Shown: one piece after another, positions 1 to 27,962 of the stretch
Layout: each line of letters starts with the position of its first letter
Position numbering within the stretch: position 1 is the first letter of the stretch
Position numbers and translations under genes: made by a program
The notes under the pieces: model-generated
What the model was told of the DNA's origin: nothing
Database searches by the model: none
What the model saw: the letters and a program-made list of their open reading frames with translations, nothing else
Source: a virus
Length of the DNA: 27,962 bases
IMG/VR virus record: IMGVR_UViG_3300023179_000413
Location: 1 to 27,962 of that record
Reading direction: 5' to 3' (one strand)

Positions 1-349
1 CAGCCGCCACGCGGAACGTATACGCCGTGCCGTTGGTCAGCCCCGTAACCGTCGCACTCGTCGCAGACGAAGCCGCCCGCGAGAACGTCGTCCAACTGCT
101 GCCGCTGTTGCTTGAATACTGCACCGTATAGTCAGTAATCGCGTAGCCGCCGTTGGTGGCTGGTGCCGTCCAAGTTAGCGACACTTGCGCGTTGCCAGCC
201 GTGCCAGAAACGCTAGTCGGGGCACCCGGCAACGCAGGCCAATTTCCAGATCTTGTATAAGATTCAGCATCTCTAATATGCCAAATATTACTAGCAACAC
301 TTTGAGATACTGATGGATTAGATCCTATTAATCCTCCTCTAACTCTCAT
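1..349 (-). CDS. Partial tail-associated protein with fibronectin type III domain (C-terminus off the left edge)
   Basis: The reading frame starts at 349 (ATG overlapping the TGA of the upstream gene as TGATG) and stays open to base 1, giving 116 residues without a stop. The first 40 residues are AT-rich phage-style sequence (MRVRGGLIGSNPSVS...). From about residue 41 the protein becomes a classical fibronectin III domain, with LTWTAPATNGGYAITDYTVQ, YSSNSGSSWTTF and a final TVTGLTNGTAYTFRVAA strand. Fn3 domains on phage virions are thought to aid binding to cell surfaces or carbohydrates; that role here is inference. The DNA of the fn3 part (1 to about 240) is far richer in GC than the gene's own 5' end, which suggests the domain was acquired. 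The one-base overlap with the upstream tail gene suggests translational coupling. Confidence 0.8.
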   Translation of the reverse strand, partial: MRVRGGLIGSNPSVSQSVASNIWHIRDAESYTRSGNWPALPGAPTSVSGTAGNAQVSLTWTAPATNGGYAITDYTVQYSSNSGSSWTTFSRAASSATSATVTGLTNGTAYTFRVAA

Positions 350-723
350 CAAGAATACTCCTTCCAACTAGTATTAATTTTTAATTTATTTGCTGTTCCG
401 GCCGTAGCATAAATTGATTGAGCTTCTAGTAAACTAACTCCTTGATTTTTATCAACAACAATTAATGCAGAGCTGGCTGGGATGCTAACTGTTGGTCCTA
501 ATTCATACGCTGTTCCAGAATTATCTGCTGTTCTATAAAAAACTACTGTTATTGTAACAGCATTAGCCGTATCTGTATTAGCAACAGTAATACTATCTAT
601 TAAAAACAACTTATTACTACTAGCACTATTACTAACTAATAATGTAGAATTAGTAGTAGTTAAACTAACCGATGAATTATTAGCATAAACACTAGAGGGA
701 CTGTTAATATTTGGATTAGCCAT
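349..723 (-). CDS. Small virion structural protein, probably tail
   Basis: A 124-aa protein rich in Ser, Thr and Asn (MANPNINSPSSVYANNSS...), with alternating hydrophobic residues that suggest an all-beta fold (LFLIDSITVANTD, AVTITVVFYRTAD). There are no Cys and no enzymatic motif. Upstream of the start is AAAGGTAAAAT-ATG, an acceptable ribosome binding site. It lies between the repetitive fibre gene and the fn3 gene on the same strand, with an 11-nt gap upstream and a one-base overlap downstream, so it is most likely a minor tail or fibre-associated protein. I do not recognise a named family. Confidence 0.7.
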   Translation of the reverse strand: MANPNINSPSSVYANNSSVSLTTTNSTLLVSNSASSNKLFLIDSITVANTDTANAVTITVVFYRTADNSGTAYELGPTVSIPASSALIVVDKNQGVSLLEAQSIYATAGTANKLKINTSWKEYS

Positions 724-733
724 ATTTTACCTT

Positions 734-2743
734 TTAACTTAAAGCCATAATAGTACCAAGTTTTAATCCAGCATTAGTTATAATAGCTGTGGTACCGCTA
801 ATAGCAACATTAATTCCACTTCCAGCAATTATATTAGTAATAGGTAATAAACCACTAACACTAGAGTTAAAATTAGTAATATCACTAACTGTATGAGAAT
901 GACCACTAATGCTAACATTAACACTATTAACTTGCAAACTATTACTAAAATTACCACTATTAGCAGTAATATTACCAACTACATGAAGTTTACTTGAAGG
1001 TGATGATGTTCCTATTCCCAAATTGCCAGCTATTGCAATGTTACCAGAACTTGGAAAATAAAACCCTGTAGTTAAATCATTTGATGAACTAATAGCTGGC
1101 GACCCTGATGAACCAGGAACAATTCCGTTTAATGTGGCCACCGCTGTTGTTCCGTAGCCAATTCCCCAAAAAGTTAATCCGCTAGCAGGAGCTTCTGTAA
1201 AAACTATATTAGATCCGCTAATACTATATGACGAAACGGGTTCCTGAGCAACACCTCCCACATAAATTCCCAAAGTATTAGCACTAGTCGGATAATAAGC
1301 GGTTCCACTAACACTTAGGGGAAAAGAAGTTGAAGAACCATTAAAAGATGAACTAATATTATCTAATTTACTATAATTAGTAGAAGATATAGTAGGTCCT
1401 AGACTAATATATTCTAAAACTGTACCAGACGGAACGCTATTGAATAGATTTACAGATACACCATCTGTAGCAGTAAAATCACTATTATTTAGTAATTTAA
1501 CACCATTTTGAAATAAATCTAAATAGCCAACAGAGTATCCTCCACTAATATTAAAAGAAGATATTGTTCCGGTGGTTATGATGTTTCCTCTAACTGATGT
1601 TGAAGAACTTCCACCACCACTTGCTGTGCTATTTATAGTATAGACGCCACTAGACGAACTTATAGTAATATTATTACCAGCAACTATATTTTTAACTGGT
1701 AATAATCCACTAACACTACTATTAAAATCTGTAATATTACTAGATGTGTGAGTGTGTGATGATGCAGCTTTACTGTCTATCTGCGTTTGTATTGCGCTTG
1801 TAACGCCCTTAACATAACTAAGTTCTGTTAAACTAGGATAAGTAGTTGTACTTAGAGATGAAACATTTTTGCTCGCATCATAACCCGCTATTGTACTAGC
1901 GGTTTGATTTGGCATTGTAAAGTTTCCGCTAGCGGTAATTCCGGTAGCAAATACTGTAGCGTCGGTAAAAGTTTTTGCCCCGGCAATACTTTGAACACCA
2001 GTAGTTCTAACAACAGTACTATCAACCGCTATACTATCCGCTGAAACGCTTATACCATCTCCTTGACCAATATCGATAGTGCGATTAGAAGCTAAACTGC
2101 CTCCTCCTGCTAAACCACTTCCTGCGGAAATAGTTGTTGATGTGGCTGCTTTACTGTCTATCTGCGTTTGTATTGCGCTTGTAACGCCCTTAACATAACT
2201 AAGTTCTGTTAAACTAGGATAAGTAGTTGTACTTAGAGATGAAACATTTTTGCTCGCATCATAACCCGCTATTGTACTAGCGGTTTGATTTGGCATTGTA
2301 AAGTTTCCGCTAGCGGTAATTCCGGTAGCAAATACTGTAGCGTCGGTAAAAGTTTTTGCCCCGGCAATACTTTGAACACCAGTAGTTCTAACAACAGTAC
2401 TATCAACCGCTATACTATCCGCTGAAACGCTTATACCATCTCCTTGACCAATATCGATAGTGCGATTAGAAGCTAAACTGCCTCCTCCTGCTAAACCACT
2501 TCCTGCGGAAATAGTTGTTGATGTGGCTGCTTTACTGTCTATCTGCGTTTGTATTGCGCTTGTAACGCCCTTAACATAACTAAGTTCTGTTAAACTAGGA
2601 TAAGTAGTTATACTTAGAGATGAAACATTTTTATTATTATCAAAACTAGCTACCGTATTAGAAATTTGATTACTAATGTTAATACCACTAGCAAAAATTC
2701 CGCTATCAGCTACTATATTATTAATTTCTAATTGTGTGCTCAT
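734..2743 (-). CDS. Repeat-built tail fibre protein
   Basis: A 669-aa fibre-like protein, rich in Ser, Thr, Asn and Gly, with no Cys. After a short N-terminus it contains two tandem copies of a 127-residue unit beginning YPSLTELSYVKGVTSAIQTQ, followed by a third partial copy. Two downstream modules carry the pattern H-x-H-x-x-S-x-I-T-x-F-N-S-S-V-S-G-L-L (near residues 340 and 640), a motif common in phage tail fibres. The middle region resembles a beta-rich receptor-binding part (GTVLEYISLGPTISS, YYPTSANTLGIYVGG). The likely role is host recognition. The DNA of the repeats is essentially identical, so the copy number may change by recombination. The ribosome binding site is weak (TAAAG). Confidence 0.8.
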   Translation of the reverse strand: MSTQLEINNIVADSGIFASGINISNQISNTVASFDNNKNVSSLSITTYPSLTELSYVKGVTSAIQTQIDSKAATSTTISAGSGLAGGGSLASNRTIDIGQGDGISVSADSIAVDSTVVRTTGVQSIAGAKTFTDATVFATGITASGNFTMPNQTASTIAGYDASKNVSSLSTTTYPSLTELSYVKGVTSAIQTQIDSKAATSTTISAGSGLAGGGSLASNRTIDIGQGDGISVSADSIAVDSTVVRTTGVQSIAGAKTFTDATVFATGITASGNFTMPNQTASTIAGYDASKNVSSLSTTTYPSLTELSYVKGVTSAIQTQIDSKAASSHTHTSSNITDFNSSVSGLLPVKNIVAGNNITISSSSGVYTINSTASGGGSSSTSVRGNIITTGTISSFNISGGYSVGYLDLFQNGVKLLNNSDFTATDGVSVNLFNSVPSGTVLEYISLGPTISSTNYSKLDNISSSFNGSSTSFPLSVSGTAYYPTSANTLGIYVGGVAQEPVSSYSISGSNIVFTEAPASGLTFWGIGYGTTAVATLNGIVPGSSGSPAISSSNDLTTGFYFPSSGNIAIAGNLGIGTSSPSSKLHVVGNITANSGNFSNSLQVNSVNVSISGHSHTVSDITNFNSSVSGLLPITNIIAGSGINVAISGTTAIITNAGLKLGTIMALS
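1767..2631 (-). repeat. 381-bp tandem direct repeat inside the tail fibre gene (two full copies plus about 100 bp)
   Basis: The stretch beginning GCTTTACTGTCTATCTGCG occurs at 1767, 2148 and 2529, an exact 381-bp spacing (127 codons). The first two units look identical base for base by eye. The third ends near 2631 and has one visible substitution (GTTGTACTTAG to GTTATACTTAG). Near-perfect DNA identity implies a recent duplication or ongoing homogenisation. The reading frame is preserved. Confidence 0.9.
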
Positions 2744-2754
2744 TATATTTTACT

Positions 2755-4734
2755 TTATGGAATAAAATTTTCTTTACTAAGTATATTTAATTCATAATTA
2801 TTTCCAGTATATCCTCCAACTTCCAATAAATCTACTTTAGCTATCCAATTAATAGAATTAGAAACATCTCCAGCAACTTGTGTTAATAAATAATCACTAA
2901 GTCCAGAACCTCCTCCACTTATTAATACCCTAATATCCCAAGAAGAATTATTTTCTCCTATAATAGTTTTTATTGGGGTTCCAATAATTGAAGATCCATA
3001 ACCATCATTATATAATAAACCTTCCAATTTATATGCAGCATTAGAATTAGAAGTAGTGGATCGGCCAACTATATTTATAGTAAAACTATATGTTCTATTA
3101 GAGGCTAATAATATAGCATCAGAACCATTATTTTTAAGAGTTGTCCACGAAGCCGAATTATTAGTTGAGTTTCTTAAAATAAATTGACTAGCCTGACTAT
3201 CTCCATTATATAAAAATTTCCCTTCTGATCTAACATATTGACCACTTTGATAAATCCATCCATCAGAACCTACTATTGTGCCTGTCGTAGATGTATAAAA
3301 AGAATTTCCACTTATACTATAATTATTAAGATCTAAATTACCTCCTAATTGAGGGGTTGTATCTTCAACAATATTATTTAAACTACCTCCGCCACCTGTG
3401 TTACCTGTGTACGCAATATATAGAATATTTGATGTATCATTGTAAGATACATTAATTCCACTAATACCAACTAATAAATTAGCCACTCTATCATCTATAG
3501 ACTCATTAAAATTAATAATATCTGATGTTGTATGACTATGACCGCTAACACTAACACCGGTCCCATTTTGTTTAAGAACAACAAAATCTCCACTAGGACC
3601 AGATACTGCTCCTGTAAAAACAGCTCCAGATAAATTAGCCTTACCAGCTAAACTATTTGTGATGGTCGTACTAAAATTAGCATCATTTCCTAATGCTGCT
3701 GCAAGCTCATTTAAAGTATCTAAAGCTAATGGAGCAAAGTTGATTAGATTGCTAATCTCTGTTCTTACAAATGAGGTACTGGCTATTTGATTAGTGTTAG
3801 TTCCACTAGATGCTGTTGGAGCTAATGGAATTCCTGTTAATATTGGACTATTATTAAATACTAATAATCCAGAACCAGTTTCATCAGATATTATTGAGCT
3901 TAATTGAGATGATGTTGTATTTGCAAATTGATTTAGTGTTCCTGTCAGTGGTGCGTATATTCCACTAACCAAACCACTAACAGAAGAATTAAAATTAGTT
4001 ATATCACTAGAAGAATGGGTATGACCACTAACGCTAACATTTGTCCCATTAACTTGTAATGTTGTAAAATTACCACTGCTACTATTTATCCATAAATTAC
4101 TAGAACTATTATACTGTAAAAATTGTCCATTAGTAGCACCTGTTGTGGCAACATTGTGCAATTCTTCCAATTCATATCCATTCTGGATATTGATATAAAT
4201 ACTACCATTATTACTATTTTTTCTTATTACATAACCAATAAAAACTATGTGATTAGGAGCATATGGTTTATTATTAAATCCATATAATAATCCACCAGAT
4301 ACTGTTGGAGATAGCCATACAGGATCACCAGCAGCACCGGCAGAGTTAGTATTCAGACCACCCAATATGCCTTGAGTAACAACATATCCAAATTCATTAT
4401 TATTTATATCCTGTTTTAATAATCCTAAAGTTAAAGCAGATGTGGCGTCGCTAGAAGCAATAGCCAAAGAAAGAACAGGATGGTCACCCTGTGCCCCGCT
4501 AACATAAACAGCTTGACCTTTATTAAGTAAACCTCCTGTAGTATTTTTAGCATAGACATATATGTCTGAACTTGATATTTGAGGCAAAGTTAACCAAGGA
4601 GTTGTACCATCTCCAATTTTCAAAATATTATTAGTAATGTCAAATCCTGGCTCTCCACTAGCTAATATCGGATTAGTAGAAGTCCACGAAGCTATTTCAC
4701 CTTTTCGTAGCTGAATTAAATCATTAATTGGCAT
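2755..4734 (-). CDS. Tail fibre/tropism protein with Mtd-like N-terminal domain
   Basis: A 659-aa protein. Residues 1-55 (LIQLRKGEIASWTSTNP, ILASGEPGFDITNNILKIGDG, W.TLP) match the pattern of the major tropism determinant N-terminal domain, which folds at the base of phage receptor-binding proteins. Next is a beta-rich domain (about 56-190) with LNKGQAVYVSGAQGDHPVL, similar to domains found in head or tail fibres. Then come H-x-H fibre modules (GHTHSSSDITNFNSSVSGL and GHSHTTSDIINFNESIDD) and a C-terminal domain of unknown fold ending ENFIP. It is paralogous at its N-terminus to the next gene upstream. Thirteen bases separate it from that gene. Role in host binding is inferred. Confidence 0.8.
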   Translation of the reverse strand: MPINDLIQLRKGEIASWTSTNPILASGEPGFDITNNILKIGDGTTPWLTLPQISSSDIYVYAKNTTGGLLNKGQAVYVSGAQGDHPVLSLAIASSDATSALTLGLLKQDINNNEFGYVVTQGILGGLNTNSAGAAGDPVWLSPTVSGGLLYGFNNKPYAPNHIVFIGYVIRKNSNNGSIYINIQNGYELEELHNVATTGATNGQFLQYNSSSNLWINSSSGNFTTLQVNGTNVSVSGHTHSSSDITNFNSSVSGLVSGIYAPLTGTLNQFANTTSSQLSSIISDETGSGLLVFNNSPILTGIPLAPTASSGTNTNQIASTSFVRTEISNLINFAPLALDTLNELAAALGNDANFSTTITNSLAGKANLSGAVFTGAVSGPSGDFVVLKQNGTGVSVSGHSHTTSDIINFNESIDDRVANLLVGISGINVSYNDTSNILYIAYTGNTGGGGSLNNIVEDTTPQLGGNLDLNNYSISGNSFYTSTTGTIVGSDGWIYQSGQYVRSEGKFLYNGDSQASQFILRNSTNNSASWTTLKNNGSDAILLASNRTYSFTINIVGRSTTSNSNAAYKLEGLLYNDGYGSSIIGTPIKTIIGENNSSWDIRVLISGGGSGLSDYLLTQVAGDVSNSINWIAKVDLLEVGGYTGNNYELNILSKENFIP

Positions 4735-4747
4735 AAATCTTTACATT

Positions 4748-6175
4748 TTATGGAGTACCACCATCTATAACACAATTATATAGATAAGTTGGACTTCCAG
4801 TACTGGTTCCACTTAAAGCTGTTAATCCTATTATATTAGCACTAGTTTGTCCCAAATACACGGTTGTGGATCCTAATGTTACTCCACTATAAGCTAATTT
4901 AGTAACATTGATTGCCGCATTACTATTAATATCTTCATTTACAATTGTACCATTAACTATTTTAGCACTAGTAACTGTATTATCTCCCAAAGTAGTACTA
5001 ATAGATAAAGTGCCATTGGTAAGATCTGTTAGTGTAACAGTGCCTGTGCCGGATATATCTCCAGATAATATACCAGTAATAATTGGATCAGGTACGCCTG
5101 TTAAACTAGCAAAATCTCTATAGTAACTACCATGTTGCCCATCTAATAAATCAGCATTTAAATTATTTACTACCGATGTACTAGTAACTTGTAAACTATT
5201 ACTAATAAAATCTCCACTAGTATAAACATTACCACCACTAAATTCCCATCTATTATTAGATACATTCCATACAAGATCTTTTGTATCAGATCCTGTATAA
5301 ACCTCAAAACCACCAGTATTTAATCCACTAGTATTAACTCTAATAATATTATCACCAATATTTACTGTTGTACTATTAACAGTTGTTGTTACTCCTTGTA
5401 CAGTAAGATCTCCTCCAATAGTGACATTACCAGTTGTACTAATTGAATTTATATTACTAATACTTTTATTTGAATCTAAAACCAAAGCTTTATTAGCTTC
5501 TGCTGTTCCTGGACCAGTTGTTAAATCTAAATAATTAACTTCAGAAGCTGTGGCAGTAACGTCTGTGGCTCCTTGAGCCAATAAGTGAGTATGACTTACT
5601 GGTACAAATCCTGTTGGTAAATTAGTAATATTACCATAATGAACTTGTCCACCAGCGCCACTAGTATTGAGTTCTGTTTCAGTATAATATCTATCATCGT
5701 GAGTATGACCTAGTAAAGAATATCCACTAACATTAATAGTTAAATAATTACTGGAATCATTATAATTTAAAACTATTCCTGTTCCATTTCTTAGAAATCC
5801 TGTAGTAATATGATCTCCACTTCCAATTATATCATTGACCTGTTCTTCACTTACAGCAGCAGCGGCTATTCTGGCATCTACAGAGGAATCAAAATCCACC
5901 ATTTGAGAAGAATATATTCCTGTAACAGAAACTGTTACCGGAATTCCTGTGGTAGCAGAAAAAACTATGCCAATTCCACTAGAACCTACAAGATCACCAC
6001 TATTTGGTAATATAGAAGCATATGGCAAACTATTCCATCCTGTTAAACCATCTCCTATTTTATATCTTTTTGTGGTTGTATCAAGACCCCATTCACCAGC
6101 ACTTAAAACTGTATTAGCTGATGACCATTCTGATGTTGTTCCTCTACGAACTTGAATTAGTGTTTGAACTGGCAT
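4748..6175 (-). CDS. Second tail fibre protein with Mtd-like N-terminal domain
   Basis: A 475-aa protein. The N-terminus (LIQVRRGTTSEWSSAN, VLSAGEWGLDTTTKRYKIGDG, WNSLPYA) is a clear paralogue of the start of the neighbouring 659-aa protein and fits the Mtd N-terminal domain. It is followed by Gly/Ser/Thr-rich beta segments, an H-x-H module (LLGHTHDDRYYTETEL) and fibre-like repeats (VTIGGDLTVQGVTTTVNSTTVNIGDNI when read in two parts). The C-terminus ends IDGGTP, echoed by the small protein upstream that ends IDCGTP. The start has a good ribosome binding site (GGAGCAAAATC-ATG). Confidence 0.8.
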   Translation of the reverse strand: MPVQTLIQVRRGTTSEWSSANTVLSAGEWGLDTTTKRYKIGDGLTGWNSLPYASILPNSGDLVGSSGIGIVFSATTGIPVTVSVTGIYSSQMVDFDSSVDARIAAAAVSEEQVNDIIGSGDHITTGFLRNGTGIVLNYNDSSNYLTINVSGYSLLGHTHDDRYYTETELNTSGAGGQVHYGNITNLPTGFVPVSHTHLLAQGATDVTATASEVNYLDLTTGPGTAEANKALVLDSNKSISNINSISTTGNVTIGGDLTVQGVTTTVNSTTVNIGDNIIRVNTSGLNTGGFEVYTGSDTKDLVWNVSNNRWEFSGGNVYTSGDFISNSLQVTSTSVVNNLNADLLDGQHGSYYRDFASLTGVPDPIITGILSGDISGTGTVTLTDLTNGTLSISTTLGDNTVTSAKIVNGTIVNEDINSNAAINVTKLAYSGVTLGSTTVYLGQTSANIIGLTALSGTSTGSPTYLYNCVIDGGTP

Positions 6176-6199
6176 GATTTTGCTCCGTATTTATTAAAG

Positions 6200-6427
6200 T
6201 TAAGGTGTGCCACAGTCTATTTCATAATTATCTATAAAATTACTTAAATAATCATCTAATCCAATAATATCACTAGCATAAACTACCATGCTGCTATAAT
6301 TTGTTAATAACTCTAGTGTTTTTTCTGTAGATGTATCAATATCTAAGTTATTAACAGTATTACCAATAGATGATTCAATTTCAATAATATTGGTAGAATC
6401 AAAAATTTCTATAGTTAAATCACTCAT
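6200..6427 (-). CDS. Small tail-region protein of unknown function
   Basis: I choose the ATG at 6427 (MSDLTIEIFDSTNIIEIE...), giving 75 aa, because it overlaps the stop of the upstream gene as ATGA; an in-frame ATG three codons earlier (6436) would give 78 aa. The protein is acidic, Ile/Asn-rich and has one Cys in its C-terminal IDCGTP. It has no recognised domain. Its position between a probable virion protein and the Mtd-type fibres suggests a role in tail assembly or as a short virion component. Confidence 0.65.
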   Translation of the reverse strand: MSDLTIEIFDSTNIIEIESSIGNTVNNLDIDTSTEKTLELLTNYSSMVVYASDIIGLDDYLSNFIDNYEIDCGTP

Positions 6428-6828
6428 GTTGCACACTCTAATAGTTCGGAGGAACTACTAAATCTCTTAGAGATTGTTACTGTTCCAAACAATAATCTAA
6501 TTATTGATTTTCCTCCACCAACATATAAATCGTCATCACTCTGTAATTCTAAATCATATTTAGCTGTATTAAATGTAAAAATATTTGTTGTACTGGCGGG
6601 AATTAATAGTGTTAATTTTCCAATATTTGGTTCTATAATGAATTTATATACACTATAGTCTACATTTTCAGATGAAAATGTTTGCATAAGTCCTGTATTT
6701 GTTTTCCACATCAATCTAGCACACCAGTTTGTTAAATCTATAGGATTTTTATTGGCATCTTTATAAACAAGGGTCAATTTAAATGAAGACCCTTGCTCAA
6801 TCGTAAAGTCATATTTGCTAGCTGCCAT
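6424..6828 (-). CDS. Probable virion protein, first gene of the tail operon
   Basis: A 134-aa protein with a layout seen in many phage and prophage tail regions: an N-terminal FTIEQGSSFKLTLVYKDANK, then PIDLTNWCARLMWKT, and a C-terminal KYDLELQSDD.. IRLLFGTVTISKRF strand. This looks like an immunoglobulin-like beta fold of the type at the N-terminus of some baseplate or receptor-binding proteins. That assignment rests on pattern memory and is moderate. It is the first gene after the terminator that closes the capsid block, and it overlaps its downstream neighbour by four bases. Confidence 0.65.
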   Translation of the reverse strand: MAASKYDFTIEQGSSFKLTLVYKDANKNPIDLTNWCARLMWKTNTGLMQTFSSENVDYSVYKFIIEPNIGKLTLLIPASTTNIFTFNTAKYDLELQSDDDLYVGGGKSIIRLLFGTVTISKRFSSSSELLECAT

Positions 6829-6849
6829 AGTTATCTCTTAGAATGAGTA

Positions 6850-6885
6850 AATACAATGTAATATACACCCTTAATAAACATAAGA
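6850..6885 (-). promoter_or_regulatory. Possible start region for tail operon transcription (TATATTACA motif)
   Basis: The gap between the capsid terminator and the first tail gene contains TATATTACATTGTATTTAC on the minus strand. A doubled TATATTACAATT occurs upstream of the portal gene (near 12236-12260). A shared late-promoter -10-like element is possible, but two occurrences in AT-rich DNA are weak evidence. Confidence 0.25.
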
Positions 6886-6900
6886 ACTCTATGGATATAT

Positions 6901-6929
6901 AAAAAGAAAGGCCAGTATTACTACTGGCC
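6901..6929 (-). terminator. Intrinsic terminator after the major capsid gene
   Basis: On the minus strand GGCCAGTA-GTAA-TACTGGCC forms a perfect 8-bp stem with a 4-nt loop, immediately followed by TTTCTTTTT. It starts 32 bases after the capsid stop codon and separates capsid from tail transcription. Confidence 0.9.
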
Positions 6930-6961
6930 CTTCTTCCTACATCTGTATAGAAAAGAATGTA

Positions 6962-7972
6962 TTATAGAGCGCCAACAAGTACTCTACGGTTATCAAGAAC
7001 AGCGAAGCCAACTTCGGCCCAGCCATAGAAACCGGCTCTCTTTTGACGATGAAGTGTATCATCTTCAAAAATTTGAACTTCTTGACGAACTGGCATAATG
7101 AAGCTATCACGCTTACGAAGATCAAGACCAACAACTACTTCTGTTTTACCACTTGGTAATCCAGCAGATAATGTATTGGAATAGAATAGTTGATATTCTT
7201 GACCAACACCTAGTTCGTCTAGATCATGTAGATTAACACCAAAAATACGATTTAGACTGCCATCAGCAGCAGTATAAATTTCACGACGAGTAACTTCGTC
7301 AACTTGATCAATACCCCAGTTACGGATATCTTCCATAGCTTCTGGAGAAACATAAAGATCTGTTAACATACCACGATTATTACTAGCCGAGTTACCACCA
7401 CCGTTACGACGCATAACAGTCTTCATTAAGCTAACAAGACGCTTAGTGAACTGACTTGCATTAGCATCACTATCATAAACAACGATGTTGCGATCAACAC
7501 CAGCAGCTAGGACAGTATGCCAACCATCATCATTCATCTTCTTCACGAAAGAAGCTTCGAGCACTTCCATAGCACGGCCAACAACATCCCAGCGGGCGTC
7601 TCTGGCATACTTTAGAAGATAATCGATTGAAGAGCCTACGTCATAGGTTGGAACCATGACGTAATCGCCTTCAACGTGACGCTCTGGAACATAACCATGA
7701 TTAGGAATCGTATAAGCTACGAAATCCTTTTCAGTTCCAGGAGCTAAAAAGTCTAATGGAAATTCTGGAGTAGCACTTTGAGCAAGTTGGATTGGCTCAA
7801 AAATACCATTAAGAATATCCCCATTTAATACGCCTTGACGAAGTGGTAGCTCTAGAGCTTTGGCAAATTCAGCATTTGCTGCTAAAGCGACTTCTCTGTT
7901 GGCAGACCCAGAACGCATCAGAAGATCTGTTAATTCTGGAGTTGGTACGAATCTTTCTGTTTTAGCTGACAT
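6962..7972 (-). CDS. Major capsid protein
   Basis: A 336-aa protein from the ATG at 7972 (MSAKTERFVPTPELTD...). I prefer this start over the in-frame ATG at 7987 because GGAG lies 9 nt before it, inside the longer version, while the upstream ATG has no ribosome binding site. Features fit an HK97-fold coat protein: a helical N-terminal arm, YVMVPTYDVGSSIDYLLKYARD, a long central helix (VVGRAMEVLEASFVKKM), DLYVSPEAMEDIRNWG, and a C-terminal beta segment (YGWAEVGFAVLDNRRVLVGAL). It follows the protease/scaffold and decoration genes in standard order. Its codons are richer in GC than those of the flanking tail genes, as expected for a highly expressed gene. An intrinsic terminator follows. The identification relies mainly on context plus these patterns. 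Confidence 0.88.
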   Translation of the reverse strand: MSAKTERFVPTPELTDLLMRSGSANREVALAANAEFAKALELPLRQGVLNGDILNGIFEPIQLAQSATPEFPLDFLAPGTEKDFVAYTIPNHGYVPERHVEGDYVMVPTYDVGSSIDYLLKYARDARWDVVGRAMEVLEASFVKKMNDDGWHTVLAAGVDRNIVVYDSDANASQFTKRLVSLMKTVMRRNGGGNSASNNRGMLTDLYVSPEAMEDIRNWGIDQVDEVTRREIYTAADGSLNRIFGVNLHDLDELGVGQEYQLFYSNTLSAGLPSGKTEVVVGLDLRKRDSFIMPVRQEVQIFEDDTLHRQKRAGFYGWAEVGFAVLDNRRVLVGAL

Positions 7973-8004
7973 GTTTTTAATCTCCATTAAGTTTTTATAA
8001 AGAA

Positions 8005-8451
8005 TTATAGATTAACTGATACTTTTGCGTAACCATCAGCGTCTGTTGCGCTTAGGAATTGACCAACCTTAACAGCGTTTGTACTGCTAGTTCCGATCAA
8101 TCCGTTTGCTCCAACATAGGCATCGGCTCCAGCGGCTGGACTGCCAGTAACTTTATTAGTAGTTACTTGACCTTGACGAAGTAGTGTTACTTTGCCACCA
8201 ACCTGAACTTCATCTTTGTGCCAATTGATGTGTTGTCTTGTTAGATCAAGATTGACAACATCATTCAATAGTACGCCAACAGGTTTAGCTCCGGAAGCTA
8301 CAGAAGCATATGCCACAACAGCGTTAGCATCATCCATAGAGATGCCTGATCCGCCTGTTACAACACTTACTACTCCGCCTCTTTCAGCAGTTGTATTCAT
8401 GAAGAATGAAACATCTGTTAGTAATTCGATACGATCTGGTTTTAGAGCCAT
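8005..8451 (-). CDS. Capsid decoration/stabilisation protein
   Basis: A 148-aa beta-rich protein (MALKPDRIELLTDVSFFMN..., AERGGVVSVVTGGSGISMDD, AKPVGVLLNDVVNLDL, GQFLSATDADGYAKVSVNL). The repeated Val/Gly strands and the 'GVLLNDV ... KVGQFLSATDADGYAKV' plan match small head proteins that sit between protease/scaffold and coat genes and cap or stabilise the capsid. A strong ribosome binding site (GGAGAACTAAAC-ATG) supports the start. It is followed by the capsid gene 32 bases downstream, and both share a GC-richer codon choice. Confidence 0.75.
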   Translation of the reverse strand: MALKPDRIELLTDVSFFMNTTAERGGVVSVVTGGSGISMDDANAVVAYASVASGAKPVGVLLNDVVNLDLTRQHINWHKDEVQVGGKVTLLRQGQVTTNKVTGSPAAGADAYVGANGLIGTSSTNAVKVGQFLSATDADGYAKVSVNL

Positions 8452-8478
8452 GTTTAGTTCTCCGTATAAATAATTAAG

Positions 8479-9138
8479 TTATTTGACCTTTTTACCTATT
8501 TTGCTGCGAACAAATTCAACCAGAGCTGCTCTAGTAGAATCAATTTCTGATTCAACTTCACCGCCAACACTAAGATTAACCTCTTCTGCAACTTCAGCAG
8601 TCTCTAAAACAGTGGGATCTGCAATTATTTGAGTTGAGGCTTTGGTTGATTTGTCTTCTTCTTCGACCATTTCTTCTTTTACAGTTTTCTTCTTGTTCAT
8701 TGCAGCAAAAACGTTTGTCAAAGCTGCAAATGTTTCATCTTCCATTGATTCAAATCTATCTACAACACTAGCTGCTGTTTCTTCATCAATGCCATATTCT
8801 AGTAAAGAAGCTTTTCTTTTCATTTTCTTTTCTTTTTTCATAGCTTCTTCTTCTTTCATTTTATATGCAGCTACGGCTTCATTAGCTAATACTAATTCTT
8901 TCTTTAGATTTTCAACTTCATGTTGAACAAATGCTAAAGCTTCTTGATTAGTAGAAACTACTTGTTCGTTTTGTTCTTTTAGAGTTACTATCTCTGCTTC
9001 TAATTTTGTTTTTAGACTTTGTAACTCAGTGATTTCAGAAGTTAAAGCAGCAACGACGGTGTCATTATTAGTGTCAACAACGCTTGTTGTTTCAACTTGT
9101 GTAACTTCTGTTGTATTAATTTCTTGGGCTGAACTCAT
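8479..9138 (-). CDS. Nested scaffold protein from an internal in-frame start
   Basis: Within the protease-scaffold gene, ATG at 9138 (residue 279, MSSAQEINTTEV...) is preceded by CGGAG with a 9-nt spacer (GGAGAACATTATT-ATG), a better ribosome binding site than many true starts in this window. Initiation here would give a 219-aa protein with only the coiled-coil scaffold part. This copies the known arrangement of lambda C/Nu3 and similar nested protease/scaffold genes. The start falls exactly at the boundary between the protease domain plus linker and the coiled coil. Production of the short form is inference. Confidence 0.6.
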   Translation of the reverse strand: MSSAQEINTTEVTQVETTSVVDTNNDTVVAALTSEITELQSLKTKLEAEIVTLKEQNEQVVSTNQEALAFVQHEVENLKKELVLANEAVAAYKMKEEEAMKKEKKMKRKASLLEYGIDEETAASVVDRFESMEDETFAALTNVFAAMNKKKTVKEEMVEEEDKSTKASTQIIADPTVLETAEVAEEVNLSVGGEVESEIDSTRAALVEFVRSKIGKKVK

Positions 9139-9972
9139 AATAATGTTCTCCGAATTTATATTGGACTGTGAAATAGATACACCTGATTGTTCGATTTTTT
9201 GATTTTTTTCTTCAATATTATTATTTTCAGAAAATATATGCTTAGTAAATATTATACTATCACTATTAGCTGGTTTATTAACAAACCCCTTACCTGTAAA
9301 TGTAATACCTCTCAATACTCTACCTATTTTATAATCATCATGCTGACCAGTACCGCCATATGCTTTTAAAAATTTTGTTAAGTGTGCAGTAGAATTATTT
9401 CTATTTAATATTTTATATTCATTAGTTTTACTATTTAAAACCCCATAATCAAATCCTTTAAAGAAACACTCCATACTAACATATTTTGTTCCATTTTCTA
9501 TTTCAGCAATTAAATTATTTGATCTTTCTCTTAATTCAGGATTACTAAATCCTGTATAAATAACAGAACCTGTTAATATATGATATTTATTAGGAAGATC
9601 ATTAATATCTGTATTATCTGGAATTAATTCACCATCTTCTGTGATGGGCCAATTTGATATAATATGACCAATAATAATATCTTCATTATGTTCTAAATTA
9701 GTTGGTTTATGTTCTGGGGTATTTCTGGCTTTCCAAACTTCAACCTTATCAAAAATATCATCATTTTTATTCCATGAAGAACTTACTAAAATAGATTGAA
9801 CATAATATAAATCAGAATCATCATAGGAAGCTATAGAATGTAATTTTTTATATTGTTGAGATAATGAACTGTTAATAGCACATGGCTCAACAAAAGAAGC
9901 ATATGTAATAGAAGCTGATGCAGAAAGTTGGTCTGACAGACCATCTTTTATTTCTTGTTCAAAAATATGCAT
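8479..9972 (-). CDS. Prohead protease fused to a scaffold domain
   Basis: A 497-aa two-part protein. Residues 1 to about 245 are a prohead maturation protease: Val/Ser-rich start, His in KPTNLEHNED (His95) and Ser in TKYVSMECFFKG (Ser166) are the likely catalytic pair, with S-x-E as in T4 gp21-type proteases. Residues about 279-497 are highly charged and coiled-coil (LKTKLEAEIVTLKEQNEQV, VENLKKELVLANEAVAAYK, MKKEKKMKRK), ending with a short helical domain (LLEYGIDEETAASVVDRFE) and a basic tail, typical of scaffolding proteins. The start has AGAGGTAAAT-ATG. It lies just after the portal gene and before decoration and coat genes. Confidence 0.85.
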   Translation of the reverse strand: MHIFEQEIKDGLSDQLSASASITYASFVEPCAINSSLSQQYKKLHSIASYDDSDLYYVQSILVSSSWNKNDDIFDKVEVWKARNTPEHKPTNLEHNEDIIIGHIISNWPITEDGELIPDNTDINDLPNKYHILTGSVIYTGFSNPELRERSNNLIAEIENGTKYVSMECFFKGFDYGVLNSKTNEYKILNRNNSTAHLTKFLKAYGGTGQHDDYKIGRVLRGITFTGKGFVNKPANSDSIIFTKHIFSENNNIEEKNQKIEQSGVSISQSNINSENIIMSSAQEINTTEVTQVETTSVVDTNNDTVVAALTSEITELQSLKTKLEAEIVTLKEQNEQVVSTNQEALAFVQHEVENLKKELVLANEAVAAYKMKEEEAMKKEKKMKRKASLLEYGIDEETAASVVDRFESMEDETFAALTNVFAAMNKKKTVKEEMVEEEDKSTKASTQIIADPTVLETAEVAEEVNLSVGGEVESEIDSTRAALVEFVRSKIGKKVK

Positions 9973-9996
9973 ATTTACCTCTTATTTTATAGCAAA

Positions 9997-12210
9997 TTAG
10001 ACTAAAGTTTCATACACCATAGAATAATAAGAAGCTTTAGCTTGCTTATTTTCTTCCATTGTTAAATCTCTTTGTAAATCAGATTTTAATGCTTTTAGCC
10101 AATTATAATAGTTATTTGTTATTATATTAGGTTGTTCTGTTAAATCACAAGCTGAAATAATTGTATTATTTTCTATTTTAGAAAAAGGATTAAGATTGAG
10201 CAGAATGTTGGTTTTAAGATTTTCTAATTGTTCGGATTCCGTATTAGATAAAGTTCGTAGATTTTTTTTATTATAAAATTCTAAAAATAGTGGGTTAATT
10301 ATATCGCTAATTTTATCTTGAGCTGATATTGCCCACATTGTTAGTTTAGCTCCTGTTCGGGGCTTAAATTCTCTCTGTTTGCGCTTTTCTGAATCTTTTG
10401 ATAATTTCGGCCTGCCTTCTCCGGCTTCTTTTGGCAACGAATCCGAAGACGGATCGTTTGCCAACTTCGTTGAAGACGGAACAGAAGGAGAAGATTGTGG
10501 TATCTTTAATTCTAGTGCTGTTTTCTCTCCAGATTTCTTTTTATCTAGCTTTAGACCAACTTGACTTGGGGTTGTTATACCAAGTTGTAGAGAAATTTTC
10601 TTTAACGAGTTTTCAAATTGTGGATCGTGCCATGGACCAGCTTTTTTAACCATGCGTTCACTATTTCTATCTCTACTTTCTCTGTTAAGTCTTGATTTTT
10701 CCATATCAGGATCAAAACCAAATCGGGTTTGTAATAACTCATCACTAATCAGATTACGATCTGCTAATTGAATAAGTAGTGCTTTCTCACTATCTTCGTT
10801 ACTTAAATCCATTCTATCAAATTCTATTTTAGCTGGATATCTAAATCCCATAGCTTTTTGAACAAGTTCTATTTCTTTTTCCCAAAATGTTATTAATAAA
10901 TCTCTACCATATTGTAATCTTTGTGTTAAGGTTTTAAGACTAATAAAATTATTAGTAGTTCCAGCAGCTCCATATGTTCCTGTGAGGGTAGGAGGAATAC
11001 CAAGACCGGCGTATACAGCATTTAAATGTGGAATATATTTACCTTCTCCAAGAAATTGATGAACATTAGTTTTGCTTTCTATTAACTCAAGATCTGGTCC
11101 CCAAACAAGATCCATCGTACCTCCTCCAACATTGTTTCCTAAAATTTGTGCTAATTTAGCTGTGGCTGCTTTGGTTGGAGCTATTTTATGTTCTAGACTA
11201 CCAAGTTTAAAAATTCTTATATTACTAATAGCGCCGTCTAAAGCCGCCATATCTGCTAATTTTAATTTTTCAATAACTGTAATATCATCCATAATAGCAT
11301 AAATCATAGGATATGCCCATGTTTGCCAATCGTCTTTTTTATAATGAAAAACTATTGTTTTATCTTTATCTAATGGATATCCAGTTTTTTGTTTTGCTGC
11401 TTCTATTAAAACAGAAGGTAGGCTGTCTACTACTGCTTTTTCAGCATCTGTTTTAGGATTATATATTGTTCTTCTTAAAATAGCTGGAAGAATTAATTCA
11501 TATTGTTTATTTGATACGAATGAAGATAATGATCCTGCTGCAACTTCAACAAATACAGGGTCTATAAAAGTATATTTCCAAGGAATTTCTCTTTTTTCAA
11601 TTTCTTCAGTATCCATATCAGTAATTTGTATATCGGATTTAGCTGAAGCTTTATACATTTTATCAACAGCTTTTAAACTAAGCTTTGCTGTTTGTTTATG
11701 AATAACAACATTTCCAGATTTATATATATTATTTAAAAATCTTTCACTTCTATCTTTGCCGGCAACTTTTTTAAACCATTGTCGATAAAATCTTTCGATT
11801 CGTTTATTTTTATGAACTATTCTTATACCTTGTGCTGCAAAATCACCCATAAGATCAATAACATTTTTAACTAAACCAACACGCTGATAAACATCTTCTG
11901 CTCTACGCATAATAACTTTAATATTATTTTTTGGTACAGCTTCGTCGGGACGGAAAAAGTCATAATCAGTTCGTGTTAATCCTGGTCTACCACTGGTTAA
12001 TCCATCTAAATTGGAATAATCAAGACTATATCTTCTACCAGCAGCAGTAATTTTTTGTACGCCAGTAAATTCTTCTAAAGATTCTGAAGATTTTTTTAAA
12101 GCCTCTTGTTTGCTGCCAATATCATCTCCCCATGTTACATAAGCATCTTGGCCTATTAAATTGGCATTTTGAATAGCTTCGCTCTTTGGATATCTTTTGT
12201 TTTTAGCCAT
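9997..12210 (-). CDS. Portal protein
   Basis: A 737-aa protein. Portal-like features: an N-terminal region with DLMGDFAAQGIRIVHKNKRIERFYRQWF, a central stretch GEGKYIPHLNAVYAGLGIPP followed by LTGTYGAAGTTNNFISLKT, then LQYGRDLLITFWEKEIELVQ, the long crown/stem helices. The sequence after about residue 560 is a Lys/Ser/Pro-rich linker (SSPSVPSSTKLANDPSSDS) and an extra C-terminal domain of about 120 residues of unknown function, making it longer than many portals. It sits between large terminase and protease, the usual order. Start: AGGTAAAA-ATG. The portal forms the dodecameric DNA channel at one capsid vertex. Confidence 0.88.
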   Translation of the reverse strand: MAKNKRYPKSEAIQNANLIGQDAYVTWGDDIGSKQEALKKSSESLEEFTGVQKITAAGRRYSLDYSNLDGLTSGRPGLTRTDYDFFRPDEAVPKNNIKVIMRRAEDVYQRVGLVKNVIDLMGDFAAQGIRIVHKNKRIERFYRQWFKKVAGKDRSERFLNNIYKSGNVVIHKQTAKLSLKAVDKMYKASAKSDIQITDMDTEEIEKREIPWKYTFIDPVFVEVAAGSLSSFVSNKQYELILPAILRRTIYNPKTDAEKAVVDSLPSVLIEAAKQKTGYPLDKDKTIVFHYKKDDWQTWAYPMIYAIMDDITVIEKLKLADMAALDGAISNIRIFKLGSLEHKIAPTKAATAKLAQILGNNVGGGTMDLVWGPDLELIESKTNVHQFLGEGKYIPHLNAVYAGLGIPPTLTGTYGAAGTTNNFISLKTLTQRLQYGRDLLITFWEKEIELVQKAMGFRYPAKIEFDRMDLSNEDSEKALLIQLADRNLISDELLQTRFGFDPDMEKSRLNRESRDRNSERMVKKAGPWHDPQFENSLKKISLQLGITTPSQVGLKLDKKKSGEKTALELKIPQSSPSVPSSTKLANDPSSDSLPKEAGEGRPKLSKDSEKRKQREFKPRTGAKLTMWAISAQDKISDIINPLFLEFYNKKNLRTLSNTESEQLENLKTNILLNLNPFSKIENNTIISACDLTEQPNIITNNYYNWLKALKSDLQRDLTMEENKQAKASYYSMVYETLV

Positions 12211-12277
12211 TTTTACCTATCTGAATCTTAATTGTAATATAATTGTAATATAATCGTATTAACTTGATTAATATACA

Positions 12278-15200
12278 CTAATTTCTATAAACTCCGGTAT
12301 AAATATCATCATTTACAGCCGAAGTAAACCATTCTGGTCCTTTATAAAGTTGTCCTTTTGAATCAACCATATCTTTACGATTACCTCCTACTACATCATA
12401 ACTTATTGGCTGTAAAGTTCTATATATTTGTCTAGCTAACATATTTGCTATTAAAAGAGAACTATATCTATCTTTTCTTAATCTTCCTTTTTTACCATTT
12501 GGTAATTTAACTTCTGGAGTATCCCATCGATCTCTAGCATTTGGACCAGTGCTAGTTTGAGTCATAACAATTGTAGTCAATTCATTTTTAAGTTCTTCAA
12601 TTTCTAATATACATTCACTAACACTATCATATATAGGATTTAAATCAGTAGATAAAATATCTTTACCCTCTTTATCTAAAGCTAAACCTAATGTTAAATT
12701 ATCAAATCTTGGAAATAATAATACTTTATCTTCTAAATCTTTTCTTAAACCATGATTAGCCTGACTCGTCCATTCTGCTCTTGCAAATTGAACCATTTCC
12801 AATAAATGTAATCCTGGTTGATTATCAGTATCTTTTGTTTTATCTGTATCTATTATAGGCCATATAAGATGTTCGCCATCTTCTAATTTATTAGGATCAT
12901 GTAATGCTTCTTCTATTGCAACGCCACCGCCCTGAGCATCTATACCTATTTTTGCTGCTGGGAAAGTTTTCATTAAATTACGAATTTTTCTTGCACAATA
13001 TCCATAAAAATCGTGTTCATTAACTAATCCTGTTTTTAATCTTTCTTTAAAATTACTACGATTAGTAGTCCAACAATAAACTATACGACTATGATCAGGA
13101 TGAATTTCTAAAATAGTAATACTAAAATTATCTTGTTCGCTAGCAGGATCTATTCCATAAACATATTTATACTGACCATTACCTTGAGTCACAGCATCAA
13201 ATACTATTTTTTTAGTATTGATAATAATAGGATTATTATCATTAGCAACACAATTTTCTATTAAACTACGTCTGAAAAATCCTTCGCTATCACTAACAAA
13301 ACAAGCTGCATATTCCATATTATAAATCCCGGTGTGGATAGTAGCCTTAGCTCTGCTAACTTGTTTATCATCCATAAATCCTTTAGGAATTAATTCGTAT
13401 GGAATACGAATAATACTATAATCTTTCCAATTAAAATTACTAGGAATTTCTCCTTTAAAAATATCTTGTAATTTATTAGTATCTCCTTTGCTTTCTATAA
13501 TAGCTTTATACCTTTTCCAATATGATGCAAAATGTTTGAAAGCATAATCAGCTGTGCCGCTAATAATAGCTTGATTACCCATTTTTATATTTAGTACTTC
13601 AAGTTCTTCATTCCATAATCCTTGTTTTTTCATTTCATCTTTTCTAGCTTCTTCTTTAACATTTTGTATAGGACTAGCGCTAACAGCAGCGAATCCTGAT
13701 ACTACTGTTTCATAAATATCAGGACTAATAGATGCAAATTCGTCAGCAATAATAATATGTGCTCTTAAACCTCTGATCTTTGAACCATCACCCATTGGAA
13801 TAGCAACTGTCCAACTATCACCAAGTCTTATGGTACATCTGTCTACATCTCGTCTTGGTCCATCATCATTTCCATTAAAGATACTCCTTAATATAGGACT
13901 ATTACGCCATATGGTTTCCATATATTCGAAAATAATTTTACTTTGTCTAAATGCGGCACCAACAACAACAATTTTAGTTCCAGGATAAAAAGCCATGCGT
14001 AAAACACAATATAATCCTAAAAGGAATGAATTATGTGTTACTGTATAATCTTTTGTTAAATATGTATGATCCGGAGTATCTACAGTTATACATTGCATAT
14101 CTTTATATTCATCTAAATATTCTGCTTTTATTATAGAAACATAATTTTCTCCATTAGTTGATTGTTTTTTGATCCTATTTAGTTTTCTTGGAAGTTTTGC
14201 TATTGGTTTAGATGTATTAATATAAACTCTAAAATATTTTGTTCTGTTTTTTATTGTTCCTTGTGGTAGTCTCATTAGTTGTGAAGATCTATCATCAATT
14301 TTTTTAGAACAAGTGATACCTAAACTTCTCAATAAATCTATTAAATCATCAACTAATTTTTCACATGTATTTGTAAACTCTATGGCTCCAGATTTTGATA
14401 TGTGCCCATCTGTATCTATTAGTCCTCTAACTAGTTCTAATCTATCTTCGATACATGAATTTTTATATATCTCTGGAATAAATTTATCTTTACAACCAAC
14501 ATCTAATTTTAGATTTTTAATAATAGAAGTTAATCTATTTCTAATTTTTGATTTATAGTTTATTTTTTTTCCAGATTTATAGACTCTAGTAATAGTAGTA
14601 GAGTCTTTGTCTGTATCTACTATTGTATAATTATAATTAGATTTATCTTTTACTATTTTAAATGTTGGTAATTTATTTTTAAATTTATTAATAATAAAAT
14701 TATCATTGGAGCATATTTTGGGTGTTGCTGTTGTTAAACACCCATCTCCTAGTAAACATCCTAATAAATAGGGGTCTAGAGGAAGTTTTTGTTTTGGTTT
14801 TTGTATAGGTTCACAATTAGGAATTTGATATTTATAAGTTTTTTTCCCATTATTAGATAAAAAAACATGTTGATGAATTATTGTCTTAGTATCTATCGTA
14901 ATTTCTTTGCCATCATTTCTTTTAACAACCCATAGGTGATCTTCGCAACAATCCACTGTTCTTCCATCTAATAGGGTTATTCTACACACTCTTTTTTTAC
15001 CTTGTGGATGAATAGCTATTACATTATGTAACTTACCATCTCTTCCATATATTTTATTACCTATTTTGATATTACCCATTTTAATCCAACCATTATCTGT
15101 TAATATTGGAGTGTCTGTAGTTTCGGCTTTACCCCATCCGCGGCTAGCAATATACATTGGAAAAGCTCTTACCCAAAATTCTTGTAATATATTTATTTGT

Positions 15201-15403
15201 ATAGGATGTAATTCTATATTAAATAGTAGTTTACAAGTAGATCCTAGGTATTTTGGATCTCTTAATAATCGTACTAGATGAAGATCGGGATTCTCAATAT
15301 CAGACTCTAGCCTATTGATCATAGGATTTTTATCAAAATTAATTAATGATAAATCACCTAGACCTAGCCAAGCATCTTCGAATTGAGTATTATTAGATGA
15401 CAT
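12278..15403 (-). CDS. terL: Terminase large subunit, interrupted by an intein
   Basis: The 1041-aa precursor contains a 366-aa intein (residues 93-458), leaving a 675-aa terminase. The N-extein ends ASRGWGK and the C-extein begins SFLLGLYCVL, so the splice restores the Walker A motif SRGWGKS. Walker B is HIIIADEFAS (Asp554 and Glu555). The C-terminal RuvC-fold nuclease shows YGIDPASEQD (Asp752), IGIDAQGGGVAIEEA (Asp822) and a late Asp in RKDRYSSLLIANML. The protein packages DNA through the portal using ATP and cuts concatemers. Downstream is the portal gene. Without splicing the ATPase site would be disrupted, so splicing is presumably essential. Confidence 0.92.
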   Translation of the reverse strand: MSSNNTQFEDAWLGLGDLSLINFDKNPMINRLESDIENPDLHLVRLLRDPKYLGSTCKLLFNIELHPIQINILQEFWVRAFPMYIASRGWGKAETTDTPILTDNGWIKMGNIKIGNKIYGRDGKLHNVIAIHPQGKKRVCRITLLDGRTVDCCEDHLWVVKRNDGKEITIDTKTIIHQHVFLSNNGKKTYKYQIPNCEPIQKPKQKLPLDPYLLGCLLGDGCLTTATPKICSNDNFIINKFKNKLPTFKIVKDKSNYNYTIVDTDKDSTTITRVYKSGKKINYKSKIRNRLTSIIKNLKLDVGCKDKFIPEIYKNSCIEDRLELVRGLIDTDGHISKSGAIEFTNTCEKLVDDLIDLLRSLGITCSKKIDDRSSQLMRLPQGTIKNRTKYFRVYINTSKPIAKLPRKLNRIKKQSTNGENYVSIIKAEYLDEYKDMQCITVDTPDHTYLTKDYTVTHNSFLLGLYCVLRMAFYPGTKIVVVGAAFRQSKIIFEYMETIWRNSPILRSIFNGNDDGPRRDVDRCTIRLGDSWTVAIPMGDGSKIRGLRAHIIIADEFASISPDIYETVVSGFAAVSASPIQNVKEEARKDEMKKQGLWNEELEVLNIKMGNQAIISGTADYAFKHFASYWKRYKAIIESKGDTNKLQDIFKGEIPSNFNWKDYSIIRIPYELIPKGFMDDKQVSRAKATIHTGIYNMEYAACFVSDSEGFFRRSLIENCVANDNNPIIINTKKIVFDAVTQGNGQYKYVYGIDPASEQDNFSITILEIHPDHSRIVYCWTTNRSNFKERLKTGLVNEHDFYGYCARKIRNLMKTFPAAKIGIDAQGGGVAIEEALHDPNKLEDGEHLIWPIIDTDKTKDTDNQPGLHLLEMVQFARAEWTSQANHGLRKDLEDKVLLFPRFDNLTLGLALDKEGKDILSTDLNPIYDSVSECILEIEELKNELTTIVMTQTSTGPNARDRWDTPEVKLPNGKKGRLRKDRYSSLLIANMLARQIYRTLQPISYDVVGGNRKDMVDSKGQLYKGPEWFTSAVNDDIYTGVYRN
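14030..15127 (-). mobile_element. Intein with LAGLIDADG homing endonuclease, class 3-like, in the terminase Walker A
   Basis: Intein of 366 residues, from Ala1 (AETTDTPILTDNGW) to the terminal THN, followed by Ser+1. It lacks the usual Cys/Ser at position 1. It has the three residues that define class 3 inteins: Trp66 two residues after the block B His (EDHLW), Cys346 replacing the block F Asp (MQCITVDTPDHTYL), and Thr364 in block G (VTHN). The endonuclease domain has both LAGLIDADG helices, LLGCLLGDG (about 121-129) and LVRGLIDTDG (about 232-241), each with an acidic residue, so it may still home. Insertion is between Lys and Ser of the P-loop. Confidence 0.9.
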
Positions 15404-15404
15404 T

Positions 15405-15965
15405 TTATTTATTTAATAATTTTTTAGATTTAGAGATAGCAGCATTAACCATTAGCCTAGCAACACTTTCTATAAATGGTAAACCTCTTTTTAGACTTTC
15501 TTCTTTGAGCCAACCAAGAATAGTATCTATATTTTGTTCGCACCACTCTGGACCTTTTTCGTTCATTTCTAAAGCGTGTTTTCTGCAAGAGCAATTACTA
15601 CTACTCTTAATGCCTAAAGTACTAATCATACGAGTTAATATAGATCCTGGACCATTTGGATTTTGTTCCAAAGTTTTTGGAAATAATGATTGTAATTTAG
15701 CTTGAATATCTTCCCCTAAATATTCTAATAATTTTTGCTCCAAGAAAGACTTATTATAATCACCAGCCTCAGCATATTCTTTATCTGCTAATAGTATTAT
15801 GGGATAGGGTATACCTTTAATATAAACGGTAATAGTCTGACTATTAGGATTATCATAATATGATATATCAAGAAAATCTAAAACTATAGGACTAGGAACT
15901 ACTAATTCATCATCCTTGTCTGTGTAAGGAGAAGGAATTAATGTAATAGATTTATTTAGTTTCAT
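15405..15965 (-). CDS. Conserved phage protein with Cys cluster, function unknown
   Basis: A 186-aa protein from ATG 15965 (MKLNKSITLIPSPYTDK...), chosen because AGGA lies 8 nt upstream; an upstream in-frame start would be TTG at 15986. The N-terminal half is beta-like. The C-terminal half has CSCRKHALEMNEKGPEWC, a possible small metal site with three Cys and a His, followed by an amphipathic helix (IDTILGWLKEESLKRGLPF). I recall similar Cys/Trp patterns in uncharacterised phage proteins but cannot assign a function. It lies one base from the terminase start, so translational coupling with packaging genes is likely. Confidence 0.7.
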   Translation of the reverse strand: MKLNKSITLIPSPYTDKDDELVVPSPIVLDFLDISYYDNPNSQTITVYIKGIPYPIILLADKEYAEAGDYNKSFLEQKLLEYLGEDIQAKLQSLFPKTLEQNPNGPGSILTRMISTLGIKSSSNCSCRKHALEMNEKGPEWCEQNIDTILGWLKEESLKRGLPFIESVARLMVNAAISKSKKLLNK

Positions 15966-16443
15966 TGTTTTTATCCTTTTTAACAATTTCTATATAATGT
16001 ATTTTAGTTAATAAATATTGAGCAACTTTTTCAGCATTAGATGATGATCCACAAAATATTACTTTAATATTATGAACTATTTGCCAATCTACTATATGTT
16101 TCATTAAAAATGCTGGAGTAATTTTAACTTTATCCCACAATCTTTTAGGAAGATTAGAACCAATAGGATAGTTTAAGACATTTTCTATATCAAATTCTAA
16201 TAATAAAAATGAATATTTATGTTGAGACAAACGTAATATAGCATCTTTAAATCTTGACTCAACAATATTATTTGCTATTTCATTTACGCTCTTTTTTCTT
16301 TCAATAGCCAGAATGTTCTCAAGGCCCTCTATACTATAATCTCCAGCATCTAATTTTTTATGAGCAACAGTATGCTCTGGGAAATCCCAGGGTTGTTGTT
16401 CTCTAGTATCTATGATTATTGTAAATTCATTATAATTATTCAT
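15952..16443 (-). CDS. ERCC4-type nuclease
   Basis: A 163-aa protein with the ERCC4/XPF nuclease signature: IIIDTREQQPW (residues about 9-19), LDAGDYSIEG, and AIERKKSVNEIANNIV. Asp, Arg-Glu, Gly-Asp-Tyr and Glu-Arg-Lys-Lys are the catalytic-site residues of this family, which cuts branched or flap DNA. The C-terminal part (PAFLMKHIVDWQIVHNIKVIF) matches the rest of the fold; no HhH domain is present, as in other small phage versions. It overlaps its downstream neighbour by 14 bases and the HNH gene upstream by 8. A role in resolving replication or packaging intermediates is inferred. Confidence 0.85.
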   Translation of the reverse strand: MNNYNEFTIIIDTREQQPWDFPEHTVAHKKLDAGDYSIEGLENILAIERKKSVNEIANNIVESRFKDAILRLSQHKYSFLLLEFDIENVLNYPIGSNLPKRLWDKVKITPAFLMKHIVDWQIVHNIKVIFCGSSSNAEKVAQYLLTKIHYIEIVKKDKNNETK

Positions 16444-16705
16444 TACTATTGTCTCTAATAATTTTTAAAAACACCGACTCATAATAACTTTCCATTCCTG
16501 TTATTGCTTTATGATGTTCTTTGCAAAGTGTTATACCATTCATAGGATGAAATCTTAACCCTGGATTATCTGCCCAAGTTTTAATATGATGAGCATTTAA
16601 TTTTTTATTATTTTTACATCCGGGCCACTGGCACTTATATTTATCTCTAGAATAGATTAATTTTCTCCATTTTTTATATTCTGGATCATCATAGTTTCTA
16701 AGCAT
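16436..16705 (-). CDS. HNH endonuclease
   Basis: An 89-aa protein from ATG 16705 (MLRNYDDPEYKKWRKLIYSR), which follows a modest AAGAG ribosome binding site; the longer frame to 16756 lies within the dehydratase gene and is less likely. The HNH fold is clear: CQWPGC zinc pair, LNAHHIKTW (catalytic His), NGITLCKEHH (Asn and His of the motif plus a zinc Cys), then ITGMESYYESVF. HNH proteins encoded near terminase genes often assist DNA packaging cleavage in phages; a free-standing homing nuclease is the alternative. It overlaps the dehydratase gene by 8 bases. Confidence 0.85.
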   Translation of the reverse strand: MLRNYDDPEYKKWRKLIYSRDKYKCQWPGCKNNKKLNAHHIKTWADNPGLRFHPMNGITLCKEHHKAITGMESYYESVFLKIIRDNSNE

Positions 16706-17693
16706 GACTATAACTCTTAATATCATGATCAACCATATCTTGTACCAAAGTGTCAAAAGATATAGAAGGAGTCCAATCTAAAATAGAACGAGCTTTTTTA
16801 TTAGAACCCTTAAGATAGTCTACTTCTGCTGGGCGATATAAATTCATATCAATTTCAACATATTGTTTGTAATCTAAATTAACATAATCAAAAGCTTTTT
16901 TAAGAAAATCTAATACGCTCCATGTTTGTTCTGTACAAATAACAAAATCATCAGGAGAATCTTGTTGCAGCATCAGATGCATAGCATAAACATAATCTTT
17001 AGCATGTCCCCAGTCTCTGCTGGCCTGAAGATTGCCAAGTTTTAATGTTTCGTGGGTAAGATTATTAAGGCGTTGGCCGATATATTTAGTAATTTTACGA
17101 GTAACAAAATTTTCTCCTCTTCGTGGACTTTCATGATTAAATAGTATGCCAGAACAAGTGAATAAATTATAAGCCTCACGATATAATTGAACCATACGAT
17201 GACTAGCTACCTTACTAACTCCATAAGGACTTTGAGGTAAAAGTTCAGTATTTTCATCCTGATATTTATTATCATTATTATCTGTACTATAATTTCGACC
17301 GAACATTTCGCTAGTGCTAGCCTGATAAAATTTAGTATGTTTTGAATATCTTCTTATGGATTCAAGAATATGTGTCACGCCCACAGTATTAATTTCAAAA
17401 GTTGTTACTGGCTGCTTGAAACTAGTTTGAACATGACTTTGAGCAGCCAAGTTGTAGAATTCGTCAGGTTGATATTTGTCAATAATTTGAGCAATGTTTG
17501 ATGAATCTGTAAGATCAAATTCTTCTAAAGTTAAATTAGGATGATGCAGATACTCAGGGGAAATTCGGTCAAAGTTAGTTGAACTAGATCGTCTGTATAA
17601 TCCTACAACATTATAGTTTTTATTTAATAATAATTCAGCCAAATACGATCCATCTTGTCCTGTTATTCCTGATATTAGTGCTATTTTATTCAT
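16698..17693 (-). CDS. gmd: GDP-mannose 4,6-dehydratase
   Basis: A 331-aa short-chain dehydrogenase/reductase. Visible features are the NADP-binding loop GITGQDGSYLAE, the RRSSSTNFDRI loop typical of Gmd, LAAQSHVQTSF, the catalytic STSEMFG, and YGVSKVASHRMVQLYREAY with the Tyr-x3-Lys pair, then NHESPRRGENFVTRKIT. The enzyme converts GDP-mannose to GDP-4-keto-6-deoxymannose, precursor of GDP-fucose, GDP-rhamnose or related sugars. The length is close to bacterial Gmd. Start: GGACTATTC-ATG. It is embedded in the packaging operon between the probable small terminase and the HNH gene. A role in glycan or virion modification is inference; no partner epimerase is in the window. Confidence 0.92.
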   Translation of the reverse strand: MNKIALISGITGQDGSYLAELLLNKNYNVVGLYRRSSSTNFDRISPEYLHHPNLTLEEFDLTDSSNIAQIIDKYQPDEFYNLAAQSHVQTSFKQPVTTFEINTVGVTHILESIRRYSKHTKFYQASTSEMFGRNYSTDNNDNKYQDENTELLPQSPYGVSKVASHRMVQLYREAYNLFTCSGILFNHESPRRGENFVTRKITKYIGQRLNNLTHETLKLGNLQASRDWGHAKDYVYAMHLMLQQDSPDDFVICTEQTWSVLDFLKKAFDYVNLDYKQYVEIDMNLYRPAEVDYLKGSNKKARSILDWTPSISFDTLVQDMVDHDIKSYSHA

Positions 17694-17706
17694 GAATAGT
17701 CCTTTT

Positions 17707-18525
17707 TTATTCTATAGTATCTGGTGTTAGGAAGGGTTTATCTAAATTATTGTCCTGATATGTATGATATTCACTAAGTTTTTTAAAAGTTTTTTCAGCA
17801 GCCATGCTCAAGATTTCCATTTCTCGTCCTTCTTTTTCTCTTACTAATTCGTCCTCTAACATTCTTATTAATCCTGTCCAGGAACTTTTGCCATCTTCTA
17901 TTCTTTTGATTCTTTGTTCTCTTGTTGCTTTTAAGTCTTTACTAATTTTTTGTTGTTCATTTAGCAGCTTAGTATATTCGTTGGTGTAGTTGGCTATACT
18001 ATTTCGAGCAAAGCTTAATTGTGTTTCGAGATTAGCCAATTTTGGTATATCTCTTTGGTCTTCGGGCTTACTATATTCTTTGTCTACTAAAGTTTGTAAT
18101 TTTTCAGTTTCACTAATATGTCGTTTTCTTTCTTTCATGCTTCGATTAATAAGAATATCAATAGTGATAAATTGTTTAATTTGTAATTCTTCAGCAGGAA
18201 GAACGTCTTCTCTAAATTGTTTTATAAGTCCTATCCATGTATTTTCAAAATATTCTAACTCTCCACTATCACTATCAAATTGTCTTAAAATTTCGGGCCA
18301 AAATGTTTTACTATATAATTTATATTTTAATAATTCATTGGAATTTTTATCTTGATCATTTACTAATAGTTGATTTTCTTTAATATATCGTTGTATTGGA
18401 GCGTTATTTCTATTAAGTTTTATTGCTATATCATCTATTGATAAAGAAGTTATATTATCTCGTATAAATTGTTCTTCATCTAAACTTAATTGTCCACGTT
18501 TTCTGGGGCCTGATTTTTTTTCCAC
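17707..18525 (-). CDS. terS: Probable terminase small subunit
   Basis: A 272-aa protein. The N-terminal 50 residues form a helix-turn-helix (LSLDEEQFIRDNITSLSIDD, IAIKLNRNNAPIQRYIKEN), which would bind DNA. Residues about 140-230 are long charged helices (RSMKERKRHISETEKLQTLV, KRIEDGKSSWTGLIRMLEDE) suited to oligomerisation. HTH plus coiled coil, in the operon upstream of the large terminase, is the usual design of a DNA-recognising small terminase. It is longer than many TerS proteins and I see no diagnostic motif, so a regulator is possible. It overlaps the start of its upstream neighbour's 3' end by 40 bases. Confidence 0.5.
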   Translation of the reverse strand: MEKKSGPRKRGQLSLDEEQFIRDNITSLSIDDIAIKLNRNNAPIQRYIKENQLLVNDQDKNSNELLKYKLYSKTFWPEILRQFDSDSGELEYFENTWIGLIKQFREDVLPAEELQIKQFITIDILINRSMKERKRHISETEKLQTLVDKEYSKPEDQRDIPKLANLETQLSFARNSIANYTNEYTKLLNEQQKISKDLKATREQRIKRIEDGKSSWTGLIRMLEDELVREKEGREMEILSMAAEKTFKKLSEYHTYQDNNLDKPFLTPDTIE

Positions 18526-19169
18526 TCATCACTCTCCATTAATTTTAGTATATAGTTTTGTAACTTAACTAATTGTTGTTTTGGAATTTTTATACCATGT
18601 TTTAATTTAAGATAATATTCTCTATACTCTGTTTTAATATTATTATCTAAAAAATTTATAATTTCTTGATTTTGAATAATACTACTAATATCTTTAATTT
18701 TACCGCTATATTTAGTATTATCTTCTATGTATGATGGCTGAATAATATTCTTTTTACTTTCATTTCTTTTATACCATGATGCATATGGTGAGCATTCTAT
18801 TTTGTTGGAAAATTTACTACATTGGTTGTTGCTAAGTTGAAAAGTTTTATCAAAAAAAGGACAGCCATTACAAGGTTTGTCGGGCCTTTGATAATTATTT
18901 CTTTTATAGTTAAAAAGACGATTTCTAACATGGGTCCATAAAAAATTTTCTAATGGTCTTTTATTGTCATATTTTTCTAATCCTTCAAGAGCAAAAATTG
19001 CTGCTTGTTGTTTCATATCTTCAAAGCTATGATAAGCAAATTTAAATTTGTGGGCCAATCTTTTGCTTATATTATCTAATACTTTTAAAAATTCTGACTC
19101 ACTAACATTATGAGGCAGGGAAGGATTAGTCTTGGGTTTGGCCGATTTCTTTGATGTTTTTTTTGTCAT
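18486..19169 (-). CDS. Sigma-70-like factor with Cys cluster, probable late transcription factor
   Basis: A 227-aa protein. Residues about 45-90 (SFEDMKQQAAIFALEGLEKY, ENFLWTHVRNRLFNYKRN) resemble sigma-70 region 2, the -10-recognition and core-binding helices. Next comes CNGCPF ... QCSKFSNKIEC, four Cys that could bind zinc. A basic N-terminus (KKTSKKSAKPK) and a C-terminal helical part follow. No region 4 is obvious. A role in directing host RNA polymerase to phage promoters is plausible for the virion genes, but it lies within the same operon, so autoregulation would be expected. The first 44 bases overlap the upstream gene. Confidence 0.6.
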   Translation of the reverse strand: MTKKTSKKSAKPKTNPSLPHNVSESEFLKVLDNISKRLAHKFKFAYHSFEDMKQQAAIFALEGLEKYDNKRPLENFLWTHVRNRLFNYKRNNYQRPDKPCNGCPFFDKTFQLSNNQCSKFSNKIECSPYASWYKRNESKKNIIQPSYIEDNTKYSGKIKDISSIIQNQEIINFLDNNIKTEYREYYLKLKHGIKIPKQQLVKLQNYILKLMESDEWKKNQAPENVDN

Positions 19170-19299
19170 TTAATAATTCTGATATGCTTTGTCCTGATGG
19201 TAAAATAAGATCATTTTTAGCTTCAATTTCAGATTGTTCTGAAGCTTTAATAATTAATATTGAATCTATAAGATTATGATCAAATGGTATATTTGACAT
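19126..19299 (-). CDS. Small leader protein of the late operon, function unknown
   Basis: A 57-aa protein beginning MSNIPFDHNLIDSILIIKAS. The start at 19299 is set by AAGGAG 5 nt upstream; a longer frame to 19365 would extend across the promoter. The protein is acidic, with no Cys, a hydrophobic patch and a predicted helical end (ISELLNDKKNIKEIG). It is the first gene after the minus-strand promoter, and its 3' end overlaps the sigma-like gene by 44 bases, suggesting coupled translation. I do not recognise it. Confidence 0.65.
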   Translation of the reverse strand: MSNIPFDHNLIDSILIIKASEQSEIEAKNDLILPSGQSISELLNDKKNIKEIGQTQD

Positions 19300-19336
19300 T
19301 TTTTCTCCTTGCACTAAACTAATCAAGTTATAATAT

Positions 19337-19365
19337 ATAATATGATCGTTTGAGAGTTTTGTCAA
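19337..19365 (-). promoter_or_regulatory. Sigma-70-type promoter of the minus-strand operon
   Basis: On the minus strand TTGACA (19365-19360), a 17-nt spacer, then TATTAT (19342-19337). The ribosome binding site and ATG of the 57-aa gene follow about 38 bases later. It is in the divergent gap opposite the HTH gene, a good location for repression by that protein. Confidence 0.75.
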
Positions 19366-19392
19366 TAGTTAATAACACCAAAAGGAGACTTT

Positions 19393-19632
19393 ATGGCAAC
19401 ATATAGAAAATGGACAACAACAGAAATTGATTTTATAAAGAATAATCATGAATCAATTCCTGATGAGTTGTTAGCATCTAGATTAAGCCAAATTACAAAT
19501 ACTAATATTACAACAGCTATGGTAAGACGCCAAAGACGCAAGCTTAAATTAAGCAAAAAGCGTGGGCGACCAAGTAAGAATAAATATATTCCTACGGCAG
19601 TATCTAGTACTAATGATTCAACAGTAACTTGA
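19393..19632 (+). CDS. Small DNA-binding protein: HTH plus AT-hook-like tail
   Basis: A 79-aa protein. Residues 4-50 look like a Myb/homeodomain-like helix-turn-helix (YRKWTTTEIDFIKNNHESIP, DELLASRLSQITNTNITTAM, VRRQRRKLKLSKK). It is followed by KKRGRPSKNK, an AT-hook-like basic patch (core RGRP), and a Ser/Thr tail. The start has AAAAGGAGACTTT-ATG. It is divergent from the late operon and is the first plus-strand gene before the small-gene array, so it is a candidate regulator of either side. A -10-like TATAAT lies near 19329, but no good -35 is seen. Confidence 0.75.
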   Translation: MATYRKWTTTEIDFIKNNHESIPDELLASRLSQITNTNITTAMVRRQRRKLKLSKKRGRPSKNKYIPTAVSSTNDSTVT

Positions 19633-19666
19633 AAAATTAATTTTACTAGTATTAGCTGCGGTTAAG

Positions 19667-19700
19667 CAAAAGGGGTGGGGTTATCCTGCCCTTTTTTGTT
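19667..19700 (+). terminator. Terminator-like hairpin after the HTH gene
   Basis: AAAAGGG...CCCTTTT stem (7 bp) with a 2x2 internal mismatch and two further G-C pairs, followed by TTTTTTGTTTTAT. It ends the plus-strand HTH transcript before the gap. Confidence 0.65.
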
Positions 19701-19857
19701 TTATAGAGACTAGATATAAGATACAGGGCTAATAGAGAAGTTTAGCTAATACATTTTATAATAGTTGTGCTTATTGTTTATGGACCCCGGCAGGATTTTG
19801 ATGAACATCTGTTCACGCCCTCTCAAAACGAAAAAACCCCCCCATCGTGGTATAGTT
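19701..19857. other. Gap between the HTH gene and the small-gene array
   Basis: About 160 bases with no open frame of note. It includes a run AAAAAACCCCCCC (19830-19842) and GAACATCTGTTC, a short dyad near 19803. I see no promoter here, and the function is unknown. The array begins with the first repeat unit at 19858. Confidence 0.4.
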
Positions 19858-19938
19858 CTAAGTGTATGATAAATAAATACTTACGATGACACGAGTAGGC
19901 CCCGGTTGACGTAAGTTCTTATTTCTCAATGACTTACG
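19858..19938 (+). repeat. Intergenic four-arm repeat, copy 1
   Basis: Arms: CTAAGTGTAT, ATACTTACG, CGTAAGTTCTTAT and ATGACTTACG around a reduced core (GTAGGCCCCGG). Arm 2 and arm 3 pair perfectly over ACTTACG/CGTAAGT; arm 3 and arm 4 also pair over CGTAAGT/ACTTACG. The two pairings exclude each other. Confidence 0.8.
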
Positions 19939-19975
19939 CTAGTATCAGCAAATACTGTACCAAACTTTCACTAAA

Positions 19976-19993
19976 CCTTACAACGTTGTAAGG
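19976..19993. promoter_or_regulatory. Perfect 18-bp dyad upstream of the first array promoter
   Basis: CCTTACAACGTTGTAAGG is a perfect palindrome. It begins 39 bp before the TTGACA at 20015. It is the cleanest member of a set of six sites in the array and is a likely dimeric regulator site. Confidence 0.75.
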
Positions 19994-20014
19994 AAAGATC
20001 CTCTAATTTTTCTC

Positions 20015-20042
20015 TTGACAATGTCGATATTAGATGTAGAAT
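20015..20042 (+). promoter_or_regulatory. Array promoter P1
   Basis: TTGACA, 16-nt spacer, TAGAAT. The spacer contains TGTCGATATTAG, the recurrent motif. It reads into the 30-aa gene. Confidence 0.8.
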
Positions 20043-20067
20043 CAAGGAAACGAAAGAGGAATTACTT

Positions 20068-20160
20068 ATGATTATCGATTTTTGCTTCGCTTGCTCCATC
20101 ACGATCCTGTCTTACTACTTCTTCCGAATTATTGAAGAGTTGTACGTCGAGCATATGTAA
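20068..20160 (+). CDS. 30-aa hydrophobic peptide
   Basis: A short frame MIIDFCFACSITILSYYFFR.. ending in EELYVEHM, preceded by AGAGGA with a 7-nt spacer and by a consensus promoter. The first 22 residues are hydrophobic and aromatic with two Cys, so a membrane-inserted peptide is likely. Having its own promoter and ribosome binding site, with stop before the next promoter, supports it as a gene. Function unknown. It may be a leader rather than a functional peptide. Confidence 0.55.
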   Translation: MIIDFCFACSITILSYYFFRIIEELYVEHM

Positions 20161-20190
20161 AGACAAAGAGAGATTCGCTCATTTTTTGTC

Positions 20191-20218
20191 TTGACATTGC
20201 CGATACATAATATAGAAT
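20191..20218 (+). promoter_or_regulatory. Array promoter P2
   Basis: TTGACA, 16-nt spacer with TGCCGATACATAA, TAGAAT. It reads into the 51-aa gene. No four-arm repeat or dyad precedes it. Confidence 0.78.
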
Positions 20219-20237
20219 AGATGAAAAGAAAGAGAGA

Positions 20238-20393
20238 ATGAAAATGACCATTCAAGTTCAAAACACCGTGCGTCGGCTTGTTGCCCATCATGGGTATTCT
20301 GCTTCGTTTGTGCGACATATGGGAGAGGGTATTGTGTTGTACAGTATAGGTGGAATCATGTATCGTATTCGTGGGGATGGTACGATTCTCTGA
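20238..20393 (+). CDS. 51-aa protein of unknown function
   Basis: MKMTIQVQNTVRRLVAHHGY... ending GIMYRIRGDGTIL. The start follows an AAGAGAGA ribosome binding site 20 bases after the -10 box; Met3 is an alternative start. Features are a short basic helix (NTVRRLVAHHGYSASFVRHM) and a beta-hairpin-like end (GIVLYSIGGIMYRIRGDG). It has no Cys or known motif. It ends 14 bases before the next promoter. Confidence 0.6.
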   Translation: MKMTIQVQNTVRRLVAHHGYSASFVRHMGEGIVLYSIGGIMYRIRGDGTIL

Positions 20394-20407
20394 ACAAGCG
20401 CACACTG

Positions 20408-20435
20408 TTGACAGCTCAGGAAGACTCTGTAGAAT
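20408..20435 (+). promoter_or_regulatory. Array promoter P3
   Basis: TTGACA, 16-nt spacer (GCTCAGGAAGACTCTG), TAGAAT. Unlike most array promoters it has neither the CGATA motif nor an upstream dyad, so it may be controlled differently. Confidence 0.75.
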
Positions 20436-20459
20436 ACAACCAACACGAAAGGGAAACTT

Positions 20460-20771
20460 ATGACACACGCTGAAGCAGTTCGGATGGTTCGTGGTAAGAC
20501 TAACAAGGATCGTCGCAAGGTTGGCAACAACACCTACGCGGAGATTCTGAGCGATGGTAGCGTTGGCATTACGCTGCATCGTACTTGTGTGGTGCGAATC
20601 CATGAGGATGGAACGTATACTCTCAGCAATGGTGGATGGTTGACCAGCACCACGAAGGATCGAATCAACCAATATAGTCCGTATCGGGTGTTTCAGAAGA
20701 ACTATGAATGGTTCGTGAGTAAGGGGGAAAAAACTTTTCCTTTCTTCAGTGGAATGGTGATCGGAACTTGA
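20460..20771 (+). CDS. Conserved phage protein of unknown function (GGW-TTKDRIN motif)
   Basis: A 103-aa protein. It has a basic N-terminal helix (MTHAEAVRMVRGKTNKDRRK), then a compact beta domain: NNTYAEILSDGSVGITLHRT, VVRIHEDGTYTLSNGGW, and the signature TSTTKDRINQYSP, ending in FQKNYEWFVSKGEKTFPFF. I recall the pattern 'NTY...dGs..i.LH.T.v......g...L.sgGW.T.TTkdRIN' from many uncharacterised phage proteins. No function is known to me. It has its own promoter and a GGGAAACTT ribosome binding site. Confidence 0.78.
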   Translation: MTHAEAVRMVRGKTNKDRRKVGNNTYAEILSDGSVGITLHRTCVVRIHEDGTYTLSNGGWLTSTTKDRINQYSPYRVFQKNYEWFVSKGEKTFPFFSGMVIGT

Positions 20772-20778
20772 CGCAAAG

Positions 20779-20852
20779 CCTTTGTCGTAAAGCACTTACG
20801 GCGAGGCGGGCGGGCCGCGTTTTATCTAAGTACTTACAGATTAAGGAGTTAG
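20779..20852 (+). repeat. Intergenic four-arm repeat, copy 2
   Basis: Hairpin CGTAA-AGCAC-TTACG, core GGCGAGGCGGGCGGGCCGCG, then CTAAGTACTTA-CAGAT-TAAGGAGTTAG. It lies directly after the 103-aa gene and before the promoter of the 110-aa gene. Confidence 0.85.
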
Positions 20853-20879
20853 GAATTGGCACAGCATTTGCTGTAGAAA

Positions 20880-20897
20880 CCTTACGACATTGCAAGG
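20880..20897. promoter_or_regulatory. Dyad site 2 upstream of promoter
   Basis: CCTTACGACATTGCAAGG, an imperfect palindrome starting 29 bp before TTGACA. Confidence 0.7.
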
Positions 20898-20908
20898 AAA
20901 TTTTCTGG

Positions 20909-20936
20909 TTGACATTCAAGTATGGGATGGTAAAAT
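20909..20936 (+). promoter_or_regulatory. Array promoter P4
   Basis: TTGACA, 16-nt spacer, TAAAAT, followed at once by GTCGATATAAG. It reads into the 110-aa gene. Confidence 0.8.
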
Positions 20937-20972
20937 GTCGATATAAGAAGTAGAGAAGAAAGAGAGAAACGA

Positions 20973-21305
20973 ATGAAAACCAAGTACCCTATCATCGAAA
21001 ACGCTAAGATTCAGGCTCGCATGTGCTTCGTTGGAATTGCAATTCCTCATCAACCGTCTCTGGCTGATGGAACATATGGACCGATTCATAGCGAAAAGGT
21101 TCTCAAGTTCAATCGCAAGGCTTTGCGTCGGCTTGGCAAAGTTCGTGTCGAGAAAGCCGATCCTCGGCTGATTGGTGGTGATGATACCATGATCGTGCCT
21201 GTGGGCAAGCCGGGTTCGCGTGAGCGTGTTGAGGCTTTGCGTAGCCAATACGAGGCTATCGCTGCCTGTGGTGAGGAAGTAAGTCCGTTTGCGTTCAAAG
21301 ATTAG
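20973..21305 (+). CDS. 110-aa protein of unknown function
   Basis: MKTKYPIIENAKIQARMCFV..., a mixed basic protein with a hydrophobic beginning (MCFVGIAIPHQPSLADGTYG), a basic helix (SEKVLKFNRKALRRLGKVRV), a stretch LIGGDDTMIVPVGKPGSRER and a C-terminal helix. No known motif. GC-richer codons than the virion genes. The purine-rich leader AGAAAGAGAGAAACGA supplies the ribosome binding site. It is a single-gene transcription unit between repeat copies 2 and 3. Confidence 0.7.
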   Translation: MKTKYPIIENAKIQARMCFVGIAIPHQPSLADGTYGPIHSEKVLKFNRKALRRLGKVRVEKADPRLIGGDDTMIVPVGKPGSRERVEALRSQYEAIAACGEEVSPFAFKD

Positions 21306-21340
21306 GCAAAGTTGCCACATAATTGTGCAATCCTCATAGA

Positions 21341-21425
21341 TTGACGTAACCCTATGCTGCATAACGACTTGTGACATAGCGGGCGGGACTCATTTGTCAT
21401 AAGTACTTAGCAGATAAAGACTTAG
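21341..21425 (+). repeat. Intergenic four-arm repeat, copy 3 (compound)
   Basis: The core GCGGGCGGG is enclosed by ACTTGTGACA and TGTCATAAGT, which pair at all ten positions counting one G-U. The 5' part (TTGACGTAACCC..GCTGCATAACGACTT) resembles the 3' half of copy 4, so this looks like a fusion of two units. Confidence 0.75.
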
Positions 21426-21430
21426 AACCA

Positions 21431-21448
21431 CCTTATCAGATTGTAAGG
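21431..21448. promoter_or_regulatory. Dyad site 3 upstream of promoter
   Basis: CCTTATCAGATTGTAAGG, starting 29 bp before TTGACA, the same spacing as site 2. Confidence 0.65.
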
Positions 21449-21459
21449 AAAGTTCTAGA

Positions 21460-21487
21460 TTGACATTCAAGAAGAGAATGGTAGAAT
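21460..21487 (+). promoter_or_regulatory. Array promoter P5
   Basis: TTGACA, 16-nt spacer, TAGAAT, followed by GACGATATAAGAG. It reads into the two-gene unit of 78 aa and 64 aa. Confidence 0.8.
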
Positions 21488-21519
21488 GACGATATAAGAG
21501 AAAGAAAGAGAGAGAAAAA

Positions 21520-21756
21520 ATGACACACAATGAACTGGCTGGTATCGTGATGAGTTCGATCATGCAGGAGAGGAAGAACACTACTCCCGTGTATGCTTCG
21601 CTGTTGATGGCTGATTTTGATTCGTGGGATAATGGTAACAAGCCAACCCAACGATTGCTGAGTGCGGTGAATCAGTACGTTGGTGGTGGACAGCACACCA
21701 TCCCAAAGATTCTGGAAGCTTCTCGTATGTTGTACGATCAGAGCAAGGTTGCTTGA
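21520..21756 (+). CDS. 78-aa protein of unknown function
   Basis: MTHNELAGIVMSSIMQERKN..., mostly helical, with an acidic/aromatic turn (MADFDSWDNGNKPTQRLLSA) and a Gly-rich loop (YVGGGQHTIPKILEASRML). No Cys, no known motif. Its ribosome binding site is AGAGAGAGAA. It is the first gene of a two-gene unit; the 64-aa gene starts 17 bases downstream. Confidence 0.7.
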   Translation: MTHNELAGIVMSSIMQERKNTTPVYASLLMADFDSWDNGNKPTQRLLSAVNQYVGGGQHTIPKILEASRMLYDQSKVA

Positions 21757-21772
21757 ATAGGAGACAGATACA

Positions 21773-21967
21773 ATGCAAGATTCCTACTTTTTCGCCGTGA
21801 TGGATAAGATGGAAACTGCTACTTTACAAGAGTGGCTCAGGAATGCTCAAGTTGAACTTCCGAATGCTAAGGGTAGTAAGAGAACCCTTCTCTTGGAGGG
21901 TATTCGTTGTTCGGCATACGTTTTGCTGACGCGATTCAGAGAGTGGAAGCAAACCCTTGGCATATAA
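21773..21967 (+). CDS. 64-aa helical protein of unknown function
   Basis: MQDSYFFAVMDKMETATLQE..., predicted all-helical with LQEWLRNAQVELPNAKGSKR and a basic/aromatic C-terminus (LLTRFREWKQTLGI). The start is supported by AGGAGACAGATACA-ATG. It is co-transcribed with the 78-aa gene. Its stop codon lies inside the first arm of repeat copy 4 (CATATAAGGACTT). Confidence 0.7.
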   Translation: MQDSYFFAVMDKMETATLQEWLRNAQVELPNAKGSKRTLLLEGIRCSAYVLLTRFREWKQTLGI

Positions 21968-22028
21968 GGACTTACGACGAGCGGGGCGGGCCGCGTTTGA
22001 CGTAACTCTTTACTGCATAAGCGTTTAG
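21961..22028 (+). repeat. Intergenic four-arm repeat, copy 4
   Basis: AAGGACTTACGACG, core GCGGGGCGGGCCGCG, then TTTGACGTAACTCTTTA and ATAAGCGTTTAG. ACTTACG/CGTAACT pair with one mismatch. The 5' arm overlaps the stop codon of the preceding gene. Confidence 0.85.
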
Positions 22029-22033
22029 GGCAA

Positions 22034-22050
22034 CCTTACGACATTGTCAG
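22034..22050. promoter_or_regulatory. Dyad site 4, right half degraded
   Basis: CCTTACGACATTG followed by TCAGT. Its left half starts 18 bp before TTGACA, eleven bp closer than sites 2, 3 and 6. Confidence 0.6.
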
Positions 22051-22051
22051 T

Positions 22052-22080
22052 TTGACAACTCAAGAATGGTGCTGTAGAAT
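22052..22080 (+). promoter_or_regulatory. Array promoter P6
   Basis: TTGACA, 17-nt spacer, TAGAAT, followed by GTCGATATAAGAGA. It reads into the 75-aa gene. Confidence 0.8.
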
Positions 22081-22113
22081 GTCGATATAAGAGACAGAAA
22101 GAGAGAGTGAAAG

Positions 22114-22341
22114 ATGAGTATGGCTTCTGAGATGTTCGATTTTGCGATTGGTGATGTGCTCCATGTGGTCTACGATACTGGAGAGGTGTTCACTGGTCCT
22201 CTGGTCAGGGTACGAGAGATCGAAGGTAAGGGTGTTCTGTTGTTGGTGAAGGATGAGAACGTTGGCCATCGGTCCATCTATACTCACAAGTGTGTTGGGC
22301 CTATCCTGTTTCGTTCACCCGGAGAAAAGACTCCCGACTGA
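22114..22341 (+). CDS. 75-aa beta-rich protein of unknown function
   Basis: MSMASEMFDFAIGDVLHVVYDTG..., with alternating strands (GDVLHVVYDTGEVFTGPLVR, GKGVLLLVKDENVGHRSIYT). It looks like a small beta barrel (SH3-like), but this is only an impression. One Cys. The purine-rich AGAGAGAGTGAAAG leader carries the ribosome binding site. The next gene starts 12 bases after its stop. Confidence 0.68.
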   Translation: MSMASEMFDFAIGDVLHVVYDTGEVFTGPLVRVREIEGKGVLLLVKDENVGHRSIYTHKCVGPILFRSPGEKTPD

Positions 22342-22352
22342 GGGGATTGACA

Positions 22353-22580
22353 ATGACTAACTTTCCGCGTATGATGTTCTTTGCTACTACCACTTCAACG
22401 GAGGATACGATGCTCGATTTTGAGGATATCAACAGGATTCTTGACGAGATGGCTCAAGAGAAGATTCTTGAGCCGACAGTGGAGCCCATTGATGACCCCG
22501 ATATCCAGATGGATTTTTATGATTGGGCTGAAGTTGTTGGACTGAGCGATGAAATTGAGCCGGATATCAGGTGGGCTTAA
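22353..22580 (+). CDS. Acidic 75-aa protein of unknown function
   Basis: MTNFPRMMFFATTTSTEDTM.. followed by a very acidic, helical body (LDFEDINRILDEMAQEKILE, PTVEPIDDPDIQMDFYDWAE). I chose ATG 22353 with GAGGGG 7 nt upstream; ATG 22410 (MLDFEDINRIL) has an equally good GGAGG at 5 nt and would give a 56-aa form. No Cys and no known motif. It is the second gene of a unit with the 75-aa beta-rich protein. A DNA-mimic or protein-interaction role is possible but unsupported. Confidence 0.65.
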   Translation: MTNFPRMMFFATTTSTEDTMLDFEDINRILDEMAQEKILEPTVEPIDDPDIQMDFYDWAEVVGLSDEIEPDIRWA

Positions 22581-22661
22581 CCTAAAGCCTTGTCGCACAA
22601 ACACTTGCGACGAGGCGGGCCCGCCCCGCGAATCGTAAGTCCTTATGCCACAATGACTTAG
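22581..22661 (+). repeat. Intergenic four-arm repeat, copy 5
   Basis: GTCGCA-CAAACACT-TGCGAC hairpin, then the core with the perfect palindrome GGCGGGCCCGCC, then TCGTAAGTCCTTAT and ATGACTTAG. ACTTGCGA/TCGTAAGT pair throughout with one G-U. Confidence 0.85.
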
Positions 22662-22666
22662 AGAAA

Positions 22667-22684
22667 GCTTACAACATTGCAAGA
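22667..22684. promoter_or_regulatory. Dyad site 5 upstream of promoter
   Basis: GCTTACAACATTGCAAGA, starting 28 bp before TTGACA. Confidence 0.6.
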
Positions 22685-22694
22685 AAAAATCCAT

Positions 22695-22723
22695 TTGACA
22701 ACTAAAGTTCCACCTGCTAGAAT
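22695..22723 (+). promoter_or_regulatory. Array promoter P7
   Basis: TTGACA, 17-nt spacer, TAGAAT, followed by GTCGATAATAAGAG. It reads into the 62-aa gene. Confidence 0.8.
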
Positions 22724-22758
22724 GTCGATAATAAGAGTAGAGAAAGAGAGAGTGAAGA

Positions 22759-22947
22759 ATGAGTAGGTACTACGAAGGTCGTTTCAACCCGTACAATCGT
22801 CATGATACGGGAATGTATGTGATTTATCGTAAGAGTGATAGGCAGTATCTTGGAACGGTCACGAATTGCAAGAACGAGTATCAAGCAGAACGTGTGGGTA
22901 TCGCCAAGTACGGTTGTGAAGTTTTTGTAAGCTTGATTGAGGAATAG
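22759..22947 (+). CDS. 62-aa protein of unknown function
   Basis: MSRYYEGRFNPYNRHDTGMY.., with VIYRKSDRQYLGTVTNCKNE and a C-terminal AERVGIAKYGCEVFVSLIEE. The layout (beta strands, a helix, then a strand) resembles the 60-aa protein at 25294 (WAVVQDCRIVGYV...AVRMAENKYGSRLFVERV). Both share a 'strand, AER/AVR-x-A-x-x-KYG, hydrophobic strand' ending, so they may be distant paralogues. Two Cys. Single-gene unit with an AGAGAGAGTGAAGA leader. Confidence 0.68.
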   Translation: MSRYYEGRFNPYNRHDTGMYVIYRKSDRQYLGTVTNCKNEYQAERVGIAKYGCEVFVSLIEE

Positions 22948-22951
22948 AGGC

Positions 22952-22980
22952 TTGACAGCCTAAAGTTTTTCTGGTAGACT
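22952..22980 (+). promoter_or_regulatory. Array promoter P8
   Basis: TTGACA, 17-nt spacer, TAGACT, followed by GCCGATATAAG. It starts 5 bases after the stop of the 62-aa gene, with no four-arm repeat in between. Confidence 0.78.
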
Positions 22981-23003
22981 GCCGATATAAGAAAGAGAGG
23001 AAA

Positions 23004-23261
23004 ATGATGAGTCACCCTGACCCCCTGTTCGATCCCGATAACTCCTATGAGGATGATATGAACTATAATGATCACAATGATTTCTATGAGGATTACAATG
23101 AGATGGTTGAGGATGGTGCTGATCAAGACTGGGATGATTCATACGATGATAGCATGGATGGAGATCATGAATCCGGTCTTACGAGTGCAGGTTGGGGCTT
23201 GGACGAATCATATGATCCGTCATACGACCATGACGAGTATGATCACGGAGGAGATTGGTGA
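23004..23261 (+). CDS. Extremely acidic Asp/Tyr-rich 85-aa protein
   Basis: MMSHPDPLFDPDNSYEDDMN... The protein is dominated by Asp, Glu, Tyr, Asn and His, with repeated D-x-Y/Y-D/E-D patterns (DHNDFYEDYNEMVEDGADQD, WDDSYDDSMDGDHES, DESYDPSYDHDEYDHGGDW). It has no Cys, Lys or Arg and no recognisable fold, so it is probably disordered. Phages use highly acidic DNA-mimic proteins against host defence enzymes; whether this is one is speculation. GAGAGG lies 3 nt before the first ATG and 6 nt before the second (23007), so the second may be the true start. Confidence 0.7.
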   Translation: MMSHPDPLFDPDNSYEDDMNYNDHNDFYEDYNEMVEDGADQDWDDSYDDSMDGDHESGLTSAGWGLDESYDPSYDHDEYDHGGDW

Positions 23262-23284
23262 TTATGTAGAATAATATTCACCTC

Positions 23285-23316
23285 TTGACAAGCAACGTAG
23301 ACTATAGTGGTATACA
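23285..23316 (+). promoter_or_regulatory. Possible weak promoter P9
   Basis: TTGACA followed by TATACA after 20 nt (or TATAGT after 12 nt); neither spacing is good. It lies between the acidic-protein gene and the 74-aa gene. Confidence 0.35.
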
Positions 23317-23337
23317 CCAACAAAAGGAGAAAATTGA

Positions 23338-23562
23338 ATGAGTACGCACCGATTCTTTGATATTGTGGTTGAGGGCGACAATGGAGATACTTCCGTGCCC
23401 AATGAATATATTCTCAACATGCCAGATCACAATATGGAAACTCCTATGGATCGTCAAGAGTTTCTAGGTATTATGATGGATACTCTGGTAGCGACTAGTG
23501 GACTGAACGTGTGTTCATTCAGAAGCGAACCTGTACGATTGAACACTGTGGGTGATTACTGA
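23338..23562 (+). CDS. 74-aa acidic protein of unknown function
   Basis: MSTHRFFDIVVEGDNGDTSV.. with NEYILNMPDHNMETPMDRQE and FLGIMMDTLVATSGLNVCSF, ending NTVGDY. Met-rich, one Cys, no known motif. The start has AAAAGGAGAAAATTGA-ATG. Its stop codon TGA is the first bases of the outer arm of repeat copy 6 (GATCGTAAACC). Confidence 0.68.
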   Translation: MSTHRFFDIVVEGDNGDTSVPNEYILNMPDHNMETPMDRQEFLGIMMDTLVATSGLNVCSFRSEPVRLNTVGDY

Positions 23563-23647
23563 TCGTAAACCCTTAGCCCGTAAAGACTTACGGCGGGCGG
23601 GGCCGGCCGGATTTGACGTAAGTGCTGATGCCATATAGGTTTAGATC
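23561..23647 (+). repeat. Intergenic four-arm repeat, copy 6, with an outer closing stem
   Basis: CCGTAA-AGAC-TTACGG hairpin, core GGGCGGGGCCGGCCGG, then GACGTAAGTGC and GGTTTAGATC. ACTTACG/CGTAAGT pair perfectly; the ends GATCGTAAACC and GGTTTAGATC also pair, so the whole unit can fold as one nested structure. Confidence 0.87.
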
Positions 23648-23671
23648 AAAAAGATTTTTTCAAGATCAACC

Positions 23672-23699
23672 TTGACAAGTGTCGATAATATGGTAGACT
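23672..23699 (+). promoter_or_regulatory. Array promoter P10 (drives structured RNA A)
   Basis: TTGACA, 16-nt spacer containing TGTCGATAATA, TAGACT. An ATG (MKKQTIELNVRKI, 13 codons) begins 6 nt after the -10 box, without a ribosome binding site. Confidence 0.75.
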
Positions 23700-23705
23700 G
23701 ATAGC

Positions 23706-23920
23706 ATGAAGAAACAAACAATAGAATTGAATGTGCGTAAGATATAGGAACTGGGCAAGGGTCATCACTCTCACCAGAGCGGTAGTGGCCAGCACGATAA
23801 CCGTCCCAAGCGTCTGCGAACCAGAGGAGCCAAGAATCGAAAAGCTATTGGTGAGGGGTGGTAGAGTCACACCTAATCCTTCGGATTTGGCTGGGGTGGC
23901 TGTAGTCAGCCAAAAATTAG
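23706..23920 (+). ncRNA. Candidate structured RNA A
   Basis: About 215 bases between two promoters, with no convincing gene. CACTCTCACC (near 23768) can pair with GGTGAGGGGTG (near 23849). The 3' end (23873-23920) forms a three-way arrangement: CTAAT/ATTAG closing, ATCC-TTC-GGAT, and TTTGGCTG/CAGCCAAA. The last 50 bases recur at 27651-27697. A 69-aa frame crosses the region but also runs through the next promoter. No similarity to a known RNA class is evident to me. Confidence 0.55.
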
Positions 23921-23925
23921 TGATC

Positions 23926-23954
23926 TTGACAAACAGATAATGATAGAGTAGAAT
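23926..23954 (+). promoter_or_regulatory. Array promoter P11
   Basis: TTGACA, 17-nt spacer (with AGATAATGATAG), TAGAAT. It follows the 3' module of RNA A by a few bases and reads into the 40-aa membrane peptide. Confidence 0.75.
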
Positions 23955-23974
23955 GGTGCAAAAGGAGAGCAAGG

Positions 23975-24097
23975 ATGCCTGAGTTTGATCTAGTTAGTGC
24001 TGTTATTGGTTATATTATTGGGGTATTTCTTTGTCATAATACCCAAAATATTCTTTTTATGGAGAAGCGTAATGAAGGCGACTGTAACGATTACTGA
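23975..24097 (+). CDS. 40-aa single-pass membrane peptide
   Basis: MPEFDLVSAVIGYIIGVFLC... with a hydrophobic segment from about residue 6 to 20 (LVSAVIGYIIGVFL), then polar HNTQNILFMEKRNEGDCNDY. Start supported by AAAAGGAGAGCAAGG-ATG and an upstream consensus promoter. The last 26 bases overlap the start of the next gene, indicating coupled translation. Short phage membrane proteins of this size may act in lysis or exclusion; no specific evidence here. Confidence 0.65.
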   Translation: MPEFDLVSAVIGYIIGVFLCHNTQNILFMEKRNEGDCNDY

Positions 24098-24302
24098 TAC
24101 TTTTGGTGGTGAGCCTAACTATGGTTGGGTGAAGAGGTACGATTTTGTGACTGATGTTAATTCGTCTCAGCACAAGATTACTCGACAAGCGAAGGCTCTG
24201 GTTGGTATGACCGGCGTCAAGAGCGATACTCAGGATTTTGATGTTGGCTTGACCATCAAGCCTCGTGGATATAATCAGATTATTTTTGTGGATTTTGAAT
24301 AA
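24072..24302 (+). CDS. Conserved phage 76-aa protein of unknown function
   Basis: MKATVTITDTFGGEPNYGWV..., chosen start with GGAG 7 nt upstream; a longer frame to 23997 would overlap the membrane peptide gene entirely and lacks a site. The plan 'TDTFGGEPNYGWVKRYDF ... TRQAKALVGMTG ... GLTIKPRGYNQIIFV' is one I recall from many uncharacterised phage proteins. Beta-alpha-beta layout. Function unknown. It is the second gene of a two-gene unit. Confidence 0.75.
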   Translation: MKATVTITDTFGGEPNYGWVKRYDFVTDVNSSQHKITRQAKALVGMTGVKSDTQDFDVGLTIKPRGYNQIIFVDFE

Positions 24303-24313
24303 ATTCGATCTCC

Positions 24314-24395
24314 CATAAACCCTTTGTACACAAGTACTTAGGGTCGGTGGGGCGGGCCGGATTTGTTCTAAGTCCTTATCTTATAAGTATTTGCG
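24314..24395 (+). repeat. Intergenic four-arm repeat, copy 7
   Basis: CCCTTTGTAC-ACAA-GTACTTAGGG hairpin, core GGTGGGGCGGGCCGG, then CTAAGTCCTTATC and TTATAAGTATTTG. Here arm 2 and arm 3 are ACTTAG/CTAAGT, a compensated change from ACTTAC/GTAAGT. Confidence 0.85.
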
Positions 24396-24399
24396 TTAA

Positions 24400-24417
24400 T
24401 CTTACAGCATTGCAAGG
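24400..24417. promoter_or_regulatory. Dyad site 6 upstream of promoter
   Basis: TCTTACAGCATTGCAAGG, starting 29 bp before TTGACA. Confidence 0.65.
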
Positions 24418-24428
24418 TAAAAATTCAT

Positions 24429-24456
24429 TTGACATCTAAAGTCTTTGTGCTAGAAT
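24429..24456 (+). promoter_or_regulatory. Array promoter P12
   Basis: TTGACA, 16-nt spacer, TAGAAT, followed by GTCGATAATAG. It reads into the 50-aa gene. Confidence 0.8.
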
Positions 24457-24489
24457 GTCGATAATAGAAGTAGAGAAAGTGAGAAAAAG

Positions 24490-24642
24490 ATGAAAGAGGA
24501 AAAGAAAAAGCGTTTGACTGAGTATCAGAAAGCTGTGGTTCTCATGGATCGTGAGACAAACAGAGCTATTGCTCATGTGGAAATGCTGAAGAAATTGTAT
24601 GGTGAAGCTAAGAAAAAAGTCAAGTTACCGCTTGACAAATGA
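24490..24642 (+). CDS. 50-aa highly basic helical protein
   Basis: MKEEKKKRLTEYQKAVVLMD.. RETNRAIAHVEMLKKLYGEAKK.., a Lys-rich, fully helical protein with no Cys. Promoter, purine-rich leader (GAGAAAAAG) and start are consistent. Its last codons are also the -35 region of the next promoter: the C-terminal Leu-Asp-Lys-stop is written by CTTGACAAATGA. Function unknown; DNA or RNA binding is possible from charge alone. Confidence 0.68.
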   Translation: MKEEKKKRLTEYQKAVVLMDRETNRAIAHVEMLKKLYGEAKKKVKLPLDK

Positions 24643-24660
24643 CGATAATTGTTGTAGAAT
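24632..24660 (+). promoter_or_regulatory. Array promoter P13, overlapping the end of the 50-aa gene
   Basis: TTGACA, 17-nt spacer with TGACGATAATT, TAGAAT. The -35 box lies within the preceding coding region. Confidence 0.8.
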
Positions 24661-24701
24661 GTTCGAAGTTGTGATCTGAATTTCCTAACGAAAGGGTTGA
24701 T

Positions 24702-25109
24702 ATGAGTGATTTGACGTTTGTATTTGGTGGTGTTGCTGTCATTGCTGCTGTTGTTGCTGCGTTTCTGACGTATGCTGTCTATGGTGGTTCTAGGGGTTCT
24801 CTGAGTTCGGCTAAGATTGGCGAAGTGTATAACTTTGTCTATGAGCAGCCTGCTAAGGGTGATCCTGAACGTTATCTTGCTAAGGTTGTGGATGTGTATA
24901 CTCTGGATAGTAACAGTATTCGAAGACTGAATGCTCGTAGTGCGTATCGTCGTAATGATCCTCAGTTTGTGCGTACCAATCATTTGGTTACTTGTGAGAT
25001 GCCAAATGGTAGTGTTCGTAACTTCTATGCGGAACGTACCAGAAACTGCCGAAAGCCATTGCTCGCTGGGACTCTCTTCAAGAGCGGTCTGGCAGCAATG
25101 ATGTTCTGA
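24702..25109 (+). CDS. 135-aa membrane-anchored protein, conserved phage type, function unknown
   Basis: MSDLTFVFGGVAVIAAVVAA... begins with one transmembrane segment (about residues 5-28, very Val/Ala-rich, ending FLTYAVYGG). The soluble part has KIGEVYNFVYEQPAKGDPER, YLAKVVDVYTLDSNSIRRLN, YRRNDPQFVRTNHLVTCEMP and FYAERTRNCRKPLL. I recall this 'GEPERYLAKVLDV...RRLN..S.YRKNDPEFVRT.HLVT' pattern in other uncharacterised phage proteins. The soluble domain probably faces the cytoplasm. Start: AAAGGGTTGAT-ATG. Confidence 0.75.
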   Translation: MSDLTFVFGGVAVIAAVVAAFLTYAVYGGSRGSLSSAKIGEVYNFVYEQPAKGDPERYLAKVVDVYTLDSNSIRRLNARSAYRRNDPQFVRTNHLVTCEMPNGSVRNFYAERTRNCRKPLLAGTLFKSGLAAMMF

Positions 25110-25129
25110 TCTCACGATTATGTAAGCCA

Positions 25130-25213
25130 AGCCCTAAAGTGTTGCTACGGCAGCACTTAGGGCGAGGCCGTGCCGCCCCGTTTGACGCAACTCTTTGTGG
25201 ATAAGGGGTTTAG
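25130..25213 (+). repeat. Intergenic four-arm repeat, copy 8
   Basis: Strong first hairpin GCCCTAAAGTGTTGC-TACG-GCAGCACTTAGGGC (one bulge, one wobble), core GAGGCCGTGCCGCCCCG, then TTTGACGCAACTC and GGGGTTTAG. In this copy the arm 2/arm 3 pairing is poor. Confidence 0.8.
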
Positions 25214-25241
25214 AACAATTCTTTTTTCTCAAGTTTTTCGC

Positions 25242-25270
25242 TTGACACGCCGATAATACTAGTGTAGAAT
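25242..25270 (+). promoter_or_regulatory. Array promoter P14
   Basis: TTGACA, 17-nt spacer starting CGCCGATAATA, TAGAAT. An AT-rich stretch (CTTTTTTCTCAAGTTTTTC) replaces the dyad. It reads into a three-gene unit. Confidence 0.8.
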
Positions 25271-25293
25271 ACGAGAATAAGAGGAGAGGACAA

Positions 25294-25476
25294 ATGAATC
25301 TTTATACATGGGCTGTTGTTCAGGATTGTAGAATTGTTGGCTATGTAAGAGCATATAGCGAATGGGATGCTGTTCGCATGGCCGAAAATAAGTATGGCTC
25401 TAGACTCTTTGTAGAGCGAGTGTATCTTGGTGATTGGATTGCTGAGAGTAAGGAGAAAAATAATGAGCCTGTCTAA
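25294..25476 (+). CDS. 60-aa protein of unknown function
   Basis: MNLYTWAVVQDCRIVGYVRA.. with YSEWDAVRMAENKYGSRLFV and a polar end. Strand-helix-strand layout, one Cys. It resembles the 62-aa protein at 22759 in the KYG-strand C-terminal half. Ribosome binding site AGAGGAGAGGACAA-ATG. It overlaps the next gene by 14 bases and is first of a three-gene unit. Confidence 0.7.
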   Translation: MNLYTWAVVQDCRIVGYVRAYSEWDAVRMAENKYGSRLFVERVYLGDWIAESKEKNNEPV

Positions 25477-25660
25477 TGAAGAAAAGAGTTTGATTGCTGA
25501 CCACGTTTCTACTTTTGCTATGAAAATGATTCTTAGTATAGGATCTTCTGAGGAAAATATTCATGAGGATCTTGATGCTTTCTATGATTTCTTTTGTAAT
25601 GCTTTGTGTGCTGCCAAGCGTGATGCTAGGCGTGAAGCATTGACTACCACAACTAACTGA
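25463..25660 (+). CDS. 65-aa helical protein of unknown function
   Basis: MSLSNEEKSLIADHVSTFAM.., chosen start because AAGGAG lies 7 nt upstream; the frame is open to 25427 but earlier starts lack a site. Predicted all-helical, with an acidic middle (SSEENIHEDLDAFYDFFCNA) and basic end (AAKRDARREALTTTTN). Two Cys. Translation is probably coupled to the gene before it. Function unknown. Confidence 0.68.
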   Translation: MSLSNEEKSLIADHVSTFAMKMILSIGSSEENIHEDLDAFYDFFCNALCAAKRDARREALTTTTN

Positions 25661-25672
25661 AAGATTTCTACT

Positions 25673-26152
25673 ATGCCTAACTGGTGCATGAACAAGTTGA
25701 CCGTTTCCCATGCTAATCCTGACATGGTTGACCGATTTGAGAACGCTTATAATCTTGGTAAGGCTTGTAATGAGTTTTTACCATTACCAGAGGGTGAAGA
25801 TTGGTATAACTGGCAAATAAATAACTGGGGCACCAAGTGGGATATTGGGGCCGATATGGGTACTGACAAAGAAGAAAGGTATGGATTGAAAGCAACTAGG
25901 GTGGATAACGAGGTTAGTTGCTCATTTGATAGTGCTTGGAGTCCTCCTATTGGACTGTATGATAAACTGATTGAATTGGGATATGACGTAAAGGCTACCT
26001 ATTGGGAGCCGGGTATGGCTTTCTGTGGCATATGGGATAATGGAGCCGATCACTATTGTGATTATACTAGCAAGGATATGATTCCTGTAGCCTTGTGGAA
26101 CGAGTACGATATGGCGGAATTTTTCAAGGATGATGAAGAAATAAACGCCTGA
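25673..26152 (+). CDS. Api92/YubB-like protein with ferredoxin-like domain
   Basis: A 159-aa protein. MPNWCMNKLTVSHANPDMVD, EFLPLPEGEDWYNWQINNWG, TKWDIGADMG and SFDSAWSPPIGLYDKLIELG are the signature of the DUF1281 (Api92-like/YubB ferredoxin-like) family found in phages and plasmids: N-terminal 'MPNWC-NxLTV', central 'W-x-NWGTKWD', then 'F.TAWSPP'. The biochemical role is not established. It ends EEINA after an acidic helix. It is third in the unit, 12 bases after its neighbour, with a weak ribosome binding site (GAAAG). Confidence 0.88.
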   Translation: MPNWCMNKLTVSHANPDMVDRFENAYNLGKACNEFLPLPEGEDWYNWQINNWGTKWDIGADMGTDKEERYGLKATRVDNEVSCSFDSAWSPPIGLYDKLIELGYDVKATYWEPGMAFCGIWDNGADHYCDYTSKDMIPVALWNEYDMAEFFKDDEEINA

Positions 26153-26163
26153 ATCGTCCCTTC

Positions 26164-26247
26164 GCCCTAAGTGCTTTGCCCAAGGGTACTTAGGACGAGG
26201 GTGGTCCGCAGGGTTCATCCTAAGTGCTTACTGGCATTGGGTTTAGA
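26164..26247 (+). repeat. Intergenic four-arm repeat, copy 9
   Basis: Arms CCTAAGTGC, GTACTTAGG, CCTAAGTGC and GGGTTTAGA around GAGGGTGGTCCGCAGGG. ACTTAGGA/TCCTAAGT pair perfectly over 8 bp. Arm 1 and arm 3 are the same sequence, so arm 2 can pair with either. Confidence 0.87.
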
Positions 26248-26285
26248 ACTAGCAAAAATCTTTTTAGAATTCCTGTAGATAGCTC

Positions 26286-26314
26286 TTGACAAGTGACGAT
26301 AATAGATGTAGAAT
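26286..26314 (+). promoter_or_regulatory. Array promoter P15 (drives a structured RNA)
   Basis: TTGACA, 17-nt spacer with TGACGATAATA, TAGAAT. No coding sequence follows for more than 350 bases; the transcript begins about 15 bases before the structured RNA. Confidence 0.8.
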
Positions 26315-26336
26315 GATAGAGTTGAGAGGATAGAAC

Positions 26337-26468
26337 CAAGCACAGGGCTATAAGAGAATCCCGTTGGCATCGGATTATAGGTGGTAGCCACCACTATTCC
26401 CGCTAGCTGGACTATCGAGGTCCGTTAGCAGCGCCTGTCGTGAGCATGGTCATGATGCTCTGTGCTTG
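26337..26468 (+). ncRNA. Candidate multibranched structured RNA
   Basis: CAAGCACA (26337) pairs perfectly with TGTGCTTG (26461). Inside are four hairpins: CTAT/ATAG with AATCC/GGATT; GGTGG-TAG-CCACC; GCTAG/TTAGC with GGAC/GTCC; and GAGCAT-GGTCATG-ATGCTC. It is preceded by a consensus promoter and contains no credible reading frame. The overall shape is a closed junction of four arms, about 132 nt. I do not recognise it as tRNA, 6S, tmRNA or a known riboswitch. Confidence 0.7.
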
Positions 26469-26682
26469 ATTCTGACCTTTTGACAATACAAACTATGCGT
26501 GGGTCAATGCCTTGGACTAGATTGGGATAACCTATTTCGATAAACTTTCTCTGAAAGATTGGGGAGTTGCCGACGGGGTTATACGTTGGATAGAAATACC
26601 AGTTTATGGGGGATAGCGTCCTCACCACGACCAATACAATCAGTACCGATACTAATTTTTGTGTGATTATTGGGAGAGGTAA
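26469..26682 (+). other. Non-coding stretch between the structured RNA and the 68-aa gene
   Basis: About 210 bases without a frame over 15 codons on this strand. There is a TTGACA at 26480 with no matching -10 box. Short hairpins are visible (CTTTC-TCT-GAAAG near 26544; GATAACC pairing with GGGTTAT). It may be a long leader or a further RNA. Confidence 0.4.
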
Positions 26683-26889
26683 ATGAATTGGCATTATGAT
26701 AATCCTATTGTGAATGGAGAATATCTTTGTTGTATCAAGGATTACTCTTTTCCTATCCCCTTGAATTGGTACGATGGTGATTGGGGCGATTGGAATAAAG
26801 ATGGTGATGGAGAATGGATACCATTTGACAATGATCTAGTGGTCTGTTATACTAGCTTTCAAGAAATCCCTATGCCGGAGAATTGGTAA
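26683..26889 (+). CDS. Trp/Asp-rich 68-aa protein of unknown function
   Basis: MNWHYDNPIVNGEYLCCIKD..., with NWYDGDWGDWNKDGDGEW and ending EIPMPENW. It is rich in Trp, Asp and Gly; a beta-sheet domain resembling small 'NGEYL.. W.DG.W' proteins of phages is likely, though the function is not known to me. Two adjacent Cys. The start has GGGAGAGGTAA-ATG. Its stop overlaps the next start as TAATG. Confidence 0.7.
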   Translation: MNWHYDNPIVNGEYLCCIKDYSFPIPLNWYDGDWGDWNKDGDGEWIPFDNDLVVCYTSFQEIPMPENW

Positions 26890-27053
26890 TGACAACCGAA
26901 AACACAGAACTAAAAGAACTAAAACAACTTGTTGGTGAGTTTTTGAATGCTGCTTATTATGTGCCTTTTAGGGCCGTTGACTGTGACCAACTGCTGGTAG
27001 AAGAATTGTGGAAAAAGTTGGCTGATGCCGTAAATTTTCAAAAAAAGAGATAA
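26889..27053 (+). CDS. 54-aa helical protein of unknown function
   Basis: MTTENTELKELKQLVGEFLN.. AAYYVPFRAVDCDQLLVEEL.. ending ADAVNFQKKR. The start overlaps the stop of the previous gene by one base (TAATG), so translation is coupled. Predicted coiled/helical with a mixed charge pattern and one Cys. No family recognised. It is followed by 49 bases without a clear promoter. Confidence 0.62.
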   Translation: MTTENTELKELKQLVGEFLNAAYYVPFRAVDCDQLLVEELWKKLADAVNFQKKR

Positions 27054-27102
27054 AATATAATACCAACTAAACCTGTCAAAAATTATCCTGAGAATTACCC
27101 GA

Positions 27103-27315
27103 ATGGCTAAGAACTTCAGAGACTTGAATACTGTGGAAGCTTGCAACATGAATCGTGAACAGGCAATGATCTATCTTATCAACTTTTTTAACTCTCGTAT
27201 GAGTGCTGTTAACAAGCATAACGTAAGTAAGGCTAAAGAGTTGATTGGATTGCATGAGGTATCGGTAGCAGAACTGGTAAACACATATGTGGAGCTAGTA
27301 CTTGAAAATTCTTAG
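27103..27315 (+). CDS. 70-aa helical protein of unknown function
   Basis: MAKNFRDLNTVEACNMNREQ.., mostly helical (AMIYLINFFNSRMSAVNKHN, VSKAKELIGLHEVSVAELVN). The site before ATG 27103 is weak (CCTGAGAATTACCCGA); Met16 at 27148 is an alternative start. One Cys. The 3' end overlaps the start of the small Cys-rich gene by 14 bases. Function unknown. Confidence 0.6.
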   Translation: MAKNFRDLNTVEACNMNREQAMIYLINFFNSRMSAVNKHNVSKAKELIGLHEVSVAELVNTYVELVLENS

Positions 27316-27427
27316 TGATATTTGTCCGTGTGGCGAGTGTGATACTCTGGTGTGGAGGTATGACAATAATGGAATTATCTGGAAGTTTTGCCAGCAGTGT
27401 CATTGGTGGTTTATCGGTAACTCCTGA
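27302..27427 (+). CDS. 41-aa four-Cys zinc-ribbon-like protein with TTG start
   Basis: Starting at TTG 27302, with GGAG 7 nt upstream, the frame reads MKILSDICPCGECDTLVW.. IIWKFCQQCHWWFIGNS. It has CxxC pairs at residues 10/13 and 30/33 plus Cys8, a plausible zinc ribbon. It overlaps the 70-aa gene by 14 bases and ends at the edge of repeat copy 10. There is no ATG, so the gene is easily missed. The Cys spacing and ribosome binding site are the support. Confidence 0.55.
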   Translation: MKILSDICPCGECDTLVWRYDNNGIIWKFCQQCHWWFIGNS

Positions 27428-27497
27428 CAGGATAAGGACTTAGGAAAAGCCGGGCGGGCCGGGTTCGTCGTAACTCTTTATCTACCAATACTTTACG
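27427..27497 (+). repeat. Intergenic four-arm repeat, copy 10
   Basis: GGACTTAGGA, core AGCCGGGCGGGCCGGG, then CGTAACTCTTTA and AATACTTTACG (CGTAA pairs with TTACG). The arm 2/arm 3 pairing is partial. Confidence 0.8.
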
Positions 27498-27524
27498 TCT
27501 ACAAAAATTTTTTAAAGACCGTTC

Positions 27525-27552
27525 TTGACTCTTGCCGATAATAGAGTATACT
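27525..27552 (+). promoter_or_regulatory. Array promoter P16 (drives structured RNA B)
   Basis: TTGACT, 16-nt spacer with TGCCGATAATAG, TATACT. Confidence 0.75.
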
Positions 27553-27558
27553 GAATGA

Positions 27559-27697
27559 GCGAGTAGATGAGGGCCGCTGGCAGAATGATATCAAAGAAGC
27601 CACGGTTAAATGGCTGTCGAGTATGGCTCAACCCTATCTATTTGTCTCTGCTAATCCTGCGGATTTGGGCTGAGTGGGTATAGTCAGCCAAATATTG
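27559..27697 (+). ncRNA. Candidate structured RNA B
   Basis: About 140 bases between two promoters. It has AGCCA/TGGCT and, at its 3' end (27651-27697), the module CTAATCC-TGC-GGATT followed by GGCTGA/TCAGCC, shared with RNA A. A 37-codon frame at 27571 overlaps the conserved module and has no ribosome binding site, so it is probably not a gene. Confidence 0.5.
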
Positions 27698-27702
27698 AGG
27701 TC

Positions 27703-27731
27703 TTGACAAAGATAGTTTGATAAGGTATACT
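27703..27731 (+). promoter_or_regulatory. Array promoter P17
   Basis: TTGACA, 17-nt spacer, TATACT. The ATG of the last gene lies 6 nt after the -10 box, about where transcription should start. Confidence 0.78.
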
Positions 27732-27737
27732 ACAAAA

Positions 27738-27962
27738 ATGAAACGAACTCACTACGAAGTACGATTCCATCTTGGTAATGGGCCAAACTATCTTCATTGG
27801 CAAGTCAAGGCTATGTGTGACAGGAAGAAGTTGGATGTGTTTTATTATGATCCTAATGAATATCAGTTAGAAATGATTGGTTGTAAGCTAATTAGCAAGA
27901 CTAATAAAGCTAAAAAAGTTCATGCTGCCGGTAAGAAAGATGTTTCTGGCTGGGTGAAGTGT
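27738..27962 (+). CDS. Partial conserved phage protein, possibly from a leaderless mRNA
   Basis: Open to the end of the window, 75 residues visible: MKRTHYEVRFHLGNGPNYLH.. WQVKAMCDRKKLDVFYYDPN.. ending VSGWVKC. The 'HYEVRFHLGxGxxYxHWQV ... YYDP ... GCKL' pattern is one I recall from uncharacterised phage proteins. There is no ribosome binding site: the ATG follows TATACTACAAAA directly, so the transcript probably starts at or next to the start codon. The C-terminus lies outside. Confidence 0.72.
   Translation, partial: MKRTHYEVRFHLGNGPNYLHWQVKAMCDRKKLDVFYYDPNEYQLEMIGCKLISKTNKAKKVHAAGKKDVSGWVKC

Follow-up and report, generated by a model that had tools for sequence, protein, structure and literature searches.

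Introduction

Inteins of class 3 have no nucleophile at their N-terminus; they are recognized by a signature of three residues, a Trp in block B (B:12), a Cys in block F (F:4) and a Thr in block G (G:5) (PMC3196547). The roles of the residues in these inteins have been described for DnaBi1 of Mycobacterium smegmatis (Msm) (PMC6195587) and in PMC7664689. In 2020, nr contained 1,701 class 3 inteins, 82.5% of them with LAGLIDADG motifs (PMC7891396). The inteins of mycobacteriophages are found most commonly in the terminase large subunit, TerL (PMC5050341). The same study places the TerL1-a intein between the invariant P-loop Lys of TerL and the next hydroxyl residue (Lys|Thr), assigns TerL1-c, -d and -e to class 3 at other TerL sites, and records that all TerL inteins tested spliced (5/5) and that both of those assayed for cleavage cut DNA (2/2).

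Here, we analyze an intein in the TerL gene of an uncultured phage. The window, by which we mean the whole stretch of DNA analyzed, is a 27,962-bp virus sequence from IMG/VR and probably a fragment. We estimate at about 93% the probability that the Walker A motif of its TerL is interrupted by a class 3 intein of full length, which includes an intact predicted LAGLIDADG homing endonuclease and works as proposed below.

Results

The terL ORF occupies positions 12278-15403 on the minus strand and encodes a 1,041-aa precursor, which would be 675 aa once spliced. The exteins were identified as TerL by a PHROG terminase match (E 1.1e-34), and uninterrupted homologues are 81-88% identical to the C-extein. 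PHROG matches of the same ORF to 'DnaC-like helicase loader' and 'DNA primase' were set aside, because nearly all of their extent falls within the intein (aa 93-458), so that they say nothing about the host protein. The N-extein (15128-15403, minus strand; residues 1-92) ends in ...ASRGWGK, which carries Walker A through its Lys. The C-extein (12278-14029, minus strand) starts with Ser459, the +1 nucleophile, and contains the remainder of Walker A, the rest of the ATPase, the C-terminal part of TerL and the stop codon. The genes around terL are intact and syntenic with those of relatives.

The intein itself lies at 14030-15127 on the minus strand and comprises 366 aa (A1...HN366; precursor residues 93-458). 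It starts with AETTDTPIL, ends with YTVTHN and is flanked by SRGWGK and SFLLGL, which puts the insertion point in Walker A (SRGWGK|S), after Lys92 and before Ser459. A preliminary description of this DNA had given exactly these coordinates, leaving out the strand, and its Ala start and its numbering of W66, C346 and T364 were right as well. It had also placed the insertion between this Lys and this Ser of the terminase P-loop, a placement now borne out by uninterrupted loci. We searched IMG/VR with the whole protein and kept the best 80 of 593 relatives. Among these, 7 (L001-L007) are interrupted at the same position, and 72 match the extein and have no insert. In 69 of these 72 loci the codon boundary is readable and uninterrupted, with GK directly followed by S/T-F, and the loci represent 45 distinct 72-bp site sequences. 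Thus, the insert is in frame in a conserved protein and missing from homologues at the same boundary; the insertion point is defined exactly, and alleles without the intein are common. One further locus, L061, has an insert within which the reading frame of TerL is disrupted, giving two ORFs (L061:47-3156); either this copy is dead or its sequence contains an error.

Another insert was observed in L003, where a GDP-mannose dehydratase-like gene upstream of terL (L003:1940-4102, plus strand) contains an in-frame intein-like sequence (HE|TVTYGTPL...GVIHN|SPRRGE). Its first residue is Thr and the block F position is occupied by Asp, so this insert is probably class 1-like. The window's own copy of the gene (16698-17693) is uninterrupted.

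Splicing blocks A, B, F and G could all be assigned in the TerL intein, which ends in His-Asn followed by Ser as the +1 residue. Cys, Ser and Thr are absent from position 1, which is Ala in the window and Ala, Met or Leu in relatives with an intein at this site. A profile of the splicing domain, compared with PDB sequences, aligned over its full length with Msm DnaBi1 (6bs8) and M. chimaera DnaB1 (6rix). In this alignment, His65/Trp67 of DnaBi1 is matched by His64/Trp66 of the window, Cys118 by Cys346, and Thr137-His138-Asn139 by Thr364-His365-Asn366. Trp66, the B:12 residue, belongs to block B His64-Leu65-Trp66 within CCEDHLW (14930-14938, minus strand); Cys346, the F:4 residue and proposed branch-point nucleophile (14090-14092, minus strand), is aligned with the catalytic Cys of DnaBi1; and the block G THN (14030-14038, minus strand) supplies both the G:5 Thr and the cyclizing Asn. 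The preliminary description had proposed class 3 on the basis of this Trp/Cys/Thr set, and had named in advance the finding that would count against it, namely Cys346 or Trp66 lying outside blocks F or B. The profile alignment places both residues inside these blocks.

The comparison with other inteins points in the same direction. In a side-by-side table, the sampled class 1 inteins have Cys1, a residue other than Trp at B:12 and Asp or Asn at F:4, in contrast to the window and its relatives, which, a few deviations aside, carry the class 3 set. A tree of the splicing blocks, based on 146 columns, on relatives chosen by their similarity to the window and on a sample with no experimentally verified class 3 intein, separated them from the 7 class 1 inteins included (support 99/94). 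The block F Cys was present in 93/93 extracted relatives. Because the loci were extracted with the patterns CCEDH.W and KDYxVTH, which raise their Trp, Cys and Thr counts, the isolate phages found by tblastn and discussed below provide the fairer set. Because this intein is divergent, Pfam PF14890 gave no match in the window, and the intein models of NCBIfam stayed under their cut-off. Class 1 inteins were also sought via PF14890 in two phyla; that of L181 gave none and that of L188 gave a few.

Residues H64, W66, C346, T364, H365 and N366 are invariant among relatives whose inteins are 37-69% identical to that of the window. Comparison with the closest relative, L001, gave a dN/dS of 0.15 for the intein and 0.11 for the C-extein, ratios that are rough because dS is near saturation. 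The window intein is under purifying selection, and the combination of this ratio with the invariant residues places its features beyond chance. An additional Cys is found at intein position 61 (window 14945-14947), close to the N-junction. It occupies the TxxH/DxxH position of block B and is a Cys in the window and in same-site relatives alike.

Two acidic LAGLIDADG motifs were identified, 120-YLLGCLLGDGC-130 with Asp128 (14738-14770, minus strand) and 231-ELVRGLIDTDGH-242 with Asp240 (14402-14437, minus strand). They had been described beforehand as looking intact, and our results agree: LLGCLLGDG and LVRGLIDTDG align with both motifs of PI-SceI, and the region has a LAGLIDADG_3 match above the Pfam cut-off (E 2.8e-9). 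An AF2 model of the intein, built from 7 sequences, had a mean pLDDT of 73.6 and was weak over the last 17 residues. Residues 121-333 of this model gave matches of the I-DmoI and I-Tsp061I type. Superposition of the model covered 312 residues with PI-SceI (Z 23.8, rmsd 3.0) and 120/125 residues with the Msm class 3 splicing domain 6bs8 (Z 14.4, rmsd 2.2).

The window also contains a small HNH endonuclease gene (16436-16756, minus strand), located three genes upstream of terL. It was considered as a partner homing endonuclease and rejected, as it is found in intein-bearing and intein-free relatives alike. Since it is conserved with and without the intein, we regard it as a core gene of this phage family.

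Inteins at this TerL boundary fall into two lineages. Alpha includes the window, L001, L102/L103, L104, L105 and L109, with inteins 55-69% identical (the identical pair L102/L103 aside), while beta includes L002-L007, L107, L111, L112, L119-L121, L134 and others, with inteins 51-95% identical. Between alpha and beta, inteins are 32-40% identical. The window and L002 share 80% identity in the extein and 39% in the intein; the window and L102 share 53% and 58%, respectively. Intein and extein trees conflict strongly. Forcing the alpha carriers into one clade on extein data was rejected (p-AU 4e-60), as was forcing extein clade I into one clade on intein data (p-AU 4e-78), the groups for these AU tests having been picked after the identity table was seen.

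The intein of L005 and L007, both of the beta lineage, was recently transferred. For this pair, dS is 0.18 in the intein versus 0.91 in the C-extein, and third-position identity declines with distance from the intein (0.90 within it, 0.76 in the adjoining C-extein, 0.66 beyond), which is the pattern expected from recent homing with co-conversion. The intein of L109, an alpha member, is cut to 262 aa; the first LAGLIDADG motif is deleted, the second is altered (LMDVHG) and the splicing residues are kept, so that it looks like a case of endonuclease loss with splicing predicted to be retained. The window intein may itself be mobile, as the tree conflict and its intact motifs suggest. Taken together, our data support the idea that two class 3 lineages share one TerL site and move among phages of this family. 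We are more tentative about their history. That alpha and beta invaded the same P-loop boundary independently, now compete and spread among uncultured phages by homing is a scenario to which we give somewhat less than an even chance; alpha and beta as a single clade were not rejected (p-AU 0.18 and 0.36).

Discussion

Our model, drawn by analogy with known class 3 inteins, suggests that after translation Cys346 would directly attack the Lys92-Ala1 peptide bond, generating a branched thioester, and that the N-extein would then pass to Ser+1. Cyclization of Asn366, assisted by His365, would release the intein, and an O-N acyl shift would join Lys92 to Ser459, restoring the P-loop and the packaging ATPase. 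Because the Walker A Lys and Ser adjoin only after splicing, we reasonably infer that the unspliced precursor would be inactive as an ATPase. Independently of splicing, the endonuclease would cut the uninterrupted terL of co-infecting phages at the conserved P-loop codons, and the intein would be copied in.

Could Cys346 be non-catalytic, with Ser+1 attacking the N-junction directly in a class 2-like or degenerate intein that has lost its first residue? Residue 1 is indeed non-nucleophilic, as in class 2. We nevertheless consider this most improbable, given that Cys F:4, Trp B:12 and Thr G:5 together constitute the class 3 signature (PMC3196547), that Cys346 is invariant across same-site relatives down to 37% intein identity, and that the extracted relatives all have the block F Cys where the sampled class 1 inteins have Asp or Asn. 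There is just as little chance that the intein is dead and non-splicing in a defective or relic phage, as is Arth_1007. The catalytic residues are complete, the frame is open and dN/dS is low; TerL is essential, and the neighboring genes are intact and syntenic with relatives. Moreover, Arth_1007 lacks the F:4 Cys (PMC3196547). These observations outweigh the fact that the record is merely a 27,962-bp fragment and that a broken copy is known among relatives (L061).

A slightly better, though still unlikely, alternative is that splicing is conditional and that the intein is retained for regulation, with Cys346 and the adjacent Cys61 forming a redox or stress switch on packaging. H2O2 blocks the splicing of Msm DnaBi1 via a disulfide on the catalytic Cys118 (PMC6195587), and the invariance of Cys61 in same-site relatives makes it a possible redox partner of Cys346. 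Against this, the residue at the Cys61 position is variable across other class 3 inteins, the partner cysteine of DnaBi1 (Cys48) is located elsewhere, and the intein is dispensable, since phages of the same family often have terL uninterrupted.

The main interest of this locus lies in its two-lineage setting more than in the element itself. A phage family with many uninterrupted alleles, two divergent intein types at one site, the reduced intein of L109 and the recent transfer between L005 and L007 allows the homing cycle and the competition for the P-loop site to be observed directly, in phage populations as they occur in nature.

Inteins like this one are frequent in phages and were described earlier; the window holds one more well-formed member of the large class 3 family. 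The preliminary description had called class 3 inteins rare, a view at odds with the number found in nr and with our tblastn results, in which class 3-type inteins occupy the Lys|Ser/Thr boundary of TerL Walker A in the phage isolates TaPaz, N1M2, MIZ5 (T4-like), 489E54 and 65FD. Like the window intein, those of the isolates have Ala1, Trp B:12, the F:4 Cys and THN; they differ in being about 24-32% identical to it and in residing in terminases of other families. A tblastn search with the L002 intein matched 748 phage records, not necessarily all of them class 3. In several public phage records, intein-bearing genes are named 'DarB-like antirestriction', 'helicase' or 'homing endonuclease' and the match is on the intein, which suggests that these names were carried over from inteins.

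TerL1-a (PMC5050341) has the same type of P-loop site as the window intein, in an unrelated phage family and an unrelated TerL. PI-SceI, the yeast VMA1 intein, shares the HINT plus LAGLIDADG architecture and the fold over 312 residues; in contrast, it is a class 1 intein (Cys1), and its sequence similarity to the window is limited to parts of the N-terminal and endonuclease regions. Msm DnaBi1 resembles the window intein in Ala1, in its Trp67/Cys118/Thr137 set, in His138-Asn139, in Ser+1, in an ATPase as the host and in the fold of the splicing domain. Unlike the window intein, it has no homing endonuclease and interrupts another host protein, and in block B it has DxxH (Asp62) where the window has CxxH (Cys61) and class 1 inteins typically have Thr.

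Follow-up and report, generated by a model that had tools for sequence, protein, structure and literature searches.

Operators of the GalR, LacI and lambda CI type repress or activate transcription depending on their position and on DNA looping. The dyads described in this study resemble them in being pseudo-symmetric, in a placement that suggests helical-phase-dependent action, and in the presence of multiple operators within a few kb; however, no repressor gene of this type was identified here, and looping is considered a possibility only. Mobile regulatory cassettes have reportedly been described in T4-type phages by Arbiol et al. in 2010 (cited in PMC4177764). Such cassettes are repeated intergenic promoter units located among small, variable early genes, a trait shared with the dyad cassettes. 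The latter differ, however, in that they combine −24/−12 elements with a CTTACG array and an operator at phased positions.

In phage phi29, the early protein p4 binds inverted-repeat sites located between promoters A2c, A2b and A3, with the consensus CTTTTT-N15-AAAATG (PMC3100819). The dyads share with the p4 sites an inverted-repeat structure and an arrangement on one face of the DNA; p4 switches between early and late promoters, and dual roles in repression and activation are known for regulators (PMC3100819). Unlike the p4 sites, the dyads occur as one site at each of many separate early promoters, and their base counts do not fit the p4 consensus.

Dyads and promoters in the window

The stretch of DNA under study (the window) is a viral-contig fragment of 27,962 bp. 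From position 1 to around 19.2 kb, all genes are encoded on the minus strand; among them are tail-fibre genes, a gene resembling a terminase (12278-15403) and one that weakly matches sigma region 2 (18486-19169). From around 19.4 kb onwards, small genes are found on the plus strand, and the GC content is higher. Both the layout and the promoter type suggest that the plus-strand region is early. Megablast comparison of the early region with cultured phages yielded no match, and the terminase of the window had only distant matches among them. An Rfam search gave no match, and a tRNA scan detected no tRNA.

The initial annotation had described six dyads upstream of TTGACA boxes, and both their positions and their start-to-TTGACA distances were confirmed. 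All lie on the plus strand, each followed by a promoter of the sigma70 type. Site 1 (19976-19993, CCTTACAACGTTGTAAGG) is, as originally noted, a perfect 18-bp palindrome, and starts 39 bp before the promoter TTGACA-16-TAGAAT (20015-20042). A distance of 29 bp separates the starts of site 2 (20880-20897, CCTTACGACATTGCAAGG), site 3 (21431-21448, CCTTATCAGATTGTAAGG) and site 6 (24400-24417, TCTTACAGCATTGCAAGG) from the promoters TTGACA-16-TAAAAT (20909-20936), TTGACA-16-TAGAAT (21460-21487) and TTGACA-16-TAGAAT (24429-24456), respectively. Site 5 (22667-22684, GCTTACAACATTGCAAGA) starts 28 bp before TTGACA-17-TAGAAT (22695-22723), and the degenerate site 4 (22034-22051, CCTTACGACATTGTCAGT) starts 18 bp before TTGACA-17-TAGAAT (22052-22080), thus abutting the −35 box.

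When the pattern CCTTACNNNATTGYAAGG was searched with up to two mismatches, seven matches were found in the window: one at each of the six sites, and a second one at site 1 on the opposite strand. For the same pattern, dinucleotide-shuffled sequence gave a mean of 0.04 matches and a maximum of 1. The region also contains promoters that lack a dyad (at 20191, 20408, 22952, 23672, 23926, 24632 and 25242).

Occurrence of the dyad in related phages and in bacterial genomes

A scan for the dyad followed by TTGACA yielded 33 viral-contig stretches, and a terminase search retrieved several hundred relatives on contigs of up to ~230 kb, with 80 of these relatives listed. Dyads were detected in 24 of 34 relative records, mostly as one cluster on one strand; a reversed control pattern produced 0 or 1 match per record in these 34. 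Of seven complete records of ~200 kb, three lack dyads, and in the others dyads are confined to the early region. The view that the sites make up a regulon is thus upheld in the 34 records and in the seven complete ones, as the sites are lineage-specific and confined to early promoters. The family consists of large, mostly uncultured phages of freshwater, and the lineage is widespread.

Bacterial and archaeal genomes (257 billion bases) contained only two matches to the dyad plus TTGACA. One of them, with two copies, lies in a short contig that belongs to the phage clade and was binned in a gammaproteobacterial MAG (L141, RGPR01000093.1); this placement possibly reflects erroneous binning and does not point to the host. 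The other match is in an unrelated context. A host regulon was considered and rejected, as the dyad is not enriched in the order of that MAG: 142 other genomes of the order gave one match, possibly due to chance. The near-absence of the dyad from bacterial and archaeal genomes favours a regulator encoded by the phage itself; a host protein that itself has only a small number of sites is a less likely alternative.

Spacing between the dyad and the −35 box

In relatives, distances between the dyad and the −35 box fall mostly into three bands. Among 127 distinct dyad-promoter pairs, 114 are found at 17-19 bp (11 pairs), 26-29 bp (64) or 37-41 bp (39), and the rest at 32 bp (five pairs, with poor dyads), 44-45 bp (two), 51 bp (five) and 62 bp (one). 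The whole-turn spacing proposed from the six sites of the window therefore holds outside it, with classes near 18, 29 and 40 bp and a few pairs at 51 bp; the 26-27, 32 and 44 bp classes lie 2-4 bp off an exact 11-bp ladder.

The 29-bp class is especially rigid. Of its 54 promoters, 48 have precisely this length even though they harbor 29 different linkers, with a mean identity of 63% and a minimum of 18%. In the same class, the distance from the −10 box to the ATG adopts 23 values, from 15 to 48. Indels are tolerated in the leader and not between the dyad and the −35 box. Distance does not follow the identity of the downstream gene: one family of orthologous genes mixes distances of 18, 27, 29 and 37 bp, another shows 18, 19, 26, 29, 38 and 40 bp, and identical linkers precede unrelated genes.

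Many of these promoters are homologous, and 116 good dyad-promoter instances collapse to 11-17 types. Across types, phasing gave p values of ~0.003 to 0.15 in a Rayleigh-type simulation, and of 0.0003 to 0.015 by band counting, in which the bands were picked after the data had been seen. With types as the units of counting, periodicity reaches only moderate significance, and loses it when clustering is loosest. A count by gene family and distance (R ~0.79, unmatched by any simulation) was dropped because it overstates independence given the homologous types. A conserved dyad upstream of −35 boxes, at distances that keep it on one helical face, is what the operator of a phased regulator would display, the second trait being only moderately supported once homologous types are collapsed. 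Rigidity within the 29-bp class is stronger evidence than phasing between types.

CTTACG arrays and sigma54-type elements

Each dyad of the window is preceded by an array in which CTTACG/CGTAAG half-sites flank a centre rich in GC. The array upstream of site 2 (20775-20857), GC-centred and with inverted half-sites, belongs to a family (D1) that is also found upstream of sites 4 (21951-22033), 5 (22584-22666) and 6 (24317-24399). The array of site 3 (21379-21425, family D4) is of the same type but matches only in part, and the CTTACG/CGTAAG array of site 1 (19875-19936) belongs to family D2. In the sister phages L045, L063, L077 and L078, paired CTGCCAAAATGGCAG palindromes are found in place of the CTTACG array, which suggests an operator whose specificity may have been switched.

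Many cassettes contain, between the array and the dyad, the sequence TTGGCAC-N5-TTGC, which is the sigma54 −24/−12 consensus. Exact matches number 63, in 23 of 30 records, and the reversed pattern gave none. The spacing of the two halves is fixed, as in sigma54 promoters: of 319 TTGGCAY sequences, 142 have TTGC downstream at a single, invariant offset, and all other tested offsets together account for 12. Two examples in the window are TGGCACAGCATTTGCT (20857-20872, plus strand), which starts 23 bp before dyad 2, and TGGTACAGTATTTGCT (19947-19962, minus strand), which faces away from the gene and whose start precedes dyad 1 by 29 bp. Among forward elements close to a dyad, the usual start is 23-25 bp upstream of the dyad (17 of 20); backward elements mostly start 30-32 or 56-59 bp upstream, and opposed pairs of elements are 19-20, 23-24 or 32-34 bp apart. 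Elements of this type were also observed in relatives L121-L140, L045, L063 and L078, where their distances from one another and from the dyad are likewise fixed.

Resemblance to sigma54 (RpoN) promoters, TGGCAC-N5-TTGCW with a rigid gap, extends to some relatives (L107, L109, L075, L080 and L123) in which a −24/−12 element is found directly before early genes that lack a sigma70 box. The same genes have repeats like TGTAGCAAAATGCTACG further upstream, in an enhancer-like placement. Unlike in sigma54 promoters, however, most copies of the element found in cassettes face away from the gene, often in tight opposed pairs that cannot be used simultaneously. A further difference concerns the proteins involved. 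The sigma54 polymerase requires an enhancer-binding protein (PMC4591121), and neither the enhancer-binding AAA+ domain (PF00158) nor the sigma54 DNA-binding domain (PF04552) was detected in 22 phage records; hence, the activator needed would be a host protein. The sigma54-type elements might be promoters, sites where a silent polymerase is bound, or sites for another protein.

Nature of the regulator and alternative explanations

At the sequence level, the dyad is well supported as a phased, oriented and lineage-specific operator. We consider it rather probable that the dyads are bound by a sequence-specific, probably dimeric regulator that is dedicated to this phage lineage and most likely encoded by the phage. 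Orientation is strongly biased, with 115 forward dyads versus 8 reverse. If the transcription start is assumed to lie 7 bp past the −10 hexamer, the dyads are centred near −44.5, −54.5 or −66.5. In the mechanism that we propose, the predicted protein would sit at these positions in a fixed orientation, next to early promoters of the host-sigma70 type, and the fixed spacing would hold it on a constant helical face. From there it might contact RNA polymerase, for instance through the alpha C-terminal domains, or else a neighbouring complex that occupies the sigma54-type element and CTTACG array belonging to that cassette.

The initial annotation had envisaged an activator or looping regulator that touches RNA polymerase. 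The one-face spacing agrees with such contact, or with looping, whether activating or repressing; obligatory activation is not supported. An obligatory activator that recruits RNA polymerase to early promoters in a class I-like manner would account for the fixed face and the fixed orientation of the dyad, and would gain from the observation that some promoters of the 29-bp class carry TTGCAA instead of TTGACA. We regard it as unlikely, however, because the −35 box is perfect in 59 of 105 promoters with a dyad and in 90 of 187 without (Mann-Whitney p = 0.31). Equal quality with and without the dyad argues against an activator that is strictly required; repression, looping or a dual action would fit. 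In promoters with a dyad, the −35 and −10 boxes are near the consensus, and the weak boxes typical of activator-dependent promoters (class I/II) were not found among them. As these promoters are already near the consensus, the regulator would most likely serve to modulate the leaders of early operons or to shut them off, not to rescue weak promoters. Another view is that the spacing is simply inherited: a few cassettes would have arisen once each and been copied before different genes, so that distances reflect descent and recombination rather than the geometry of contact. The collapse of the 116 instances into a small number of types, and the same linkers before unrelated genes, are both in its favour. 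We regard this view, too, as unlikely: the 29-bp class keeps its length despite linkers of down to 18% identity while leader length is free, and several unrelated linkers land in the same three bands.

For some dyads, the predicted start of a sigma54-type promoter, expected ~12 bp downstream of its −24/−12 element, falls within the dyad, where a bound protein would obstruct it; control of that promoter might thus be the main task of the dyad, as the position of 17 of the 20 forward elements would allow. This we find quite improbable, given that no such element lies within 100 bp of 73 of the 105 distinct dyads, and that the distance constrained is the one to the sigma70 −35 box. Least credible of all is that the dyad acts as an RNA element or as a weak intrinsic terminator of the upstream operon. 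Site 1 can indeed fold into a 7-bp hairpin, but the fold of site 2 reaches only −1.4 kcal/mol, no dyad was found among terminator-like matches, and a constant distance to the −35 box is unexpected for a terminator. In addition, 29 of 116 sites carry C at position 14, in the promoter-proximal half, and position 5 is A in 108; the resulting A-C pair breaks the stem in many copies. Since C at position 14 is not accompanied by a matching change at position 5, conservation does not preserve an RNA stem, and recognition at the DNA level is favoured.

The HTH protein encoded at 19393 (P0001) had been suggested as a binder. This candidate did not hold: P0001 has 89 matches over the clade, including phages without dyads, and the basic segment RRQRRKL of the protein hardly varies, in the latter too. 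P0001 does not, therefore, track the distribution of the operator. Because its presence is independent of the dyad, it was rejected as a dyad-specific binder; it is a poor candidate that may be a general DNA-binding protein. When the gene contents of dyad-bearing and dyad-less genomes were inspected by eye, no HTH or DNA-binding gene specific to the former was evident.

A more ambitious and tentative possibility, which we would not count as likely, is that the lineage operator, the clade-variable palindromic array, the −24/−12 elements and the sigma70 promoter form composite cassettes at fixed helical spacings, where a phage regulator and both host polymerases, that of sigma54 and that of sigma70, would meet on one nucleoprotein complex and run the early region of widespread large freshwater phages. 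Co-occurrence of the −24/−12 elements raises the question of whether a widespread phage group uses or occupies the host sigma54 polymerase, of which we found no description for such phages in the open-licence literature. The reading based on six sites becomes a testable regulon. More than 100 natural promoters already sample the whole-turn spacings, so that evolution itself offers a record from which to derive how regulation depends on the face of the DNA.

Additional features of the window

The terminase gene encodes 1041 amino acids, and many relatives match its whole length with a best segment of only ~2,020 nt. Residues ~82-460 match helicase and primase profiles. The copy in the window thus likely contains an intein-like insertion.

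At 26286-26480, a promoter without an obvious ORF is followed by a long imperfect inverted repeat. A 53-nt repeat is found at 23866-23918 and 27644-27696. Both may be small RNAs or terminators, with no match in Rfam.

Most early promoters contain the motif G(A/T)CGATA, either within the spacer between the −35 and −10 boxes or just past the −10 box. Examples in the window are found at 20023-20029, 20937-20944 and 24638-24647.

Follow-up and report, generated by a model that had tools for sequence, protein, structure and literature searches.

The window analysed here is the whole 27,962-base stretch of the viral record IMGVR_UViG_3300023179_000413 from IMG/VR. Its structural and packaging genes are located on the minus strand, and the last 8 kb carry many small ORFs on the plus strand with their own promoters. 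Between ORF 25673-26152 and ORF 26683-26889 lies an array of structured RNAs, surrounded by what appear to be early genes (Table 1). No match to named phages is found for the array region, the window DNA, a 737-aa protein or the stretch from module A to module C; the other genes of the window give only weak protein matches. These absent or weak named-phage matches point to no particular host. The large terminase (12278-15403, minus strand) contains a LAGLIDADG homing-endonuclease domain (PF14528, residues 322-373), which is probably an intein, and the named-phage matches to its residues ~90-480 are helicases and other proteins.

Table 1. Features of the RNA array and its surroundings in the window.
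Feature	Position	Strand	Basis
Intergenic repeat element preceding the promoter, with TAAGTNCTTA-type palindromes	26156..26246	+	this copy read by eye
Sigma70-type promoter TTGACA-17-TAGAAT	26286-26314	+	11/12 consensus matches
Module H, multibranched RNA with a 26-pair closing stem from the nominal start	26321..26484	+	fold, no homolog found
Linker AATACAAACTA between H and A	26485..26495	+	sequence reading; AATACAA common at junctions
Module A, conserved four-way junction with an H-type pseudoknot	26496..26634	+	covariance model 142.6 bits, covariation
Linker CCAATACAA after A	26631..26639	+	sequence reading and A alignment
5' remnant TCAGTACCG of module C, truncated by a deletion	26640..26648	+	comparison with L085/L089/L092
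Last eight codons CVIIGRGK* of the ORF that follows C in relatives (L085)	26660..26686	+	left by the same deletion
ORF, 68 aa, directly downstream of the array	26683..26889	+	ORF list, relatives compared
Module J, second small structured RNA	27565..27640	+	own promoter 27525-27552

The preliminary description of this DNA, made from the sequence alone, had placed a consensus promoter 22 bases upstream of its RNA, and this promoter is indeed present. An operator-like CGATAATA (26297-26304) sits between its hexamers, and the nominal start site, G26321, is seven bases past the end of the -10 box. The 29 bases of the promoter are identical to the 29-mer in front of the array of locus L085, where A follows directly and H is absent. 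The intergenic element upstream of the promoter is one of about eight degenerate copies (repeat families D1/D2, inverted repeat I17), and a near-identical stretch is found in L086. These copies are ~60-80 nt long, are spread over 20775-27501 and consist of such palindromes with a GC-rich centre; they are positioned between gene groups and the next promoter. The motif CGATA(A)TA overlaps or adjoins many sigma70-type promoters of the right arm (20020-27552), as a phage operator would. A second consensus promoter, TTGACA-17-TATACT (26825-26853), is found inside ORF 26683-26889 and seems to be retained in L204. Another repeat, the 53-nt element D12 (CTAATCCTNCGGATTTGG...GTAGTCAGCC), occurs at 23866-23918 and 27644-27696, after RNA J or ORF-like stretches, and also behind unrelated ORFs in L026 and L029. 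Because it follows ORFs in relatives, D12 was rejected as an array module and left out of the arrays as an intergenic or 3' element; it is likely a 3' or termination element. Upstream of the first D12 copy, 23705-23865 resembles by eye a small basic ORF of L026 but has an in-frame TAG, and may thus be a decayed gene.

Module H is closed by a stem of 26 pairs, not the 8 bp previously described; it extends between G26321 and C26484, includes two single mismatches and has pair probabilities of at least 0.86. The stem thus begins at the nominal start site and ends at the linker AATACAAAC. The duplex formed by its first and last 30 nt has an energy of -36.2 kcal/mol, which is reached by none of 1000 dinucleotide shuffles, and 26 pairs are reached by none of 300. 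Inside the closing stem the minimum-energy fold shows three hairpins where four had been proposed; the 5-bp hairpin with the TAG triloop (GGTGG-TAG-CCACC) is retained. The fold of 26315-26480 has an energy of -64.4 kcal/mol (z -4.49), and none of 200 shuffles is as good. In a sliding fold scan H ranks 8th of 670 windows (z -3.98), and some coding stretches score equally; the z-score alone is weak evidence for H and would make no case by itself. As stated before, no frame is present: counted from a start codon, plus-strand frames over H reach at most 22 aa. On the minus strand an ORF of 89 aa overlaps 26425-26694, although it covers the conserved RNA.

That conserved RNA is module A, and it carries the structure well past position 26480, where the feature had been thought to end, to about 26639. 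It was first seen in a BLAST search of 26150-26700 against 80 terminase-selected loci, in which 26497-26638 matched L008/L009 at 82.5% and H was unmatched. An alignment of 38 copies of A, ~110-165 nt long, supports an acceptor-like stem and two arms like the D and T arms of a tRNA, with a long helix at the place of the anticodon stem; the H-type pseudoknot lies within this helix. In the named structure 96.7% of the cells are paired and both-side changes are observed in 19 of 37 pairs; one pair of the pseudoknot is CG in 23 sequences and GC in 15. No shuffle among 500 reaches any of five measures. When the partners are slid against each other the pairing falls to 28-46%, a control that leans in favour of the structure, which was partly drawn from the same sequences. 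RNAalifold, run without pseudoknots, recovers most stems and adds a covarying pair to the acceptor-like stem, and the covariance model built from its structure gives the score listed for the window copy. With this model A is detected in 25 of 30 whole records, usually as a single copy; the window copy is ~96% identical to that of L092. Conserved pairing among relatives is therefore strongly supported by covariation for A, just downstream of the RNA originally proposed, while for H itself no relatives were found.

At the 3' end of A, CCA at the linker start is seen in most copies, with GCA, GTA, TTCA and TTATA among the variants. This CCA is not invariant, which weakens ideas of the aminoacylation type. 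The T-arm reads GAUNGCRU in most copies and UGCGAAU/UGCGAUU in a minority (the second copy of L085/L086, L136, L203); H lacks such a T-loop. Because the CCA is variable and a T-loop-like sequence occurs in few copies, we call A tRNA-like in its layout rather than a tRNA. To be noted, the array of the window is damaged. By comparison with relatives, it has lost module C together with the larger part of the ORF that comes next, and the remaining codons of this ORF run into ORF 26683.

The loci compared were collected by a terminase search (80 loci), a search with the ORF upstream of the array (17 loci) and two DNA patterns (30 and 55 stretches), the patterns being taken from the end of A and from the start of linker-C, so that these stretches carry a selection bias. 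Among the pattern-free loci, 10 of the 17 from the upstream-ORF search have A behind the same kind of promoter (L084-L092 and L094), and so do three of six terminase-only records as far as the presence of A is concerned (L017, L021, L029, L041, L062 and L076 being the six). Six of the 17 have no A (L095-L100), and L093 ends soon after the gene; for five of those seven (L093, L095, L096, L098, L099) the stretch behind the upstream gene was read. L095 and L096 are distant relatives with the same upstream gene; at 6490-6900, in the corresponding place, both have non-coding sequence that is unrelated but looks structured and contains AATACAA/AATAATATAA linkers, which suggests a locus type wider than module A. 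A separate genome scan with the linker-C pattern yielded 22 loci, none of which had a module seed at E<=0.01; L176 proved to be a repeat-protein gene, and all 22 were dropped as chance. L156, from the viral scan, was dropped likewise for the lack of a seed at E<=0.01.

No relative of H was found by BLAST at E<=1e-3 in 164 loci, by profile search in 186 loci or at E<=0.01 in 86 distinct whole records (50 and 40, four in both), and none of its exact 16-mers occurs in the viral collection. Twelve loci that match a pattern of its closing stem are unrelated and all due to chance. Since no relative is found, conservation neither supports nor refutes the fold of H.

Many large freshwater phages have such an array. 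After deduplication we distinguish, across uncultured phages, 44 arrays that contain A or Y, its stand-in, and these show 39 architectures. Their layout is a promoter, one or more variable 5' modules, A, optional modules and C, often joined by AATACAA. A contig end truncates 6 of the 44 arrays, and the other 38 all have a promoter TTGACA-16/17-TANNNT with CGAT inside just upstream. AATACAA is present in 73 of 132 module junctions; in the 72 junctions untouched by the search patterns it is present in 27, against ~0.005 expected per junction, and 45 are without an exact AATACAA. Pairs of A copies that are at least 90% identical have different 5' modules in 25 of 32 cases. L092, for example, has E-F-K-AC-K-AB-D where the window has H. 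Because near-identical A copies usually differ in their 5' modules, and because L085 has the same promoter without H, the comparison identifies the position of H as an exchange (cassette) slot.

Modules were followed with 26 seeds in a profile search over 186 loci and the window. Automatic splitting of the arrays at linkers merged modules and was replaced by these hand-picked seeds, so both seeds and letters are our choice. The 25 families besides H have 1 to 48 distinct copies each, and H has one. The 19 families with at least two copies show 90-100% pairing in their consensus folds and both-side changes in 17 of the 19, although many of them are represented by just 2-6 copies and several controls fall short of significance. 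The closing stems of many seeds are no longer than those of shuffles, and in the plain minimum-energy fold B and N lack a closing stem. Module J is found directly before A in L134, L139, L151, L165 and L141 and is solo in many phages. Several modules resemble tRNA. X scores 26 bits against the Rfam tRNA model, below the cut-off of 29; the tRNA-like unit after M reaches 37.8 bits; W and Y have T-arm-like ends. In the arrays of L155, L158, L142, L166 and L162, tRNA-like modules with D-like and T-arms are observed whose anticodon arms are oversized or replaced. A Pistol self-cleaving ribozyme (53.7 bits) is present at 10613-10675 of L085, a 232-kb relative, ~3-4 kb downstream of its array.

In agreement with the expectation that the RNA belongs to no known family, Rfam searches of the window at the gathering cut-off and of 26150-26700 at E<=5 give only chance-level matches (TCL6_2, E 0.52; toga_FSE, E 2.1; mir-BART19, E 3.7). 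No module matches an Rfam family besides tRNA, with relaxed searches covering five arrays. No tRNA is found in the window by ARAGORN or Rfam; ARAGORN makes five tRNA calls among 48 array sequences, none of them in the window. In the same 48 sequences it finds no tmRNA, and no tag reading frame is seen. There is no Rfam match to 6S RNA, which is a rod with a large central bubble, and H is multibranched. The curated model of bacterial Y RNA (YrlA-like) has no match in the window.

On balance, H probably occupies the 5' cassette position in a large-phage array of non-coding structured RNAs, which would be polycistronic and act in trans. From a sigma70 promoter of the host type, with an operator-like phage motif, one transcript would be produced, made up of discrete, self-closed RNA domains with short unpaired AATACAA linkers. 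A would be its conserved tRNA-like junction with a pseudoknot, usually with C next, and the 5' slot would be exchanged between phages such that each phage has its own set of modules. The architecture, the promoter, the linkers, the pairing of A and the cassette exchange can be read from the sequences. We further infer that the array is transcribed and that its modules act in trans, because in relatives a promoter often lies directly after C and unrelated folds replace each other; the transcript would presumably be processed into units, and the modules would most likely act as separate or linked structured RNAs. They may bind or mimic host RNA-handling proteins such as tRNA-directed enzymes, ribosome-associated factors or RNA-sensing defence, and the turnover of cassettes would then reflect an arms race. 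A function as decoys for host proteins involved in tRNA handling or in sensing phage RNA is speculative, and we would sooner doubt it than assume it. Among functions it is favoured because several modules mimic tRNA and cassettes turn over rapidly among apparent early genes. The multibranched, non-coding RNA with its own promoter that was originally proposed is thus retained, but as the first module of a longer array and not as a complete unit.

The array could instead serve the small ORFs downstream as an extended structured 5' leader, or as a stabiliser, acting in cis on translation or decay. The window itself would fit this reading, as there is neither a promoter nor a terminator between H and ORF 26683, and about nine of 40 copies of C (read from a listing) are immediately followed by an ORF with a ribosome-binding site. 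In the same listing, however, a new TTGAC promoter comes directly after about 11-12 of the 40, and at least four T within 4 nt of C are seen in 18 of 40 copies. Furthermore, the ORF behind the array differs among phages, and modular swapping of unrelated folds would be odd for a cis element. We therefore regard a leader as unlikely. The earlier view that the RNA is no leader is favoured by relatives with a promoter after the array, but in the window the array enters the ORF without a further promoter and may still have a leader role. It is similarly improbable that a single ornate RNA of the GOLLD/ROOL kind, large and multimer-forming, has H, A and C as its domains and the linkers as internal hinges. 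The large-phage origin, the conserved order of A and C and the embedded tRNA-like units after M would agree with such an RNA, and GOLLD also combines a conserved 3' region with a variable 5' region and has tRNAs in its linker, as described in PMC12286853. Against it, the models of GOLLD, ROOL and OLE match neither the window nor ten related loci, nor, at relaxed E-values (E<=1 to 3), the arrays of L085, L092, L139, L131 and L157; some modules are found singly (J) or in two copies (A in L085 and L139); and H and A are predicted to fold separately, with a summed cross-pairing probability of 0.02.

A further explanation concerns H alone, which could be an insert that entered the 5' slot recently and folds but has no function, with A as the only functional part. 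The uniqueness of H in the whole records and in the viral collection would be expected of such an insert; in addition, six of the 44 arrays have no 5' module at all and the window array is already without C. On the other hand, the closing stem fits exactly from the start site to the linker and beats every one of the 1000 shuffles, and the recurrent 5' occupants B, D, E, F, J and K keep their pairing (97-100% of cells), so we give this explanation little credence. Returning to the cassette array, one may tentatively go further and imagine a dedicated structured-RNA cassette locus in large freshwater phages, driven by a promoter and built from a constant tRNA-like pseudoknot core and an exchangeable 5' slot, from which newly captured effectors such as H are deployed jointly against RNA-targeting defences of the host or the translation machinery; this is a possibility that we would not yet count on. 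If true, the cassette locus would be for RNAs what anti-defence islands are for proteins. Should the arrays be expressed, a single locus found in many large phages would yield about two dozen uncharacterised types of structured RNA with a shared architecture. It would then be a source of RNA effectors, with a covariation-supported tRNA-like pseudoknot fold, and a natural system to test whether phage RNA modules are used like anti-defence genes.

In open-licence PubMed Central text we found no description of such arrays. Known phage decoy RNAs, such as pseudo-antitoxin RNAs and RNA anti-CRISPRs, occupy a host protein, and the array would share with them its inferred mode of working; these decoys are single repeats or repeat mimics, whereas the array consists of unrelated folds. 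The general topology of tmRNA is similar to that of A, from the acceptor-like stem and the D-like arm, through a long helix that replaces the anticodon stem, to the pseudoknot and the T-like arm; A differs in its small size, and no tag frame is seen in it. Closest to the array in general character are GOLLD and ROOL, which are likewise phage RNAs with no assigned function, with conserved and variable parts and sometimes embedded tRNAs (PMC12286853). The array differs from them in being made of many short independent domains instead of one fold of 500-800 nt, and in lacking a covariance-model match. The nearest known kind is the phage tRNA gene cluster, since X, W and the unit after M are tRNA-like. 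Such clusters are also polycistronic sets of small, linker-separated structured RNAs of large phages, and true tRNAs are found near the arrays of L090 and L087. In contrast to these clusters, most array modules are not tRNAs, the tRNA-like ones have enlarged or replaced anticodon arms, and the modules around the conserved pseudoknot core vary in order and content by exchange. We know of no counterpart for most of the modules, the exchange slot and the pseudoknot core.
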